DNA of 64,000 nucleotides from Cyclobacterium xiamenense (GTDB lineage Bacteria; Bacteroidota; Bacteroidia; Cytophagales; Cyclobacteriaceae): positions 62,001 to 126,000 of the forward strand of contig NZ_WIOK01000002.1 of assembly GCF_009467825.1 (NCBI RefSeq), written 5' to 3'. Numbering within the stretch: position 1 is the stretch's first letter; each line of letters opens with the position of its first letter. The notes below the pieces were generated by a model. The model was not told the DNA's origin, searched no databases, and was given only the letters and a program-made list of their open reading frames with translations. Positions 1 to 64,000 of the stretch are shown piece after piece. The translations under genes were made by a program, and so were the position numbers.

Positions 1-438
1 TATATCCACTATGTTTTCGCTGTAGAGCGCAGGGAAAATTTGTTAGAAAAGCCCTGGCGTGAGGAAGTATTTAAGTACATAGCAGGTATTATAAAAGGGA
101 AAAAGCAGAAACCGATCATCGTAAATGGAGTATCCGATCACGTCCATGTTTTTGTAGGATTAAAACCAGTGGTCAGCATTTCGGATTTGGTCAGAGACAT
201 CAAAAATAATTCCTCTAATTTTATCAACGATCAAAATTTTTTGAAAAGTAAATTTTCCTGGCAAGAAGGATATGGCGCATTTTCCCATTCCCATTCTCAA
301 CTGGACACCGTTTATCAATACATAGCAAACCAGGAAAATCACCACAGAAAGAAAACATTTAAAGAAGAATACATTGAGTTTCTTCAAAAATTTGAAATTG
401 AATACCAGGAGAAGTATTTGTTTGAATGGCTGGATTGA
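1..438 (+). CDS. Y1/HUH transposase, REP-associated (RAYT) or IS200 type; 5' end outside window
   Basis: The frame is open from base 1, so the gene is cut by the window edge; the first internal ATG-like start (40) is not the true start. The visible part, about 145 residues, starts YIHYVFAVERRE, typical of the first strand of Y1 transposases. It carries the HUH metal-binding motif DHVHVF and, near the C-terminus, a helix YQYIANQENHH that should hold the catalytic tyrosine. These proteins nick and rejoin single-stranded DNA. Palindromic repeats begin directly downstream, which is the usual setting of REP-associated (RAYT) family members rather than an autonomous IS with a TnpB partner; no tnpB is seen. 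Family assignment is firm, RAYT versus IS200 is inference. Confidence 0.85.
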   Translation, partial: YIHYVFAVERRENLLEKPWREEVFKYIAGIIKGKKQKPIIVNGVSDHVHVFVGLKPVVSISDLVRDIKNNSSNFINDQNFLKSKFSWQEGYGAFSHSHSQLDTVYQYIANQENHHRKKTFKEEYIEFLQKFEIEYQEKYLFEWLD

Positions 439-446
439 TGGTATTA

Positions 447-900
447 CCCCTTTCGGGGCTTAAGCTGAATAGGATGTTTATCGGCAATGATTCTTGCATC
501 CTTTCGGGATTGAGGAGATTATGTTACAGGTAAGGTTTTGTCCCATTTCCCTAATTGATCTGCTTGGCTTTTGATACGAGCATGGGTATCCGAAAGGAGT
601 ATCAGTCCTGCAGAGAAATCGAATCCCCCATGCTACAATTGAGGGTTCTGATAAATGGCGTATCCGAATCCCGAAGGGATGAAACCTATGATTAACGATC
701 AGCCCATCGGTTAAATCCCGAAGGGATGACAGGATTATAGCAAGGGGACGATTTCTTAATCACCAAAACCCCGGCGGGGTGATATAGCTCCCCACAGTAC
801 AGGGGATTAAAAATGGACAAAATAATCGTACAGGAGTTCGCTGCAGCATGGAATAATCAACCCATACATTCAATTCCGAAGGGATGACAAAATGATTTGG
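447..900. repeat. Cluster of short REP-like palindromes (consensus ATCCCGAAGGGAT)
   Basis: The 590 bases between the transposase and the tRNA hold no convincing gene but several copies of a 13-base palindrome: ATCCCGAAGGGAT at 668-680 and 715-727, ATTCCGAAGGGAT at 873-885, and variants ACCCCGGCGGGGT at 768-780, CCCCTTTCGGGG at 447-458 and ATCCTTTCGGGAT around 498-510. Copies are often followed by GA or GACA. Spacing is irregular and the flanks are not conserved, so this is not a CRISPR array. The position next to a Y1 transposase suggests these are its REP/BIME-type targets. Confidence 0.7.
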
Positions 901-1051
901 AATAAAATGTAATGATTCCAATAAGATTTGCTCCTTTGAATCTCCAAAAGTCAGAAAACTTGTCTGTGAATTGAGCCTGCTCCGCGCGTTCTGCCACAAA
1001 AACAGTTTTTCCAACAGCTCAGAGAGAGAGACCCATTCCTACGAAAACTAC

Positions 1052-1096
1052 AAAAAAAAACCGACCCAATGGAGGAAATATCCTCCATTGGGTCGG
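1052..1096 (-). terminator. Rho-independent terminator of the tRNA-Gln transcript
   Basis: A perfect 16-bp inverted repeat at 1061-1076 and 1081-1096 with a four-base loop is followed, on the minus strand, by nine T residues (A run at 1052-1060). It lies 8 bases beyond the 3' end of the tRNA. Confidence 0.93.
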
Positions 1097-1103
1097 TACA
1101 CCG

Positions 1104-1176
1104 TTGGCCGACCAGGGCTCGAACCTGGACTCTTCTGAACCAAAATCAGACGTGTTGCCAGTTACACCATCGGCCA
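1104..1176 (-). tRNA. tRNA-Gln (UUG anticodon)
   Basis: Read on the minus strand, the 73-base sequence folds as a cloverleaf: 7-bp acceptor stem TGGCCGA/TCGGCCA, anticodon stem TCTGA/TCAGA with loop TTTTGGT (anticodon TTG, glutamine), and T arm CCAGG-TTCGAGC-CCTGG. CCA is not encoded. A strong terminator follows. No integrase or duplicated tRNA end is seen nearby, so it is not an obvious phage or island attachment site. Confidence 0.95.
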
Positions 1177-1536
1177 AAAAAGACAGCGCCTTACGCGCTC
1201 TTTTTTAAGTGTCACAAATGTAGCCGAACTTTCTTTTTAATGCAAATCCCGCTCTTAGGAATTTTTTATTTTTCCCATTAATCCACTTGTGCTCAGAAAG
1301 AAAGATTCCATAGCCTTCCACCTGCCCCTGCAGCGGCGCACAGTCCCGCCCAAAATACACCTCTTATGCCTCCTTCCCTTCCTTTCGTTTCCCGCTTGCA
1401 ATTAAATCGATAATTTACCTTATACATTAGCCCTGCCTGCCTTGGCATAATAGAATTTGGCTAGCTCCCGTATTGTGGCCAATTTTCGGTTCAATATTTC
1501 GATGCAATACCATCTTCTTTGAAAATTAACCGTCCC
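1177..1536. other. Intergenic, no gene seen
   Basis: About 360 bases between tRNA-Gln and the TonB-linked receptor gene. It must contain the divergent promoters of the tRNA (minus) and the receptor (plus), but no clear TAnnTTTG element, hairpin or repeat stands out. No supportable reading frame. Confidence 0.5.
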
Positions 1537-4290
1537 ATGCCTTTCCGATTACCGTTTTTCCTGCTGCTTGCCTTTGTTTTTACGTCTTTTTCGCTTTTTG
1601 GTCAGCAAAAATACACCGGCACCATCGTAGATAGCGATACCAAAGAGCCGCTTTTCGGGGCCTACGTTTTTCTAAAAGACAGTGAAGGCGAAACCCTCAG
1701 CTCGTCCTACACCGATTTTGATGGGGTGTTTCAGATCAACAAACCGGGAAAAAACAGTTTTTTGGTGGAAGTGTCCTTTATTGGCTACCAAACCCTGCAA
1801 AAAAACGTCAACGCACCTTCAGGAAACGACCTGGGAACCTTTGAACTGCAGAGTGATGGACAGGAGATGGAAGCCTTTGAGCTTTCTGCCGATGCGCTGA
1901 CCGGGGAAGTTCGGGGAGATACGGTGGCCTTCAACGCCAATGCTTTCAAAACTCGCCCCCAGGCCGACGCCGACGAATTGGTCCGGAAAATGCCCGGTGT
2001 GGTCATTCAAAATGGGGTGATCGAAGTTCAGGGGGAAGAAGTAAAGGAAGTGCTGGTCGATGGGCGACCGTTTTTTGGGGACAATCCGGCAGCTGCGCTC
2101 AAAAACTTACCCGCGCAAGTGGTATTGAAAATTGAGTTTCTGGACCAGCAGAGCGACGAAGCCCGCCTGACTGGCTTTGACGATGGGGAAACCACCAAAA
2201 CCATCAACATCATCACCAAGCCGGGCATGCGTGCCGGCAGGTTTGGGAAATTTTACGGAGGCTACGGCACAGACAACAATTATATTGCCGGTGGCAACAT
2301 GAACTTCTTTAACGGTGCCCGTCGGCTTTCCATCCTGGGATTGACCAACAATATCAACCAACAGAATTTTGGCGAAGACGACCTGGGAAACCTCAATAGT
2401 GACGATAGCCGTCGTGGTGGCAACGAACTGGCAGTAGGGGAGTTGCCCGGCATCACCACCACCAATGCGGTAGGCGTCAACTTTTCCGACGAATACCTGG
2501 GCGAAAAACTGAAAGTGACGGGTAATTACCTATTCAACGACCGCGACAATGTACTTACCCGAAGCTCTTCCCGGGAATATATCCTGCCCAACGATAGCTT
2601 GCAGCTGTACAACGAAGACCGCAACAACCAGACCCGGACCCAAAGCCACCGGATGAGCGCACGCATCGATTACGAAATCGACGAACGGCAGGCCCTTATC
2701 CTACGACCACGAATCGGACTGGATTACCGTAAGTCCACCACCATTCGGGATGCATACAATTTGTTTGATGCAGCCACTCCGATCAGCCAGAATCAAAATA
2801 CCACCGTTTCGGAAAGACAATCCATGAATTTCAGGAACTCTCTGATTTACCGATACAATTTCGCAAAGGAAGGAAGAACCTTGTCTACATACATATATAC
2901 CAGCACCTACGACAGCGACAGCCAATCGGACCTGGTCGCCGCTAACCGGAATTTCCAGACGGCCAACGTCGATTCCCTGATTCAATTCCGGAACAGCCTG
3001 TATTCCAGTCTGTATTACAGTACCGGTGTCAGTTATTTTGAACCCCTGGGAGAGCGTTCACGCTTGCGAATAGAGTACCGGCTTTCCAACAATGCCTCCG
3101 ATACGGATCAGACGGTAGAGGTTCAGGAACCGGAAACAGACATTATCCGGTTGGACACTGCGCTGACCAACCGTTTTGAAAACCAATACATGACCCAGCG
3201 GGGCCGTATCGGATACAGCTATAAATCCGAAAAGGTATCCCTGTACAGCACGGTCAGCTACGAATCGGCATCCATTGATAGCGACCGGCTATTCCCGGGC
3301 TTCGAAAATACCCAGCGTACCTTTTCAAACGTGCTGCCAAGACTGGTGGTCAATTACCAGATGGGAGAATACAGCAGTTTGCGGGTGGACTACAATACCG
3401 ATACCGACGCCCCTTCCATCCGGCAGCTCCAGGATGTCATCAGCAATTCCAATCCCATGCAGATTTCCAATGGGAACCCGGATCTGAAACAGGAATACAG
3501 CCACCGTCTATTTACACGGTTTCGCAAGATCAATCCGGAGACCAATCGTTCGTTAATGTTTTTCCTATATGGAAACATCCGGCAAGACTATATCGGAAAC
3601 GAGACCTTTATCGCACCAAAAGATACACTGATCCAAAACGAGGTGTTGCTGAATCAGGGCGGACAATACACGCGGCCCGTAAACTTGAACAATTACTACG
3701 TGGCGCGCTTGTACGGAAGCTATGGGTTTCCGCTAAAATTCATGAAAAGTAACCTGAATATCAATTCTTCCTTCACGGTACGCAACCGGCCAGGGATCAT
3801 CAATGACCAGGAAAATTTCAATACCAACACCACATTCAGCCAGGGAATCAACCTGAGTAGCAATATCAACGATCGGATTGATTTCAATATCTCTTCCCGA
3901 GGGAGCTTCAATACCGTCCGAAGCAGCCTGCAGGAGGATTTGGACAATAATTTTTATACCCACCGGACACGGGCAGACCTGTTTTGGAATTTCGTGGGCG
4001 GAATCTTTGTGGGCAGCAGCGTCAATCACCAGGTGTATACGGGACTGGGTGAAGGCTTTGACCGAAGCATTTTTCTGGTCAACCTGGACCTGGGCTACCG
4101 CATCCCCCCCAGCAATAAGACCGAAATCAAGCTGACGGTTTTTGACCTGATGAACCAAAATGTCAGCATTGACCGAAACGTGACCGATGTGTTTGTCGAG
4201 GACGTCCGTACACAGGTCCTGCGTCAGTTTTTTATGCTGACGGTGACCTACAACCTGCGCCGCTTTGGAGGCTACGACATGGCCCTTTAG
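1537..4290 (+). CDS. TonB-dependent-receptor-like outer membrane protein, OMP_b-brl_3 type
   Basis: 917 residues. A signal peptide (PFRLPFFLLLAFVFTSFSL) is followed by a carboxypeptidase-regulatory-like beta sandwich at about 25-100 (YTGTIVDSDTKEPLFGAYVF), a plug-like region at about 130-235 (KMPGVVIQNGVIEVQGEEVK, VLVDGRPFFGD) and a long beta-barrel. In this Bacteroidota family the domain order is regulatory domain, plug, then outer-membrane barrel; substrates are mostly unknown. An in-frame TTG at 1519 would add six residues, but ATG at 1537 puts a basic N-region right before the hydrophobic stretch, so it is preferred. No SusD partner follows, so this is not a polysaccharide SusCD pair. It is convergent with the next gene. 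The ligand cannot be predicted. Confidence 0.88.
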   Translation: MPFRLPFFLLLAFVFTSFSLFGQQKYTGTIVDSDTKEPLFGAYVFLKDSEGETLSSSYTDFDGVFQINKPGKNSFLVEVSFIGYQTLQKNVNAPSGNDLGTFELQSDGQEMEAFELSADALTGEVRGDTVAFNANAFKTRPQADADELVRKMPGVVIQNGVIEVQGEEVKEVLVDGRPFFGDNPAAALKNLPAQVVLKIEFLDQQSDEARLTGFDDGETTKTINIITKPGMRAGRFGKFYGGYGTDNNYIAGGNMNFFNGARRLSILGLTNNINQQNFGEDDLGNLNSDDSRRGGNELAVGELPGITTTNAVGVNFSDEYLGEKLKVTGNYLFNDRDNVLTRSSSREYILPNDSLQLYNEDRNNQTRTQSHRMSARIDYEIDERQALILRPRIGLDYRKSTTIRDAYNLFDAATPISQNQNTTVSERQSMNFRNSLIYRYNFAKEGRTLSTYIYTSTYDSDSQSDLVAANRNFQTANVDSLIQFRNSLYSSLYYSTGVSYFEPLGERSRLRIEYRLSNNASDTDQTVEVQEPETDIIRLDTALTNRFENQYMTQRGRIGYSYKSEKVSLYSTVSYESASIDSDRLFPGFENTQRTFSNVLPRLVVNYQMGEYSSLRVDYNTDTDAPSIRQLQDVISNSNPMQISNGNPDLKQEYSHRLFTRFRKINPETNRSLMFFLYGNIRQDYIGNETFIAPKDTLIQNEVLLNQGGQYTRPVNLNNYYVARLYGSYGFPLKFMKSNLNINSSFTVRNRPGIINDQENFNTNTTFSQGINLSSNINDRIDFNISSRGSFNTVRSSLQEDLDNNFYTHRTRADLFWNFVGGIFVGSSVNHQVYTGLGEGFDRSIFLVNLDLGYRIPPSNKTEIKLTVFDLMNQNVSIDRNVTDVFVEDVRTQVLRQFFMLTVTYNLRRFGGYDMAL

Positions 4291-4354
4291 AACGTAGGCA
4301 ACAATTGCCGAACCGTGGCTGTTTTTCTTGCGCTGGCAAACAGGGAAGTCGGGA

Positions 4355-5530
4355 TCAATTTGCCCGGTCCTTTTCAGCGATTTCCACCTTGTACACCGTG
4401 ACAAAATCCTCCTCCACTTCCGAATTGAATCGGGACAGCCACCAGAGTTCTCCGCCTCGCACCAGAAATTGGCGGTGGTCCAGGGATTCGGGTAGGTCAA
4501 GTTTTTGAATCCCCTGGCCCTGATGGTCCATGAGGAACAGGGCCGCAGGGTATTTATCCCCGATGCTTTCCCTGAAGGTACGGTAATCATCCGGATTGTC
4601 GATGGTCAGGTAACGTTCCCGATCGGCAAAATCGTATCCGGGATTGAAGGAGCTGATCAGGTAGTCCTTATAAACTTTAAGGGTGTACGTCCGCCCAGCC
4701 GTTTCATCGGAGGCAATAGATCTGGGGTCGGCTTTGGCCCGCTCGACTCCCTGACCAGCGCTGTATTCGGGATAGGCAATGGATTTCCGAAACAGCAGCC
4801 GATGCGGTGGCTGGATTGCGTAGGCATTGAGGTAGGGATCGGTGCCGGCGACGACCAGGAGTTTGTCCTCCAGGATGGTAAAACTTGGGTTCATTTCCGG
4901 AACCTCAAAGGCCTTTCCGCTGCTACGAAAGGAGCTTTCTTCTTCCAGGTGGATGATCCGTTCGGCAGAACCTTTTTCCGGGTCAAATTTGACCAGTAAT
5001 TGGAACTGCTCGTAGTATTCGTCATTCGTTTTGTTGTACGCTCCCCGGGCGACCAGGCCTTTCTGGTAAAAAATGCCTTCGTGCTCCAGCAATTCGGAGT
5101 CAGCCGCGGCCCGTCCACCGAAGAATGGAACGGCTTCTTCAAAAGGCCTGTATTCGGCCAGGTTACCGGCCGAATCGAAGGTAAAAAAACCTTTGTGGGA
5201 GATCAGGAAAATACTCCCGTCGGTTTCTATCCGGGCCGGGCTCCACAAATACTGCCCGTAACTCCCTTTGTCATCCCCCTGCTTGTTTAGCGTCAGTACC
5301 TGGTTTCCCTCAAAATCGGTGAGCAGAATGGTTCCGCGCTGACGGTCGTGAAGCAGTACCCGTTTCTGGGCGGGATCTACGTCCATTAGGTCCAGTAGCC
5401 CAGGGTAGTCTACCCGAATGCTATCGGTAATTTCCAGCGCAAAGGAGCTGCTGGCTTCCTTTTCCTGCGGCTCACAGGCCACTGCCAACAGGAGGCCAAA
5501 GAATAGGGCTAGCGATTGTGTTCGTGTCAT
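4355..5530 (-). CDS. Lipoprotein, predicted 6-bladed beta-propeller (DUF4221-like)
   Basis: 391 residues. The N-terminus MTRTQSLALFFGLLLAVACE is a lipoprotein signal with Cys19 as the lipidation site. The rest alternates short strands with turns rich in Gly, Asp and Asn (for example RGTILLTDFEGNQVLTLNKQ), like the propeller lipoproteins common in Bacteroidota. No catalytic motif is visible. It is transcribed away from the uracil-DNA-glycosylase-family gene, with which it shares a 132-base promoter region; a TATCTTTT sequence on the minus strand near 5560 could be its -7 element. Function unknown, family assignment moderate. Confidence 0.65.
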   Translation of the reverse strand: MTRTQSLALFFGLLLAVACEPQEKEASSSFALEITDSIRVDYPGLLDLMDVDPAQKRVLLHDRQRGTILLTDFEGNQVLTLNKQGDDKGSYGQYLWSPARIETDGSIFLISHKGFFTFDSAGNLAEYRPFEEAVPFFGGRAAADSELLEHEGIFYQKGLVARGAYNKTNDEYYEQFQLLVKFDPEKGSAERIIHLEEESSFRSSGKAFEVPEMNPSFTILEDKLLVVAGTDPYLNAYAIQPPHRLLFRKSIAYPEYSAGQGVERAKADPRSIASDETAGRTYTLKVYKDYLISSFNPGYDFADRERYLTIDNPDDYRTFRESIGDKYPAALFLMDHQGQGIQKLDLPESLDHRQFLVRGGELWWLSRFNSEVEEDFVTVYKVEIAEKDRAN

Positions 5531-5630
5531 GGATTTTTTTAACTAAAATAATAAGCAAAAAGATACAATGCAAGCAATGAGCTGATTAATTGTGACTTGC
5601 AGTCCGGTGGAGCCAGCCGGGGCTCGGTAC

Positions 5631-5657
5631 TTGTTTGCAAAGAGATTCGTACCTTTG
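5631..5657 (+). promoter_or_regulatory. Bacteroidota-type sigma-A promoter
   Basis: TTG at 5631-5633 and TTTG at 5634-5637 precede a perfect TAnnTTTG element (TACCTTTG, 5650-5657). Transcription would start about seven bases later, almost at the ATG at 5663. This supports that start over the upstream TTG at 5597 and implies a nearly leaderless mRNA. Confidence 0.7.
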
Positions 5658-5662
5658 GGGCG

Positions 5663-6238
5663 ATGAAAGACCTTTTGGAGCGCATTAAGGGCTGTACCCA
5701 CTGCACGGCCCATCTTCCTTTGGGGCCCAATCCGGTGCTTGCTGCCAGCGAACGCAGTAAGATACTGGTCATTGGCCAGGCTCCGGGTACCAAAGTGCAT
5801 GCCACCGGCATTCCCTGGAACGACGCCAGCGGTAAAGAGCTGAGGCGCTGGCTGGGAGTACCTTCGGACGTGTTTTACGATTCGAGCGTTTTTGGAATCG
5901 TGCCCATGGGTTTTTGCTATCCGGGTAAAGGAAAGGGGGGCGATTTGCCGCCTCGCCCAGAATGTGCTCCGTTGTGGCACAGGGACCTGTTGGCGAGGAT
6001 GCCGGATATCCAGGTCAACTTACTTATCGGACAGTATGCGCAGCAGTATTACCTGGGGAAACGCCGCAAGAAAAACCTAACGGAAACGGTCCGGCATTTT
6101 GCCGATTACCTGCCGGAATTTTTTCCTCTGGTGCATCCTTCTCCCCGAAACAAACGGTGGCAAAAACGGAACCCCTGGTTTGAGGAAGAAGTGGTTCCGG
6201 TCCTTCGGTCCTACATTCAGGGAATTTTGGGCGCCTAG
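5663..6238 (+). CDS. Uracil-DNA glycosylase family protein
   Basis: 191 residues. The UDG-superfamily motif 1 region reads VIGQAPGTKVHATGIPWNDA, near residues 35-55, and the C-terminal motif is HPSPRN, near 158. An N-terminal Cys pair (CTHC) and a later Cys in VPMGFCYPGKG resemble the arrangement of family 4/5 or related UDG-like proteins, where cysteines may bind an Fe-S cluster, though the full four-Cys set is not evident. It probably excises uracil from DNA or acts on a related lesion. The start is chosen from the adjacent promoter; the 22 upstream codons overlap the promoter. Confidence 0.82.
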   Translation: MKDLLERIKGCTHCTAHLPLGPNPVLAASERSKILVIGQAPGTKVHATGIPWNDASGKELRRWLGVPSDVFYDSSVFGIVPMGFCYPGKGKGGDLPPRPECAPLWHRDLLARMPDIQVNLLIGQYAQQYYLGKRRKKNLTETVRHFADYLPEFFPLVHPSPRNKRWQKRNPWFEEEVVPVLRSYIQGILGA

Positions 6239-6400
6239 CAAGGTGTTGCAGTAATAGGAGGTCCCGAATTATTTGGTTAGATGGGCTGCAATCGGCAGCT
6301 TGTTGGTTGGATAGCCTGACTATCCCCCATATAAGGCTGCCAGGCCCGGTTTTTACCGGATTTTTTTTGTTTCCATGGCTAAATCCCCGTATTTTCCAAC

Positions 6401-7768
6401 ATGAAAAATTCAAGACGCTCATTTATAAAAAAAGCGGCCCTTGCCACAGGGACCGTTTTTGGTATTCCCCAGTACATTCCGGCAGCAGCCTTGGGAAGGG
6501 ATGGGTTCGTACCTCCTTCGGACCGCATCACCCTGGCATTTATCGGCGCTGGGAATCAGGCCGGGAATGACGTGCGGGGCTTCTTGCCGGACAAGCGGGT
6601 ACAGGTTACTGCCATTTGCGACGTGAATAAAAAAAGTCCCGGGTACTGGAACGGAAAGGTGGCTGGTAGGGAGTACATTCGGCAAGTCGTAGACGACTAT
6701 TATTCCGAAAAGCAAGGAAAATCGTACCGTTCCGCAGTGGGCTATACCGATTTCCGGGAAGTGCTGCAAAACGACTCCATCGATGCCGTAGAGGTAGTCA
6801 CTCCCGATCATTGGCACGCCATTCCGGTGATGATGGCGGCAGCGGCTGGCAAACACATCTATTGCCAGAAACCACTTTCCCTGACCGTGGAGGAAGGTCG
6901 GGCCATGAGCGATGCCGTTAAAAAGTACGGCGTCACGTTTCAGACGGGTAGTCAGCAGCGTTCCAGCCATCATTTCCGGCGAGTTTGCGAACTAGCCAGA
7001 AATGGTAGGTTGGGAGAGCTCCACACCGTTACCTGTGGTCTTCCGGGTGGAACACCGGACTTTGGGAAAACCGGTCACCTGACGGAAACGGTTCCCGTGC
7101 CTTCGGATTTTGACTACGATATGTGGTTGGGTCCCGCACCGGAAGCCCCCTACAGTCCCTGCCGCACCCATGTCAATTACCGTTGGATCATGGATTATTC
7201 CGGAGGGAATGTCACCGATTGGGGTGGGCATCACCCGGATATCGCCCAGTGGGGCATGGGTACGGATCATACCGGACCGGTAAAGATCCAGAATGCCCAG
7301 GCCGTTTGGTCCGATCACCCGGTATGGAATACCGCAACCCGGTTTTATTTCGAATGTATCTATGAAAACGGTGTCAAACTAATCATTCAAAGCGATAAGG
7401 ATTTTGGCGTGACCTTTCATGGATCGGAAGGTTCGGCCTGGGCTACCCGGGGCGATCACAAAACCACACCGGAAACATTGATCGATACCGTCATCGGGCC
7501 AAACGAGACAACGCTCTACCAAAGCGACAACCATTACGAAAACTTTATTGACTGCATCCTTTCGGGTGAAGAAACGGTAGCGCCCGCAGAGGTGGGGCAT
7601 CGGTCCATCACTCTGGCGCACCTGGGGAATATCGCCATGATGTTGGGACAGGACCTGGACTGGGATCCGGTTAAGGAACAGTTTATTGGGAATTTTGCCG
7701 CGAATCAGTTGCTCGCTAGAAAAATGCGGGAGCCTTGGGCTTCGCTCTACCGGAGCTTACAGGTTTAG
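6401..7768 (+). CDS. Gfo/Idh/MocA-family oxidoreductase with Tat signal
   Basis: 455 residues. The N-terminus MKNSRRSFIKKAALATGTVF has the twin-arginine motif SRRSFIKK, so the protein is predicted to be exported folded with its nucleotide cofactor. A Rossmann segment follows (ITLAFIGAGNQAGNDV, near 45-60), then the conserved DHWHAIPVMMAAAAGKH and QKPLSLTVEE segments, where the Lys of the EKP-like motif is expected to be catalytic. The C-terminal half is the alpha/beta GFO/IDH/MOCA domain. Members oxidise or reduce sugars and inositols with NAD(P); secreted Bacteroidota members act in glycan breakdown. The substrate is unknown. It stands alone between non-related genes. Confidence 0.9.
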   Translation: MKNSRRSFIKKAALATGTVFGIPQYIPAAALGRDGFVPPSDRITLAFIGAGNQAGNDVRGFLPDKRVQVTAICDVNKKSPGYWNGKVAGREYIRQVVDDYYSEKQGKSYRSAVGYTDFREVLQNDSIDAVEVVTPDHWHAIPVMMAAAAGKHIYCQKPLSLTVEEGRAMSDAVKKYGVTFQTGSQQRSSHHFRRVCELARNGRLGELHTVTCGLPGGTPDFGKTGHLTETVPVPSDFDYDMWLGPAPEAPYSPCRTHVNYRWIMDYSGGNVTDWGGHHPDIAQWGMGTDHTGPVKIQNAQAVWSDHPVWNTATRFYFECIYENGVKLIIQSDKDFGVTFHGSEGSAWATRGDHKTTPETLIDTVIGPNETTLYQSDNHYENFIDCILSGEETVAPAEVGHRSITLAHLGNIAMMLGQDLDWDPVKEQFIGNFAANQLLARKMREPWASLYRSLQV

Positions 7769-7934
7769 CAGTGCTCAGGGGAGTACGTTGCCCGAAAGTC
7801 CATTTTTCCTGACGAAAGTCAGTTCGGTGGCTGAGGGTTTTTAGGTTTTTTGGTAGGTGTAGGGAGTAGCTTTGTATTTCCACTCTTTTTGAATCGTCAA
7901 TAAGAGCACGTATTACCGTATCAAATTACCCTTT

Positions 7935-9704
7935 ATGTCAAAAATTCATAGTTTTCACATCCCGGTTATGGGGCTGGGATTCACGGTCGATAGCCCGCTG
8001 AAAGTTGCCCGCTTTGGAATCGCCTCCGTTGTTTCCATTATGGACGATCAATTGCTGGAAGAAATGCGGCGACTTTATTCCAAAAAGTTGGGAATTCCCT
8101 ACGTACCCATCGAAGAAAAAACAGCAGATGCACGGGCACGTAGGGTCCGGGAGTACTTGGATTTTCTACAGACTGCCGTGACCGGGCAGGTTGAGGAACT
8201 GAAAAACCAGGCTTTTGGCAAAAACAGCGAGATAGATACGTATTTCAGCTTATTGCCCGAAGCCCATCCCCTTTACCGGCTATACAGCCGCATGCAGCAG
8301 GCAAGTGGTACCGAACAGCTGGCTTTGCAGGAGGAATTAAGAAGGGAAATCGTACCGGGGAGCATTGATGTGAACATCATGACCAAGGTCGATAAACTCA
8401 ATTACGATAAGGACGGGCAGGCCTTACCGCGCGAATTCTCCGATGCCCTGGCCGCGTTGCGCGGATTCGCTCAGAGTGAGGTAAGCGGCGGGGTGGTGTT
8501 TTCTGCGGGTATGAACCCTGCTTTGTACAGCTACCTGGGCGAATTTCCGGATTTCTTTCCGGATCGGGAGGGGAAGCTGAAAAAGCCGATAATTTTGAAA
8601 GTTTCCGATTACCGGTCGGCATTGATTCAGGGGAAATTTTTGGCAAAAAAAGGACTTTGGGTGTCGGAATTTCGCATTGAGTCCGGGTTGAATTGCGGAG
8701 GGCATGCCTTTGCTACGGACGGGTTTTTGGCGGGACCGATTTTGGAGTCTTTTAAGGAAAACAAGGAAACCCTTCGCCAGGAGTTGCTAGGCCTTTGTCA
8801 GCAGGCCCTACAGGAAAAAAACCTGCCCTCCTTGCCGGAGAATGTGCGCCCGAAAATCACCTACCAGGGCGGTATCGGGACCGCCGAGGAAAACGAAATG
8901 CTACTCAACACCTACGAATTGGATGGAACGGGTTGGGGGAGCCCCTTTTTACTGGTGCCCGAAGCGACGAGTGTGGATTCAGATACCCTGGATCGGTTGC
9001 TAGCGGCCAAAAAGTCGGACTTTTACCTGAGTCGGGCCTCTCCCTTGGGTATTCCTTTCAACAATCTTCGAAACAGCAGTGGAGAGGAACAGCGAAAGGC
9101 ACGTATCGACCGGGAGCGGCCGGGAAGCCCCTGTTACAAGAAGTTTCTGTCCACCAATACGGAATTTACGGATAAGCCCATTTGTACCGCTTCCAGGCAA
9201 TACCAACTCTTAAAAATCAAGCAGCAACAGGCCGGAGAAATTTCCGCATCAGCCCTGGAAGAAATCCTGGATAAGGATTGTTTGTGCGAGGGCTTATCGG
9301 CGCCTGCCATACTTGCCAGAGGGGAAACACCCCGGAGAAATCTGAAAGCAGTGACCATTTGTCCCGGACCCAACCTGGCCTATTTCAAAGGGACATTTAG
9401 CTTAAAGGAAATGGTGGACCATATTTACGGCAAGATACAGCTGACGCTGGATGCTGAGCGGCCGCACGTATTCCTGAAAGAATTGCAGCTGTACGTGCAA
9501 CACCTGAAAAGTGAAATCGAGACCGCAGTACCCGGAAATGCACGGAAGTTCGAAAGTTATGTGGAGAAATTCCGAAAGAACCTGGCAGACGGAATTGGCT
9601 ATTACCAAGAGTTAACCTCTCTATGGACAGCAGAGAACGAAGTGCTGCTGGCGAAATTGAAAGAGCAAGTCCTGGGATTGACCTGGGAATTGGAACAGGT
9701 CTAA
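7935..9704 (+). CDS. Conserved protein of unknown function, possible FMN-dependent TIM-barrel (nitronate monooxygenase-like)
   Basis: 589 residues, no signal or membrane segment. Near 250-270 it has SGLNCGGHAFATDG and near 315 TYQGGIGTAEEN; Gly-Gly-His and GGIGTAEE-type loops are typical of FMN phosphate-binding TIM barrels such as nitronate monooxygenases, so that fold is suspected. The second half is cysteine-rich: SPCYKKF, PICTASRQYQ, DKDCLCEG, VTICPGPNLA. These could ligate an Fe-S cluster. The C-terminal 100 residues look helical. The order FMN-like barrel plus Cys-rich module is inference; I know of close relatives in Bacteroidota only as hypothetical proteins. A bidirectional terminator lies downstream. 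Confidence 0.55.
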   Translation: MSKIHSFHIPVMGLGFTVDSPLKVARFGIASVVSIMDDQLLEEMRRLYSKKLGIPYVPIEEKTADARARRVREYLDFLQTAVTGQVEELKNQAFGKNSEIDTYFSLLPEAHPLYRLYSRMQQASGTEQLALQEELRREIVPGSIDVNIMTKVDKLNYDKDGQALPREFSDALAALRGFAQSEVSGGVVFSAGMNPALYSYLGEFPDFFPDREGKLKKPIILKVSDYRSALIQGKFLAKKGLWVSEFRIESGLNCGGHAFATDGFLAGPILESFKENKETLRQELLGLCQQALQEKNLPSLPENVRPKITYQGGIGTAEENEMLLNTYELDGTGWGSPFLLVPEATSVDSDTLDRLLAAKKSDFYLSRASPLGIPFNNLRNSSGEEQRKARIDRERPGSPCYKKFLSTNTEFTDKPICTASRQYQLLKIKQQQAGEISASALEEILDKDCLCEGLSAPAILARGETPRRNLKAVTICPGPNLAYFKGTFSLKEMVDHIYGKIQLTLDAERPHVFLKELQLYVQHLKSEIETAVPGNARKFESYVEKFRKNLADGIGYYQELTSLWTAENEVLLAKLKEQVLGLTWELEQV

Positions 9705-9800
9705 TAGTTTTCCCATACAGAGGCGGACGGAGGTATGCGAACAGGATTTCCCGGGCGCCACTGATGATGTTTTTCCTGAAATGAAGACGCGTGCTTAACA

Positions 9801-9845
9801 AAAAAGGCAAGCCCGACCCCATTTTGGATCGGGCTTGCCTTTTTT
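9801..9845. terminator. Bidirectional intrinsic terminator
   Basis: The 12-bp inverted repeat AGGCAAGCCCGA (9805-9816) / TCGGGCTTGCCT (9829-9840) is flanked by an A run on the left and a T run on the right. It therefore works for both the plus gene ending at 9704 and the convergent minus gene ending at 9862. Confidence 0.9.
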
Positions 9846-9861
9846 AGTGCGTCGCTTCCAA

Positions 9862-10980
9862 TCAGTCGGCAGCCTGCTCTTTTTTTACTTCATGCGCTGT
9901 GGGGTAGTCCGTGTATCCTTTGGCTCCCGGTATGTAAAAGGTATCCTGGTCCCATTCGGTAAGGGGCAGATTCTTTGCGATGCGGCTGACCAAATCGGGA
10001 TTGGAAACAAAGGGTTTGCCAAAAGCAACGGCATCAGCCAGGCCTTTCTCCAGAAACAAATTGCCCTTGTCCCGGTCAAAACCGCCGTTGATGATCAGGT
10101 TTCCGCGGTATTTTGGTCGGTACCTTTTGGCGATTTGCGTTTCTGCATGGGGCAAGCTGGACACATCCGTAAAGGGTTCGGACAGGTGCAGGTAGGCCAG
10201 GTCGTAGTCGTTTAGTTTTTCGACGATATAGTCAAAGGTAGGGATCGTTTCTTCGTCCAGGGTCATTCCAAACAAACCGTGCAGGGAGGGGTTTAGGCGA
10301 ACACCCACGCGGTTTTCGGGAAGAACTTCCTTTATCGCATCGATGATCTCAAAGAGAATCCTGGCCCGGTTCGGGATGCTTCCCCCGTAGGCATCGCTGC
10401 GAACGTTGGAGGTGCGACTAAAGAACTGGTGCAGCAAATAGCCGTTTGATGCGTGGATTTCTACCCCGTCAAAGCCGGCCTCAAGGGCGTTTTTGGCGCC
10501 GTTGCGGAAATCCAGAATGGTTTGCTGAATCTCCTCCAGACTCATCTCTTTGGGAGTGACGGTCTCTTTGAATCCCTCCGGTGTAAAGGATTTGGCTTCC
10601 GGATTGATCGCAGACGGAGCCAGGGGCAGATCACCCCCGTGAAAATCCGGGTGGGAGATTCTCCCTACGTGCCAAAGCTGAATGAAGATACGTCCGCCTT
10701 CCTCGTGAACCGCCTCGGTAACCTTTTTCCATCCTTCCACCTGAGCGGGGGTATGGATTCCGGGGGTGTTGACATACCCTACCGCTCGTCGTGAAATTTG
10801 GGAGCCTTCGGTAATGATAAGTCCGGCCGTCGCCCGTTGCCGGTAATAGGTTGCATGCAGCTCCGTAGGGGCCTTTTCCGGGTTATCCGCCCGGCTACGG
10901 GTCATGGGCGCCATCAGGATGCGGTTTTTTAGATTCAGGTCCGCCATGTTCCAGGCCGTCAGTAACGCATTGGTTTTCAT
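9862..10980 (-). CDS. nemA: Old Yellow Enzyme family alkene reductase (NemA-like)
   Basis: 372 residues forming one FMN-binding TIM barrel. The N-terminal NRILMAPMTRSRA, the FMN-site region IFIQLWHVGRISHP and the active-site segment EIHASNGYLLHQFFS are characteristic; the substrate-carbonyl pair is usually His-x-x-Asn (here H-A-S-N), followed by NVRSDAYGGS. C-terminal GGFDRDKG and ADAVAFGKPFVSNPDL bind the FMN phosphate. It should reduce alpha,beta-unsaturated carbonyls or nitro compounds with NAD(P)H. It is a single gene, divergent from the NO-response cluster. Symbol assigned by family resemblance; exact substrate unknown. Confidence 0.88.
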   Translation of the reverse strand: MKTNALLTAWNMADLNLKNRILMAPMTRSRADNPEKAPTELHATYYRQRATAGLIITEGSQISRRAVGYVNTPGIHTPAQVEGWKKVTEAVHEEGGRIFIQLWHVGRISHPDFHGGDLPLAPSAINPEAKSFTPEGFKETVTPKEMSLEEIQQTILDFRNGAKNALEAGFDGVEIHASNGYLLHQFFSRTSNVRSDAYGGSIPNRARILFEIIDAIKEVLPENRVGVRLNPSLHGLFGMTLDEETIPTFDYIVEKLNDYDLAYLHLSEPFTDVSSLPHAETQIAKRYRPKYRGNLIINGGFDRDKGNLFLEKGLADAVAFGKPFVSNPDLVSRIAKNLPLTEWDQDTFYIPGAKGYTDYPTAHEVKKEQAAD

Positions 10981-11169
10981 AATTTCTAGTTGGTTTAGCT
11001 ACGTCGGTTTCTTTTTCAATCCTGCCGATCACGCAGCTGCCAGGCAGGCGGAATCGGTAGGGTGTGTAGACAACATATGTAGTTACATGAAAAGTTCTCT
11101 TGATCGGTAACGAGTTCTTCGAAATACGGATTTTTCCATGACTACCAGTCGGTTTATTATTTGGCCGAC
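10981..11169. other. Divergent intergenic region
   Basis: This lies between the NemA-like gene (minus) and the RIC operon promoter (plus). No further gene or repeat is seen. Confidence 0.4.
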
Positions 11170-11215
11170 AAAAAAAGATAAAAATATCCTTTTTGTCAGA
11201 TATGTAGTATCTTTG
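11170..11215 (+). promoter_or_regulatory. Promoter and candidate NO-responsive operator of the RIC gene
   Basis: The core GATA-AAAA-TATC (11177-11188) is flanked by an A run on the left and CTTTTT on the right, giving an imperfect palindrome. The 21 bases 11170-11190 recur exactly at 19740-19760. The right flank runs into TTTTG (11191-11195), which sits 12 bases before a perfect -7 element TATCTTTG (11208-11215), so a bound protein would cover the -33 element. The overlap fits repression. The Rrf2 protein at 16766 is the best candidate binder. Confidence 0.65.
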
Positions 11216-11304
11216 GAAAACGATGGGAGGGATGGGGTCCGGGCGCGCTTCAGGATCCCTGATTTCTTCAAAAACATATTGGTTACAAAAAATTACGGTA
11301 TAGG

Positions 11305-12039
11305 ATGGATTTGGACATGCGAACAGCCAGTTTGGGAGCCATTGTCACGGCAAACTCCTGGACAACCGACGTTTTTGACGCGTACGGAATTGATTATTGT
11401 TGCCGTGGATCGGAGCGCCTATCGGATACCTGTGAGCGCCTATCGATCCCCTTGGACCAGATCGCAGACCAACTGCAATCCTATGTTGATCATCACGCTT
11501 CGCCGCGGTTTTCCTTTGATTTCTGGCCGATGGGGCTTTTGGCCAGTTATATTGAGCGGAAGCATCATCGGTACGTAAAAACACAAATTCCCTTACTGGT
11601 GAATTTGTTCAAGGAAGCATTGCATGAACCGTCCGAACAAATGGACATCCTATTCGAGGTGAAGCAGGTATTTTGGAAAGTCGCGGAAGACCTGTTAGAC
11701 CATATCCAACGCGAAGAGCGAATTCTTTTTCCCTATCTACGAAAAATGGAGGCCAATGAAGAGGGCGATATTCCCTTTGCTGCGCCGCATTTCGGTACGG
11801 TTCGGCACTCCATCATTACCTTGTTTCGGGAGCATGAAAAAGAGGGGATATGGCTGCAGCAGATCCGAGACATTACGAATAATTTTTCCCTGCCTGCACA
11901 AGCAGGTTATTGGGAGCGACTACTGTTTCCACAATTGGCCGCCTTTGAACAGGATATGAAGACACACCTCCATTTGGAAAACAACATTCTTTTTCCAAAG
12001 GCGCTAGCTGTGGCTGAGAAAGTTGGTGCCGGGGCTTAA
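11305..12039 (+). CDS. ric: Iron-sulfur cluster repair di-iron protein (RIC/ScdA/YtfE)
   Basis: 244 residues with the normal two-domain layout. The ScdA_N domain is at about 1-60, including the conserved DYCCRG (usually DYCCGG), and a hemerythrin-like four-helix bundle follows at about 75-235. Candidate iron ligands are the histidines and glutamates in ERKHHRYV, DHIQREERILFPYL, VRHSIITLFREHEKEG and HLHLENNILFP. RIC restores Fe-S clusters and other iron centres damaged by nitric oxide or peroxide in the cytoplasm. It leads the cluster behind the operator at 11170; the membrane protein starts 10 bases after its stop. Confidence 0.93.
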   Translation: MDLDMRTASLGAIVTANSWTTDVFDAYGIDYCCRGSERLSDTCERLSIPLDQIADQLQSYVDHHASPRFSFDFWPMGLLASYIERKHHRYVKTQIPLLVNLFKEALHEPSEQMDILFEVKQVFWKVAEDLLDHIQREERILFPYLRKMEANEEGDIPFAAPHFGTVRHSIITLFREHEKEGIWLQQIRDITNNFSLPAQAGYWERLLFPQLAAFEQDMKTHLHLENNILFPKALAVAEKVGAGA

Positions 12040-12049
12040 CTCAGTTTAC

Positions 12050-13156
12050 ATGAAAAAGATACCCCCTGCATACCTCTTACCGCTTGTGGTTGGTGGCCTA
12101 CTTGCCGGACTCTTGGGAGGCTGGTTGAGGCTGGGATACGGTGGTTTTTCGGCTCCCCTGGCAGCGGCTCATCACGGAGTCCTGATGGTGGGTGGGTTTC
12201 TGGGTACCCTCATTTCTCTGGAGCGGAGTGTAGTCATGAAAAACCCGGCCTGGCTACTGCTTCCCTTACTGAGTGGACTATCCATCCCTTTATTTCTCGG
12301 CGGTTGGCACAAAACGGGAGCCATTTTTTTGTTGATTGCCAGCCTGGGTTTGCTGGTGCTGCTGTACAAGCAATCGCTACGGACGTCGGATGTGCCTACT
12401 TACCTCATTGCTTTTGGGGGCGCCTGTTGGATGTTGGGAAATTTCACGTATCTCTACACCGATTTTGTGGTCCTTTCTACCGGCTGGTGGATGGCATTTT
12501 TGTTTTTTACCATCCTGGGCGAACGATTGGAGTTAAGCCGCTACTTGTCCGTTCCGATACGCATGTACCGCCTGCTGTACCTGCTGCTAGCTGCCCACTG
12601 TATCGGTTTATTGCTGCCCTTTCACCTGTGGGGGAGAGTAGTTTTGGGTGCTTCGGCGCTGGGTGTGGGGATTTGGCTGCTACGCTACGACATGGCGCGC
12701 CATGGGGTCAAAAAGCCCGGTAAGTTTCGGTACATCGGTTTTGGGTTATTAGTGGGCTATGCCTGGCTGGTACTGCATGGCCTGGTACTGCTTTTCCTGG
12801 ACAACCACCCCTTTCATTACGACCTGTATTTGCATACCTTTTTCCTGGGATTTGTCTTTTCGATGATCTGGTCACATGCGCCGATTATCTTTCCAGCAGT
12901 CTTTGGGATTAAAGTTGACGTATTCCATCCGCTGCTGTGGTGGGTATGGGGAGTTTTTCAGCTTAGTTTGGTAGCACGTATCGCCTCCTCCTGGGCTGGC
13001 TGGCCTTCCTGGCGCTTTTTCTTTGGTGCGCTTAACGGGTTTTCCATCATTGCTGTTTTTCTGTCCATGGCCCTGGTCGTGGGTTTTCGATGGCGAGCTA
13101 TCCACCTCAAATCTTCCGGTATGCAAACCGGGAGTCAACGATCTGGATTGGAATAA
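12050..13156 (+). CDS. NnrS-like polytopic membrane protein
   Basis: 368 residues with about ten to twelve hydrophobic segments. Histidine-bearing helices AAAHHGVLMVGGFLG near 35-50 and LYLHTFFLGFVFSMIWSHAP near 265-285 match the pattern of NnrS proteins, which bind heme and copper and protect cells against NO stress. Similarity to classical NnrS is distant. The ATG at 12050 is chosen rather than an upstream start overlapping ric, because it begins MKKIPPAYLLPLVVGG directly before the first helix. Spacing of 10 bases from ric points to co-transcription. Confidence 0.65.
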   Translation: MKKIPPAYLLPLVVGGLLAGLLGGWLRLGYGGFSAPLAAAHHGVLMVGGFLGTLISLERSVVMKNPAWLLLPLLSGLSIPLFLGGWHKTGAIFLLIASLGLLVLLYKQSLRTSDVPTYLIAFGGACWMLGNFTYLYTDFVVLSTGWWMAFLFFTILGERLELSRYLSVPIRMYRLLYLLLAAHCIGLLLPFHLWGRVVLGASALGVGIWLLRYDMARHGVKKPGKFRYIGFGLLVGYAWLVLHGLVLLFLDNHPFHYDLYLHTFFLGFVFSMIWSHAPIIFPAVFGIKVDVFHPLLWWVWGVFQLSLVARIASSWAGWPSWRFFFGALNGFSIIAVFLSMALVVGFRWRAIHLKSSGMQTGSQRSGLE

Positions 13157-13186
13157 AAAAGGATAGGCAATGAGTGGTTCCTTGTG

Positions 13187-13194
13187 TATCTTTG
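13187..13194 (+). promoter_or_regulatory. Candidate -7 promoter element (TATCTTTG)
   Basis: A perfect TAnnTTTG lies 13 bases before the ATG at 13207. An AAAAAAGGATA stretch upstream (about 13155-13165) equals one arm of the operator at 11170. No good -33 element is seen. Confidence 0.5.
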
Positions 13195-13206
13195 TTCGTA
13201 GAAACC

Positions 13207-13596
13207 ATGGCTAAACGAATCGTATCCTACGGCGTTCCCTTTTTACTGGCAGGCTTGTTGCTCGTGCAGAGTGTCTCGCTGTCCCTGATTCAGTTGGACT
13301 TTATGTGGAACAGAGAGACGATTGCTGCCTTGTTTTGTGTCAATTTGGACAAGCCGGAGATGAATTGCGCGGGATCCTGTGAATTGGGGCGGCGATTGGA
13401 AAAGGCGGCCGATACGGAACAGCCACACGATCTTCGCCTGGTGGAGTCAATCTCCGCGGTTTTTGTGCTTGCGACCGCCTATGTTTTCCCGGCACGTTTC
13501 GGTTTCAAAATGCCCGATCAACGCCTGGCTGTTTACACCGTGTATGGTAGTGGTCAAGTTTTTCCTGCTGGTATTTTTCACCCGCCCCGGCTTTGA
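13207..13596 (+). CDS. Small membrane-anchored protein with conserved Cys motif
   Basis: 129 residues. One N-terminal hydrophobic helix (SYGVPFLLAGLLLVQSVSLS) is followed by FCVNLDKPEMNCAGSCELGR. This matches a Bacteroidota family of about 130 residues with a consensus like C-x-N-x-D-K-P-x(3)-C-x-G-x-C-x-L and an end like IFHPP, here IFHPPRL, so the protein is complete. Members often lie beside TonB receptors or copper genes, and the three cysteines suggest metal handling at the membrane. Function is not established. Start at ATG 13207 rather than 13174, as the promoter element overlaps the latter. Confidence 0.65.
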   Translation: MAKRIVSYGVPFLLAGLLLVQSVSLSLIQLDFMWNRETIAALFCVNLDKPEMNCAGSCELGRRLEKAADTEQPHDLRLVESISAVFVLATAYVFPARFGFKMPDQRLAVYTVYGSGQVFPAGIFHPPRL

Positions 13597-13920
13597 TTTT
13601 ATTTCTTACGGTGTAGCCAGGCAATGGCAGTAGTGACGGTAGACCTTCGGAATACCGCCTCCCGGTACCGCTCAATCGGGTATCCCTGTGCGTAGAAATA
13701 CGATGATAGGTAGCACCCCTTTTGGCCAGACGGTTCGCTGCCCATGCCCCCCTGTCGCTAGCCAGTTGCTGGCTTTCCCCCAAGGAGAAGACCCAGGGTG
13801 ATACATGCTACACAATTCAAAAAAGCCAGTCAGTATCTTCGTAACACCTTCACGGTTCCTAACCAACGGTACCCTGTTTCACGCATTTCCCCATTCGGGA
13901 AATCCAAAAATTTGATTTCA
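13597..13920. other. Intergenic, no gene seen
   Basis: 324 bases upstream of the copper-receptor gene. It was inspected for a cobalamin-type riboswitch because TonB genes often carry one, but no conserved B12 box is present. A TATCTTCG sequence near 13832 is one base off the promoter consensus. Confidence 0.45.
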
Positions 13921-16176
13921 ATGAAAACGATCTTTATATATGTGCTACAAGCCATGCTATTGATGGCTCCACTTGCGATTATTCATGCCCAAGAGGGCAA
14001 ACCTTTGCAGATTTTTGATGCGGAGGATGGTGCGCCCATTTCCGGATTCAGATATCGGTATGGTACACAGCTTGGGAGCAGCGATACTTCCGGAACGATC
14101 TTTTTGCGAAGGGATCCGGGCAGTAGGTTGCGGTTGCAACACCTTCGGTACGGGACATGGGAACTAACCGAATCCGCTTTTGACCGGCTTTGGGAAACTG
14201 GCAGCAGTACCTGGCAGCCGGAATGGATGGAGCTTTCGCCGGTTTCGGTCATTTCCATTGGCATCCCTCAGGAAAAGGATCAGCAAATTGCCTTTTCGGC
14301 CCGGGAGAAGCTGCATCACGACGCGGGGGCTTTGCTCAACGAAAACCCCATGATTTCTTCCATCCGCAAGAGTGGTGCCTTCGGCTTTGACCCGGTGATG
14401 CGGGGCTTTAAATACGATCAGATCAATGTGGTGGTGGACGGATTGCAATCGGCCACTGCGGCCTGCCCCAACCGGATGGACCCACCTACCTCCCAGATAG
14501 CGCTGGGCCGGATGCAAAAGGTGGAATTACTCAAAGGGCCTCATGCGCTGCGCTACGGGATTGGACTGGGTGGAACTCTAAACTTTGTGAGCGAAGCTCC
14601 GGAATTTGTCGAAAACCCGGCTACCTACGGCAGGTTTTCAAGTATGTGGGAGCAAAACGGGCAGGTGCTGCGAAACGAAGGGAAGTTGGGTTGGCGAACA
14701 CAGCAGGCGGATATGGGGCTTATCGGTTCCTGGTCCCGGGGTTCGGATTACCGGGACGGTGCAGGGAATACCGTACCCGCTTCCTTTATGCGCGCCTCCG
14801 TCGGGTTCTACGGGGATTTTGCCACCGGGGCGGGAGAAAATTTGTCGGTGAATCTTAACCGGAATTTTGCCCGCGACGTGGCGTTCCCAACGCTGCCAAT
14901 GGACCTACGAAAAGACGATACCTGGATGGCAAATGCCAGATTTAAGAAGTCCTTTGAGGGGCGGCTGCTAAAATCCATTACCCAATCGGCCTACCTTAGC
15001 AAAGTAGACCATTTGATGGACAATGGCTTACGCGAGATAAATCGCCGGATGATGGATGCCCGAACGCCGGCAAAAACTGCCAATGCAGGGGGACGGGTAG
15101 AAGGAGAATGGCACCCGGGTACCGGTCGACTGTTTGCCGGTCTGGATTTCCGAAGCGAAAAGGCTGAAGGAACGCGGGAACGGACCTTTCTGATGGGACC
15201 GAACGAAGGCAAAACCCTGTTGGACAATGCCTGGCAAGAGGCGCTGATTCAGAAATTCGGTGTTTTTACCGCCTATTCGCTTCCCTTGAAAGCAGGGATG
15301 TTTAGCATCTCTGGCCGTCTGGACATGAACCGGGCACAGGCCCTGGACCCAACCGTTGAATTCAGCCAGCAGTTTGAGGAAATTTCCACCGTTCAAGCCA
15401 ACCCGGGTTTGTCGCTGGGATGGCAAAATGACCTCAGCGATCGCTGGCAAATCGGTATTTGGCTTGCCCGCGTCAGCAGAAGCGGCAGCCTTACCGAGCG
15501 GTACATCCATTATTTTCCGGTAGGGTTGGATCCCTACGAGCTTCTGGGGAACCCACAACTGCAATCCGAAACCAACAACCAATTCGACCTGAGTCTTCAG
15601 CACCGCACCGAAGGCCTTTCCATCTCAGTCAGCTTGTTTGGGGCTTACCTGAATGACTACATCACGGGAGTTCGCACCGATCTTGCACCCCGACTGCCCC
15701 AAAGTCCCGGAGTCAGGCAGTTTATCAATGTGGAGGAGGTACTAAAAACCGGGATGGAATGGTCCATTGAGCACCGGATCGGCGGCAACTGGTCGCAATC
15801 CCTTATGGCCGCCTATACCTATGGTCAGGATCTCAGGCATCAGGAACCCCTCCCGGAAATTGCGCCCCTGGATCTACGCTATTCCTTGCAGGGAAAGCAC
15901 CTGGACGGAAAGCTGACTTCGGTGCTTCGATGGCGGGCTGTTGCTGCGCAACATCGCGTCTCTTCCCGCTTTGGTGAATCCACCACGCCCGGGTTTCATT
16001 TAGTGGACCTGGAGGGAGGGTACCGGTTGCTGCCCGCCCTGACGCTCCGGGCTTCGGTACACAATTTGCTGGATCAGACGTATTACGAGCACCTGAACCG
16101 ACCCATACGAAGTCAGGCCGGGCCGTTGTTTGCACCCGGCCGAAATTTTAGGTTGATGGTTAGTGTAGACTTCTAA
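13921..16176 (+). CDS. TonB-dependent copper receptor, OprC/NosA-like
   Basis: 751 residues. After the signal peptide (MKTIFIYVLQAMLLMAPLAI) comes a short regulatory-like domain (about 25-95), then a plug at about 120-235 with DPVMRGFKYDQINVVVDG, ATAACPNRMDPPTS and KVELLKGPHALRYGIG, then a barrel ending in FRLMVSVDF. The Cys-x3-Met motif followed by DPP (CPNRMDPP) is the copper-binding signature of OprC and of NosA, the receptor that supplies copper for N2O reductase in Pseudomonas stutzeri. NosZ needs twelve copper atoms per dimer and is encoded nearby. Assignment rests on the motif and context. ATG 13921 is preferred because the 41 upstream codons lack signal features. Confidence 0.8.
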   Translation: MKTIFIYVLQAMLLMAPLAIIHAQEGKPLQIFDAEDGAPISGFRYRYGTQLGSSDTSGTIFLRRDPGSRLRLQHLRYGTWELTESAFDRLWETGSSTWQPEWMELSPVSVISIGIPQEKDQQIAFSAREKLHHDAGALLNENPMISSIRKSGAFGFDPVMRGFKYDQINVVVDGLQSATAACPNRMDPPTSQIALGRMQKVELLKGPHALRYGIGLGGTLNFVSEAPEFVENPATYGRFSSMWEQNGQVLRNEGKLGWRTQQADMGLIGSWSRGSDYRDGAGNTVPASFMRASVGFYGDFATGAGENLSVNLNRNFARDVAFPTLPMDLRKDDTWMANARFKKSFEGRLLKSITQSAYLSKVDHLMDNGLREINRRMMDARTPAKTANAGGRVEGEWHPGTGRLFAGLDFRSEKAEGTRERTFLMGPNEGKTLLDNAWQEALIQKFGVFTAYSLPLKAGMFSISGRLDMNRAQALDPTVEFSQQFEEISTVQANPGLSLGWQNDLSDRWQIGIWLARVSRSGSLTERYIHYFPVGLDPYELLGNPQLQSETNNQFDLSLQHRTEGLSISVSLFGAYLNDYITGVRTDLAPRLPQSPGVRQFINVEEVLKTGMEWSIEHRIGGNWSQSLMAAYTYGQDLRHQEPLPEIAPLDLRYSLQGKHLDGKLTSVLRWRAVAAQHRVSSRFGESTTPGFHLVDLEGGYRLLPALTLRASVHNLLDQTYYEHLNRPIRSQAGPLFAPGRNFRLMVSVDF

Positions 16177-16223
16177 AAAAGATAATTAAGTATTTTATTT
16201 GCCCGGTAATCTGATTATCTTTG
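16175..16223 (+). promoter_or_regulatory. Promoter and possible degenerate operator of the hemerythrin-Rrf2-hemoglobin genes
   Basis: TTTG (16198-16201) and TATCTTTG (16216-16223) form a good promoter with 14-base spacing. Just upstream, AAAAAAGATAATTAAGTATTTT (16175-16196) resembles the operator at 11170 but is less symmetric. Confidence 0.5.
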
Positions 16224-16270
16224 TTTTTGTTTACTTTTGAAAGAAAGCGAAACAACTGAAAAAACGATCC

Positions 16271-16759
16271 ATGCATAAACCACTAAAGAGGCACGAAGCG
16301 TTGGTACCCTTGTCGAGGGACCACCATTTTGGCTTGCTATTGGTGTGGAAGATCCGGCAAGGGCTGGCCTTTGAGGTACGCCTTACGCGTATTCGCGATT
16401 ACGTGATTTATTACGTTGGGCACCGGATTCTTCCTCACTTTCAATTGGAAGAAGCGGAGGTGTTTCCCATTTTAGAGGCGAATGATTCGCTGCGGCAACA
16501 GGCCGAGGAGCAGCACAAAGCGATTCGAGCGACTTTTGACGGGATCAAGCGGGGAGCGCCGGAAGCGATGTCCCAGCCATTGGACGAATTAGCCGAGCGT
16601 CTGGAAGCACACATTCGGTTTGAAGAACGAACCCTGTTTGAACACATGCAGGCAGTCCTATCACCCGAGAGGCTGGAGCGCTTGGGAAAAAAAATAGCCG
16701 CAAGTCACCGGTTTGCGGACGAAATATGGGAAGATGAATTTTGGAAAAAAGATAACTAG
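16271..16759 (+). CDS. Hemerythrin-domain protein
   Basis: 162 residues, a single four-helix hemerythrin-like (HHE) domain. Likely iron ligands are in LSRDHHFGLLL, GHRILPHFQLEEAEVFP, EEQHKAI and EAHIRFEERTLFEHM, which gives the usual H...HxxxE...H...HxxxE pattern. There is no signal peptide, so it is cytoplasmic. Such proteins bind O2 or NO or sense them; a role in NO defence is inferred from its neighbours. It ends six bases before the Rrf2 start, so the two are probably co-transcribed. Confidence 0.85.
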   Translation: MHKPLKRHEALVPLSRDHHFGLLLVWKIRQGLAFEVRLTRIRDYVIYYVGHRILPHFQLEEAEVFPILEANDSLRQQAEEQHKAIRATFDGIKRGAPEAMSQPLDELAERLEAHIRFEERTLFEHMQAVLSPERLERLGKKIAASHRFADEIWEDEFWKKDN

Positions 16760-16765
16760 AAGCGC

Positions 16766-17209
16766 ATGTTTTCGAAAGCTTGTGAATACGGGATCAGAGC
16801 AGTGATCTACATTTGGTCTCAGAATAAACGTGGGATCAAACTCGGCGTAAAGGATATTTGCAAAGAAATTGATGCCCCGGAATACTTCACGGCAAAGATT
16901 TTACAATCCCTAGCGAAGCAAAATTTGGTTAGTTCGACCAAGGGGCCGAACGGAGGATTTTATATCGACACGGACCAGGAAAAAATGCGTTTATTGGATC
17001 TGGTAATTGCCATCGACGGTGATTCCCTGTTCAAGGGCTGCGGATTGGGCTTGAAGCATTGTTCGGAACAGCATCCTTGCCCCATTCACGGTGAGTACAA
17101 GGTCATACGGGAGGGACTCACGCGCCTGTTGGCGGACAAAAGTTTAAAGGAATTAGCGGAGGAGGTGTCTTCTGGAAAAGCGACACTCTCCACCGTTATG
17201 GTTACCTGA
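16766..17209 (+). CDS. Rrf2-family regulator, probable NO sensor (NsrR-like)
   Basis: 147 residues. The N-terminal winged helix-turn-helix (MFSKACEYGIRAVIYIWSQN ... QNLVSSTKGPNGGFYI) is typical of Rrf2. The C-terminal cysteines C-x6-C-x5-C (about residues 91-104, CGLGLKHCSEQHPC) match Fe-S ligands in NsrR/IscR-type members. The genes around it (ric, hemerythrin, truncated hemoglobin, nos) make NO or nitrogen-oxide sensing the likely role. The proposed site is the GATA-N4-TATC palindrome at 11177 and 19747. NsrR versus IscR identity is inferred from context. Confidence 0.83.
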   Translation: MFSKACEYGIRAVIYIWSQNKRGIKLGVKDICKEIDAPEYFTAKILQSLAKQNLVSSTKGPNGGFYIDTDQEKMRLLDLVIAIDGDSLFKGCGLGLKHCSEQHPCPIHGEYKVIREGLTRLLADKSLKELAEEVSSGKATLSTVMVT

Positions 17210-17231
17210 TGTAGGAATAAACGACGGGAAA

Positions 17232-17630
17232 GTGGAAGCGAAGAAGAGAGAAATTGGTACCCTGGAAGAAATTCGCGAATTGGTGGATTTGTTTTACGGT
17301 AAGGTAAGAAACGATGACTTGTTGGGTCCTGTTTTCGACAAGCGAATCGGCGATCACTGGGACGTTCACCTGGATAAAATGTACCGGTTTTGGCAAACCG
17401 TTTTGCTTCAGGAGCACAGGTACCAGGGGAGTCCGTTTACGCCGCATGCAAGCATGCCCATCGGCGCGGCACATTTTCGTCGCTGGCTACAATTATTTGA
17501 GGAAACGCTGGAAGAAAATTTCACGGGAGAAAAGGCGGAAGAGGCCCGATGGCGCGCTGCGAAAATGGCAGAAATGTTTCAGCTCAAAATTGCCTATTAC
17601 CGGGATCACTCCATCCACCCAATTGGCTAG
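17232..17630 (+). CDS. Group III truncated hemoglobin
   Basis: 132 residues, starting at GTG. Conserved group III features include FYGKVRNDDLLGPVFD, HWDVHLDKMYRFWQTVLL, YQGSPFTPHASMPIG, and HFRRWLQLFEETLEENF; the proximal heme His should lie in the AHFRRW segment. It binds O2 and NO in the cytoplasm and probably acts as NO dioxygenase or NO scavenger here. It follows the Rrf2 gene by 22 bases in the same direction. Its stop overlaps the stop of the convergent SCO1 gene by a few bases. Confidence 0.88.
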   Translation: MEAKKREIGTLEEIRELVDLFYGKVRNDDLLGPVFDKRIGDHWDVHLDKMYRFWQTVLLQEHRYQGSPFTPHASMPIGAAHFRRWLQLFEETLEENFTGEKAEEARWRAAKMAEMFQLKIAYYRDHSIHPIG

Positions 17631-18232
17631 TTTTTCTGGGATACCTGTAGAATTTGCGCGATGATTTCGTCGTTTTGCAGACCCAAGCCTTCTTTCTGGT
17701 AGGTAAGAACTCCCTCTGTATCGAAAACGCTGATGATGTTCGAATGGGAAAAATCGATTGGGTCGATTCGCTTGTATTTCATGGAAAGAACGTTGGCAAA
17801 CTCCCTTACACCGGCTTCCGTGCCTTGCAAAAAGAGCCATTGCTCCCCATCCATACCGTTATCGGCTGCAAATTGCTTTAATTTCTCGGGATGGTCGTTT
17901 GTTGGGTCGATGCTGACCAGAATGTATTGCGGTGGTACGGATACGTCCGGTGCGGCTTTCGCTTCGATGGCCCGCATGTCCGCAACCAGCCTGGGGCAGG
18001 CCGTTTTGCAGGCGGTATAGATCATGACCACCACCAAGGGCTGCCCCTTCAAATCTTCGAAGGAAATGGACTTGCCCCGGTGGGTATTCCAATCGGAGGG
18101 AAGCTGGTAGATGGACATGTCGTTAACGGTGGTCGGTTCGGCCAGATTCATGGCGGGACCCTTTTTTTCCTGGGGACTGCAGCTGAGCAACAAAAGAGAA
18201 ATCGCGATAATAAATAGCTGTGCGGTTTTCAT
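17627..18232 (-). CDS. SCO1/SenC/PrrC-family copper lipoprotein
   Basis: 201 residues. The lipoprotein signal MKTAQLFIIAISLLLLSCSP has Cys18. The thioredoxin-like fold carries the copper site Cys-x3-Cys (YTACKTACP, near 78) and the later His in DFSHSN (near 163). SCO proteins deliver copper to CuA centres of cytochrome oxidase and are also linked to nitrogen-oxide reductases. Location between NO-detoxification genes and a nirK remnant, with nosZ close by, suggests it serves the CuA of NosZ or formerly the copper sites of NirK. It is convergent with the hemoglobin gene. Confidence 0.9.
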   Translation of the reverse strand: MKTAQLFIIAISLLLLSCSPQEKKGPAMNLAEPTTVNDMSIYQLPSDWNTHRGKSISFEDLKGQPLVVVMIYTACKTACPRLVADMRAIEAKAAPDVSVPPQYILVSIDPTNDHPEKLKQFAADNGMDGEQWLFLQGTEAGVREFANVLSMKYKRIDPIDFSHSNIISVFDTEGVLTYQKEGLGLQNDEIIAQILQVSQKN

Positions 18233-18268
18233 GGCGGTAGTTGTTTTTTGTTTACGAAAGATTTCTAG

Positions 18269-19034
18269 TTACTTGTTGGGTAGGGGCAAATCCGCCGCGC
18301 AGCGAAAGCCCAGGTTGGTCAGGGAGTAGCGGGCCTTTAGGCTGGAGCGCATGGCATAGCGCATAAAGGCGGCATAGTTCATCAGGTCATTGGCACCGAG
18401 CGCTCCGCTGGCACAAAACAAGCCCAAATCCGTATTGCCGTTGTTTCGGGATTCGCCCGTCAGGATTATGGCGTTAAAGTCTTCGGCCCATTCCCAGACC
18501 AGTCCATGTAGGTCATGGATTTCCCAGATGTTGGGCTCCTGATTCCCTACGTGGGTGAGGTAGGATTTGGGTTGCTCGTAGCCGGACAGGATGGCCCGGG
18601 TAAATAGGCTGTCCTTCCGGGCGTCTTTTTCGGCGGTACTGGCCATGGCCACGTATTCCCATTCGTCTATTGTTGGCAAGCGCTTGTCCAGGCATTCGCA
18701 ATAGGCTTTTGCAGCAAACCAGGAAACCTGAACCACAGGGCTGTTTTTTTAACCGTTCCGGAAAGGTATCGTCGTCTTCCCAGAAAAGCAGGTACCGCTC
18801 GTCGGCAAACAGGCGGGCTACTTCCGATTTTCTCCATTTGGGGTTTTCCCGGACAAATTTCAGAAAATCTGCATGGGTGACCGGGGTCGGATCCATGTAA
18901 AAGTCCGCCACCTGAACCAGTTCTTCACCGGTACCGTAGAGGGGCCTGTAGGTCCCGCCGGAAATGGCGACCATTTGGGCATGCAGGCTTGGAGCCTGCA
19001 TGCCGAGTAGGATAAGGAGTAGGACCGGTTTCAT
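18269..19034 (-). pseudogene. SUMF1/formylglycine-generating-enzyme-like gene, frameshifted
   Basis: Two overlapping minus-strand frames make one protein. The first (from ATG at 19034) has a signal peptide and the usual start [14 protein letters not shown] ... DPTPVTHADFLKFV, and breaks after FPERLKK. The second (to 18269) continues VVQVSWFAAKAYCECLDKRL, PTIDEWEYVAM and ends NLGFRCAADLP, the standard SUMF1 order. The break is at seven T residues (18744-18750; seven A in the mRNA). Removing one A restores ERLKNSPVVQVSWF. It may be a real mutation, an assembly error, or corrected by slippage. SUMF-like proteins with this domain are found beside nirK in some Bacteroidota, as far as I recall; the role there is unclear. 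Its ATG overlaps the stop of the nirK remnant (ATGA). Confidence 0.8.
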
Positions 19035-19599
19035 TTTCTTCGGGCCTGGACCATTTCCGGCTGGATGACCGTACCATTGTTCCCCAACTTTGGTACACGT
19101 AGCGTCCGGGATTAATTACCTTGAAGGAAAAGGTTTTTTCATGCCCAGGTGCTACGAATGAGGCTTCTGCGCCGCCGCCTTGCCCGGTCACGGCGTGGAG
19201 GTCGATGTTGTGTGGAAGCTTGTTGTCGGGGTGGTTTTTGATGGTGAATTCCACCAGATCACCCACGCGGGTACGGATAAAGGAACCCGGTACCGAGCCG
19301 CCAAAGGTCCAGTACATGTAGGTGACGCCATCGGTCATTTCGGCTTCTTTTTCGATGATTTCCATTTCCATGTACAATTTTTTAGCGGGTCGATTTCCCG
19401 CGGGGGGAGGAAGGAGTGGCGGTGCTGTCAGTACCGCTTTCTCTTCTCCAAAAATCTTTGTTTTGGAATGGACGGCAACACTTTCGGGTTGATGAATCGT
19501 TTTGGCGGCTTCGCTACCGCAGCCCGACAATCCTACAATCAATAAAAAGATAATAGGTTAAAAAACTCCTTTAAATGGATTTGCTTGTGTATGTTTCAT
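19031..19599 (-). pseudogene. nirK: Truncated copper nitrite reductase nirK
   Basis: The first cupredoxin domain is clear: [31 protein letters not shown], then [20 protein letters not shown], which holds the first type 1 His and a type 2 His. It stops at NPGRYVYQS, exactly where YHCA (type 2 His and type 1 Cys) should be; the rest of that domain and the whole second domain are missing. Another frame then reads [16 protein letters not shown] and stops in an ATGA overlap with the SUMF1-like gene, so an internal deletion of several hundred bases is likely. Upstream, the ATG at 19599 is in frame but codon 14 is TAA (19558-19560), inside an otherwise good lipoprotein signal ([14 protein letters not shown]). 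It cannot make an active nitrite reductase. Confidence 0.85.
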
Positions 19600-19665
19600 G
19601 GTCTAATGTGCTTAAATGTTTACCAAACATGCGGTCTTCATCAAGGATTCCGACCGATTATGGAA

Positions 19666-19673
19666 CAAAGATA
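19666..19673 (-). promoter_or_regulatory. Candidate -7 element of the former nirK promoter
   Basis: CAAAGATA on the plus strand is TATCTTTG on the minus strand, a perfect TAnnTTTG, 67 bases before the nirK ATG. No clear -33 element. Confidence 0.45.
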
Positions 19674-19739
19674 GCGGGCCATGGGAATAGAATATTGTGA
19701 GAAAATTAGCTGCGCACATGGTAGTTGTCATACTTTTTT

Positions 19740-19779
19740 AAAAAAAGATAAAAATATCCTAAAATTATATGTAATTTTG
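19740..19779 (+). promoter_or_regulatory. Promoter with the second copy of the candidate NO-responsive operator
   Basis: Bases 19740-19760 are identical to 11170-11190 (21 of 21), with core GATA-AAAA-TATC. A perfect -7 element TAATTTTG lies at 19772-19779. As at ric, the site sits over the -33 position. It is in the divergent region between the nirK remnant and the membrane protein gene, so it could act on both. Confidence 0.65.
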
Positions 19780-19877
19780 TTCCAGACGAAAAATAGAAGG
19801 AAATACACGGGTGTCATCTTCCTCTTTAAATACGATGTATGGTTTTGGACAGGTATGTTCCTTCAAATAACGGATCA

Positions 19878-21140
19878 ATGAGGAAATGTTGGGTGTTGAT
19901 TGCTATGCTTAATTTTTTGATCGCTGCCTGTTTTGGTGTGCTTCTTCGTGCGGCCTTTGTCTGGGAGATTGCTTGGATGGACTACCGGAATGTGCTTCAC
20001 GGGCATTCGCACGTAGCGCTCCTCGGTTGGTTATATCTGGGTTTTTTTTTGCTTATTCATGCAACGCTATTACCGAAGAAAAAAGCAGGAAAATCGCTAT
20101 ATACGTGGATTTTCTGGCTTACACAGGTTTCCGTTACCGGAATGATGCTGGCCTTCCCCATGCAGGGATACGCAGGGTTTTCGATTTTTTTCACCACCCT
20201 TCACCTGCTTGTGAGTTACCTCATGGTTTTTTCCGTTTGGAGGGACCACGACCGTACCGATATCCGGGTGTCATTGCTGCTGAAAACCGCCTTGCTTTTC
20301 CTGGTTTTCTCTACACTAGGGGTTTGGTTGTTAGCGGTGCTGATGGCAACGGGTGGCAAGTCTGGCATCCTGTATCAGGTGGCCATTCAATTTTACCTCC
20401 ATTTCCAATTTAACGGATGGTTGTTGTTCATTTTGCTCGCCCTGGTGGCAAAGCGTTTACCCATAGAGGTATTTGCCAATTATTTTCCCCCGGTATTCCT
20501 AATCCTGGTCTTTAGCCAGTTCTTGACTTTTGGCCTGGTTATCTTTTGGGCATACGGGAGCTATCTGGGGTATCTGGGTCATGCCCTGGGTGCAGCGATG
20601 CAGCTTTTGGCGGGCGCCCTGATTGTTTACCGGAGCCTGCGGGCGCGAACACCGGTAAGCCTCCATCACCCCAGTTCGGCCTTTGCTAAGGTAGCACTGT
20701 TGGTGGCCCTGATTCGGGTTTTATTCGAAGTACTTTTGGTGGTTCCCAGCCTGGCAGAAATGGCGGTACTAGTACGGCCGCTCATCATTGGATTCATTCA
20801 TCTGAACATGCTGGGTCTTTTTTCCGCGTATTTGTTGTTTGCAATGCATCCAGGAGAGAAGGCTGAAAAAACGGGTCCATGGCTCTATGTAAGCCTTTTG
20901 TTTTTCTGTTTGGGTTTTTTGGGCTCCGAGGCTTACCTGTTTCTACAAGGGCTGTATTACTGGATGGAATGGGGACGGCTAACCTGGTTTTACGAAAGCC
21001 TATTGGTTAACGCCTTCTTCTTATCTCTGGGAATAGTTACATATCTAGTTGATCTTTTCAGTAAATTTTATTTTCACACCAGAATTAGGTATATTTATTT
21101 ATCAAAAAAAGATATTCATACTCGAAAATCGGAAAATTAA
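19878..21140 (+). CDS. Histidine-rich polytopic membrane protein of the NO/heme-copper-oxidase-associated type
   Basis: 420 residues with about twelve hydrophobic helices. Helix 2 has LHGHSHVALLGWLYLGFF and a central helix IQFYLHFQFNGWLLFILL; the HGHSH segment recalls the heme-ligand helices of cytochrome oxidase/NO reductase subunit I and of NnrS. No full set of six metal-binding histidines is evident, so it is probably not a classical oxidase or NorB. Bacteroidota homologues are usually hypothetical. The operator upstream matches that of ric, pointing to the NO response. ATG 19878 is preferred over 19839 because the first helix begins immediately after it. The nos operon follows by 25 bases. 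Confidence 0.6.
   Translation: MRKCWVLIAMLNFLIAACFGVLLRAAFVWEIAWMDYRNVLHGHSHVALLGWLYLGFFLLIHATLLPKKKAGKSLYTWIFWLTQVSVTGMMLAFPMQGYAGFSIFFTTLHLLVSYLMVFSVWRDHDRTDIRVSLLLKTALLFLVFSTLGVWLLAVLMATGGKSGILYQVAIQFYLHFQFNGWLLFILLALVAKRLPIEVFANYFPPVFLILVFSQFLTFGLVIFWAYGSYLGYLGHALGAAMQLLAGALIVYRSLRARTPVSLHHPSSAFAKVALLVALIRVLFEVLLVVPSLAEMAVLVRPLIIGFIHLNMLGLFSAYLLFAMHPGEKAEKTGPWLYVSLLFFCLGFLGSEAYLFLQGLYYWMEWGRLTWFYESLLVNAFFLSLGIVTYLVDLFSKFYFHTRIRYIYLSKKDIHTRKSEN
21101..21120 (+). promoter_or_regulatory. Possible operator half-site before the nos operon
   Basis: AAAAAAAGATATTCATAC (from 21104), at the 3' end of the preceding coding region, shares the A-run-GATA arm of the 11170 site, but the second arm is poor. 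There is no clear -7 element. Weak support only. Confidence 0.25.
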
Positions 21141-21165
21141 GAATTCGAATTAAACCCAATGAACC

Positions 21166-21657
21166 ATGAGATATGCGAAGAGATTGCTTTACGGCACGCC
21201 ATTGCTCCTTCTTTTTTACTGTGCGGGACCGGAGAAGTCGGAAAATGCTACCCAAACAGCTGCCGAAAACGATGTTCCCGAGACCATCAAAATGGGAAAG
21301 GGTGTCGGTGAGTTTACCGAAGTGGAAGTTTCTGATCCCTTAAACGACGAATGGATAGAACGCGGCGAATCCATCTACGACCTGAAATGTTCGGCCTGCC
21401 ACAAACTGACCGATCAGCGCGTGGTCGGGCCCGGTTTTCAGGGTGTGACCAATCGGAGAAAGCCGGAGTGGATCATGAACATGATTACCAATGTGGATGC
21501 CATGCTGGATCAGGATCCTGCTGCACAAAAGCTATTGGAAGAATGCATGACCCGCATGCCCAACCAGAATATCAAGCCGGATGATGCCAGGAAAATCCTG
21601 GAGTTTTTCCGGCATAATGATGTAGAAAAAGCCGGTCAAAAAGACCAGGCGATATAA
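21166..21657 (+). CDS. Monoheme cytochrome c lipoprotein of the nos operon
   Basis: 163 residues. A lipoprotein signal ends at LFYCAGPE. One heme-binding motif CSACH (near 77) and a distal Met in CMTRMPNQ (near 128) define a class I cytochrome c. It lies 25 bases upstream of nosZ; clade II nos operons commonly encode such c-type cytochromes, thought to pass electrons from the quinol pool to the CuA site of NosZ. Its location is the periplasmic face of the membrane by lipid anchor. Confidence 0.88.
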   Translation: MRYAKRLLYGTPLLLLFYCAGPEKSENATQTAAENDVPETIKMGKGVGEFTEVEVSDPLNDEWIERGESIYDLKCSACHKLTDQRVVGPGFQGVTNRRKPEWIMNMITNVDAMLDQDPAAQKLLEECMTRMPNQNIKPDDARKILEFFRHNDVEKAGQKDQAI

Positions 21658-21682
21658 CACATACCCCTAAACCCAAGTAACT

Positions 21683-23653
21683 ATGCGAACCAACTTGTTA
21701 AGAACGGCCTCTTTTGCAGCAGGACTTATTGTCTCCTTGTATGGCTGCGGAGGCTCAGATACCGGCCAACTAATGGAAGGGGATGCTGCGCAACAGGCGT
21801 ATGTAGCACCCGGCGAGTACGACGAGTTTTATGCTTTCCTATCCGGAGGGTACAGCGGCCAGATTACCGCTTACGGCCTTCCATCCGGTAGACTGCTGAA
21901 AGAAATCCCGGTATTTTCGCAGTATCCGGAAAATGGCTATGGATACAGTGAAGAAACCAAGCCCATGTTCAATACCTCCTACGGTTTCGTTCCCTGGGAT
22001 GACTCCCACCACATCGAATTGTCCCAGACCGAAGGGGAATTTGACGGACGCTGGCTTTTTGTCAACGGTAACAATACGCCGAGGATCGCACGGATAGACC
22101 TGAAAACCTTCGAAACCGTAGAAATTCTGGAGATTCCGGATGTAGCAGGTTTGCATTGCGCACCTTTTATTACCGAAAATTCGGAGTATCTGGTATCCGG
22201 AACGCGTTTTAGCGTACCCATTCCCCAAAAGGACGTACCCATCGATACCTACAAAGAGAATTTCAAAGGCTTGATCAATTACGTGACAGTTGACCCGGAA
22301 CACGGGCACATGGACCTGGCCTTTCAGATTGAGATGCCTGGATTTAACTACGACCTGGCGCGAAACGGAAAGGCAGCCTCGCACGGTTGGAGCTTTTTGA
22401 CCACGTACAATTCCGAACAAGAGCATTCTTTGCTGGAGGTAAATGCTTCCCAGAAAGACAAAGACCTGATGGCGGTAGTCAATTGGAAAAAGGCGGAGGA
22501 ATACCTGGAACAAGGGAAATTTACCGAGCGGGAAACCTCCTATTTCCACAACCTGATGGATGAAGGATCCGGAGTCGTGAAGTCCACGGAGCGAAGCCTT
22601 ACCCGTATACTGGACCCGAAGGAATGCCCCGATATGGTCTATTTCATCCCCGTACCCAAGTCCCCCCACGGCTGCGATGTGGATCCTACCGGCGAATACA
22701 TCGTGGGCAATGGAAAACTCTCCGCGGATATGTCGGTGTATTCGTTCAGCAAAATCATGAAAGCCATCGAGGAAGAGAACTTCGATGGGGAGTTTGACGG
22801 TATTCCCATCATCAACTACGAAGCGGCGTTGCACGGAATCGTGGAGAAGCCCGGATTGGGACCCTTGCATACCGAATTTGACGGCAGGGGAAATGCCTAC
22901 ACCACCTTCTTTATTTCTTCCGAAGTCGTAAAATGGGATGTAGAAAGCAAGGAGATACTGGACCGGCAACCCACGTTTTACTCACCCGGACACCTGGTGA
23001 TTCCCGGGGGTGAAACCCGAAACCCGGATGGAAAATACCTGGTGGCGATGAATAAAATCACCAAAGACAGGTATTTGCCTACCGGACCCGAACTGGCCCA
23101 TTCCGCGCAATTATTTGACATTAGCGGGGATAAAATGAAGTTGATTCTGGACTTTCCCACGAAGGCCGAGCCACACTACGCCCAGGCCATCGCGGCTGAT
23201 AAAATCCAGCCCAACTCGGTCAAATTCTTCGATATCGAAGCCAATACCCATCCCCATGTCACGATGGGGGAGAGCAAATCCAGGGTAGAACGAGACGGCA
23301 AGGACGTACACGTGTACATGACGGCGATCCGGAGCCACCTGGCTCCCGATAATATCGAAGGCATACAAACGGGCGATAAGGTGTATTTTCACCTGACCAA
23401 TTTGGAGCAAGATTGGGATGTGCCGCACGGTTTGGCCATACAGGGCGCTACCAATGCAGAAATCCTGGTGATGCCCGGACAAACGCGTACCTTACTCTGG
23501 GAGCCCAAACGGCAGGGCGTTTTTGCGTTCTACTGTACGGACTTTTGTTCTGCTTTGCATCAGGAAATGTCAGGATACGTGCGCGTCTCGCCCGAGGGGT
23601 CGGATGTGCCACTGAAATGGGGACTCAACGAAGCATTACACAGCGGCGAATAA
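21683..23653 (+). CDS. nosZ: Nitrous-oxide reductase, clade II (Sec/lipoprotein type)
   Basis: 656 residues; reduces N2O to N2 in the periplasm. The N-terminus is a Sec lipoprotein signal (GLIVSLYGCGG) without a twin-arginine motif, the mark of clade II. The seven-bladed propeller contains the expected CuZ histidines: DDSHHIEL, VAGLHCAPF, KSPHGCDVDP, LGPLHTEFDG, SPGHLVIPGG and AEPHYAQA. The C-terminal cupredoxin domain has the CuA motif FYCTDFCSALHQEMSGYV, plus VPHGLAI. All metal ligands I can judge are present, so the enzyme should be active. It follows cytochrome c and precedes the accessory genes. Confidence 0.97.
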   Translation: MRTNLLRTASFAAGLIVSLYGCGGSDTGQLMEGDAAQQAYVAPGEYDEFYAFLSGGYSGQITAYGLPSGRLLKEIPVFSQYPENGYGYSEETKPMFNTSYGFVPWDDSHHIELSQTEGEFDGRWLFVNGNNTPRIARIDLKTFETVEILEIPDVAGLHCAPFITENSEYLVSGTRFSVPIPQKDVPIDTYKENFKGLINYVTVDPEHGHMDLAFQIEMPGFNYDLARNGKAASHGWSFLTTYNSEQEHSLLEVNASQKDKDLMAVVNWKKAEEYLEQGKFTERETSYFHNLMDEGSGVVKSTERSLTRILDPKECPDMVYFIPVPKSPHGCDVDPTGEYIVGNGKLSADMSVYSFSKIMKAIEEENFDGEFDGIPIINYEAALHGIVEKPGLGPLHTEFDGRGNAYTTFFISSEVVKWDVESKEILDRQPTFYSPGHLVIPGGETRNPDGKYLVAMNKITKDRYLPTGPELAHSAQLFDISGDKMKLILDFPTKAEPHYAQAIAADKIQPNSVKFFDIEANTHPHVTMGESKSRVERDGKDVHVYMTAIRSHLAPDNIEGIQTGDKVYFHLTNLEQDWDVPHGLAIQGATNAEILVMPGQTRTLLWEPKRQGVFAFYCTDFCSALHQEMSGYVRVSPEGSDVPLKWGLNEALHSGE

Positions 23654-23719
23654 GCCGCCGGGCAGCCCTCATGGGCTACCATTCACGTAACGCGGCACGT
23701 GCCCGTTTGATACCTAACA

Positions 23720-23747
23720 GAAAGCTACCGGAATTCCGGTAGCTTTC
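23720..23747 (+). terminator. Perfect 28-base palindrome after nosZ, attenuator or mRNA-stabilising hairpin
   Basis: GAAAGCTACCGGAA followed directly by its reverse complement forms a strong hairpin 67 bases after the nosZ stop. The T content downstream is weak, so partial termination or protection of the nosZ mRNA 3' end is more likely than full termination, since the accessory genes continue 24 bases later. Confidence 0.6.
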
Positions 23748-23770
23748 ACTCCTCTTTACTATTCTTCCAT

Positions 23771-24361
23771 ATGGCCCTCCTATCACGCTCATCCAAACCC
23801 AGGTGGTTTCAGCTTGCCGCCGTAATTGCTTTGGCATTCGTGTTTTTGTTCCCGCTTTGGCAAATCACCCTGGAAGCGGCCCAGTTTCCCGGTGGCTTGC
23901 AGATGCATATCTGGATCAATAAGATTTCTGGTAGCGACAAACACATCGTGAAAAACATCAATATTCTGAACCACTACATCGGCATGCAGGCCATTCATCC
24001 GGAATCCATTCCCGAGTTGCGCTACTTTCCCAAGGTGGCGGCTGCGCTGATAACGCTGGGACTGCTCGGGATTTGGATCAATAAAACCTGGTATTATGGC
24101 GCTTGGTTTATGCTGCTGCTTGTTCTTGGTGGGTTGGGCATCTATGATTTCTACCTTTGGCTGTATGACTACGGCCACAACCTGGACCCCAAAGCCCCCA
24201 TCGAAGTGCCGGGCATGACCTACATGCCGCCCTTGCTGGGCGAAAAAGATCTGCTCAATTTTTACGTCAAATCGTATCCTCATGTCGGCGGAATTGCCCT
24301 GGGGCTGGCGGGCTTCCTCGGTTTTATGGCGGCGTGGTTTCGTTGGAAAATCACACGATAG
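23771..24361 (+). CDS. Membrane protein of clade II nos clusters (NosB-like)
   Basis: 196 residues with about four hydrophobic segments (for example WFQLAAVIALAFVFLFPLW, AAALITLGLLGIWI, AWFMLLLVLGGLGIYDF, GIALGLAGFLGFMAAWF). The segment LQMHIWINKISGSDKHIVKN is distinctive, with histidines facing the outside. Clade II nos operons typically carry a membrane protein, NosB, of unknown role between nosZ and nosD; position and topology agree, but I cannot verify homology. nosL starts 2 bases after its stop. Confidence 0.6.
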   Translation: MALLSRSSKPRWFQLAAVIALAFVFLFPLWQITLEAAQFPGGLQMHIWINKISGSDKHIVKNINILNHYIGMQAIHPESIPELRYFPKVAAALITLGLLGIWINKTWYYGAWFMLLLVLGGLGIYDFYLWLYDYGHNLDPKAPIEVPGMTYMPPLLGEKDLLNFYVKSYPHVGGIALGLAGFLGFMAAWFRWKITR

Positions 24362-24363
24362 CC

Positions 24364-24804
24364 ATGAATCGCTGGTACAAATATAGCCTATTGCAGGGAT
24401 GCTGTCTGCTCGTTTGGTCCTGCAGCACTTCCCCGGAGCCGATCAATTTCGGAAAGGACCATTGCGTCAATTGCAAGATGAAAATCGTCGACCCGCGGTT
24501 TGGTGGGGAATTGGTTTCCAGTAAGGGAAGGGTTTTTAAATTTGATGCGATCGAATGCCTGGTTCCCTACCTACAGGAGCATGCGACGACCGACTACGCG
24601 CAGGTGCTCGCCATTGCGTACGATCGCCCCGAAACCCTGGTGGATGTACAGGAGCTGGTTTTTGAGCGGGATTCGGCCTACCGGAGTCCGATGGGCGGCA
24701 ATGTGGCGGCCTTTACCCAGGCAGCAGCAAAGGAAGGGAAATGGATGGACTGGGAAGAGGTCAAGCAGACCATCGGTAGCCCACCCAATTCAACCAATTA
24801 TTGA
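24364..24804 (+). CDS. nosL: NosL copper chaperone lipoprotein
   Basis: 146 residues. The lipoprotein signal ends at LLVWSCST. The copper motif Cys-x2-Cys-x-Met is present in DHCVNCKMKI (near 34-40), and the conserved C-terminal SPMGGNVAAF (near 110) follows. NosL binds Cu(I) in the periplasm and supplies the CuZ/CuZ* site of NosZ. It starts immediately after the NosB-like gene and ends 7 bases before nosD. Confidence 0.92.
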   Translation: MNRWYKYSLLQGCCLLVWSCSTSPEPINFGKDHCVNCKMKIVDPRFGGELVSSKGRVFKFDAIECLVPYLQEHATTDYAQVLAIAYDRPETLVDVQELVFERDSAYRSPMGGNVAAFTQAAAKEGKWMDWEEVKQTIGSPPNSTNY

Positions 24805-24811
24805 CGTATTT

Positions 24812-26053
24812 ATGAACGGATGGAAGCTCATTTTCTTGGCGGTAATTTTCATGCAACTCGGAATGGTCGGTGCGCAAACCCGGGTTATCCACCCGGGCGA
24901 AGGAGCGGTGATCGCCCGCGCCATTCAGGAGGCAGTTCCACACGATACCCTTTTTCTCAGCAAAGGCATTTACCGGGAAAATGCCATCCTGATCGATAAA
25001 CCAGTGGTACTTATCGGAGAGGCAGGTACGGTCGTTGACGGGCAAATGGGCGATGAAATCTTTGTGATCGTTTCCGATAGCGTCAGCCTGGAAAACCTAA
25101 CCGTAAAGAATGTGGGGGTAAGTTACCTGAAAGATCGCGCAGCCATCCGATTAAACCGGGTTTCAAACGTGACCATCCGAAACAACCGGCTACTCAACAC
25201 CTTTTTTGGGATTTACCTGCAAAAATCCACCGATTGTGTCCTTCACGGGAATACCATCACCGGTGCGGCGGAAGAAGAGTCAAAAGCCGGAAATGCAATC
25301 CACATCTGGCAGGGAGAACGGATCCGGGTGAGCCATAATACGCTGAGTCAGCACCGGGACGGCATTTATTTTGAGTTTGTTGACGAAAGTGTGATTACGC
25401 ACAACCGCAGCATCCAAAACATGCGCTATGGGCTGCATTTTATGTTTTCCAACGACGATCGGTACGAAAGCAACGTGTTTCAGCACAATGGATCCGGGGT
25501 GGCGGTCATGTTTAGCAACCGCATACACATGGAAAACAACGAATTTTTGGACAACTGGGGAGGTGCCAGTTACGGATTGCTACTGAAGGAGATTTCTGAC
25601 GGCACCATTCACCGCAATCGCTTTCGCTCCAACACCGTGGGTATCTACGCTGAAGGAGCCAATCGGCTAACGATCTCCGAAAATCAGCTGGAAAACAACG
25701 GAAAGGCCATGGACATGAAAGGCAATAGCATGGACAACCGCATCCTGGAGAATAATTTTATCGGAAATACCTTTGAGGTGTTGACCAATTCCAAAACGAA
25801 CCTGAACCAGTTTGCGGGCAACTACTGGAGTCAGTATGCCGGATACGATATGGACAAAGACGGTGTGGGAGACCTGCCGCACCGGCCCCTAAATCTCTTT
25901 GCCCTCATCACCGACAAGGTCCCTGCTGCCCACATGTTGTTGCATAGTTTTTTAGTTCACAGCCTGGAGGTGGCAGAACGCATGTTTCCGCAATTTATCC
26001 CCGAGCAACTGATCGATTCCCAACCCCAAATGCATCCGTATGATCTTGATTAA
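24812..26053 (+). CDS. nosD: NosD, periplasmic maturation protein of N2O reductase
   Basis: 413 residues. A signal peptide (WKLIFLAVIFMQLGMVGAQ) precedes a right-handed parallel beta-helix built of CASH repeats: runs such as NVTIRNNRLLNTFFGIYLQK, HNTLSQHRDGIYFEFVDESV and HRNRFRSNTVGIYAEGANRL. The end GNYWSQYAGYDMDKDGVGDL is typical of NosD. NosD works with the NosFY ABC transporter in CuZ assembly. ATG 24812 gives the signal peptide; the longer frame from 24500 overlaps nosL and is not used. The 3' end overlaps nosF by 14 bases. Confidence 0.93.
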   Translation: MNGWKLIFLAVIFMQLGMVGAQTRVIHPGEGAVIARAIQEAVPHDTLFLSKGIYRENAILIDKPVVLIGEAGTVVDGQMGDEIFVIVSDSVSLENLTVKNVGVSYLKDRAAIRLNRVSNVTIRNNRLLNTFFGIYLQKSTDCVLHGNTITGAAEEESKAGNAIHIWQGERIRVSHNTLSQHRDGIYFEFVDESVITHNRSIQNMRYGLHFMFSNDDRYESNVFQHNGSGVAVMFSNRIHMENNEFLDNWGGASYGLLLKEISDGTIHRNRFRSNTVGIYAEGANRLTISENQLENNGKAMDMKGNSMDNRILENNFIGNTFEVLTNSKTNLNQFAGNYWSQYAGYDMDKDGVGDLPHRPLNLFALITDKVPAAHMLLHSFLVHSLEVAERMFPQFIPEQLIDSQPQMHPYDLD

Positions 26054-26759
26054 CCAACTGAAGAAAAATTTTGGCCGGCAGGAAGTATTGAAGGGCATAG
26101 ATCTGCACTTTTCGGCGGGAGAGGGGCTGGCACTGATCGGCCCCAACGGTTCGGGCAAGACCACCTTGATTAAATGCCTGCTGGGGCTAAATACCGTGCA
26201 ACCCGGCCAGATCCAGTATAACGGAGCGGACATTTACCAACAAAGCGCCTACCGGAAAAGCATGGGATACATGCCCCAAATTTCGCGTTTCCCTGAACAA
26301 ATGAAGGTGAAGGACCTATTTGTCCTCATGAAATCCATTCGCTCCGACCAAACGGGCTACGACCTGGATCTTTTTGAAGCGTTTGAGATCGAGTCACTTT
26401 ACGAAAAAAAAATGGGGTTCCTGTCCGGTGGCATGCGTCAGAAAGTAAGTGCAGCGTTGGCGTTCTTGTTTCGTCCCGACGTATTGGTCCTGGACGAACC
26501 CACCGCCGGCCTGGACCCGGTTTCAAACGAAGTAGTGAAAGAAAAATTGCAGAAAACCATTCACGAGGAAAACAAACTGGTGCTCATCACCTCGCATGTG
26601 CTGAACGACCTGGACGATATTGCCAGCCGCTTGGTTTACCTGGTGGAAGGCAAGGTGCTATTTGATAAACCGCTGGCTGATTTGCAGGCAGAAACCTCCG
26701 AAAACCGGTTGAATGCGATGATCGCAAAATTTTTACGAAAACAGCTAAATCATGGGTAA
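26040..26759 (+). CDS. nosF: NosF, ABC transporter ATPase
   Basis: 239 residues. Walker A is GPNGSGKTT (near 35-43), the signature is LSGGMRQK (near 128) and Walker B is VLVLDEPTAGLDP (near 150). The switch His is in ITSHVLNDL. It powers the NosDFY complex that matures the CuZ centre. It overlaps nosD by 14 and nosY by 8 bases, so translation is likely coupled. Confidence 0.94.
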   Translation: MILINQLKKNFGRQEVLKGIDLHFSAGEGLALIGPNGSGKTTLIKCLLGLNTVQPGQIQYNGADIYQQSAYRKSMGYMPQISRFPEQMKVKDLFVLMKSIRSDQTGYDLDLFEAFEIESLYEKKMGFLSGGMRQKVSAALAFLFRPDVLVLDEPTAGLDPVSNEVVKEKLQKTIHEENKLVLITSHVLNDLDDIASRLVYLVEGKVLFDKPLADLQAETSENRLNAMIAKFLRKQLNHG

Positions 26760-27519
26760 AATCATTCGGTTTTTAGTGACCGATCTTAGTAAAAATAAAG
26801 CCATTCTTTTGTACCTGTTGTTTCTTTGGCTAACGGGATTTGGGCTGATCAGCCTTCAGGGCCAGGGAGAAAAGACACTACTCGCGCTATTGAACATCAG
26901 TATTTTGGTCGTTCCCCTGGTCTGTCTGGTCTTTTCGATCATTTATTTTTACAACATGTACGAATTTTTGTTGCTGCTTCACGCGCAGCCGCTGGCCAGA
27001 CGTACCTTGTTGATCGCTTTTTATTGCAGCCTTTCCCTGGTATTCACCGGGGTGTACCTGCTGGGGCTGGGCCTGCCGCTGTTTTTTTCAAATGCCGGGG
27101 GACCTGCTCTCTTACTGTTGCTTACCGGCAGTTTATGGAACCTTATTTTCATCGGCCTGGCCTTGCTGATGGCCATCTGGGCCGCTGACCGGACCAAAGG
27201 TATGGGGTTTTCCCTATTGATTTGGGTTTATTTTGTGTTGCTATTTGATGGATTGGTGCTGCTGTTGATGTACAATTTCAACGCGTACCCCATCGAAAAA
27301 TTTGTCTTGTACATTAGCTTTTTGAACCCCCTGGATTTGGGAAGGATTCTGGTCCTGATGCAGACAGATGCTGCCGCCCTGATGGGGTACAGCGGGGCCG
27401 TTTTTCAACAGGTATTTACCGAAAACTGGGGAAAAGCACTTGTTTTGGTGCTGTTGTTGCTTTGGGCCCTGGTACCCTTTTCGCTTTCCATTCGTTGGTT
27501 TATCCGAAAAGATTTGTGA
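26752..27519 (+). CDS. nosY: NosY, ABC transporter permease
   Basis: 255 residues with six hydrophobic helices, such as LYLLFLWLTGFGLISL, ISILVVPLVCLVFSIIYFY and ALVLVLLLLWALVPFSLSI. It is the membrane subunit that pairs with NosF and contacts NosD. It is the last gene of the nos operon; after it a weak GC hairpin with a short T run (27530-27555) could stop transcription. Confidence 0.9.
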   Translation: MGKIIRFLVTDLSKNKAILLYLLFLWLTGFGLISLQGQGEKTLLALLNISILVVPLVCLVFSIIYFYNMYEFLLLLHAQPLARRTLLIAFYCSLSLVFTGVYLLGLGLPLFFSNAGGPALLLLLTGSLWNLIFIGLALLMAIWAADRTKGMGFSLLIWVYFVLLFDGLVLLLMYNFNAYPIEKFVLYISFLNPLDLGRILVLMQTDAAALMGYSGAVFQQVFTENWGKALVLVLLLLWALVPFSLSIRWFIRKDL

Positions 27520-27686
27520 GGGATCCCGGGCGGCGTTTCCGCTCCTTTTTATACCGTTCCTAATTTTCAGTTGATGCTGCAGGTTCAAGCAAATCTCCCG
27601 CTCATTCCTGGAAATGGAGAAGCGATGGAGGATTATCTCACCGTATCACTAAATGTTGCACCAGGTCCATCAACCTTCGACAACCA
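27520..27686. other. Intergenic between nosY and the tandem repeats
   Basis: No gene or strong signal apart from the weak hairpin just after nosY. Confidence 0.4.
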
Positions 27687-28454
27687 AGCGCTGAAAGCGC
27701 GAAACACCCCAGCACCCGTTGCAGATCTGTGAACGATTCATCCCCGGCCTCTCAGGCCCTGTAGGGGCGAACTATTTTTTTCTATCGTCACGCCGGTTTG
27801 CAGGAACCTATCCCGCCCCTACAGGGCTAGTAAACCAATGATGACCTTTCCACGATGGGCTGCACCCATCGCTGGGAGATGTCGCCCTTTCAGGGCTAAA
27901 ATTAGGCAAGACAAGTTGGGAGCGATAGCCGATCGTTTACCGGATACCTGAATAGTAAACAGTACCAAATACCCGCTCTATAGATAATCCCGAGCGCTGA
28001 AAGCGCGAAACACCCCAGCGCAGGGTGCAGCCCTGTGAAAAAATAGATAAACGGATCCCAAGCCCTGTAGGGGCGAAACATTTTTGCCAACCCCCCATGC
28101 CGGAGTGCAAGAACCTATCCCGCCTCTACAGGGCTAGCAAACCAATGATGACCTTTCCACGATGGGCTGCACCCATCGCTGGGAGATGCCGCCCTTTCAG
28201 GGCTGAAATTAGGCAAGACAAGTTGGGAGCAAGAGCCGGTCGTTTACCGGAAACCTGAATAGTAAACAGTACCAAATACCCGCTCTATAGATAATCCCAA
28301 GCGCTGAAAGCGCGAAACACCCCAGCACCCGGTGCAGCCCTGTGAACGATTCGTCCCCGGTCTCCCAAGCCCTGTAGGGGCGAACTATTTTTGCATATCC
28401 TACGCACATGTGCAGGAATATCCCTCCCCTACAGGGCTGGCAAACCAATGATGA
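27687..28454. repeat. Long tandem repeat, period about 306 bases, 2.5 copies
   Basis: Copies start at 27687, 27993 and 28300 with AGCGCTGAAAGCGC; the third ends near 28454. Each unit holds a series of palindromes: GCGCTGAAAGCGC, CCCTGTAGGGGCG with its inverted partner CGCCCCTACAGGG about 45 bases on, GATGGGCTGCACCCATC, and GCCCTTTCAGGGC. The palindromes and CTATAGATAATCCC-like tails are better conserved than the sequence between the inverted arms. A 39-base piece recurs at 37308. The unit is a composite of REP-like elements; no protein explains the conservation. Confidence 0.85.
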
Positions 28455-29020
28455 CATTCGCTCTGCCCGGGAGGGGGACTTCGCAAGCCCGCCGGGGTAC
28501 TTCCGAACCCCAGGCGGGGACTTCCTATCGGCACCCCTGAACCAAAAACTGACACGCGTCGACCGAAAACTGACAGGCTTGACTATAAAATATTCAACGC
28601 TGCGGTTCGGAAGTCGGCTTTTGAACGGCAAACCCGCAGATTTTCACTAAAAACGGACAAGGCTTTTGGTTCGAGAACAAAAAGTCTGACATTTTTTCCG
28701 GAATTTTTGCTGGATGGTGAAAAATGGGTGCTTCAGAGCTCCGATCACGGCGTTCGGAACTCGGCGTGTCAGTTTATTTTATTCAACGTTTCGATTTTTA
28801 GGTAAATCGTTGTCTGTTTTTGGCGGGCTGTTGCACCTGGTAGGCGGATGGTTTCGCTGCAAAGGTGCCACCTTGGATAAAATAGGTCGACCGGTGGATG
28901 GTAGCGGTGGATGGTTGGGTTTCCGAATCGAAACGTGGTAGCTGGGAACCCGTGCGTCGGGGTTTGGAAGGGGTCTACCCCAGCTAGGAAGTACCCGGAT
29001 ACCAAAAGTGAGCTTTAAAA
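28455..29020. other. Intergenic, degenerate repeat-like DNA
   Basis: No gene is supportable. There are short related runs, GGGGGACTTCGCAAGCCCG, GGGGTACTTCCGAACCCC and GCGGGGACTTCC (28471-28530), two AAAACTGACA copies (28548-28583), and a pair ATATTCAACG / TTATTCAACG. It looks like decayed repeat or mobile DNA. Confidence 0.45.
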
Positions 29021-29056
29021 AGAAAGGGTGCAGTCAGGAAGGTTCCAACTGCACCC
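29015..29056 (-). terminator. Intrinsic terminator of the 29096-29578 gene
   Basis: GGGTGCAGT (29026-29034) and ACTGCACCC (29048-29056) form a 9-bp stem, followed on the minus strand by TTTCTTTTTAAAG. Confidence 0.8.
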
Positions 29057-29095
29057 GTCAATGAGGTGAAGGTGACATAAGCAGCTTTTCTTTTT

Positions 29096-29578
29096 TTACA
29101 GTTCCGATCCGTTGGTTGTTGGGGAGGATGATCGGGCAAAGCGCTGCCTTAGGTCCTCGTAAATCGTCTTGGCATCGGCTACATTTATTTTGGCACCATA
29201 CTTCACAGAATTGTAATAGCTAAGTGCCCCTACATAGGCCTCGGAGCCGGCCATCGTTACCGAGTCATTCAGGTTACTTACCAGTTGCTGCAAATCCCGA
29301 AGCACGGGCATCAGGGTTTTGACGGCATTCCAGTCCTTTTCCAATTCAGTGATCTCGACATAAGGCGGCAAAAACTGTCCGTCTTCCCGTGCATATTCCA
29401 TGGCTTTTTCCACGAAGGGAAGGGTGCCGTCACTCATCTTGGGTACTGTCCGCCGCTCAGAAGGGGTAAGGGCGAGCAGGTAAGGGCCCAAGCTGGTTTT
29501 AAGTGTGTTTAAGGTTTCCCTGATCGTTGCCAACTCCGCCTCAGGAATCTCGATAGAAATGGTGTTTTTGGTACTCAT
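29096..29578 (-). CDS. Conserved Bacteroidota hypothetical protein
   Basis: 160 residues, cytoplasmic, no signal. N-terminal IPEAELATIRETLNTLKTSL and LTPSERRTVPKMSDGTLPFV are segments I recall from a small Bacteroidota family of unknown function, largely helical, ending in AKTIYEDLRQRFARSS. Its own terminator follows. G+C is like the chromosome, unlike the AT-rich genes to its right. Confidence 0.6.
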   Translation of the reverse strand: MSTKNTISIEIPEAELATIRETLNTLKTSLGPYLLALTPSERRTVPKMSDGTLPFVEKAMEYAREDGQFLPPYVEITELEKDWNAVKTLMPVLRDLQQLVSNLNDSVTMAGSEAYVGALSYYNSVKYGAKINVADAKTIYEDLRQRFARSSSPTTNGSEL

Positions 29579-29961
29579 ACTAGATAAATTTAAAGTGAAA
29601 CAATAAAAACAGAATGAAAATACATTTTTATAGTTTCAAATGCAAATTATTGCGGGTGAAAGTTATTAAAAAGTTGGTTTGAAAAGAAACCGAAATTTTC
29701 TGGTCTTCAAAAATCTGGGTTTATTCCGCAAAATCGAAAATATACGGCCCATATAATGATAAACCAAATTGAAAATATGTGCTGGGACTAACAATAAAAA
29801 AAATTTAAAACCTCGAACTTTTCTTAGGAAAGACCAATTCAAAAGCCTGACTCAAGAAAATATCCCACCCTTTTAAGACTAAATCAAACGATTCCCTCCC
29901 TTTACCGTAGGCTGCACACCTTAAATTATTGAAAAGGTAAATTTAAAATAAAGTTTAAATA
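29579..29961. other. AT-rich intergenic, no gene seen
   Basis: 383 bases. Composition becomes strongly AT-rich here and marks the left edge of the accessory island. No repeat or promoter is clear. Confidence 0.45.
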
Positions 29962-30468
29962 TTAAACCTTTTTGTTATTTGAAAAAAAATGATCATCAAT
30001 AAATCCTATAAAATAAATGGAATTTAAAGGATAAAATTTACGAATATGAGAATCGCGCTTCTGTTTATCTTCAATTTTTGGAAATTCTTTCATTATTACA
30101 CTGATAGCAATTTGGCACAATTCCTCCCACCCTTTGAAAAGAGTTCCTTCTGTTTCCATTATTTTTTCTTGCACTGATTTAAGAGTAATATCGATAATTT
30201 CCTTTGACTTTAAATCAAACTTCTTTTGCAAATCCAATGCTTGATTATCAAGCTTCAATTTTAGTCTTTTTTCAAAATCCTCAATATCAAATAAGGATTT
30301 ATACCTTTCGAAATCAGAAATAATTTTACTTTGTCCATCAAGCAAATCTCTTAATTTAGTTGATGTGTTTTCTAAAGAAGCAATTCGCTTATTTTGAATT
30401 CGATAAATCAAAAGATTACTCATTATAAGAATCAAAATTAATCCGATATTAATAAAATCTGTAACCAT
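29962..30468 (-). CDS. Membrane-anchored coiled-coil protein of unknown function
   Basis: 168 residues. One N-terminal transmembrane helix (FINIGLILILIMSNLLIY) is followed by a heptad-rich coiled coil (about 28-110: IASLENTSTKLRDLLDG, DFEKRLKLKLDNQALDLQ) and a helical tail. It is very AT-rich and lies 235 bases downstream of the ApeA-like gene, same strand. Membrane plus coiled-coil proteins occur as effectors or sensors in some anti-phage systems, but there is no domain to prove it here. Confidence 0.6.
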   Translation of the reverse strand: MVTDFINIGLILILIMSNLLIYRIQNKRIASLENTSTKLRDLLDGQSKIISDFERYKSLFDIEDFEKRLKLKLDNQALDLQKKFDLKSKEIIDITLKSVQEKIMETEGTLFKGWEELCQIAISVIMKEFPKIEDKQKRDSHIRKFYPLNSIYFIGFIDDHFFSNNKKV

Positions 30469-30703
30469 AACAAATAATTATTATTAAACATTCTGTCAAT
30501 ACCTTAAAAATAATAAAAATAAAATTACTATGCTATTAAAAAAAACATTTTTTCTCTATTAATAACCAAGCTAAAAGTATTCAAATAAATTCCATTTCAT
30601 CAGAGAATATCATATTTAAATAGGATAAATATATGACTATTTTTTAAAATTAGATAATATTAATAAAAAAGTATGTGGAATAAAATCATATTTTAGTTAT
30701 AAT

Positions 30704-31978
30704 TCACAATAATTCCAAATTAATCATATTCAACAACTCGTCATCAAATCCAATTTCTCTTAAAACACAACAATATAATAATTTTCTTAAATCAAAGGTT
30801 ATGTTAATCAAATCTTGCATCTCGTATAAATATTTGAAATCTTTTTCATAAAAGTGAGAATAATAATGTCTATTTCTACTAATTAAGAAGGTATTAAATT
30901 TTAGCCTTTTGAAATTTCTAATTGAATTAAACTCATTCACTAGCGAATTTAATCTATCCTTTAATGGAATTTCAACTTTATCTTTATTTTCTTTTTTATC
31001 CCTAAATCTTCTGTGAAACCCTTCCAAAGCATTTACTACAATCATAAAATTGCTAGGGTCAAAAAAATAATCGTTTTGAAAGCTTTTAACCAAATAATTT
31101 AAAATGGGCAGCAATTTAGAATCAATCTCCATCCAATTACACAATATTTTATCAAATTTTTTTTCAATCATTTGAAAATTAAAAATTGGTCTATCATACT
31201 GTGCATTTTCTCTTAAAAAACTAACTCTATTATAATATACAGTGATGGATTCATTCTTTAATTCTTCTTGATTATTTTGAAAGTTAAATATAGACAGATT
31301 GATAAAGCTCACTTTTGATGCAAATGCTAATTCAAAAAATAAATTTAATCTTTCAGCTTTTTCAAGAAATTCAAAAAAGGTAATAGCCTTAATAGTAGAT
31401 ATTTTTATTAAATAAATTTGATGAATACTAATATCATCAAACTCATTTTCGTTCTGCCAACTATTACTTAATATTTCTATGCTAAAATTATTATCAATTT
31501 GAACATTAAATAAAAATTTATCAACAGAACTATCATATGAAATGGAAAACTTACTAATTTGATTATTAGAATTAAATGTGTATGAGTTTTTATAATTACT
31601 TCTTAAGAACCATTTATTAAGCTTATCTGTATTGAAATTTAATTTATAAAAAATTTTCTCATTGATATTTAAAAGATGAATTCCATATAATATAAATTGT
31701 ATCCTATATGTAGTTAATGAAAAGTTTGATCTATAAGATTTATCGTGATTTGTTACGGAACAGTAAAGAAGACTAATTTTAACATGTGATGAATCAATAC
31801 CATAAATCAATTCAGCCCTCCTTTTACTATGAAAAATTAATAAATTCTCATCTTCGTGAAGATTACCAATCAATTCAAGAACTATTTTCCCTTGAGGATC
31901 AAAGTTGACAGTACCAGGTATTAATTTTTTAGGCCTTTCAGGCAACCACCAAAATCCCTTAAAAACTTTCTTTTTTTT
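30704..31978 (-). CDS. ApeA-like HEPN-domain anti-phage protein
   Basis: About 425 residues; start is GTG at 31981-31979, overlapping the TGA of the upstream restriction gene, so translation is coupled. The N-terminus FKGFWWLPERPKKLIPGTVN and the following ELIGNL match the ApeA N-terminal domain pattern (G-W/F-WWLP ... PGT). The C-terminal region (about 280-420) is helical with RNRHYYSHF near 366-373, giving the HEPN ribonuclease motif R-x4-H. ApeA is a known single-gene abortive-infection system. Base composition is far lower in G+C than the flanking genes. HEPN nuclease activity is inferred from the motif. Confidence 0.78.
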   Translation of the reverse strand, partial: KKKKVFKGFWWLPERPKKLIPGTVNFDPQGKIVLELIGNLHEDENLLIFHSKRRAELIYGIDSSHVKISLLYCSVTNHDKSYRSNFSLTTYRIQFILYGIHLLNINEKIFYKLNFNTDKLNKWFLRSNYKNSYTFNSNNQISKFSISYDSSVDKFLFNVQIDNNFSIEILSNSWQNENEFDDISIHQIYLIKISTIKAITFFEFLEKAERLNLFFELAFASKVSFINLSIFNFQNNQEELKNESITVYYNRVSFLRENAQYDRPIFNFQMIEKKFDKILCNWMEIDSKLLPILNYLVKSFQNDYFFDPSNFMIVVNALEGFHRRFRDKKENKDKVEIPLKDRLNSLVNEFNSIRNFKRLKFNTFLISRNRHYYSHFYEKDFKYLYEMQDLINITFDLRKLLYCCVLREIGFDDELLNMINLELL

Positions 31979-34900
31979 CACCCGTCACCCCCTTCCACAA
32001 TTCGTATTTCCTCCTCCGTCAAGCCATACAACTCGTACACCAGCCGATCGATTTCCTGATCGATGCGGGTGATTTCGGCCTGTAGGTCCTTGGCTTTGGC
32101 TTTTTGTTCGTTAAAATAGGCCATCCATTCGGCTTCTTCCGATAGACTTAACTTGACCTTGGCCTTTTTCAGCTCTCCCAAAAACCCCTTAAAATCTAAG
32201 GAAGACCAGTTTTGGAGTTTTGTATTGGGTTTTTCGATAGAAAGTTTGGCTACCAAAAGTTTTAAAAAATCTGATTCGAAATTAAATAACGATTTTTTAT
32301 TCCTTAATAAATCATCTACTAAATGGGTTACAATAATTGTGAAATTTTCCGGCAGGTATGGCACCACAAAACTCATTAAATTATTAACATTCAGCTTAGG
32401 AAATGCTGCTCTTGAAAGATTCACATTAGAATTTCGAAAATAAGTCGAGCAAACGCTACTTGCTAAAATTGCCAGAATAGGCTTTAGAAAGTTTTTCTTA
32501 CCAGGTAAAGCTAAGAAATTAAAAACATCAGTATTATTGACAAGAGGCTCGTCTTCATAGGTTAAATCAATCTTTTCTTTTGACAAAATTCGGTTCACCA
32601 ATAATCTAGGCTTGATAAAAATATCTAGGTTTCTAGGTGCAGCCAAATTAGCCCCATATTTAATGAATTCTTTATTTGGCTTTAATAGGTATCTTTGAAC
32701 ATTCCCTGCTCCAATCAGTGGAAGGTAGGAATCGTCTAGCTTTGTATCTGAATGATAAATTTTGTTATTCATCATTTCTCTGGTTTGAACGGGTGTACCC
32801 TTTCCTTTTTCATATGTTTTAGCTCCCTGATAGCCGATTAAAAAATCAGAGATTTTATATTCACCAATCAAAGTTAAAGCGGCTTCAAACGAAAGGAAGG
32901 TAGATAAATCCGGACCTGAAAATTCTACCCATTTTTCGCTAAACCAATTTTTTTCTGCCAGTTGATTTAATCTTTCTGAAATGGATTTTAGATTCTTTCT
33001 TATGGATATGAAATTGGTTCTCTTAGGAAATTTCGGAGTCGAATTTTTTTCACCTGTTAAAATAACAGTATCCACCGTTGCATCTTCAAATACGCTGAAA
33101 ACATTCAAAATTTCTAAACACCTGTTATCAAGAAACATTTGCTTCCTTAATTTTGAATCGTTTTGCGTGGACAACCAATAATTTGGGATAATTACACTAT
33201 AATAGGCACTATCATGGAGAATACTCAATATTCTTTCCATAAATACGGCATAGGTATTTATTTGATACTCCGCAGTTTTAAAGTTTTTATAAATAAACTG
33301 TTTCGTCCCCTCATCTAAAGCATGGGACTGAACATAAGGCGGATTCCCTACCACCACATCAAACCCTCCCTTGGCAAAGACCTGTGGAAACTGCTCCTGC
33401 CAGTTAAAGGCCAGGTCTCCGGCTACGGCGGGGTCGTCGATCAAGGAGTTGCCAACTTTGATATTGGCATTGAGGCTGCTGAGTTTGCGGCCTTTCTTCG
33501 CCGTGCGCAGCCAGAGGGAGAGGCGGGCGATCTCTACCGATTCCTCGTTGATGTCCACGCCGAAGATGTTGTTTTCGAGGATGTGGTTTTCCACATTGGG
33601 CAGGATCATGGGTGAGTCAAAGAGTTGGGCTTCGAGTTCGTCCACGTAGCGGTGCTCGGCCATCAGGAATTCCAGTACCTGATTCAGAAAGGCACCGGAA
33701 CCACAGGCCGGATCACAGATGGTGAGCTGTAGCAGCCAGGCACGATAGGTATCCAGTTTTTCCTTGAGCTTCTGTATGGTTTTCTTCTGCCTGCCCCGCT
33801 TGCCCTCGGCAAAATCCTCATCAATAAGGGCCAGTTCGTCTTTTTTCTCCTTACACAGCCTGCAAAGGGTATTGTCCACGATGTATTTGGTGATGTACTT
33901 GGGGGTATAGAAGACACCGTCCCGCTTGCGTTTGGTTTTGGACTTATCTACCAGCTCACCGGCCAGCTGGGCACGGACATTCTCGATATCGTTCAGACTG
34001 TGCTCGAAGATATGCCCCAGGATATTGGTATCTACTTCGGATTCAAAATCGTATTCCGTCAGTTTCTTAACGTGCTTTTCGAGAACATCATCCGATATTT
34101 TGAGTGCCTCTAAAACGGGGTCCGGGGCGAATAGTCCTCCATTATAAGCATGGATTTCGGCTTTGCCAGGCTGCACACGTCCCGTGTTCAGGTAGCCGAA
34201 GTATTTTTTGAACCGATCGTAAAGCGGCCGGTATTCATCCAGTTCGCTCAGTTTATGCCACTGCCCCACGATCTCCATGATGGAATTGGGCGGCAATAAT
34301 CCCTTGTCCTCCGCAAAAAAGATAAACAGAAAGCGGTCCAGCAGCTTTTGGCTTTTTTTATAGAGTTCCAGTTCATCCTGTCCGGGATTTTTGGCCACCA
34401 TGTCCTGCCAGAGTTGCTGCTTGAAGGAGGAGTAATCGGCATAAAGCTGTTTGGTAATCTGCTCTTCCACGAGCAGGGATTCCTCTTTGAGCTTTTTGGG
34501 CAGATCGCGGAGCAGGTTGTCCTTTTGGAGGAGCAGCCAGAAAAGCTGGAAATCCTCCCATTGCATGCCAAAAACATTGAACTCCACGAAGTCTACAGCA
34601 TTGTCGATGTAAAAGCGCAGCTTTTCGAAGTTGCTGGTAATGACATAGCGGCATTCGGGCTGGTTGTTTTTGTAGTTGAAGGCCTGGTCCCGGATTTTTT
34701 CCAGGTCTTTGGTATCGGTCCCTTTCAGTTCGATCACAGCGAGGGCATTTCCATCACGAAGGATTGCTCCATCGGTCTTTTTGGCGTCCTTGGTGTTTTT
34801 GAGTTCCGTGGTCAGGTTATAATCCGGATTGGGATTGATGGTAAAGCCCAGGATATTGACAAAGAGCTCCCGGAGAAAGCCCTCCTGAAACTGTTCTTCC

Positions 34901-35034
34901 TTGGATGCCCGGATATTGCCATGAATCCTGGGATTGTGAAAATAGGCCCTGTAAGCTTCAAAGGCCTCTTTGATGGGGAGATTGTCCTGGGCGGCAAGGT
35001 ATTTTTTTCGTACGGAATTTTGGAATAGCGCCAT
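31978..35034 (-). CDS. Type IIG restriction-modification enzyme (Eco57I/TaqI-like, single polypeptide)
   Basis: 1018 residues. A PD-(D/E)xK nuclease lies at about 85-105 (DGAILRD, then VIELKGTD), a helical linker follows, and an N6-adenine methyltransferase core has motif I DPACGSGAF near 440 and motif IV NPPYVQS near 562. The target-recognition domain (TaqI-like) fills about 580-950, and a helical end (AKDLQAEITRIDQEIDRLV) closes it. One protein cleaves and modifies DNA. The TRD-coding part (about 32170-33310) is strikingly AT-rich while the nuclease, methylase core and last 60 codons are near 50% G+C, suggesting TRD exchange. The ApeA-like gene is coupled downstream. Confidence 0.9.
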   Translation of the reverse strand: MALFQNSVRKKYLAAQDNLPIKEAFEAYRAYFHNPRIHGNIRASKEEQFQEGFLRELFVNILGFTINPNPDYNLTTELKNTKDAKKTDGAILRDGNALAVIELKGTDTKDLEKIRDQAFNYKNNQPECRYVITSNFEKLRFYIDNAVDFVEFNVFGMQWEDFQLFWLLLQKDNLLRDLPKKLKEESLLVEEQITKQLYADYSSFKQQLWQDMVAKNPGQDELELYKKSQKLLDRFLFIFFAEDKGLLPPNSIMEIVGQWHKLSELDEYRPLYDRFKKYFGYLNTGRVQPGKAEIHAYNGGLFAPDPVLEALKISDDVLEKHVKKLTEYDFESEVDTNILGHIFEHSLNDIENVRAQLAGELVDKSKTKRKRDGVFYTPKYITKYIVDNTLCRLCKEKKDELALIDEDFAEGKRGRQKKTIQKLKEKLDTYRAWLLQLTICDPACGSGAFLNQVLEFLMAEHRYVDELEAQLFDSPMILPNVENHILENNIFGVDINEESVEIARLSLWLRTAKKGRKLSSLNANIKVGNSLIDDPAVAGDLAFNWQEQFPQVFAKGGFDVVVGNPPYVQSHALDEGTKQFIYKNFKTAEYQINTYAVFMERILSILHDSAYYSVIIPNYWLSTQNDSKLRKQMFLDNRCLEILNVFSVFEDATVDTVILTGEKNSTPKFPKRTNFISIRKNLKSISERLNQLAEKNWFSEKWVEFSGPDLSTFLSFEAALTLIGEYKISDFLIGYQGAKTYEKGKGTPVQTREMMNNKIYHSDTKLDDSYLPLIGAGNVQRYLLKPNKEFIKYGANLAAPRNLDIFIKPRLLVNRILSKEKIDLTYEDEPLVNNTDVFNFLALPGKKNFLKPILAILASSVCSTYFRNSNVNLSRAAFPKLNVNNLMSFVVPYLPENFTIIVTHLVDDLLRNKKSLFNFESDFLKLLVAKLSIEKPNTKLQNWSSLDFKGFLGELKKAKVKLSLSEEAEWMAYFNEQKAKAKDLQAEITRIDQEIDRLVYELYGLTEEEIRIVEGGDG

Positions 35035-35401
35035 TCAAAAAAGATTGATGATCGGAAAGCTAAAATGAAACGTTTCCTAAAAATAGAAAGAATGATGGTT
35101 TTAGGTAAACCAATGGGAAAAATTATTGAAATTTTTAACAGGAAAGCGACTGAAATTAACAGAATGGAAGGGAAGGCACCAAAAATATAATTGTTGGTTC
35201 AAGAAAATACTGCAACCTTTCAGTATATCCCAAGTAAATCGATATTGTGATATCGGAATTTTGTTTATTTAGGCGAAAAAATTAAACTAATCTATATTTT
35301 TTTTAACTAACCTTTATTTAAAATACCTATTTTGATTGCATATTTAATTTAAACTTGCTAATTTTAAATAAAATAGTATTTTTTATTTAACAATTTATCC
35401 C
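35035..35401. other. Divergent intergenic region with inverted repeat CGATAT-N4-ATATCG
   Basis: 367 AT-rich bases between the restriction gene (minus) and the secreted protein gene (plus). A perfect 6-bp inverted repeat with a 4-base gap is at 35240-35255, a possible operator. No controller (C) protein gene is seen. Confidence 0.5.
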
Positions 35402-36592
35402 GTGAGAAAATCTTTCTACTTCGTAAATGTACCTTTGTTTTTGCTTACAAACAGTGTATTTGCCACTAAACCTCCAAGTGTTGACCCGGTTCCTCCGAGG
35501 GTTAATGTAGATGGTACCTGGTACAACGATGGTGACACAGCATACATCGAATGCAGTAAAACAAGTACTACAATAGTAATAGATCCGGTTTTTACGGGTT
35601 CGGGGGTATTGGGAATATCGGTAGAAACTACCGCCAATTTCAGTAGTAGCGATACACCTTCTTCCTTGCAAAAAACACTAAATTTGGATCCTAACAGCCA
35701 AAATGGACATGTTGATGTAGGTTATCAATTTGTCGTTGGTGACAAAATGAGAGTGTACATCCAACAAAAGCCTCCTGAACCAATTATTACAGCAGGATCC
35801 AATGTTTGTGCGGGAAATTCGGGTAGTTTTACGGCTATCAGTAATTATGATTTTCAAAGCACAAAACCAATTAACCTGGTTTGGCAGACAACTGGTGGGG
35901 TCACCGTAAATGGGAGTAATAGCTATACGGAACAGCCTGGAGTATCCAGTACAGTCACTATCGCGAATGGTTCTTCGGGATCCTTTTCTGTTAAAGCTGT
36001 TATTGCCGGTTGTAGTAGTTTAGAAAGTACCCCGAAAACCGAAAATATAGGTGCGCCGGTCATAGCAAATCCTAATTATTGGTTATTTGATTCCTATTCC
36101 AATATGTGGCAATTCAGCCAAAGTGTAACCGGGCCTGGAATAACTTATACCTTTTATGTTTCTTCTGGTACTGCCCAACTAAATCAACAGCTTCAGGACT
36201 GTTACATCACCACGACAGAGGGAGCTACGGTTTGTGTAACCGGCACAAATTCATGTGGAACAGGTACACCTTATTGTTTTTACATCCCTCCGGCCAGTGG
36301 ACTACTTCGAACAGTTTATCCAAACCCTGTTACCAACCTACTAACTTTAGAATTCAATACCAGTAAATCATCCTATTCCATTCCTTTTGAGGTGATTCTT
36401 TATTCTGAAAAATCTATGAAAGCAGTTAAGCACCTGACTCAAGAGGAGGTCAATTCACTAGAATCTTTTAAAACAAATCACAGTATTGAGATGGATGTAG
36501 CAGATTTACCCCGAGGGATTTATTATCTTCATACAATACCTGATAAAAAATCAAAGCTTGCTATTCAAAAAACAAAAATCATAATAGAATAA
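35402..36592 (+). CDS. Secreted protein with type IX secretion C-terminal sorting domain
   Basis: 396 residues, GTG start. The signal peptide (SFYFVNVPLFLLTNSVFA) is followed by Ig/PKD-like beta domains with paired cysteines (ACSSLES-type, SNVCAGNSGSF) and a C-terminal T9SS type A domain: VYPNPVTNLLTLEFN, DVADLPRGIYYLHTI, TKIIIE. It is exported across the outer membrane and anchored or released. No catalytic module is visible, so adhesion or a surface role is possible. AT-rich, in the accessory island. Confidence 0.85.
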   Translation: MRKSFYFVNVPLFLLTNSVFATKPPSVDPVPPRVNVDGTWYNDGDTAYIECSKTSTTIVIDPVFTGSGVLGISVETTANFSSSDTPSSLQKTLNLDPNSQNGHVDVGYQFVVGDKMRVYIQQKPPEPIITAGSNVCAGNSGSFTAISNYDFQSTKPINLVWQTTGGVTVNGSNSYTEQPGVSSTVTIANGSSGSFSVKAVIAGCSSLESTPKTENIGAPVIANPNYWLFDSYSNMWQFSQSVTGPGITYTFYVSSGTAQLNQQLQDCYITTTEGATVCVTGTNSCGTGTPYCFYIPPASGLLRTVYPNPVTNLLTLEFNTSKSSYSIPFEVILYSEKSMKAVKHLTQEEVNSLESFKTNHSIEMDVADLPRGIYYLHTIPDKKSKLAIQKTKIIIE

Positions 36593-36654
36593 TTAGCCAT
36601 TGATTAAAAAACAAATGGAAAAATAATGACCTTTCATCATAAATTAACCGGATC

Positions 36655-37293
36655 ATGAATTACAGAATTAAGGTGGTGGCTTTTATTGGCGCTGTACTTT
36701 TTTTGAGTGCTTTCTTGAACGGATACGGGCAAACTGGTATCCGGATAGGCATTACTGGCGGGGTTAATGCAAATCAGATTAAAACAAGTACGAACGTTTC
36801 CAACCTGCTCTGGAAATACAATGCAGGCATATCAGGTACTAAAAAAATTTCAGATAATTTTGCATTGACAAGCGAATTGTCATACAGCCGACAAGGTAGA
36901 CGTCTTGATCTGAGCAGTGCCAGGAAATACGTCACGAATTTCGACTATCTGGCTCTTCCAGTTTTACTCCGGTACAGTCCAGGTGGAAAAGAATGGTTTA
37001 TCCAGGCAGGTGGCAAGTTTGGTTTATTGGTAAATAGCAAGGAAACCTACATTTATAATAATAATAACTCTCCCAATAATCTCCAGCATCTCCGCCAGTG
37101 GGACGCAGGGGCCTTAGCGGGTCTGGGCTATCGGTTGGGCAGCCATATTGTCGTAGATGTCCGCTATTATAATGGACTGACACCTTTGATTAAAGATCAT
37201 TGGATGTTTGGTCCTGATTCAACTCCCCTTTTTTATGGGGCCGACCGGTGGGTACACCGAGTTTGGTCGATGAATCTGACCTATTATCTCTGA
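36655..37293 (+). CDS. Outer membrane beta-barrel protein, PorT-like
   Basis: 212 residues. Signal peptide (VVAFIGAVLFLSAFLNGYG), then amphipathic strands typical of eight-stranded barrels: IRIGITGGVNANQI, FALTSELSYSRQGRRL, YLALPVLLRYSPGG, WFIQAGGKFGLLV, and a terminal aromatic WSMNLTYYL. It belongs to the broad PorT/OmpA-beta-barrel group of Bacteroidota; whether it serves the T9SS is unknown. It follows the T9SS-substrate gene by 62 bases, same direction. Confidence 0.72.
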   Translation: MNYRIKVVAFIGAVLFLSAFLNGYGQTGIRIGITGGVNANQIKTSTNVSNLLWKYNAGISGTKKISDNFALTSELSYSRQGRRLDLSSARKYVTNFDYLALPVLLRYSPGGKEWFIQAGGKFGLLVNSKETYIYNNNNSPNNLQHLRQWDAGALAGLGYRLGSHIVVDVRYYNGLTPLIKDHWMFGPDSTPLFYGADRWVHRVWSMNLTYYL

Positions 37294-37307
37294 GTACAAA
37301 ATGTCCA

Positions 37308-37346
37308 GCCCCTACAGGGCTAGTAAACCAATGATGACCTTTCCAC
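37308..37346. repeat. Dispersed 39-base fragment of the 27687 tandem-repeat unit
   Basis: The 39 bases are identical to 27815-27853: the CCCCTACAGGGC arm and the following conserved tail ending TTTCCAC. It stands alone, so this part of the unit can move or be left as a remnant. Confidence 0.85.
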
Positions 37347-37419
37347 TTAGGTAGTTTTTGCTGCGCAAACGATTGGAGCTGTCAGCTGGGTTTCTGGCCC
37401 CAGTATCAAATCCAACGAT

Positions 37420-37983
37420 TTAGGAGCTACTTGTTTCACCACTATTCTCAACGTTGGATTCAGCGTCTTTTAGTTCTCCAGTGGCTTTTGCCGCTGGAGA
37501 AGTAGCCGGCTTTTCTTCGGGTTGATGGATGGCTATTTTTCGTAAAAGTGCGTTTCTTCTGCTCAAGGTGGCGACGATTAATAGTACTAAAATCAGTACG
37601 AGAAAATACGTATCGGCTACAACCTGGAAGAACTCCGGCTGTTTTGCCTTTGCGTAGTCCATCACGATCAGCAGCACAGTTAATAGGGCTAAACTGAAAA
37701 ATCCCACAAATTCGGCGTATGCTTTAGAAACCAATTTTGCCTTTTTCTTTTTTATCCTGTCCGAAAATAGGTTAATCAAACCACTTGATATCGGTTGTAT
37801 CAGGTGCCCGAGCAAATACCCCGAAAAAAGGAACACCCATGCGTTTTCTCTAACGGCATCCATGGGTGTTTCGTTTGAAATCAGGTAAAAGGAAATGGCA
37901 AGGCAGCCGGGTAGCAATCGGGCATACCAGTCAAACCAAATATCCGGAATTTTTTCCGTAAGTTTCTCAATTGCTTCTTTCAT
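37420..37983 (-). CDS. Hypothetical membrane protein
   Basis: 187 residues with about four hydrophobic segments (LLPGCLAISFYLI, AWVFLFSGYLLGHLI, FFSLALLTVLLIVMDY, TYFLVLILVLLIVATL) and a charged, low-complexity C-terminal tail (EKPATSPAAKATGELKDAE). No family recognised. It stands alone on the minus strand. Confidence 0.6.
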   Translation of the reverse strand: MKEAIEKLTEKIPDIWFDWYARLLPGCLAISFYLISNETPMDAVRENAWVFLFSGYLLGHLIQPISSGLINLFSDRIKKKKAKLVSKAYAEFVGFFSLALLTVLLIVMDYAKAKQPEFFQVVADTYFLVLILVLLIVATLSRRNALLRKIAIHQPEEKPATSPAAKATGELKDAESNVENSGETSSS

Positions 37984-38446
37984 CGGTTATGACGGTAGGA
38001 TACAACGATATCCGTGGTATCTAGTAGCGTTTACTCAACATCCGCTTTGTATGCGTGGCGCTGCAAGCGTTACCTTAGCCCGTTTGCTGCTTTTCTAACT
38101 TGTGGTGGGAATATTCCGTCCCAGTACATGCAAGCCATTCCATTTCCAGCCCTTGTGCTCGTTAGGCATATCGGTATTCCATTCGAATATACTGAAATAT
38201 CCAGATATTTTTTATCGGATTATCGATAAGCTGCTGCTTCACCACGTACGTAACGGCCAATCCTTTCTCCGAATGGGTAAACCAGGTGATGCGTCAACCC
38301 CTTTGCTGCCTAAAAGCGTATTTTCTCGCACAACTCAGAATGCTACGTAGGACGACAGAGACAACCATTGCCCGTAGATAGGAAATGGATGCGTTGGTTT
38401 ACCCGGAAAGATTGGTGATATTTCGAAAAACAAACACATTATCTCC
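37984..38446. other. Intergenic, no gene seen
   Basis: 463 bases. Open frames here are short and lack signals or recognisable motifs. No clear repeat. Confidence 0.4.
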
Positions 38447-39079
38447 ATGCTACCATTTGTTTACTACCTTCTTCTTACCACGATACCCGCCTTCAGCGGA
38501 ACGCTGGGTGCAGGACAAACCGAAGGGTTGATTTTCCGGGAGGACTGGAAAGAAATCCCCGCCGAAACTCCCGTTACGGCCGCGCACCTTACCCATCCGG
38601 AGCTGGAACTGCACCTCTACGGGGCGGCAAAAACGCAGCTAAAGAAAAGCAACCACCCGGAAATTCCCAATGATCCCTTTTACATTTGGTCGGGGACCTG
38701 TGAGGGAAACTGGGCCATGGCCCTTGCCCTGAAAAATGGTTTGGCCATGGATCTGACCGGAAACGGTAAGGTAATTTGGAAAACCCGGCAGTCCGGTTTC
38801 CGACACTTGCGGGTCTTGGTACAACTCACGGACGGTTCCTGGCTGGTAAGCGAGGAAGGTAGCAGTGAAAGCGCCGATTGGCAGGTGTCCACCTTCCACC
38901 TGGATAAAATCGGCTGGAGAAAACTAAACATGGAGCGGATTACGGAAGGCACAAAAGTAACCGATCCCGATCTGAGTGCGGTGCAGAAAATTGGAATGAG
39001 CGACCTGATGGCAGGTGGCGGCAGCCCGGCCTCTTCCCGCCTGGATTGGCTGGAGGTACACGGCACCATCAGGCAATGA
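38447..39079 (+). CDS. Secreted conserved hypothetical protein
   Basis: 210 residues. A short signal peptide (FVYYLLLTTIPAFSGT) precedes IFREDWKEIPAETPVTAAH, YIWSGTCEGNWAMAL, WKTRQSGFRHLRVLVQLTDG and SSRLDWLEVHGTI. It resembles a beta-sandwich (concanavalin-like) family seen in Bacteroidota and Planctomycetes, often near sugar-related genes; no activity is established. The 3' end overlaps the convergent ccsBA gene by 11 bases. Confidence 0.6.
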   Translation: MLPFVYYLLLTTIPAFSGTLGAGQTEGLIFREDWKEIPAETPVTAAHLTHPELELHLYGAAKTQLKKSNHPEIPNDPFYIWSGTCEGNWAMALALKNGLAMDLTGNGKVIWKTRQSGFRHLRVLVQLTDGSWLVSEEGSSESADWQVSTFHLDKIGWRKLNMERITEGTKVTDPDLSAVQKIGMSDLMAGGGSPASSRLDWLEVHGTIRQ

Positions 39080-42000
39080 CCGCGTTCCGTTCCTTGCGTG
39101 ACCATTTTCTAAAGGAAAGGATGGCGGCCAGCGAGATGAGTACCAGTATTCCCACGACTACAAAGACCCAATTGGGTACCGGTACCGGATCCCCTGCGGC
39201 ATAGGAGTGCAGGCCGGAAAGGTAATAATTGACACCAAAAGAGGTCATGACGATGCTGCTAAAGGCCCACAGACTTGCCAGGTTAAAGACCAGCGCATTT
39301 TTCAGCCCGGGCACCAGCCGTAGGTGCAGCACAAATGCGTATACCATGATGGAAATCAGGGCCCAGGTTTCCTTTGGGTCCCAGGCCCAGTACCTGCCCC
39401 AGCTCTCATTGGCCCAGACGCCTCCCAAAAAGGTGCCGACCGTCAACAAAAACAGGCCGATCGTTAGTGCCAGTTCGTTGACGACATGTATTTCCAACAG
39501 GCTTTTCCACCACTCCGGACGGGGTGATTTGGGTTTACATACCATCAACAGTAAACTAAGCAAGGCCAACAGCGCAGCGAGGGCCAACGGCGCATAGCCA
39601 CTCACAATGATGGCCACGTGGATTTTTAGCCAGTAAGAATGCAACACGGGCATTAGGTTGGTGATTTCCGGATTGAGCCAATCCAGGAATCCCACAAACA
39701 ACAGGGTGCCAGAAAACAGCAAGCCCAGGGGTACGGTAAAGGGCGATTTACCGGAAAATAGCAGACTGAAACCTAAAATTCCCCAGGCCACAAATACCAG
39801 CATTTCGAAGCCATCCGTCCAGGGAGGGTGTTGGGCGATGTACCAGCGCAAGCCCAGGTGGAAGGTAAAGGTTCCCCACCCCAGCCAGGAGAGAATCAAT
39901 CCTGCTTTCCAGAGGGTTCCAAGCCACGGTCTCCGGTAAAACAAGCGGGCAATTCCCAGCACCAGCAGGGCCAGTCCCAGCAGCCAGAAGGGAGCGAAGA
40001 GACGGGAACCCAGACTCAGTTCGTTGTAGAGCAATTCGGCCCGAATCCGGGAGGCGTCCGGGTACACGGACTTTCCGGCTTCCCGCTGAAACAAGTCCAT
40101 GTAGGCCAGGGCTTCGTCCGCAGCTTTCCAATCACCCGTCTCCATGCCTTCCCTCAACCCGGCCAGGTACAGGTTTCCGATATTTTCCACAAAACGCGCA
40201 TCTTCGGCGGTAAACCCCTGTCGGGATTCATTTTTGGTAAACCAGGTGTCGTTGGGATCGATCTTGTTTGGATAGAGCCGCAGGAAATCGCCCGTCAACA
40301 ATCCGTAAAAAATATTGAACCGTTCGTCGGTTTTCAACAATTCGTTATCGCTATCGGACCGTTCGGCAGGTTTGCGTTGGTTGGCGGCTTCTACGCGTTC
40401 GTATAGCAGGTAATTTCCCTCCTCGTCTATAAAATCCAGGAAGCTGAGCGCAGCTGCCGGGGCTACGTCCAGCTGCTGGAATACACCGGCGGCGGTTTTT
40501 GGGTCGATTTTCAACAGGTCCAGCCGCTGGCACAACTCCGGATCAAGCTGTACCGCCAACAAGAACTGTTCGGGTGTCAGGTGGACTTCTTCTGCGCCCA
40601 AGGGTAGGGTGACACGGGTTTTTCCACTTAGTTTACGGGTAATTTCCAGGGCCAGGGTATTGAGCGGCTTCATGCGTCCGTCGATGTCCTGGACAATCAA
40701 CTGGCCGTAGGCCTCGGCCTTTTCCTTCGGCACCTGCGGGATGGCCGTTGGCAGCACCTGGCCCATGCTTCCAAAGACGGGGAGCAGCAGGAAAAGCAGG
40801 GGAAGGCTATATTTACGATTCCTATGTTTTAGCGTTTGGTTGAGCCGTTGAAACCGGCTACCCTTGGCAAAAAGGGTCAGCAGCATGCCCAAAAACAGCA
40901 GGAAATAGCCCAAATAAGTCGTGTAGGTACCGAGGCGGTCCTGGTTGACGGTCAGGACCGTTCCCTTTTCGTCCTGATCGTAGGAAGATTGGTAGAAGCG
41001 ATACCCACGGTGGTCCAATACATTGTTCATAAAAATCCGGTACGGGAATTCCTCCCCATTTTCCATAACCATCACTTCCGAAGCATAGCTGGCCGGGCTT
41101 TGGCTTCCTGGGTAGCGTTCCAACTCAAATGCATTCAGGTAGAGTTTGAAGGGGAGGGAAATGGCCTTGGGGCCGAACGTAAGCCGAAAGGGATTCCCCT
41201 CGTGGGTAAAGGCGAGCCAGCGGGGTTCGGTTTGCACCAACGGAAGGTAGCCGCTTACCAATTCCCTACCCTCCCCGTCCAGGACGGCCAATTGCACCAC
41301 ATCGGGCAGGTTTTTGGCCAGTTCCGGATCCTCTTCCTGTACGTACTGCAGGTCCGCATCTTCGTGGATACTTTTTACCAGAAAGGCGCCCTCTTCCCAT
41401 TGGTAAAGCGAACGCAGGCGTAGGGGCTGCGTTTCTCCTTCGTGCAGCACCTGCATTTGCTGACTGGCCATGTCCATGACTTGCAGGTGAACCGCCGACG
41501 TGATTTTCCATCCCTCCGCCGATTTGATGAGGCGAATGGGAGCCGATGTCAGGCTATCGGTTGCAAGGGATAGGTTACCCAGAGCGAGGGTTTCGCCTTT
41601 TTTTAGCAGGTAGTCTTTTCTGCCGGATCCCTGGGCCAGCGCGATATCCAGGTAATCCTGGGTGCCGGGCTGAAAGGATTTTTTGGCACCCGGCAGGTAG
41701 GCCTCCATTCGGATGGTAAGGCTGGGCAAATCCGGAAGTGCCACTTGCATCGCTTCTGGATTAAACGATTCGGTGAGTAGGGGAAAGGCCTTTTCGAATT
41801 TATGAAAATCCCCGGGTTTTGGATGTTCGAGTTGCAGGTAATTTCTGGACGAATAAAATATACCGGATGCTTCTCCCTCCCGAATGCGCATCGTTCCCTC
41901 GGTACTAAAATACCGGGTAATTCCCGCACCGAGGAGGATGCAGACAAAGGCCAGGTGAAACAGGCCAATTGGCCATTTTTCTAGCCGGTAAAGTCGGTAT

Positions 42001-42191
42001 TTTTTGAAATGAACAAGAAAGTTGACGGCCATCCAGCCCATCACGAGTTCAAACCACCAGGCCTCGTACACCCGTGCCCGCGCGACCTGGGTGCCGTGAT
42101 CGTTTTCGATAAAAGTAGCAACCGCCATGGCGCCTGCAAACAGCAGAAAAAGAATCAGGGTGACTTTGGTAGAAACCAATAATCTGACCAT
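39069..42191 (-). CDS. ccsBA: CcsBA cytochrome c biogenesis protein (ResB-ResC fusion)
   Basis: 1040 residues. The N-terminal half is ResB/CcsB-like, with transmembrane helices (VTLILFLLFAGAMAVATFIE, PIGLFHLAFVCILLGAGI) and a large periplasmic domain; the C-terminal part is CcsA with about eight helices and the heme-handling tryptophan segment WGRYWAWDPKETWALIS. Conserved histidines flank it (for example HSYWLKIHVAI, SGLHSYA). The fused protein exports heme and attaches it to apocytochromes c (system II). It is the last gene of the nrf operon and probably matures NrfA/NrfH. Confidence 0.93.
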   Translation of the reverse strand: MVRLLVSTKVTLILFLLFAGAMAVATFIENDHGTQVARARVYEAWWFELVMGWMAVNFLVHFKKYRLYRLEKWPIGLFHLAFVCILLGAGITRYFSTEGTMRIREGEASGIFYSSRNYLQLEHPKPGDFHKFEKAFPLLTESFNPEAMQVALPDLPSLTIRMEAYLPGAKKSFQPGTQDYLDIALAQGSGRKDYLLKKGETLALGNLSLATDSLTSAPIRLIKSAEGWKITSAVHLQVMDMASQQMQVLHEGETQPLRLRSLYQWEEGAFLVKSIHEDADLQYVQEEDPELAKNLPDVVQLAVLDGEGRELVSGYLPLVQTEPRWLAFTHEGNPFRLTFGPKAISLPFKLYLNAFELERYPGSQSPASYASEVMVMENGEEFPYRIFMNNVLDHRGYRFYQSSYDQDEKGTVLTVNQDRLGTYTTYLGYFLLFLGMLLTLFAKGSRFQRLNQTLKHRNRKYSLPLLFLLLPVFGSMGQVLPTAIPQVPKEKAEAYGQLIVQDIDGRMKPLNTLALEITRKLSGKTRVTLPLGAEEVHLTPEQFLLAVQLDPELCQRLDLLKIDPKTAAGVFQQLDVAPAAALSFLDFIDEEGNYLLYERVEAANQRKPAERSDSDNELLKTDERFNIFYGLLTGDFLRLYPNKIDPNDTWFTKNESRQGFTAEDARFVENIGNLYLAGLREGMETGDWKAADEALAYMDLFQREAGKSVYPDASRIRAELLYNELSLGSRLFAPFWLLGLALLVLGIARLFYRRPWLGTLWKAGLILSWLGWGTFTFHLGLRWYIAQHPPWTDGFEMLVFVAWGILGFSLLFSGKSPFTVPLGLLFSGTLLFVGFLDWLNPEITNLMPVLHSYWLKIHVAIIVSGYAPLALAALLALLSLLLMVCKPKSPRPEWWKSLLEIHVVNELALTIGLFLLTVGTFLGGVWANESWGRYWAWDPKETWALISIMVYAFVLHLRLVPGLKNALVFNLASLWAFSSIVMTSFGVNYYLSGLHSYAAGDPVPVPNWVFVVVGILVLISLAAILSFRKWSRKERNAVIA

Positions 42192-42202
42192 AAAACAGTG
42201 GA

Positions 42203-43525
42203 CTAAAGCAATATACCTATAAATTTATTTTTCATAGTGGGCCGGACGATGAGCATGAGGTAGGCCCAGTTTTGGCTACTTTTTAGGGGACCGTTGTTTT
42301 GGAGATGTTCCATCGTTTCGGTGGCAAAAAACTGGCTGTATCCCCCCTGAAGCGAGACGGTGTCGTTGAAAAGGTACCCGGCGGACAAATCCAATTCCTT
42401 GCCCAGGTGCGCATCCATCGGTACGGTAGGTTGGTTTGCGTTCCGGATATCCGCCTGACTATTGAACCAATGGCCGTCCAGTTGTACAAAAAACCGGGGA
42501 GAAAAGCTCATCCTTCCCTTGAGGTAATAATCGGCAAGCCCCACGGAATTTTCATGGGTTCCGCCCACATAAAACAGATCCATGTAGCCGTTGTACAAAT
42601 GGTTGGTGCCGTATAAGGGAGAAAATGAGCGGTTTACCGATCGGTCATCTGTGGGCGTTCCGCTAATTACTTCCAATCCTCCTCCCAGCCGGAAACTTTG
42701 CCCTTCTGCCTGTCCGAGCGGAAAGGTTTGGATTACTTGCAGGTTGATGTCAAAGGCGCGGACCGGGTCGTTTTGCCAGTTACCCAATTGCTGGTAGTAG
42801 AAGCCACTAACGAGGGTGTTGCCAGCCTGGTACTTCAGGCTTGGAATGCCCAGTGTTTGCCGGAATTGGGTTTCGCTGCGCAGGATTTCCCCGGCATTGT
42901 TTCGTTCGATATACTGCCTTCCGTCGTTCCAGAAGAGAAGGGACAGGTGCCAGTTATCCCAGCGGTTTTCGTAGCGGGCCATTTGGGCAAACTTGTATTG
43001 ATTGGGTAGGGTAAAAAGGGTTCCCGAAAGGCTTTGGCCGTTCTGATTGTACCCTGCGCCCAGGTGTAATTTCTGTTCGTTTTTTTCGTATTTGACCAGG
43101 GCAAAGTCGTGGGCTCTTCCCTGCAAGGCCCAATCCAGGTTTCCCAGAAAGCGGAAATTGTCGTAATTCAACTCCTGACGTCCCAACTTTACTTGCCAGG
43201 ATTCGCCCAGGGTAAATTCGGCGTAGGCCTCGTGAACCGACAGGAAGCCATCGCTTGCCTTTACCTGCGGGGTATTTCCCCAGGTGCGGATATCTTGAAC
43301 GCTCATGTAAAACGATACCGCATCGCTTCTATAGCTGGCCTGGATTCGGGCGCGCTGGGCAATAAATCCCGCCGGCGAATCAGTTTGGTGAATCAGCCGG
43401 CCAAAGCCGTTGCGGTATTCGGCTCGTTGGATCAATTGGCCGTCCAGAGTGAACTGGGCCAGCAGGGCTGGAAATTGGAAAAATCCGAAAATGGAAAAGA
43501 AAATTAAGAGAATAGGCTTCTTCAT
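42203..43525 (-). CDS. Outer membrane porin-like beta-barrel (alginate-export type)
   Basis: 440 residues. Signal peptide (KPILLIFFSIFGFFQFPALL), then many amphipathic strands; the motif FAQRARIQASYRSDAVSFYM-like start (AGFIAQRARIQASYRSD) and WQVKLGRQELNYDNFRFLG recall the alginate_exp barrel family. It lies between nrfA and ccsBA on the same strand with 12- and 64-base gaps, so it is likely co-transcribed. It may be an anion channel for nitrite or ammonium, which is inference from context only. Confidence 0.7.
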   Translation of the reverse strand: MKKPILLIFFSIFGFFQFPALLAQFTLDGQLIQRAEYRNGFGRLIHQTDSPAGFIAQRARIQASYRSDAVSFYMSVQDIRTWGNTPQVKASDGFLSVHEAYAEFTLGESWQVKLGRQELNYDNFRFLGNLDWALQGRAHDFALVKYEKNEQKLHLGAGYNQNGQSLSGTLFTLPNQYKFAQMARYENRWDNWHLSLLFWNDGRQYIERNNAGEILRSETQFRQTLGIPSLKYQAGNTLVSGFYYQQLGNWQNDPVRAFDINLQVIQTFPLGQAEGQSFRLGGGLEVISGTPTDDRSVNRSFSPLYGTNHLYNGYMDLFYVGGTHENSVGLADYYLKGRMSFSPRFFVQLDGHWFNSQADIRNANQPTVPMDAHLGKELDLSAGYLFNDTVSLQGGYSQFFATETMEHLQNNGPLKSSQNWAYLMLIVRPTMKNKFIGILL

Positions 43526-43589
43526 AGAATAGAGGGTCTAGGCTGGGTAGGCACTGGGTCATGCAAAAGGATGATCGGAAAGGGAGCGT

Positions 43590-45083
43590 TTACCGGTTGC
43601 TGACAGGGGTGACATTCATTCGGGACTCCCGTTCCTTCCCCTCTTTCAGCCAACGGGGCACGACCTCCTCCAGGAATTGCTCTTTGGCGTTGGTTTCGGC
43701 TTCCATATCCAGGCCGATGTAGGCCTGCAAAGCCGATTTATCGGTAAAGTCTGGCATGTCTACCGGATCGGGATGTCCCAATTTCCCCAGCAAACGGGTA
43801 AGGGCAATGCGCGTTTCCTGAATGATGCCCGTGGCGGAGGTAACGATCCGACTGGTTTCAAGCGGTGCATGGAACGCCGCTCCATGGGAAGCCACGGAAT
43901 AATCCCAACGCCATTGGGCATGCCGGATACCGGTGAGAATTTCCTCCATATCCTGCTCGGTTGCTCCGAGTTCCCAGGCCTTGGCAGCTTCGATATGGGC
44001 TTTGGCGAGTTGGGTTTGCAAGTACCCCGTCCCTTCCTTGATCTTCCGTTGCCTTTCGTACACATCCGTTACCAGGTCGTCTATTTTTTCCCGGTGGCAG
44101 ACGAAGCAGCTGTTTTCTACATTGCTTAAAAGCGATCCGATATGGTGGTCGGTAAATTTTTGCCCTCCTTCGGACTTATAGGGCATGTGGCAGTCGGCAC
44201 AGGACACGCCTCTTTTGGCGTGCACCCCCAGCGAATAGATTTCGTAATCCGGATGCTGCGCTTTTAGCATCCGGGCCTTACTGAGCGGGTGCACCCAATC
44301 GGCAAAATCAATGGCGTCGTAATAGCCGGTTACGGCTTCCACATCCATGCCCTCCTTCCAGGGAAAGGTGAGGTATTGCGCCTGTGGAGCATCCTCTTTG
44401 GTTTTATCAAAATAATACTCCACATGGCATTGTGCGCAAACCAGCGAACGCATTTCCTGGTGAGACGCCTGATTGATGTCTTTTCCCATGGCCTCGTAGG
44501 CCTCGATCAGCGCAGGTCGGGTGATCGTCAGGTTCATCGTTTCGGGGTTGTGACAATCGGCGCAGCCAATGGGGTTGATCACCTCCGAACCCAAATCGGA
44601 GAATTTCTGGCTGTAATAATCCGAGACGCCCATTTCCTTCATCAGTCGGGGCACATCCGGACTTTTGCAGGTCCAGCAGGTACTGGGCATGGGGCCTTCG
44701 CCTGCTTCCATGGGTGCGCCTGTACGGAGAGTCGTTCGGATGTCTTCTACGGCGTAGGCATGTCCTCTGGGATGGCTGTAATCCTTACTGAACCCGTACC
44801 CGGCCCAAAGAATCACCATTTCTGGATTATCGGCCAGCACATCCCGGGAACCGCTGGTATTATACAGGCTGCTGAAGGTCGTGTCTGCCGTTCGTTGATA
44901 GGATTGGTATTGCCTCGGGTAGTTCAATCCCCAAACCGAATCCCGGGGTTCGATCCCTTCGAGCTGCACCTTGGGCTGGTAGGCAAACCGGGCCTCCGTT
45001 TTCCGGTCCATGATGGTATACCCCAGCATGGCCAGGAGGAAGACGACGACAACTGTAAGTCCGAAAAGTATCCAATTCTTCAT
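43590..45083 (-). CDS. nrfA: NrfA, ammonia-forming cytochrome c nitrite reductase
   Basis: 497 residues with an N-terminal membrane anchor/signal (FGLTVVVVFLLAMLGYTIM). It has the catalytic heme motif CWTCK (Lys as ligand, near 124), and four further CxxCH motifs: CADCH, CAQCH, CADCH and CFVCH. The Ca-site/active-site region has KEDAPQAQYLTFPWKEGMD. It reduces nitrite to ammonium with six electrons in the periplasm, and can also reduce NO. It lies 11 bases downstream of nrfH. Confidence 0.97.
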   Translation of the reverse strand: MKNWILFGLTVVVVFLLAMLGYTIMDRKTEARFAYQPKVQLEGIEPRDSVWGLNYPRQYQSYQRTADTTFSSLYNTSGSRDVLADNPEMVILWAGYGFSKDYSHPRGHAYAVEDIRTTLRTGAPMEAGEGPMPSTCWTCKSPDVPRLMKEMGVSDYYSQKFSDLGSEVINPIGCADCHNPETMNLTITRPALIEAYEAMGKDINQASHQEMRSLVCAQCHVEYYFDKTKEDAPQAQYLTFPWKEGMDVEAVTGYYDAIDFADWVHPLSKARMLKAQHPDYEIYSLGVHAKRGVSCADCHMPYKSEGGQKFTDHHIGSLLSNVENSCFVCHREKIDDLVTDVYERQRKIKEGTGYLQTQLAKAHIEAAKAWELGATEQDMEEILTGIRHAQWRWDYSVASHGAAFHAPLETSRIVTSATGIIQETRIALTRLLGKLGHPDPVDMPDFTDKSALQAYIGLDMEAETNAKEQFLEEVVPRWLKEGKERESRMNVTPVSNR

Positions 45084-45094
45084 AATTGCAGGGG

Positions 45095-45727
45095 TTATTT
45101 GTTGGTTTTGTTCATCAGGTTTTCCAGCCAGGGAGGAACGATGGAAAGGTCCTCCGGCGCATGGGCACGAATGGGTTCAATCTGGTGTCCGGTAGCCGAC
45201 AGGCTTTTAACGCGTCCATGCGGTACCTCCCGGTGGCATTCCCAGCAGGTCCGATCGGTTCGATTTTCGAAATGCTCCGCTGTAAAACCCATCAGCCGCG
45301 CATCCGTAACCTGGGTTTCGTGACAGCGGATGCAATTGTTTTGTATGACTTCAATCGAAGGACCCAGGGCCTTGATTACCTCTGGTTCTGCCCGTGCCGT
45401 AAAAACCGAAGCGTGGTACAGGCCATCTTTGGCTTTGAAATAAAACTTGTTTACGATGTTATCCTGAGGCACGTGGCAATCGTTGCAGTGCGCCACTTCC
45501 CGGTGGGAACTGTGGTTCCAGGTAATGTACTGCGGAGTCATGATGTGGCAGTTGACACAGGCCTGGGGATCGTCCGAGAGGTAGGAAGCGGCATTGCTTA
45601 GCCGCAAGAGATACAGACCCAACCCGAAAAAAACTGCAACAAGAACGGTGGCTGCAGGTCGCCACTTGTGTGGGGGAGCCAGACTGTATCGGAGCAAAAA
45701 CCGTTTTATCTTCAATCCCATTTTCAT
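45095..45727 (-). CDS. nrfH: NrfH, tetraheme quinol dehydrogenase (NapC/NirT family)
   Basis: 210 residues. One N-terminal membrane helix (AATVLVAVFFGLGLYLLRL) is followed by four heme motifs CVNCH, CNDCH, CIRCH and CWECH. NrfH oxidises menaquinol and passes electrons to NrfA, forming the NrfHA complex. It is the first gene of the operon nrfH-nrfA-porin-ccsBA. Confidence 0.95.
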   Translation of the reverse strand: MKMGLKIKRFLLRYSLAPPHKWRPAATVLVAVFFGLGLYLLRLSNAASYLSDDPQACVNCHIMTPQYITWNHSSHREVAHCNDCHVPQDNIVNKFYFKAKDGLYHASVFTARAEPEVIKALGPSIEVIQNNCIRCHETQVTDARLMGFTAEHFENRTDRTCWECHREVPHGRVKSLSATGHQIEPIRAHAPEDLSIVPPWLENLMNKTNK

Positions 45728-46118
45728 TGGTTAAAAAGATTTGTTCGTCCCTAAAAGCAATTTTAACTCCTTGATAGAAGTTCTTTCTTACTTATTCTAT
45801 GCATAATCATAAAGTTTTAATTTAATCAATCCATCGCTAAAATCAAATTTCTTTTCGTCAAATTCGAACCAGGTGACAGGAGACAAAAATAAATGAGCGG
45901 ATCGATTTAGATTAATATACTGATAAACAATATGTTGCGTAATATTTCGAGTAAAATTCTTTGTTTCTTAACTTTCCGTTAAAAAAAATTTTATCCTTTT
46001 TTTTTGCTTTGAAGTACGTTTTTATTATGTTTAAAAGAATTTGAATGGTCGGAAATTATTAATTCGACCAAATTTCAAAACATTATAGCTGTTAGTCAGT
46101 TTAAAATAAACCCAACCT
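45728..46118. other. AT-rich intergenic upstream of nrfH
   Basis: A very AT-rich 391 bases. On the minus strand CAAAAATA (about 45889) reads TATTTTTG, a possible -7 element of nrfH. A TATCCTTTTTTTT run near 45993 resembles one arm of the 11170 operator. No gene. Confidence 0.4.
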
Positions 46119-46149
46119 GAAGGATCTTTACAAGATCCTTCTTTTTTTT
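46119..46149 (+). terminator. Strong intrinsic terminator without an upstream gene
   Basis: GAAGGATCTT (46119-46128) and AAGATCCTTC (46132-46141) form a perfect 10-bp stem with a 3-base loop and are followed by eight T residues. No plus-strand protein gene ends within several kilobases, so it may end a small RNA started upstream (45.9-46.1 kb). Confidence 0.85.
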
Positions 46150-46475
46150 GGTTAAAATTTAAACCTGTTTTTGTATAATTGACGTAAAAAATGAAAAAAC
46201 TGGTTAAAAAATAAACCCGGGACTGCTTTTATTTTGGCTTTTTATTTTGAAATCTTTTTTTCGGACCTGCTTAGGGGTGTTTTTGTTGGTATTGCCGGGA
46301 ATAGGCTTGCTTCCGTAGGCTTCCAGGACAAAAAAGATATCGGCAGCCCGTTTTTACCTTCGATGGGAGATTTGAATTTAGTTTCTGAATACTGCCGAAT
46401 GGGGAGAACGGCTCAGAAAGAAGCCCAGCTAGTTTGGATCAGTCCGTTTGAACGACAGGTATTTGGCAAGTTACC
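46150..46475. other. Intergenic, no gene seen
   Basis: A plus-strand open frame starting at 46234 runs into the chrA coding region in antisense and has no support. Nothing else seen. Confidence 0.4.
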
Positions 46476-47687
46476 TCAACCAATCCCCTTTGCTATCCAC
46501 TGGTACGAAATACCGGCAGCGACCCCAAGGACGACGATCAAAGGGGAGGGAATTTTGGTAAACTGAAGCAAGGCGTAGGTGCCGATAATCGCCATGATAT
46601 TGAACAGGTTGTTTTCCAGGGGCTCGAATAGCAAATAGGCGGCCGCGATCAACATGCCGCAACTAACGGCGTTGATTCCTTCCAGGGCAGCGCGAACCCG
46701 GCGGTATTTTTTGAGTTCGTCCCAAAACCGAATTACAAAAAATATCAGAAAGGTGCCCGGCAGAAAAATACCCGCAGCCGCAATTAGCCCCCCGGTGACC
46801 AACCCGGTAACCCCCCATTCGCGCATGGACAAGGCCCCTATGTAGGAACTGATGCTAAACGTGGGTCCGGGAATACTTTGCGAGATGGCATAGCCCGTTA
46901 GAAATTCTTCCGAACTCAGGTAACTTTTGAATTCTACAAACTCGGTGTAGAGGTACGGAACAAGGACCTGCCCTCCGCCAAATATAAGGCTGCCGTTTCG
47001 GTAGAAGTTTTCAAAAAGCCTTATCGGTAGAAGTCGGGTATAGTGTCCCAAAACCGCAGCAGCCACCAACACTCCTGCCCATAGGGCAAAATTACTCCAG
47101 GAGATAGTGATTTTTGATTTTTCTTCGATAACCGGCTGCTTGTTGTAATTATGGGTGGTAATCAAGCCTCCAATGACCAGCATGATGGGAAAAATAAAGG
47201 GAGAATTGTAAAAGAATGCCACAAAGGCTGCCATCATCATTAGGATGGCGGCTTCCACGGAATGAATCATCTTCTTAATGGTGATTTGAGCGGCATACAG
47301 GATATAGCCAATGGCCATGGGTTGGATGAATTTTGCAAAACCCAGGGCGCCGTCGGTATTGGCTTGCAAGTGATCGATCAACAGGGCAGTACCAATCATA
47401 AGGGTGGTCGCCGGAAATACCCATACCAAAAGCGATAGATAGGCCAGGGAAGGGCCACCGATCCGAAACCCGATCGCAGAGATCGTTTGCGTAGAGGTCG
47501 GTCCCGGTAGTACCATACACAGGGCGTTTAATTCCAACAGGTCTTTTTCCGAGAGGTACCCTCTTTTTCGGACCATCACATCGATGACCATGGCCAGAAA
47601 AACCTGTGGACCACCAAACGCGGTTAAGGAAAGTACCAGTACATCCTTCAAGTAAATGTAAAACCGTACCCTCCGAATGGTCATCAT
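46476..47687 (-). CDS. chrA: Chromate transporter family protein (ChrA, two-domain)
   Basis: 403 residues with about ten to twelve membrane helices in two homologous halves. The conserved starts SLTAFGGPQVFLAMVID and NALCMVLPGPTSTQTISAIG (first half) and IFGGGQVLVPYLYTEF, AISQSIPGPTFSISSYIG (second half) are diagnostic CHR-family motifs. It exports chromate or a related oxyanion. It begins 6 bases after the upstream 2OG oxygenase gene (same operon). The ATG codons at 47687 and 47684 are adjacent alternatives. Confidence 0.9.
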   Translation of the reverse strand: MMTIRRVRFYIYLKDVLVLSLTAFGGPQVFLAMVIDVMVRKRGYLSEKDLLELNALCMVLPGPTSTQTISAIGFRIGGPSLAYLSLLVWVFPATTLMIGTALLIDHLQANTDGALGFAKFIQPMAIGYILYAAQITIKKMIHSVEAAILMMMAAFVAFFYNSPFIFPIMLVIGGLITTHNYNKQPVIEEKSKITISWSNFALWAGVLVAAAVLGHYTRLLPIRLFENFYRNGSLIFGGGQVLVPYLYTEFVEFKSYLSSEEFLTGYAISQSIPGPTFSISSYIGALSMREWGVTGLVTGGLIAAAGIFLPGTFLIFFVIRFWDELKKYRRVRAALEGINAVSCGMLIAAAYLLFEPLENNLFNIMAIIGTYALLQFTKIPSPLIVVLGVAAGISYQWIAKGIG

Positions 47688-47693
47688 GGCCTG

Positions 47694-48674
47694 CTATTTT
47701 TTTAAGCCCAATTCCTTTAACCGTTCGTCCAAAAATTCGCCTGCAGTGCAATCGGCGAAGGCTTTCGGATGATCGCCATCCACGCAACTATCCAGGCAGC
47801 TGAGGTCCATTTCGGACCGGGGATGCATGAAAAAAGGGATGGAATACCGGCTGCTATTCATTTTTTCACGGGGGGGATTTACTACCCGGTGAATGGTCGA
47901 TTTCAGCTTTTTATTCGTCAGTCTTTCCAGCATATCGCCCACATTCACCACCAATTGATCCGGCAAAGCAGTAATGGGGATCCACTTTCCGTCCCGCCTC
48001 AGTACCTGCAGGCCATCCGCACTGGCACCCATCAGCAGCGTTATGAGGTTGATATCCCCGTGTTCGGCGGCCCTTACGGCATCGGCAGGCACTTCCTCGG
48101 GATTTGGGATCGGAAAGTAGTGGATGGACCGCAGAATGGAATTGCCTTGGAATACCTTGTCGTCAAAGTACGATTCTTTTAATCCCAGGCTCAAAGCGAT
48201 GGCTCGCAACATCTGCTTGCCTGCTTCTTCAATTGTTTGAAATACCTGCAACGAAACCTCTCGGAACACGCTTACCTCTTTTGGCCAGACATTTGGCGGG
48301 TAATCGGCCTTTACGGGGTCGTCGTTCGAGATCCAGTCCAAGTCCTGTCCCACATGGTAAAACTCCTTCAAATCTCCGGTATTTCTCCCTTTGGCATGTT
48401 CCTTGCCCTTGCCGGTGTATCCCCGCTGAAAACCGATTTCCGGCCGTTCGTAGGCAGCCTTTACTTGGTCGGGCAAGGAGAAAAAGGCATGAATAGCCCG
48501 GTAGAGTTCTTCCTGAAGGGAGGGGCTCAAACCATGATTTTTGATGGCAACAAAGCCGATGTTCTGGTAGGCCTCGCTCAAGTTTTTTACAAAGGCTTCC
48601 TTTTTTTGTGCATTCCCGGAAGTAAAATCAGCCAAATCCAAAGAAGGTACTTCGTCAAATAATAGTTCGCGCAT
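47694..48674 (-). CDS. 2-oxoglutarate/Fe(II)-dependent oxygenase, isopenicillin-N-synthase family
   Basis: 326 residues. The DIOX_N segment is at about 10-110 (YQNIGFVAIKNHGLSPSLQE, EIGFQRGYTGKGKEH). The iron site is HGDINLITLL (His-x-Asp) near 210 and the distal His in STIHRVVNPP near 265; RYSIPFFMHP supplies the 2-oxoglutarate-binding Arg. The substrate is unknown. Its partner in the operon is ChrA. Confidence 0.87.
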   Translation of the reverse strand: MRELLFDEVPSLDLADFTSGNAQKKEAFVKNLSEAYQNIGFVAIKNHGLSPSLQEELYRAIHAFFSLPDQVKAAYERPEIGFQRGYTGKGKEHAKGRNTGDLKEFYHVGQDLDWISNDDPVKADYPPNVWPKEVSVFREVSLQVFQTIEEAGKQMLRAIALSLGLKESYFDDKVFQGNSILRSIHYFPIPNPEEVPADAVRAAEHGDINLITLLMGASADGLQVLRRDGKWIPITALPDQLVVNVGDMLERLTNKKLKSTIHRVVNPPREKMNSSRYSIPFFMHPRSEMDLSCLDSCVDGDHPKAFADCTAGEFLDERLKELGLKK

Positions 48675-48705
48675 TCGTCGTCAAGTTTGTTGCAAGGTAA
48701 TTTTT

Positions 48706-48730
48706 TTTGGGCTAAAATTAAATACCTTTG
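48706..48730 (+). promoter_or_regulatory. Bacteroidota-type sigma-A promoter
   Basis: TTTG (48706-48709) and TACCTTTG (48723-48730) with 13-base spacing. It supports a start at ATG 48752 rather than the upstream ATG that overlaps the -7 element. Confidence 0.7.
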
Positions 48731-48751
48731 TTTCCTTTTAAACCCCAGTTC

Positions 48752-49510
48752 ATGAAGCTTGCCTCTTACTTACTGGCCGCCCTCTGCTGCCTCTTGCTGA
48801 TCGTTTCCTGCGATTCTTCCGAAACAAAAAATGAATCCGTTACTTCGTCTGAGATGCCGGATTCCAGGCAGTTGGAAGAATCGGATTGGAAACTGGAAGA
48901 AATACCTTCTTCGGGCATGCCGGATGCCCTGCTGGATATGTATACCCCCGCCGGAAACGAAAATTTTGATGCCGGCAAGGTGTCTTTTTCCTTCAATATA
49001 CGGAATTACCCCTTGGGAAAGGATCGGCCGTTGATGGTTGCCGTAAATGGCAGGACGGCCATCGCTCAGGGAAGCCCGTCCTTTGGTTTGCAGCTAGAAA
49101 AAGGGGCCTACCAGGTGGTCGCTTTCCTCTTGGACGAACGGGGATTGGCATTGAAAGAATACGGAAACTACTCCGAAAGGTACTTTACGGTGGCAGGGGC
49201 AGAACCTTTTTCGGAGAGCCCCCATCCGGCCCTGTACCTGCATTTGCCCGCTGAGGAGCAGCAATTTGACTGGGGGGAACCGGTACCGGTAGACTTCCTC
49301 TACCTGGGCGGCGACCCGGTATTGGACGGTATTTCCATTCAGGTAGAAATCGGAACGTTTCGGTACAGGACCCAAAAAGTTGGGGCGGTAGCCATTTCAG
49401 GGCTTCCAAGAGGGACCTTTGACCTGCAGGTACGCCTGCTGGCGAGTGATAGTGGCACTACGATTCCCGGGAGATTTACCACCGTTTCCAGAAAAATACG
49501 GGTGGAATGA
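48752..49510 (+). CDS. Lipoprotein of unknown function
   Basis: 252 residues. Lipoprotein signal MKLASYLLAALCCLLLIVSC with Cys20 as lipid site. The rest is a likely Ig-like beta sandwich, including YPLGKDRPLMVAVNGRTAIA and a central PALYLHLPAEEQQFDWGEPV. No recognised family. Confidence 0.65.
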   Translation: MKLASYLLAALCCLLLIVSCDSSETKNESVTSSEMPDSRQLEESDWKLEEIPSSGMPDALLDMYTPAGNENFDAGKVSFSFNIRNYPLGKDRPLMVAVNGRTAIAQGSPSFGLQLEKGAYQVVAFLLDERGLALKEYGNYSERYFTVAGAEPFSESPHPALYLHLPAEEQQFDWGEPVPVDFLYLGGDPVLDGISIQVEIGTFRYRTQKVGAVAISGLPRGTFDLQVRLLASDSGTTIPGRFTTVSRKIRVE

Positions 49511-49521
49511 CACGGGGCAGG

Positions 49522-50208
49522 CTACCCAAGCAGCGTACGCAGGACAGCGAGAGATTTGATGTCACCAAATCCCTCGATGTGAATTTTGTAAAACAGCACC
49601 CAATCGTCGATCAGTATCCGCTTCAGCCTACCCGGTAAGGAAGGCAAGACCGATCCCGGGCCTTCCAATAGCTGGTTCAAAAAGCGGATTTTTTCTTGAT
49701 GGGTGGTGCTAGCTGGGTCACCGGGGAGTTGCAGGTAAAATTCCTCTGCATCCTCGGGTTCAAAACCCAGGTACCGCGAGGTGCGAATCAAGAAGCGGAG
49801 TACGAAGAATCCGGGTTGGAAAGCGGGACCGTCCAGCTCCAGTATGCTGTCAAAAAAGTAGTCAAAAAGCTGCTCGTTCTGGTAGTTTTCGACCACTACT
49901 TTCCCCAAAATTTCGCCCATGAACATGCTGATGCCGGAACGGTAGAAATCAAAGGGGATGCGTTGAAAGGCCCGGGCCAGTTTTGCCTCCGATATCCGGT
50001 TGATCGAGGCGGTTTCTCTGTCATAGACCACCAGATCCAGCAATGTCAGGGGTTGAAAATACGCCATTTTCGTTTTTGACCGGGCGCTTCGTACGCCGTT
50101 TACCAGGTAGCTCTTCAGGCCCATGTCCCGGGTGAAAATCCGTACGATGATGGACGTTTCCCGGTATTTGATATAACTGATGACGATACCGCTTGTTTTT
50201 CGAAGCAT
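49522..50208 (-). CDS. recO: DNA repair protein RecO
   Basis: 228 residues. N-terminal OB fold (TSGIVISYIKYRETSIIVRI, FTRDMGLKSYLVNGVRSARS) and a helical C-terminal domain. RecO works with RecR to load RecA on gapped DNA. Bacteroidota RecO commonly lack the zinc-binding cysteines, as here. It ends near the lipoprotein gene and follows tdk by four bases. Confidence 0.92.
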   Translation of the reverse strand: MLRKTSGIVISYIKYRETSIIVRIFTRDMGLKSYLVNGVRSARSKTKMAYFQPLTLLDLVVYDRETASINRISEAKLARAFQRIPFDFYRSGISMFMGEILGKVVVENYQNEQLFDYFFDSILELDGPAFQPGFFVLRFLIRTSRYLGFEPEDAEEFYLQLPGDPASTTHQEKIRFLNQLLEGPGSVLPSLPGRLKRILIDDWVLFYKIHIEGFGDIKSLAVLRTLLG

Positions 50209-50212
50209 GCAG

Positions 50213-50797
50213 CTAGTTTTTGTCCCCGTAAAAGCAACGTCGGCAGCGGGCCTCGTAACTTTCTTTTTCCCCCAACATCACCTTGGATTTTTCGCCAGAT
50301 AGCCGGTAGCTGAATGCCGCAAGGTCTCCACATTTCATGCAGATTGCATGCACCTTGGTCACGTATTCGGCGATGGCCATTAACTGTGGCATGGGTTCGA
50401 AAGGCTTCCCCTCGAAATCCATATCCAGCCCCGCGAGAATTACCCGAACGCCAGAGGCTGCCAGTCTTTCGGCTACGGCGACGATTTGGTTATCAAAAAA
50501 CTGTACCTCATCGATGCCCACCACGTCACAATTCCCTGCCAGTAGCAAGATATCATCGGCAAATTGCACCGGTGTGGACCGGATAACCGTTTCGTCGTGC
50601 GATACGACGTTTTTGGCATGGTACCGTTGGTCGATGGCCGGTTTAAAGATCTCCACCTTTTGCCGGGCGATTAATGCCCGGTTTAGTCGGCGAATCAGTT
50701 CTTCGGTTTTTCCAGAAAACATCGATCCGCAGATTACTTCCACCTGTCCCTTGCGACCGGCGTGGTGGTGGTTTCCTAAAGAGGTTTCAATAAACAT
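50213..50797 (-). CDS. tdk: Thymidine kinase
   Basis: 194 residues. The Walker A is [15 protein letters not shown] (near 24), the base-binding/DEVQFF motif is [13 protein letters not shown] (near 95), and the zinc-finger cysteines are CMKCGD and CRRCF near the C-terminus. It phosphorylates thymidine with ATP in the salvage pathway. ATG 50797 is preferred over 50869, which would add 24 residues not found in the family. Confidence 0.95.
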
Positions 50798-50869
50798 GGG
50801 TGTAAAAATAGTCGCAAACGCCTTATTTTGTCCGAACGAACCGTAAAAAGCCGCAACGAAATTCTTCAA

Positions 50870-50890
50870 AATTTTACAATAGGTAAAATT
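50870..50890. promoter_or_regulatory. 8-bp inverted repeat AATTTTAC-N5-GTAAAATT between tdk and the next gene
   Basis: A perfect two-arm palindrome lies in the divergent promoter region. It could be an operator for either gene; no neighbouring regulator is known. Confidence 0.4.
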
Positions 50891-51008
50891 ACGCGTTTTT
50901 ATCGGGTATTTTCATACGATTCGCCGGGCATTTCACGGGAGTCGCCACTCGTTCATTCGTAATTTAAGCGAGAAAATGCCTACCTTTACCCGTATTTTTA
51001 ATCGAATA

Positions 51009-52070
51009 ATGACAAGTCAAATGCCAAAGCAACACCGTTTGAATCAGACCTATGCTGCCCATTATTCCGCGGAATTCACACAAAAGGTTTGCAGGGATTT
51101 TTTTGGATCCAACAAAACCATCAGTGGAAAGCAGATCGTTGAATTAAGCGCATGCAAGCAACTTAACCTGATGGTCATCAAAAGCCTTTTTGAAAGCTGG
51201 CAGGAGCAGCTGGAACTGCTTTCACGAACGCCCTATTTTGATTACACCGACGCAGGCGTACAAGCATCGCTTCGGGAGTTTATGAACAGCCTCTCGCAGG
51301 CCATCTCCATACGGCAGGCGGATTTTGAGCCGCTATTGGCCCGATCGTTGGAAAAAACCCTGTTGCTCGCAGTGCAACCCGTGGAATTCATGGAAGATAC
51401 CCTGCAGGCATTGACACAAAATTCAACTCCGGACTTCTCCGGACTCCGAAAATACATCAAATGGCATGCAGACGCATGGGGCCCGGCAGTGGATCTGCTG
51501 TCCGGTTTGCCCGAAAGTCCTGCCTGGAGAGAGACATTGTACGAGGGCTTTGGCAAGCAAGCAGATGCGCCATCGATGGCGGATTTATTGGCACCGCTCC
51601 AGGATACCCTGCCGATTGACCTGGATCGGTTGATACACCAACCGGAAATTACGGAAGAAAGCAGCAGGAATAATTCAGAGGCCTTTTCTGCGGAAGCAGC
51701 GCCGTCCGAAGCGTCTGCGGCTTCCCGGTACGGAGAGGAAGCGGATCCGGATGAGTCAGGAGATTTCATCGATCCTGCATTGGCCTGGGCACGGTTTGAA
51801 TCCGAAGAGCATGCCTACATGAAAGGTAGCATCCGCCATCTGCGGGAAGGCATGGGTATCAATCAGCGCATCATGTTTACCAGGCGATTGTTTCAGGGGA
51901 ATCAGGATCTGTTGGATCAGGCCCTGGAGGAATTGGATCGGACAGAGAGTTTTTTTGATGCGGTGAACCTATTGAACGCCAGTTTTGTCGGTACACTGAA
52001 ATGGGACGTGCAATCGGACGAGGTGCAGGAATTGCTGCAACTGGTGTTTCGGAAATTTGACGGTGACTGA
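51009..52070 (+). CDS. Conserved Bacteroidota hypothetical protein
   Basis: 353 residues. An N-terminal helical half (QLNLMVIKSLFESWQEQLEL), a Ser/Glu-rich linker near 215-245 (EESSRNNSEAFSAEAAPSEA) and a conserved C-terminal domain, KGSIRHLREGMGINQRIMFT then FFDAVNLLNASF and VQELLQLVFRKF, which I recall in Bacteroidota proteins without known function. The upstream start at 50976 overlaps a TACCTTTA promoter-like run, so the second Met (51009) is favoured. Confidence 0.6.
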   Translation: MTSQMPKQHRLNQTYAAHYSAEFTQKVCRDFFGSNKTISGKQIVELSACKQLNLMVIKSLFESWQEQLELLSRTPYFDYTDAGVQASLREFMNSLSQAISIRQADFEPLLARSLEKTLLLAVQPVEFMEDTLQALTQNSTPDFSGLRKYIKWHADAWGPAVDLLSGLPESPAWRETLYEGFGKQADAPSMADLLAPLQDTLPIDLDRLIHQPEITEESSRNNSEAFSAEAAPSEASAASRYGEEADPDESGDFIDPALAWARFESEEHAYMKGSIRHLREGMGINQRIMFTRRLFQGNQDLLDQALEELDRTESFFDAVNLLNASFVGTLKWDVQSDEVQELLQLVFRKFDGD

Positions 52071-52075
52071 GTTAA

Positions 52076-52780
52076 ATGGATCTGAAGGCACATTACAGCC
52101 GCCTGCATCGGGAGGCATTGGAGCGGGTCCGGCAGGAAGGATTTTCGTATGACCCCCTCCTGCTCGATTCCACAGACACAAGAAAAGGGCTGACGCTTCT
52201 GTTACGTCCGGAGGAGCACCTTAAAGCCGCTTTCTCGGGTTTCGTGGATGCGGTACGGCAGGTGGCGCCCGGACACCATGGCTACCCTCCCTCGGATATG
52301 CACCTGACCCTAATGCCCCTGGTCACCTGCTACCCGGAATTTCGGCTAGAGGCGATCGATATTCCCGCCTATCGGCAATTGATTGCGGAGGCTCTTCGGG
52401 ACATCCCCCCCATACCGGTGGCGTTCAGCGGTGTTTTTGCTTCCGCTTCCTGTCTGATGGTCCAGGGCTTTCCGGGAAACGCATACCTGGAGCAAAGCAG
52501 GGAAAATCTGCGACGGCTGTTCAAAAATTCCAACCTGGAGCAATCTCTGGATAAGCGGTACCGGCTGGTTACCGCGCACTGTACCCTGGTTCGCTTCCAA
52601 AAACCCCTTTTGGATACGGAAGCTGCAGCCGTGCTGGCCATCCTGGAACGCTTTCAGGATTACTTTTTTGGCTGCCAACATTTTGAGCAGGTGGAGTTTG
52701 TTTGCAACGATTGGTACCAACGGCAAAAGAACGTGACCCTTGTCGAAAGCTTTGTGCTGCCGGGAAAAAATCCCGTGTAA
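52076..52780 (+). CDS. 2'-5' RNA ligase-family (2H phosphoesterase) protein
   Basis: 234 residues. Two His-x-Thr motifs define the 2H superfamily: HLTLMP (near 79) and HCTLVRF (near 165), which bind the phosphate. It probably hydrolyses 2',3'-cyclic or 2',5'-linked phosphates. It starts six bases after the preceding gene, same strand, and ends one base before the convergent sialidase-like gene. Confidence 0.82.
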   Translation: MDLKAHYSRLHREALERVRQEGFSYDPLLLDSTDTRKGLTLLLRPEEHLKAAFSGFVDAVRQVAPGHHGYPPSDMHLTLMPLVTCYPEFRLEAIDIPAYRQLIAEALRDIPPIPVAFSGVFASASCLMVQGFPGNAYLEQSRENLRRLFKNSNLEQSLDKRYRLVTAHCTLVRFQKPLLDTEAAAVLAILERFQDYFFGCQHFEQVEFVCNDWYQRQKNVTLVESFVLPGKNPV

Positions 52781-52781
52781 A

Positions 52782-54644
52782 TCAGGGGTGTACGGAGACC
52801 TGATCGATAAAAAACCGCGCACGCGGCACTTTCTTGTCGGCTCCGGGCAGGGGAGGAACCGGGTCTTCGTTCGGCGTTTTTCGTCCAGGCAGGTCGCGGT
52901 AGGGGCCCGTTCGAAAAGACAGCCGTTCGATGGATTTTACGGCCACTGTCAGGGGAATGTGTTCGGCGATTTGCTCCCCATTCCAGGCGAGTGAAAAATG
53001 CCCCCCGGGCGTAGCTAACACCCGCAGGCGGAGGCGTTGCCAGTTACCCGTTTCGACTTTTCCCACTACTTTTCTTTCGTGGCCCGACCAGTAGCTGAGG
53101 TTGCGCGATTCGTCCAGGGTGATTCTGACGGGGCGGTTCCCATACCGGTCGGTGAGGTCCATTTCCAATCGTCCGTTTTCCCCAGCGGAAGCCATGAATT
53201 CCCATTCCACGGAAACCTCCTGTCCCTCTTCAAAAATACGGATGGCCCGGGCATAGTCGTAGGGATCTTCGTCTGCAAGCTCTAGTACCATTCCTTCACC
53301 AGAAGGAGAGGGGACCACCTGTACCGGTGCCCAGCGGGGCGAATAGATGTTCCAATCCGGAATGGGACCATGGGCACTCAGTTCATCAAAATCATCATCA
53401 ACGGCTCCCTTGACGACATGCCGGATGGGAGTGGGTACCCGGCTGACCCACATGTCCTCCTTGTTCATGCTGTAGGTTAGCCACATGTCGTTACCGGGAG
53501 GAGTTCCGTTTCCCTGCACGATCCCGCGTACGTAACAGGGTCCGAAATCTTTCCATCGACCGTAAAACCGGCGGGGCGGGACCTCTCCCTGTACCAGTAC
53601 CATGTCATCAAACAGGATGCCGTCATCCGAGCTGATTGCGATCAGCGGGTACCGGTATTCGTCGATGTCAATGGGGTTGTATACGAGGGCATAGCGGTTG
53701 TCGGGTGTCTGCTGCGCCCAGACCTTGTCGCCGGCCATGGTCAGTGTGGGGACTTTTACAGAGGGGCTGAACGTTTTTCCCGCATCTTCTGAGATAGCGA
53801 CCAGCGAACGCTTCCAGAATCCAATCGTTTTTCCGTCCTTCCGTGTATAGTAGGAAAAGGCCGAACCACCTCGCTCTCCCGTGTAGAATCCATCCAGGCC
53901 ATTGTCTTCGTCCCGCCACTGCAGGGTGATCAGGGTATTTTCCAGCAATTCTTCACAGGCATGAATAAACGCTGTATCGGGAGATGTGGTATACAAAGGA
54001 AAAGCCGTGTTGCTTTCGTTCCAATCGGTGTGACTGCTGTACCGAATAAAATATATGGGGCCAAAACTTCCGTCTTTCTTTATTTCGCGGACAACCCGAC
54101 CGATACCGCCTGCTTCGAAGGGGTCCTCCGAATGGCCGTAAAAGGCCAGGCTGAGTAATTTACCGCTGTTGCTTACATAGAATCCCATCCGCTGGTGCAT
54201 CATGTAGCCGGCGTACCCTTCGGGAATCTGCACGCCCTCCGGTGCCGGGTAGGGCGGGAAAAGCACCACCGGTTCCGACCAGTTTCGCCCATCCTCCGAG
54301 CGGATCAACAGGGTTTGCCCCGGCGATATGTGCTCATCCACGGGGTTGCTCAAGTACTGTTGGAAGAAAGTACCTTCCCAATAGGCCAGGTTGGAGGCAT
54401 GGCTATAGGTCCAGCCGAAGCCGTCGGCCAGCTCTGGTTGGCTGCGGTTTACCCGCAAGGTTTGCCTGCTTTCTACCCCCACGGCATACCGAAGCCTGCC
54501 TTCGTGTACATCCGGATCGATACTGGTACCGCCAATATAGCGGACCGGTTCATGTATGCTGCCCGTTTGGGCCGAAGAACTCGTCAAAAAGCCAAAAAGA
54601 CCGACGAAAACAAGAAGGCAGTGTACACGTAGGTAAGGCTTCAT
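52782..54644 (-). CDS. Secreted sialidase-like / glycan-binding beta-propeller protein
   Basis: 620 residues with a signal peptide (YLRVHCLLVFVGLFGFLTSS). The central part has repeats of the Asp-box/BNR type (DGRNWSEPVV; SEDAGKTFSPSVKV; SSDDGILFDDM) and a C-terminal beta-sandwich (about 440-600, GQEVSVEWEF, FSLAWNGEQI) like a concanavalin-type domain. It looks like a six-bladed exo-alpha-sialidase-family protein. The full set of catalytic Arg/Asp/Tyr residues is not evident, so it may act on another sugar. It sits with a DUF5009 protein and GH20. Confidence 0.65.
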   Translation of the reverse strand: MKPYLRVHCLLVFVGLFGFLTSSSAQTGSIHEPVRYIGGTSIDPDVHEGRLRYAVGVESRQTLRVNRSQPELADGFGWTYSHASNLAYWEGTFFQQYLSNPVDEHISPGQTLLIRSEDGRNWSEPVVLFPPYPAPEGVQIPEGYAGYMMHQRMGFYVSNSGKLLSLAFYGHSEDPFEAGGIGRVVREIKKDGSFGPIYFIRYSSHTDWNESNTAFPLYTTSPDTAFIHACEELLENTLITLQWRDEDNGLDGFYTGERGGSAFSYYTRKDGKTIGFWKRSLVAISEDAGKTFSPSVKVPTLTMAGDKVWAQQTPDNRYALVYNPIDIDEYRYPLIAISSDDGILFDDMVLVQGEVPPRRFYGRWKDFGPCYVRGIVQGNGTPPGNDMWLTYSMNKEDMWVSRVPTPIRHVVKGAVDDDFDELSAHGPIPDWNIYSPRWAPVQVVPSPSGEGMVLELADEDPYDYARAIRIFEEGQEVSVEWEFMASAGENGRLEMDLTDRYGNRPVRITLDESRNLSYWSGHERKVVGKVETGNWQRLRLRVLATPGGHFSLAWNGEQIAEHIPLTVAVKSIERLSFRTGPYRDLPGRKTPNEDPVPPLPGADKKVPRARFFIDQVSVHP

Positions 54645-54650
54645 GGGGTT

Positions 54651-55742
54651 TTATAATTTGATGAATATCTTCCGTTGATACAGCAGGTAGGCGGGGATAA
54701 AATTGATGCCAACGAACAGCAAGGCATAGACCATGCTGGAAAATTTCAGCGGCAATCCAATGCCGGAAAAGGCGGTCAGAAAGTGCATGTTTAAGGATTG
54801 GCCTCCGATCTCGAGCCCATAAAATACCAGGGAGAGGACATCTGCCAGTACATACACGGTAATGGCATTGGCTCCGAAAATAATGCCAATGCGGGTTCCT
54901 TTTTGTTTACCCAAAATGTCTACCAGAAAATAGCAGGCGCCCAGCGCCGGAAATGCCGCTCCTCCGGTTACTAAGGTAAAGGAGCTGGTCCACAAGTGTT
55001 TATTGATCGGGAAAACCTGCGCCCACAGGAGCCCCAGCAGGACAAGTGGCAAACCCAGAGCCATCAGGTAGTTGGCTTTCAGGTGCTGGTTTTTGTCGGA
55101 AAGCAAGATATGTCCTGCCAACATCCCCAAAATGCCCGTTACGATCGCTGGAAAGGTGCTGAACAGGCCTTCCGGATCCCAATTCCCCTCCCACATTTTG
55201 CCGGGAAGCAGGATTCGGTCGATCCAGGCGGCCAGGTTTCTTCCGGGTTCCAGCATCACCAGGCCCTCATCCGGCGTGGGAATCAGGGTCATGGCCAGCC
55301 AGTATCCCACGAGGATGCTGCCGGCCAGGTAAGCTTGCTTTTTCCAGTCGCTGTTCAGGAAAAGGAAGGCACACACCAGGAAGACGATGGCGATGCGCTG
55401 CAGCACCCCGGCTATCCGCATGTCCGAAAAATCAAAGGCAGGAATCAGGTTCAAAAAAACACCCACAAGGAATATTTTAAGGGAACGGGTCAGTATTTTT
55501 TTGTACATTTCAGCTTTGGGAAAGCCAGCCTGAAGCCTTTTGGAATAGGCAAAAGCAATGGAAACCCCGACGATAAACAGGAAAAACGGATAGATAAAAT
55601 CCGTCATCGTAAGGCCGTTCCAGGACGCATGCAACAAGGGAGGGTAGACCTGGTCCCATGTACCGGGGTAGTTGACCAATATCATGGCTGCAATGGTAAA
55701 TCCTCTCAACGCATCCAGGGAGATCAATCGGGTTGGCTTCAT
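54651..55742 (-). CDS. Polytopic acyltransferase, HGSNAT/DUF5009-like
   Basis: 363 residues with about ten helices. The start RLISLDALRGFTIAAMILVN and the segment NGLTMTDFIYPFFLFIVGVS with TDFIYP are typical of the family that includes heparan-alpha-glucosaminide N-acetyltransferase. In Bacteroidota these genes accompany glycan-degradation loci and probably acetylate amino sugars at the membrane. It is 6 bases upstream of the sialidase-like gene (shared operon) and divergent from GH20. Confidence 0.85.
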   Translation of the reverse strand: MKPTRLISLDALRGFTIAAMILVNYPGTWDQVYPPLLHASWNGLTMTDFIYPFFLFIVGVSIAFAYSKRLQAGFPKAEMYKKILTRSLKIFLVGVFLNLIPAFDFSDMRIAGVLQRIAIVFLVCAFLFLNSDWKKQAYLAGSILVGYWLAMTLIPTPDEGLVMLEPGRNLAAWIDRILLPGKMWEGNWDPEGLFSTFPAIVTGILGMLAGHILLSDKNQHLKANYLMALGLPLVLLGLLWAQVFPINKHLWTSSFTLVTGGAAFPALGACYFLVDILGKQKGTRIGIIFGANAITVYVLADVLSLVFYGLEIGGQSLNMHFLTAFSGIGLPLKFSSMVYALLFVGINFIPAYLLYQRKIFIKL

Positions 55743-55820
55743 AGAATAAATTTAGGTTCGTTTGATAGTCAATTTAATACCAATTGCGGTAATAATAAGG
55801 CTATTTAAATCTGTTGAATT

Positions 55821-58448
55821 ATGAATAAAACCCTTCCTTCCTTTTTACTCCTGGCCCTTGGTCTTTTGTTTGGGTCCTGTCAGTCGTCGCCCACCTGGGA
55901 GCAAACCGTCGAACAGCTTCACCTGGAATGGGAGTTGGTCAGTAACTTTACCGGAGAGGAAGGCCAGTTCAAGGCACGTTTCCTGTTTGAAAATACGGGC
56001 GAAAAAGCCCTGGAAGACGAGGGATGGGCTTTATTTTTCAACATGTCCCCGCGAAAGATCCTCAGCAGTACCCATGCGACCATCACACATATTAACGGCG
56101 ATTGGTACCGGCTTCGTCCCGAAAAAGGTTTCTACCTTGGTCCCGGTGAGCGGCTGGAGGTAGCCTACACGGGTATTGAGGGGATAATCAAGGAAACGGA
56201 TGCCCCTATGGGACTGTACATGGTATCTTACGGCCCAAATCAGCAGGAGCTTGCAACGGTCCCCGTGGATCATTGGAACGTCCGGCCTTTTGTCCGTGAA
56301 GAACAACTACTGCGCGGTGGGGCAGACCAGGAAGAACCGTACAGCCTTGCCCGGCAGTATGCGATCAACGAGCGCATGCAACCGGTAGGTGATTCCGATT
56401 TGCAGCCCATTATCCCGAGCCCTTATCGGATGGAAAAGCGAAAAGGAACGTTTTCAATCGATCCAGCGATGACAGTCGCTTATCAGGAAGAATTGGAAAA
56501 CGAAGCAGCTTACCTGAATGAAAAGCTGAAAAGCCTGACCGGCGTTGATCTCGGAAGCAATGCAGCGCTGGGAAAAGGAGCAGCCATCCGGCTGTCTCTT
56601 TCCGATATACGGGTGGACGGGAAGCAGCAGGAGGCCTATCGCCTGGAGGTGGACGAATCGGGTATTTCCATCACGGGTGGAGATGCTGCGGGTGTTTTTT
56701 ACGGGGTGCAAAGTTTGCTCTCCCTACTGGGCCCGGAAATCTACCTTCGCGAAAAAGCACCATTGGTCCTGCCTTTTGTCTATATAGAAGACGCCCCCCG
56801 CTTTCGTTTTAGGAGTTTGCACGTGGACGTGGCCAGGAATTTTCAAACCAAGGAGACCATCAAAAAAGCCCTGGACATGATGGCGCATTACAAGCTGAAT
56901 CATTTTCTTTTCTATACCTCCGAGGACGAGGGTTGGCGGGTAGAAATCCCCGGGTTACCGGAATTAACGGATGTGGGCGGACAGCGGCAGCACGTGGAAG
57001 GCATGGCAGCGCCCGCGTTGCATCCCGGGTACGGTTCGGGGCCGGAGGCCTATGGGAAAGGCAGCCACGGAAGCGGCTTCTACACCCGGGAGGAATTTAT
57101 CGATATACTTAAGTATGCCCGGGAACGTCACATCACGATTATTCCGGAGTTGAACTTTCCCGGGCATGCCCGGGCTGCCATTAAGTCCATGGAAGCAAGG
57201 TACCACAGGTTTATGGAGGCCGGCGATATGCTGGCCGCCGAGGAATACCGCCTGATTGATCCGGATGATCGCTCGGAGTACCTTTCGGCACAGGCGTATA
57301 AGGACAACGTCGTCAGCGTGGTGAGGGAATCCACCTACCGCTTTTACGAGAAAGTGGTGGACGAGCTGGCCCTTATGTATCAGGAGGCAGGTCTGGAATT
57401 AAAAAAGATGCATGCAGGAGGAGATGAGGTACCGGTTGGCTCCTGGACCGAATCGCCCATGGTCGCCGAATTGCTGGAAGAATCTCCCGGCGAATCGCCT
57501 TCCGCAGCCCTATTGCTGGAAAATCTCCCCGACATACAGGATAGGAAAAACCTACAGGCCTTCTTTTTCCGCGAACTTTTGAAGCGATTGGAAAAGCGGG
57601 GATTAGAGGTACACGTATGGGAAGAAATGACCCTGATAAAAGATGAATCCGGTGCCTACCGGCCCAATCCCGAATTCGTTGGCCGAAACGTGGTGCCCTA
57701 TATCTGGAACAATATGTTTGATTACCCGGATTTGGGTTACCAATTGGCCAATCAGGGCTACGACGTGGTGTTGTGCAACGTATCCAATTTTTACTTTGAC
57801 CTGGCCTATTCAAACGACCCTGCCGAGCCGGGTTTGTATTGGGCGGGATTCGTGGATACAAAAGACGCCTGGGCCTTTGCTCCCTTCGATTGGTTTAAAA
57901 CAACCTATACCAGCAGCATGGGACGGCCGATCGATCGGGAAAAGGAATTCGCAAACATGGTCCGCATCCATCCCGATGCGAAGGAAAATATCATGGGATT
58001 GGAGGCACAGCTTTGGTCGGAAACGGTAAAGGGCGAGGCGATGGCCGAGTACTATATTTTCCCGAAACTACTCGGGTTTGCCGAGAGTTCCTGGGCAAAG
58101 GAGCGGGATTGGGAAAGGGCATTGGACCTTAAAGAAATGGATCAGGAAATTGAAAAAGGCTGGAATCGTTTTGCAAATACCCTGGCTCGAAGAGAGTATC
58201 CCAAACTGGCCCGTTGGAATGGAGGATACAATTACCGCATTGCGCCTCCTGGCTTGCGGATAAAAAACGATACCCTGTATGCGAATGTGAATTTTCCGGG
58301 GCTTGAACTCCGCTATACCACCGATGGGACCGAACCCCACTTCGATGCTGACAAGTACGAGAAGCCCCTACCTTTGAGCGCTCAGGTAAAAATAAGGGCA
58401 TTTGACCGCGCAGGCAGGGGGAGCAAGACCGTAACTGTAGATCTGTAA
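55821..58448 (+). CDS. GH20 beta-N-acetylhexosaminidase lipoprotein
   Basis: 875 residues. Lipoprotein signal (SFLLLALGLLFGSCQSS). The N-terminal domain (about 25-150) is CHB-HEX-like, and a GH20b domain follows. The catalytic TIM barrel is at about 330-750, with the catalytic Asp-Glu in MHAGGDEVPVGSW (near 535). A chitobiase C-terminal domain ends the protein (LELRYTTDGTEPH). It releases N-acetylglucosamine or N-acetylgalactosamine from glycans or chitin at the cell surface. The promoter region is shared with the DUF5009 gene. Length is long for plain GH20, owing to the extra domains. Confidence 0.93.
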   Translation: MNKTLPSFLLLALGLLFGSCQSSPTWEQTVEQLHLEWELVSNFTGEEGQFKARFLFENTGEKALEDEGWALFFNMSPRKILSSTHATITHINGDWYRLRPEKGFYLGPGERLEVAYTGIEGIIKETDAPMGLYMVSYGPNQQELATVPVDHWNVRPFVREEQLLRGGADQEEPYSLARQYAINERMQPVGDSDLQPIIPSPYRMEKRKGTFSIDPAMTVAYQEELENEAAYLNEKLKSLTGVDLGSNAALGKGAAIRLSLSDIRVDGKQQEAYRLEVDESGISITGGDAAGVFYGVQSLLSLLGPEIYLREKAPLVLPFVYIEDAPRFRFRSLHVDVARNFQTKETIKKALDMMAHYKLNHFLFYTSEDEGWRVEIPGLPELTDVGGQRQHVEGMAAPALHPGYGSGPEAYGKGSHGSGFYTREEFIDILKYARERHITIIPELNFPGHARAAIKSMEARYHRFMEAGDMLAAEEYRLIDPDDRSEYLSAQAYKDNVVSVVRESTYRFYEKVVDELALMYQEAGLELKKMHAGGDEVPVGSWTESPMVAELLEESPGESPSAALLLENLPDIQDRKNLQAFFFRELLKRLEKRGLEVHVWEEMTLIKDESGAYRPNPEFVGRNVVPYIWNNMFDYPDLGYQLANQGYDVVLCNVSNFYFDLAYSNDPAEPGLYWAGFVDTKDAWAFAPFDWFKTTYTSSMGRPIDREKEFANMVRIHPDAKENIMGLEAQLWSETVKGEAMAEYYIFPKLLGFAESSWAKERDWERALDLKEMDQEIEKGWNRFANTLARREYPKLARWNGGYNYRIAPPGLRIKNDTLYANVNFPGLELRYTTDGTEPHFDADKYEKPLPLSAQVKIRAFDRAGRGSKTVTVDL

Positions 58449-58987
58449 TTCGGTCTTGGCTTCACAAATTCCTCTCGGTAAAACGAACCCCTATGGCCCG
58501 GATTTGTTGATTCCAAAAGGGCGAATGCGGTAACCCGAGGCGCCAATATGGACGACCCCCAGCCGGAACAGTACACCCTGACAGCCGGTCACTATACAAA
58601 CTTCATTGGTCGTTCCATGCCGGTAACGTTCATTTTTTTCTGAAAACGTGAAGTTAGCCGGGTCAAGGTAGGAGGCCGAGCAAGGAGGCGTTTCGTTAAG
58701 TAGTCCTGGAATAGGGGCGATGAGGTTCCCGCCTGATAGGATTGGTGCGCTTGCCTGTTTTCTACGGAGTGCTTATGTGGTTTTTACGTTACAGATTCGG
58801 GTGGGGCTTTGTCAGTTGCCCTGCCGTTGTTTTTTTTCTGTTTTTGGAGATTGATGGGTTTTGTTTTTCCAAAAAACATGTACTAATACAATTTTTTGTA
58901 TTTTTTACTTAAATTAATTTACAGGTGATCGCATAAACCTATAATAAAACGAGGTTTAATTGTAACACATTGAGGTGCTTTGTTCGC
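58449..58987. other. Intergenic, no gene seen
   Basis: About 540 bases. No convincing frame or repeat. The segment near 58860-58930 is AT-rich and leads into the promoter of the sigma-54 activator gene. Confidence 0.45.
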
Positions 58988-58995
58988 TACCTTTG
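58970..58995 (+). promoter_or_regulatory. Sigma-A promoter of the sigma-54 activator gene
   Basis: TTG (58970-58972) and TACCTTTG (58988-58995) form a promoter 59 bases before the ATG at 59054, so that ATG is taken as start rather than 58970, which lies within the promoter. Confidence 0.6.
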
Positions 58996-59053
58996 TAGGA
59001 AGTTGGTTGGTTCAAATGGGACTTGCCGAAAGCATTCTAAAGCCCCAAATAGT

Positions 59054-60466
59054 ATGAAAAAGATATTAGTTGTTGATAATCAGATTTCCACGTGTTCGCT
59101 TTTGAAAAAATTTTTATCCAAAGAAAAGTACGAGGTGGAAACCATAACGCAAGGGCATCTTGCGTTGGCAATCATGAAAAAGCAGCAGGTGGACATCGTT
59201 ATTTGCGAATACCGGCTACCGGATATCGACGCCGACGAATTTTTCGAAAAAGCGCTGAAAACCCTACCGGATGTGTTCCTGATTTTCATGGGTCAAGAGG
59301 TCAACCTAAAAAATGCGGTCGATTCAATCAAAAAGGGTGCGTGCAATTTCCTGTCGAAGCCGCTTAATCCAGATGAATTGCTGGAGGCAATTCGGGCCTG
59401 TAGTCTTCGGGAACGTACCGCCGCAAGTAGCGTTCCGTCTGTAGGAAGAAAGCCTACTGTCCAAGAAAATGGCGGTAGCGAGGAATTTGACTTTGTAGTC
59501 GGAGAAAGCAGGGAAGCGGTGGAGATGATCCGACAAATAAAACGCGTGGGGACAACGAACTTCACGGTGATCATTGAAGGAGAAACCGGAACCGGTAAAG
59601 AGGCGGTAGCCCGACTGATTCATAAAGTCAGCGATCGTTCCGATCAACCATTTGTAGCCGTTGATTGTGGGAGCCTGTCCAAGGAAATAGCGGGAAGTGA
59701 ACTTTTTGGTCACGAAAAGGGGGCATTTACAGGAGCCGTTACCAAAAAGACGGGGTTATTTGAACTGGCCAATGGCGGCACAATTTTCCTGGACGAAATT
59801 GCCAATCTTTCTCCGGAAACGCAAATGGCTTTGCTCCGGGCACTTCAGGAAAAACGTATCCGGAAAATCGGGGGTGTTGGAGAAGTATCCATCGACGTCC
59901 GCGTGATCGCCGCTACAAACGAAGACCTTATTGTTAAATCCGGTTCGGCCTGTTTTCGGGAAGACTTGTTTTACCGGCTAAGTGAGTTCATTTTAAAGGT
60001 TCCTACCCTGAAGCAGCGAATTTCAGATTTGCCCCTGTTCATCAATTATTTCCTGAGCCAGGTAAGTGAGGAACTACGTATCGAAAAGCCACAGCTTTCA
60101 GAAGAAGTAAAACGAATCTTTTATCGATACGAATGGCCCGGAAATATTCGGGAATTAAAAAATGTAATCCGAAGGGCCTGCTTGTTTATCGAAAAGGATC
60201 AGTACATCTATAAAAGTGCCTTGCCGGCTGCAATGCTGGTTAGCCCTTCCTACAAGCACTTGGACGAAACGAATAACGGCAAAGCAGCGTACCAGGTGAG
60301 TAGCGTAGACCCGGACCTCAAGTCGGCTGCACGGCAGGCGGAAATAACCAGAATCATGGAAGTGCTTGAGAAGGTCAACTTCAACAAAACCAAAGCAGCG
60401 AAGATTTTGAACATCCACAGAAAAACACTCTACTCCAAATTAAAAGTCGTAGAATTAGCCAATTAG
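59054..60466 (+). CDS. NtrC-family sigma-54 activator with degenerate receiver domain
   Basis: 470 residues. Receiver domain at 1-118, AAA+ domain at about 155-390, and a Fis-type HTH at about 430-470 (VNFNKTKAAKILNIHRKTLY). The AAA+ core is complete: GETGTGKE (Walker A), GAFTGA (GHEKGAFTGAV) for sigma-54 contact, GGTIFLDEI (Walker B) and the PGNIRELKN segment. The receiver lacks the normal phosphoacceptor: where D-x-x-M/L-P is expected it has VICEYRLPDID (Glu in place of Asp), the N-terminal acidic pair is DN, and the Thr/Ser is replaced (FMGQ). Lys is kept (FLSKPL). No histidine kinase is adjacent. The protein may be constitutively active or regulated by other means. Confidence 0.9.
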   Translation: MKKILVVDNQISTCSLLKKFLSKEKYEVETITQGHLALAIMKKQQVDIVICEYRLPDIDADEFFEKALKTLPDVFLIFMGQEVNLKNAVDSIKKGACNFLSKPLNPDELLEAIRACSLRERTAASSVPSVGRKPTVQENGGSEEFDFVVGESREAVEMIRQIKRVGTTNFTVIIEGETGTGKEAVARLIHKVSDRSDQPFVAVDCGSLSKEIAGSELFGHEKGAFTGAVTKKTGLFELANGGTIFLDEIANLSPETQMALLRALQEKRIRKIGGVGEVSIDVRVIAATNEDLIVKSGSACFREDLFYRLSEFILKVPTLKQRISDLPLFINYFLSQVSEELRIEKPQLSEEVKRIFYRYEWPGNIRELKNVIRRACLFIEKDQYIYKSALPAAMLVSPSYKHLDETNNGKAAYQVSSVDPDLKSAARQAEITRIMEVLEKVNFNKTKAAKILNIHRKTLYSKLKVVELAN

Positions 60467-61012
60467 TGCTATCCAATACCAGGTATGCGCTGAGGAGAGC
60501 GCAGCACCTTGGGTCTGTCAGGGTTGATTGAATAGTAATGGAGCCCTATCAATCGAAAGCCATTGAAAAAAAAGGGAAAAAGATGCTAGTGAGTGGGCCT
60601 GTTTCGGCCGGCCAACCGAAACAGGGGGGCTCATGGTAAGCTACGATGGTGCGTTCCGGGATTCTGCCAGCCGCCAGGTTTGGCCCCCACACCTATATCA
60701 GTCAGCTTCACCTGCTATTTCTGGCCGCTGGTATCCCCTATCTAAGGTGATACCGGTCCCTTACCGCCAAAGGGTAGGGGGTAAACCGCTGGCGGATGCC
60801 AAAGCTGAACTGGCAACAGGTTCCGGTCCTACTACTAGGCGAATTGGGTCGGGATTCGTTTTGCATTCGTTTAGCGAAGCAAAACTATCAGGGTGCTGAT
60901 TTGTGCAGTAATGTGCAGTACTACCTGGTCCTTTCAAATTTTAAACCATCTCCTAAAAACGTACCTTTCTGCCTCTTACTCCCTGTAACCGTTCCAAACC
61001 ATTTTGTAACGA
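60467..61012. other. Intergenic with a 10-bp hairpin; no gene seen
   Basis: The only structured element is CCTGTTTCGG (60598-60607) / CCGAAACAGG (60616-60625), with an A-rich tract 30 bases to its left, so it could be a weak minus-strand terminator for the MarC gene, but it is far from that gene's end. Confidence 0.45.
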
Positions 61013-61675
61013 TTACTCCACAGCGGAACCCCCTTCCAGCCAATTTGGAAAAACAGCGCCAAGTCCTTCCACGACAAATTGGATCGCAATAGCTGCGACA
61101 ATCACTCCAAAAATTCTGGTAAATGCGACGAATGCCAGTTTGTTTACTTTTTCTTCCAGCAAATAGGAATGGATGAGAACGAGAAAAAGGAAGGCATAAC
61201 TAACCACCAAAACAAGCGACTTGCCCAAGTAATCCAGCAGTTCCTGAGATTGCGCGCTGTATAGCAAAACAGTGGTGAGGGAACCCGGTCCGGCAAGCAT
61301 TGGGATCGTAAGTGGGACAAGCACTTTTTCAAACCGCCTTGCGGCGAGTTCTGTATCGGTTTGGCCTTCTTCCTGATTTCCAGTCAGGCGACTGGCCTTT
61401 CCTTCCACCATCGAAACGGCTGTTAGCATTAGTAATAGCCCTCCGGCAATTTTAAACACTTCTATATCAATGGCAAAGAATTGCAGGATGAAGATTCCAA
61501 CATTCACGAAGACCAATAGGATAACGAATGCGGTGCCTACCACCATTACGGCAATTCGGCGCCTTACCTTTGGTTGGGCATCCCCCGTCAATTCATACCA
61601 AATCGGTATCAGTCCGATAGGGTTGACAATTGCGACCATCGCTAGCAGGAAATTTAGCATCAAATCACTATTCAT
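61013..61675 (-). CDS. MarC-family membrane protein
   Basis: 220 residues with six helices. Characteristic start FLLAMVAIVNPIGLIPIWYE, and the second repeat PLTIPMLAGPGSLTTVLLYS. The MarC/NAAT family function is unclear. ATG 61675 is chosen over 61714, which adds a polar extension before the first helix. Confidence 0.88.
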   Translation of the reverse strand: MNSDLMLNFLLAMVAIVNPIGLIPIWYELTGDAQPKVRRRIAVMVVGTAFVILLVFVNVGIFILQFFAIDIEVFKIAGGLLLMLTAVSMVEGKASRLTGNQEEGQTDTELAARRFEKVLVPLTIPMLAGPGSLTTVLLYSAQSQELLDYLGKSLVLVVSYAFLFLVLIHSYLLEEKVNKLAFVAFTRIFGVIVAAIAIQFVVEGLGAVFPNWLEGGSAVE

Positions 61676-61972
61676 GTCTTTATTCCGGTTAAGGGTACGC
61701 CAGTTAGCGTACACATATCATTCCAATGGAGCGTTAGATCGCTGGCTGGGCTTAGGGTTTTCGGCCGATAACCAGACTGTTGTACCAAAAAAGTTGTAGG
61801 TATCGGGGTTTTTAGTCCTCAAGATTTTTTGGGCAGCACGCAACCAAGGTACTGGCACAGGAATTGTCCCTGTGTGGGTAAGTAAGCGAACGGCCAATCG
61901 TTTGAGAACCGTTGGAATCCAGTTTTGCGAACAAATAATGTCGAAACAAAATCACCCTAACGCAAAACGCGT

Positions 61973-62683
61973 ATGAAAAGCAAAAATATCCATCCGACCT
62001 ACTGGACACCTGCAGCGATGATTGGTACTAAAAATGAGCGAATATGGAATAGCTACACGGATCTGAATGAGAAAATAGCGAATGCCGGCTATCCATGTGT
62101 AGGCGCAAAGGCCGCTATTAATACCAATCAATACCGCTTGGGTTTTTATAACCTGATGGCATCGGAAACAACCACGCAAGATTTAAGCGTTGATTTAAAA
62201 AAATACCTACAAGAGGCCGTTGAATCCGAAAGTGATTACCTTACATTTATCGCCTACTTTACGGATGAAATCCGTTCCGAATCGGAATTTGAACAAAAGT
62301 TATGGGAGCAACTTCAAAAATTGCACGATCTCGAAGGTCGCAAAGATAATTGGGACCCGGCGGTAAGTAGTGATCCTGAGGCAGACAATTTCAGCTTTAG
62401 TTTTGGGGGAACGGCTTTTTTTATTGTGGGGCTTCATCCAAAAGCCAGCAGGCTTGCACGAAGGATAGGGTATCCCGCCATGGCGTTTAATCTACACCGG
62501 CAATTTGACAAATTGAGAGAAAACGATCAATTCGAAACGATGAAAAAGGTGATTAGAGAACGGGATAGGGAATACCAGGGTTCCATCAATCCAATGGTCG
62601 AAGATTTCGGAGAGGGACGGGAGGCACCTCAATACAGCGGTAGAAGGGTAGAAAAGAACTGGAAATGTCCCTTTCATCCGTAG
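61973..62683 (+). CDS. YqcI/YcgG (GntA-like) family protein, predicted heme-dependent N-hydroxylase
   Basis: 236 residues, cytoplasmic. Family features are YPCVGAKAAINTNQYRLGFY (near 40-58), FFIVGLHPKASRLARRI (near 145) and the C-terminal WKCPFH. The family includes GntA, the heme-dependent enzyme that N-hydroxylates the guanidino side of the guanitoxin precursor. The natural substrate here is unknown; guanidine or arginine-like compounds are the obvious candidates. The partner gene 125 bases downstream is a DUF1989 protein (next entry). Confidence 0.72.
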   Translation: MKSKNIHPTYWTPAAMIGTKNERIWNSYTDLNEKIANAGYPCVGAKAAINTNQYRLGFYNLMASETTTQDLSVDLKKYLQEAVESESDYLTFIAYFTDEIRSESEFEQKLWEQLQKLHDLEGRKDNWDPAVSSDPEADNFSFSFGGTAFFIVGLHPKASRLARRIGYPAMAFNLHRQFDKLRENDQFETMKKVIRERDREYQGSINPMVEDFGEGREAPQYSGRRVEKNWKCPFHP

Positions 62684-62723
62684 AAAGGCTGAGCCGTTAA
62701 AATAGACGTAGGATGAAATCGTG

Positions 62724-62744
62724 CCTGCCTGCCGGACAGGCAGG
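62724..62744. repeat. Short palindrome CCTGCCT-N7-AGGCAGG
   Basis: An inverted repeat between the YqcI/YcgG and DUF1989 genes. It resembles short REP-like elements; it might be a mobile repeat or weaken read-through. Confidence 0.5.
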
Positions 62745-62808
62745 GATTCCCCGTCCGATTGGCGTTATCCGGGCGGGTAGGTGACCACTAAAAGACCATT
62801 ATAAACAC

Positions 62809-63393
62809 ATGAAAATAATTGAAAAACAGTCTGGAGTAGCCTTTCACCTCAAAAAGGGAGCATTTTTGAAGGTAATTGATTTACAGGGAGAGCAGGTCAG
62901 CGATTTGGTGGCATTTAATGCGAATGACAAGCGCGAAAAGCTCTCTTCGGGTAAAACCCTGGATTTTGAAAGTACGCTTTTTATCACGAAAGGACATCAT
63001 CTTTGGAGCAACCGAGGTCAGAAAATGATGGAAATATGGGAAGATACGAATGGCAGAAATGATTTTCTCCTGGCTCCTTGCAGTCCCGAAACCTTTCAGA
63101 TTTTATACAACAATCCAACCTATCACCCCAGTTGTTTCGAAAACCTGGAGCAAAACCTCGACGCATTCGGCATACCAGCCGACGATATACCGACAGCCTT
63201 TAATATTTTTATGAATGTACAACTGGACCCGGAAGGAACCATTCGCGTGGAACCTCCAAAAAGCAAGGCGGGGGACTACGTTCTATTTAAAGCCTGCATG
63301 GATTTGATTATTGGTCTAACGGCCTGTTCTGCCGAACAATCCAATAACTTCAAATTCAAACCTATCGGCTACGAGGTAAATCCGGAGTCGTAA
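62809..63393 (+). CDS. DUF1989 / urea-carboxylase-associated family protein
   Basis: 194 residues. Conserved features are VIDLQGEQVSDLVAFNAND (near 25-43), TLDFESTLFITKGHHLWSNR (near 55), and FNIFMNVQLDPEGTI and KAGDYVLFKACMDLIIGLTACS (near 130-175), as in UAAP proteins. In other bacteria, pairs of this family (CgdA/CgdB) act as carboxyguanidine deiminase beside guanidine carboxylase. A single copy here, after a predicted N-hydroxylase, suggests a guanidino-compound pathway, but no carboxylase is present in the window. Cys-containing C-terminal segment fits a metal site. Confidence 0.78.
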   Translation: MKIIEKQSGVAFHLKKGAFLKVIDLQGEQVSDLVAFNANDKREKLSSGKTLDFESTLFITKGHHLWSNRGQKMMEIWEDTNGRNDFLLAPCSPETFQILYNNPTYHPSCFENLEQNLDAFGIPADDIPTAFNIFMNVQLDPEGTIRVEPPKSKAGDYVLFKACMDLIIGLTACSAEQSNNFKFKPIGYEVNPES

Positions 63394-63450
63394 AATCCGG
63401 AAGTTGTCGCGATGGACACCGTTTGGTATTCGGTATCGCTGCTACCGCAC

Positions 63451-63801
63451 TTACCTGATTTCGGGTTCCCCCTTTTTCTTATTGGAGCAATAACGTTGAT
63501 ACCATTCGGGATCATTTCTTTGAATCAGTTCGATCCCTTCGTCGAACATTGCATGTAACTCATTCGAGTACAGGTCGTCTTCGGAAATGGCCTCCTGTAA
63601 AATCAGTCGCCATTGTTCCCTGACCTGTGGGTCGTCGGGTTTAGACTTGAGGTCACTGAGCTTTTCATGGTCAATGATACGCGTCAATTTACATTCGAGC
63701 CATTCATAAATAGTGTCCAGTCTCCCCTTAATTTTTTCGTTAACGGATGCCTCATTCAAATAACTAAGCAGAATCAGTAGTTGCGCAGGTATACTCTTCA
63801 T
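63451..63801 (-). CDS. Small hypothetical protein
   Basis: 116 residues, helical and charged (YLNEASVNEKIKGRLDTIYE, EWLECKLTRIIDHEKLSD). No recognised family. Convergent with DUF1989. Start at ATG 63801. Confidence 0.5.
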   Translation of the reverse strand: MKSIPAQLLILLSYLNEASVNEKIKGRLDTIYEWLECKLTRIIDHEKLSDLKSKPDDPQVREQWRLILQEAISEDDLYSNELHAMFDEGIELIQRNDPEWYQRYCSNKKKGEPEIR

Positions 63802-64000
63802 TTTTCACAGGTTTATTTAAATTTCCTTCGAGGTGGTTACCGCAAAGGACAGATTTATTACGATGCTTCTATATGAGCTTTCAAAAAATGAACCAGACAC
63901 CGTTTTTTATACAAAAAAATAGGCCAAAATTGCCGAAAAAGTTTTTTTAGTTCCAGAAACAGAGATATCGCTAAAAATTAACACAATTTTAAAAAGAAGC

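Follow-up and report, generated by a model that had tools for sequence, protein, structure and literature searches.

One close described counterpart of the locus examined here is the nirK-nirV gene pair, in which NirK carries a C-terminal cytochrome c domain (PMC4770552). In the accessible text of that survey, Bacteroidetes NirK is placed in its Clade II, nirV is found in about 61% of the nirK genomes, mainly in Proteobacteria and Bacteroidetes, and 66.7% of 21 Bacteroidetes genomes combine nirK with nrfA and/or nirB. According to the accessible portions of a second survey, nosZ-only organisms are over-represented in Bacteroidetes, and norB is missing in a third of the Bacteroidetes with both nirK and nosZ, which is attributed to Flavobacteriales (PMC4250227). 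The “Z-type” Bacteroidetes of that survey and Flavobacterium azooxidireducens (PMC9697520), as far as their accessible descriptions extend, possess clade II nosZ, no working nir and mostly no nor, as does the genome studied here. Decay of nirK has a described counterpart in Neobacillus drentensis, whose nirK pseudogenes likewise combine an internal stop with truncation, and a related strain with an apparently intact gene reduces nitrite further (PMC13199352, accessible part). The “truncated NirK” of Methylophaga JAM1, also considered as a precedent, was ruled out because its authors, in the accessible text, call it a cytochrome c ORF (PMC4689864).

The Cyclobacterium xiamenense locus shares the nirK-nirV order with the first of these systems, but both genes are broken. 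Nondenitrifying clade II N2O reducers are described, in the portions accessible, without any nir gene (PMC4250227, PMC9697520), whereas here a dying nirK still stands beside nosZ, so that the direction of change can be read. The N. drentensis case, as given in the accessible part of PMC13199352, belongs to another phylum and has a recorded phenotype, whereas the Cyclobacterium case, known from sequence alone, combines a repeat-flanked internal deletion with co-decay of nirV. The features of the window, by which we mean the whole stretch of 64,000 nucleotides that was analysed, are listed below.

11305-17630 (+): RIC/ScdA (11305-12039), an Rrf2 regulator (16766-17209, PF02082), and genes that we take to encode an NnrS-like protein, a TonB receptor, a hemerythrin-like protein and a truncated haemoglobin
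17627-18232 (-): SCO1/SenC-family gene, third of the nirK group, intact by domain scan and frame scoring
18269-19034 (-): nirV-like SUMF1/FGE-sulfatase gene, with a +1 frameshift in a run of seven T (18744-18750 on the + strand)
19031-19090 (-): surviving nirK tail, old frame plus stop, displaced by a 1-nt loss and ending in an ATGA overlap
19091-19101 (-): deletion junction TACGTGTACCA, where two copies of a repeat have fused (one reading YVYH ahead of the Cys motif, the other YVYH/N close to the C-terminus) with loss of 906 bp
19102-19599 (-): 5' part of the nirK remnant, with a broken signal peptide and the first cupredoxin domain (PF07732, TIGR02376)
19558-19560 (-): TAA, codon 14 of the nirK remnant
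19839-21140 (+): gene for a 12-helix protein of heme-copper-oxidase fold, oriented divergently from nirK
21166-21657 (+): cytochrome c gene beside nosZ (domain scan)
21683-23653 (+): nosZ, clade II (Sec-dependent), intact
23771-27519 (+): nosB-like gene (23771-24361), then genes we presume to be nosL, nosD, nosF and nosY
43590-45727 (-): nrfA (43590-45083) and the gene we take to be nrfH (45101-45727), both intact

The nirK remnant and its partner genes

The translation of 19599-19031 (-) starts with MKHTQANPFKGVF, meets a stop, resumes with PIIFLL and then enters the first NirK cupredoxin domain. The stop is the TAA at codon 14, within the signal peptide, that the first-pass annotation had reported, and the same codon is TAT in the relatives G003 and G001. 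A Pfam scan matched Cu-oxidase_3 (PF07732) in the remnant, which is 83% identical to intact NirK across 161 residues (E 5e-90), and TIGR02376 scored 131.8 bits over profile positions 13-123 of 326, below its curated cut-off of 296.3; homology to the N-terminal cupredoxin domain is thus present and a whole-protein NirK match is not. Together, the premature stop, the truncated profile match and the identity to intact NirK bear out the annotation of this stretch as a decayed nirK. The remnant retains HNIDLH, which, going by NirK structures, we take to be the first-domain His/Asp set. In the alignment with intact NirK the HC...H....M motif and the second-domain His are deleted, and with them, presumably, the Cys, adjacent His, Met and second-domain His ligands.

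Intact NirK, ~490 residues long, has a lipoprotein-like signal followed by two cupredoxin domains; its C-terminal part is a cytochrome c domain (CFACHQ), and it ends like TYVYHSWGNNGTVISPEMVQSRRK. In an alignment with four intact relatives, the window tracks the gene to NPG.YVY and resumes only at the final YVY.SWG, close to the C-terminus; where the remnant breaks, intact homologues continue as NPGLYVYHCATAPVGMH, confirming a break immediately ahead of the Cys/His motif. The junction, which the first-pass annotation had suggested locating by alignment to NirK, falls at 19101-19091. The deletion is internal, in frame and 906 bp long, and it lies between two imperfect 11-bp repeats, which are 302 codons (906 bp) apart in 10/10 intact relatives measured. 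It removed the Cys/His copper motifs, the second cupredoxin domain and the C-terminal cytochrome c domain, and may have arisen by replication slippage or short-repeat recombination. About 16 final nirK codons survive past the junction; beyond this junction one further base has been lost relative to the intact genes, placing the tail and its stop in another frame; the NirK search found this tail separately (79% identity, E 0.12). The earlier description of a lost second half therefore holds for the Cys/His motifs and the second domain, and extends to the cytochrome c domain, but the loss is internal and a tail remains at about 19090-19031. Similarly, the ATGA overlap with the next gene is present at 19034-19031, as the nirK/SUMF1 overlap also found in the four aligned relatives, but it belongs to the old tail frame and does not end the remnant's own frame, which extends to 18925. 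Counted from a TTG, the remnant's frame is open for 205 codons, so some product could be made.

Otherwise invariant residues are changed at 5 of 80 remnant sites, compared with 0 or 1 departures in intact NirKs of the genus and 2 to 5 in three NirKs from outside it. Three of the five lie at the junction, which leaves only two elsewhere, and decay of the remnant after the lesions is thus hardly visible. These few departures and the identity still shared by the first half suggest that the decay is probably recent, in keeping with the earlier view of a gene caught soon after the event. The dN/dS ratio was dropped as a dating tool because dS was saturated or undefined in most pairs, and we therefore give no date for the loss. 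A search of 18250-19700 against a phage collection, which bears on a mobile origin, found no match.

The SUMF1 gene directly downstream of nirK is split over two frames, with a breakpoint near 18744-18750 and hence no single open frame. PF03781 matched its C-terminal piece (71.6 bits), and by position and FGE-sulfatase domain the gene matches nirV. Invariant-site departures number 0/21 and 4/70 in its two pieces and 0/71 in SCO. Among 80 Bacteroidota loci fetched for another gene, nirV and SCO accompany nirK in 33/33 nirK-bearing loci, which fits a joint decay of nirK and nirV, although the nirV shift sits in an A7 run, where slippage might still yield some product.

Other nitrogen genes and the neighbouring 12-helix protein

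Searching the genome (5.78 Mb, rated 99.99% complete) for another nirK, nirS or norB, as the first-pass annotation had proposed, found none. The full NirK search hit the remnant and its tail and, beyond these, nothing but cytochrome c domains and weak matches; PF02239 (NirS, cytochrome cd1) had no match in this genome; and neither the quinol nor the cytochrome c type of NO reductase, searched over 12 genus genomes, was found in this one. Two members of the COX1 family are present, with open frames of 633 and 747 residues. Elsewhere in the genus, PF02239 gave partial matches in 10 of the 11 other genomes and scored above its cut-off in G002, G007 and G010 (frames of 308, 715 and 737 residues).

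The genes for N2O and nitrite reduction are better preserved. The nosZ product scored 900 bits with TIGR04246 (cut-off 625) and carries the CuA motif CTDFCSALHQEM; the equivalog-level score, this motif and a neighbouring NosB-like gene identify it as clade II (Sec) NosZ. That neighbour, 23771-24361 (+), contains LNHYIGM and YGHN, both given as NosB motifs in the accessible text of PMC9697520. PF02335 matched nrfA at E 4e-171, and its product has the make-up of a pentaheme NrfA with a single CXXCK (CWTCK) and four CXXCH motifs, next to a tetraheme NrfH with four CXXCH. With these scores, motifs and single reading frames, the earlier statement that nosZ and nrfHA are intact stands. On the other side of the remnant, RIC/ScdA scored 167.2 bits with TIGR03652, below the cut-off of 204.7. 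A NapA profile run over the 12 genus genomes gave no match above cut-off in any; below cut-off, 10 of the 12 have a match of E 6e-51 or better to a protein of roughly 1,170-1,200 aa, the two without it being this genome, where a weak match was seen (773 aa, E 5.5e-6), and G010. A nitrate reductase may thus also be missing here.

The protein encoded at 19839-21140 (+), with its start probably at 19878 by comparison with relatives, is assigned to no family but has the 12-helix fold of the heme-copper oxidase/NO reductase superfamily and conserved His at residues 54, 56, 58, 122, 188 and 321. Homologues occur in 12/12 genus genomes searched, whether or not nirK or nosZ is present; of 80 Bacteroidota loci (extending up to 10 kb to either side), 60 contain a RIC/ScdA-like gene and 66 an Rrf2 regulator. 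Profile comparison with NorB gave a probability of 8.8, COX1 and DUF2871 matched 4 and 6 of 65 homologues, respectively, and no PDB sequence match was obtained at E 1. Heme-copper oxidases have a conserved pair of His in helix 7 for the second metal; in the 65 sequences no column between residues 188 and 321 reaches 40% His (helix 7 being assigned by helix order, not superposition), and because this usual pair is missing the protein is unlikely to be an ordinary NO reductase. We tentatively entertain, as an unlikely reading, that the protein represents a heme-copper-oxidase-fold branch so far undescribed and concerned with the handling of NO. If the protein does bind heme and sense or remove NO, “nor-less” nirK Bacteroidota would perhaps not be NO-defenceless, and the loss of nirK would need re-reading.

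nirK in Cyclobacterium and its family

With the remnant as query, 14 of 59 whole genomes matched: its own, nine of the 11 other genus members, three other family members and one weak distant match. Across the 12 Cyclobacterium genomes, nirK is intact in nine, broken in one (this genome) and without a match in two (G002 and G006). The order nirK-nirV-SCO, then haemoglobin-like and Rrf2 genes, is the same in 9/9 intact-nirK genomes; of nine 20-kb stretches, just those of G001 and G003 have the nos cluster next to nirK, and nosZ occurs with nirK in 0/33 of the nirK loci among the 80 Bacteroidota loci, so their closeness in this genome is not general. In G006, nirK, nirV and SCO are missing between the haemoglobin-like gene and a 433-residue gene, and G002 is without the same three. 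In a tree built from 4,062 bases of two oxidase genes, G006 pairs with G003, and G002 does so with G009, each at 100. Since each genome without nirK is sister to one in which it is intact, the data are most simply explained by three losses of nirK in the genus, one of them caught in the act. Over 245 Cyclobacteriaceae, a long NirK match without internal stops was found in 38 and a broken N-terminal half only here, at a threshold of E 1e-25, below which older remnants would be missed. A match with one stop in G108 spans 331-487, mostly the cytochrome c domain.

The other genes of the pathway vary as well. Full-length nrfA is present in nine of the 12 genus genomes, broken in G001 and not found in G002 and G009, and seven of the nine intact-nirK genomes have it. 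nosZ is present in 8/12 and nor in 5/12 (quinol type in G001, G005, G008 and G011; cytochrome c type in G001 and G010), the NO reductases being identified by PDB sequence match (quinol type, 752 residues, E 7e-248; cytochrome c type, 453 residues, E 9e-110). NorB was also not found in G003 and G006. All three nirK losses fall among the seven nor-less genomes and none among the five with nor, but at Fisher p = 0.20 a link between the two losses is only a hint, an idea.

In G001 the situation is reversed, with nirK intact and nrfA broken (L101:10652-11180). The first 134 of 497 NrfA residues, with an in-frame TGA, are followed by the last residues, WLKEGKARESRM, in another frame, so that this gene, like nirK here, has lost an internal part but kept its tail. 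The adjacent cytochrome-assembly-like gene, of 1040 residues, is also broken. G004 carries a 37-residue quinol NO reductase fragment (L192:3987-4097), about 73% identical to an intact one and apparently a decayed nor, and G006 has a 36-residue NnrS-like match between OYE-like and Rrf2 genes (L098:7315-7422), the RIC, NnrS-like and TonB genes being otherwise not found there.

Alternative explanations and meaning of the loss

A gene that bears disabling lesions, that is intact and syntenic in relatives and of which no second copy is found has the marks of a unitary pseudogene, and 19031-19599 (-) is very probably a young one, derived from a syntenic nirK whose product had a cytochrome c domain at its C-terminus. 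A junction on a short repeat, and two 1-nt indels that fall within or beside short runs, could also come from an assembly or sequencing error that collapsed the repeats and added homopolymer indels to a gene that is truly intact. At only about 11 bp, however, the repeat is far shorter than a read, the TAA represents a substitution and not an indel, and the missing stretch is not found elsewhere in the genome, where the other NirK matches are cytochrome c domains or weak. Moreover, of 83 ORFs from six relative loci that were compared with the window, 80 gave a hit, which for 3 was no more than weak; scoring of 77 covered 34,092 window bases and flagged four, namely nirK and SUMF1, each from two genomes, and no others. 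In this scoring nosZ, the nosB-like gene, nosD, nosF, nosY, nrfH and nrfA are each covered in one frame, and nosL, of which 134 residues matched in relatives, is open in the window. Different kinds of lesion in two linked genes, with none in the other scored genes, speak for real decay, as judged from the assembled letters, and we consider an error highly improbable. We give as little credence to a retained short single-domain cupredoxin, or 205-codon product, that has taken on another role, for instance in copper binding or regulation: the first half is well conserved, its invariant-site departures lie mainly at the junction and the frame is open after the stop, but the signal peptide is interrupted, the Cys/His motif, the second domain and the cytochrome c domain are lost, and the same form occurs in 0/244 other family genomes at E 1e-25.

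The first-pass annotation had gone further and seen a switch from denitrification to N2O reduction plus ammonification, which, read as a replacement, would have nrfHA and nosZ acquired first and nirK shed afterwards. Both are indeed intact in this genome, but this claim proved too strong. Full nrfA and nosZ are widespread in the genus, the nos cluster of G001 and G003 occupies the corresponding position next to nirK, and G001 has a broken nrfA instead, all of which make such a replacement highly improbable. As most intact-nirK genomes also have full nrfA, no gain needs to be invoked, and the ammonifying branch was most likely already there; and because NorB was not found here, in G003 or in G006, a complete denitrification chain before the loss is unsupported. 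The event was most likely the loss of the nitrite-to-NO branch from a lineage that already possessed nrfHA and nosZ. In such a cell, reduction of nitrite to NO through NirK would be lost, nitrite could go to ammonium through NrfHA, and NosZ would consume N2O from outside or from minor sources. NirK without an NO reductase should release NO, and with no such enzyme left to remove it, loss of nirK may have been tolerated, or even favoured.

The remnant looks like a step from a partial denitrifier toward a pure nitrous-oxide consumer. The case is ordinary in kind, an instance of known modular gene loss, and is useful as a directional example. Tables of presence and absence cannot tell loss of nir from gain of nosZ; Cyclobacterium, which has cultured members (C. 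lianum), shows a readable intermediate, intact relatives, two clean end stages and reciprocal decay of nrfA, and these together make the direction of change testable within one genus. Primers or short profiles directed at the first NirK domain could count this organism, likely a non-reducer, as a denitrifier.
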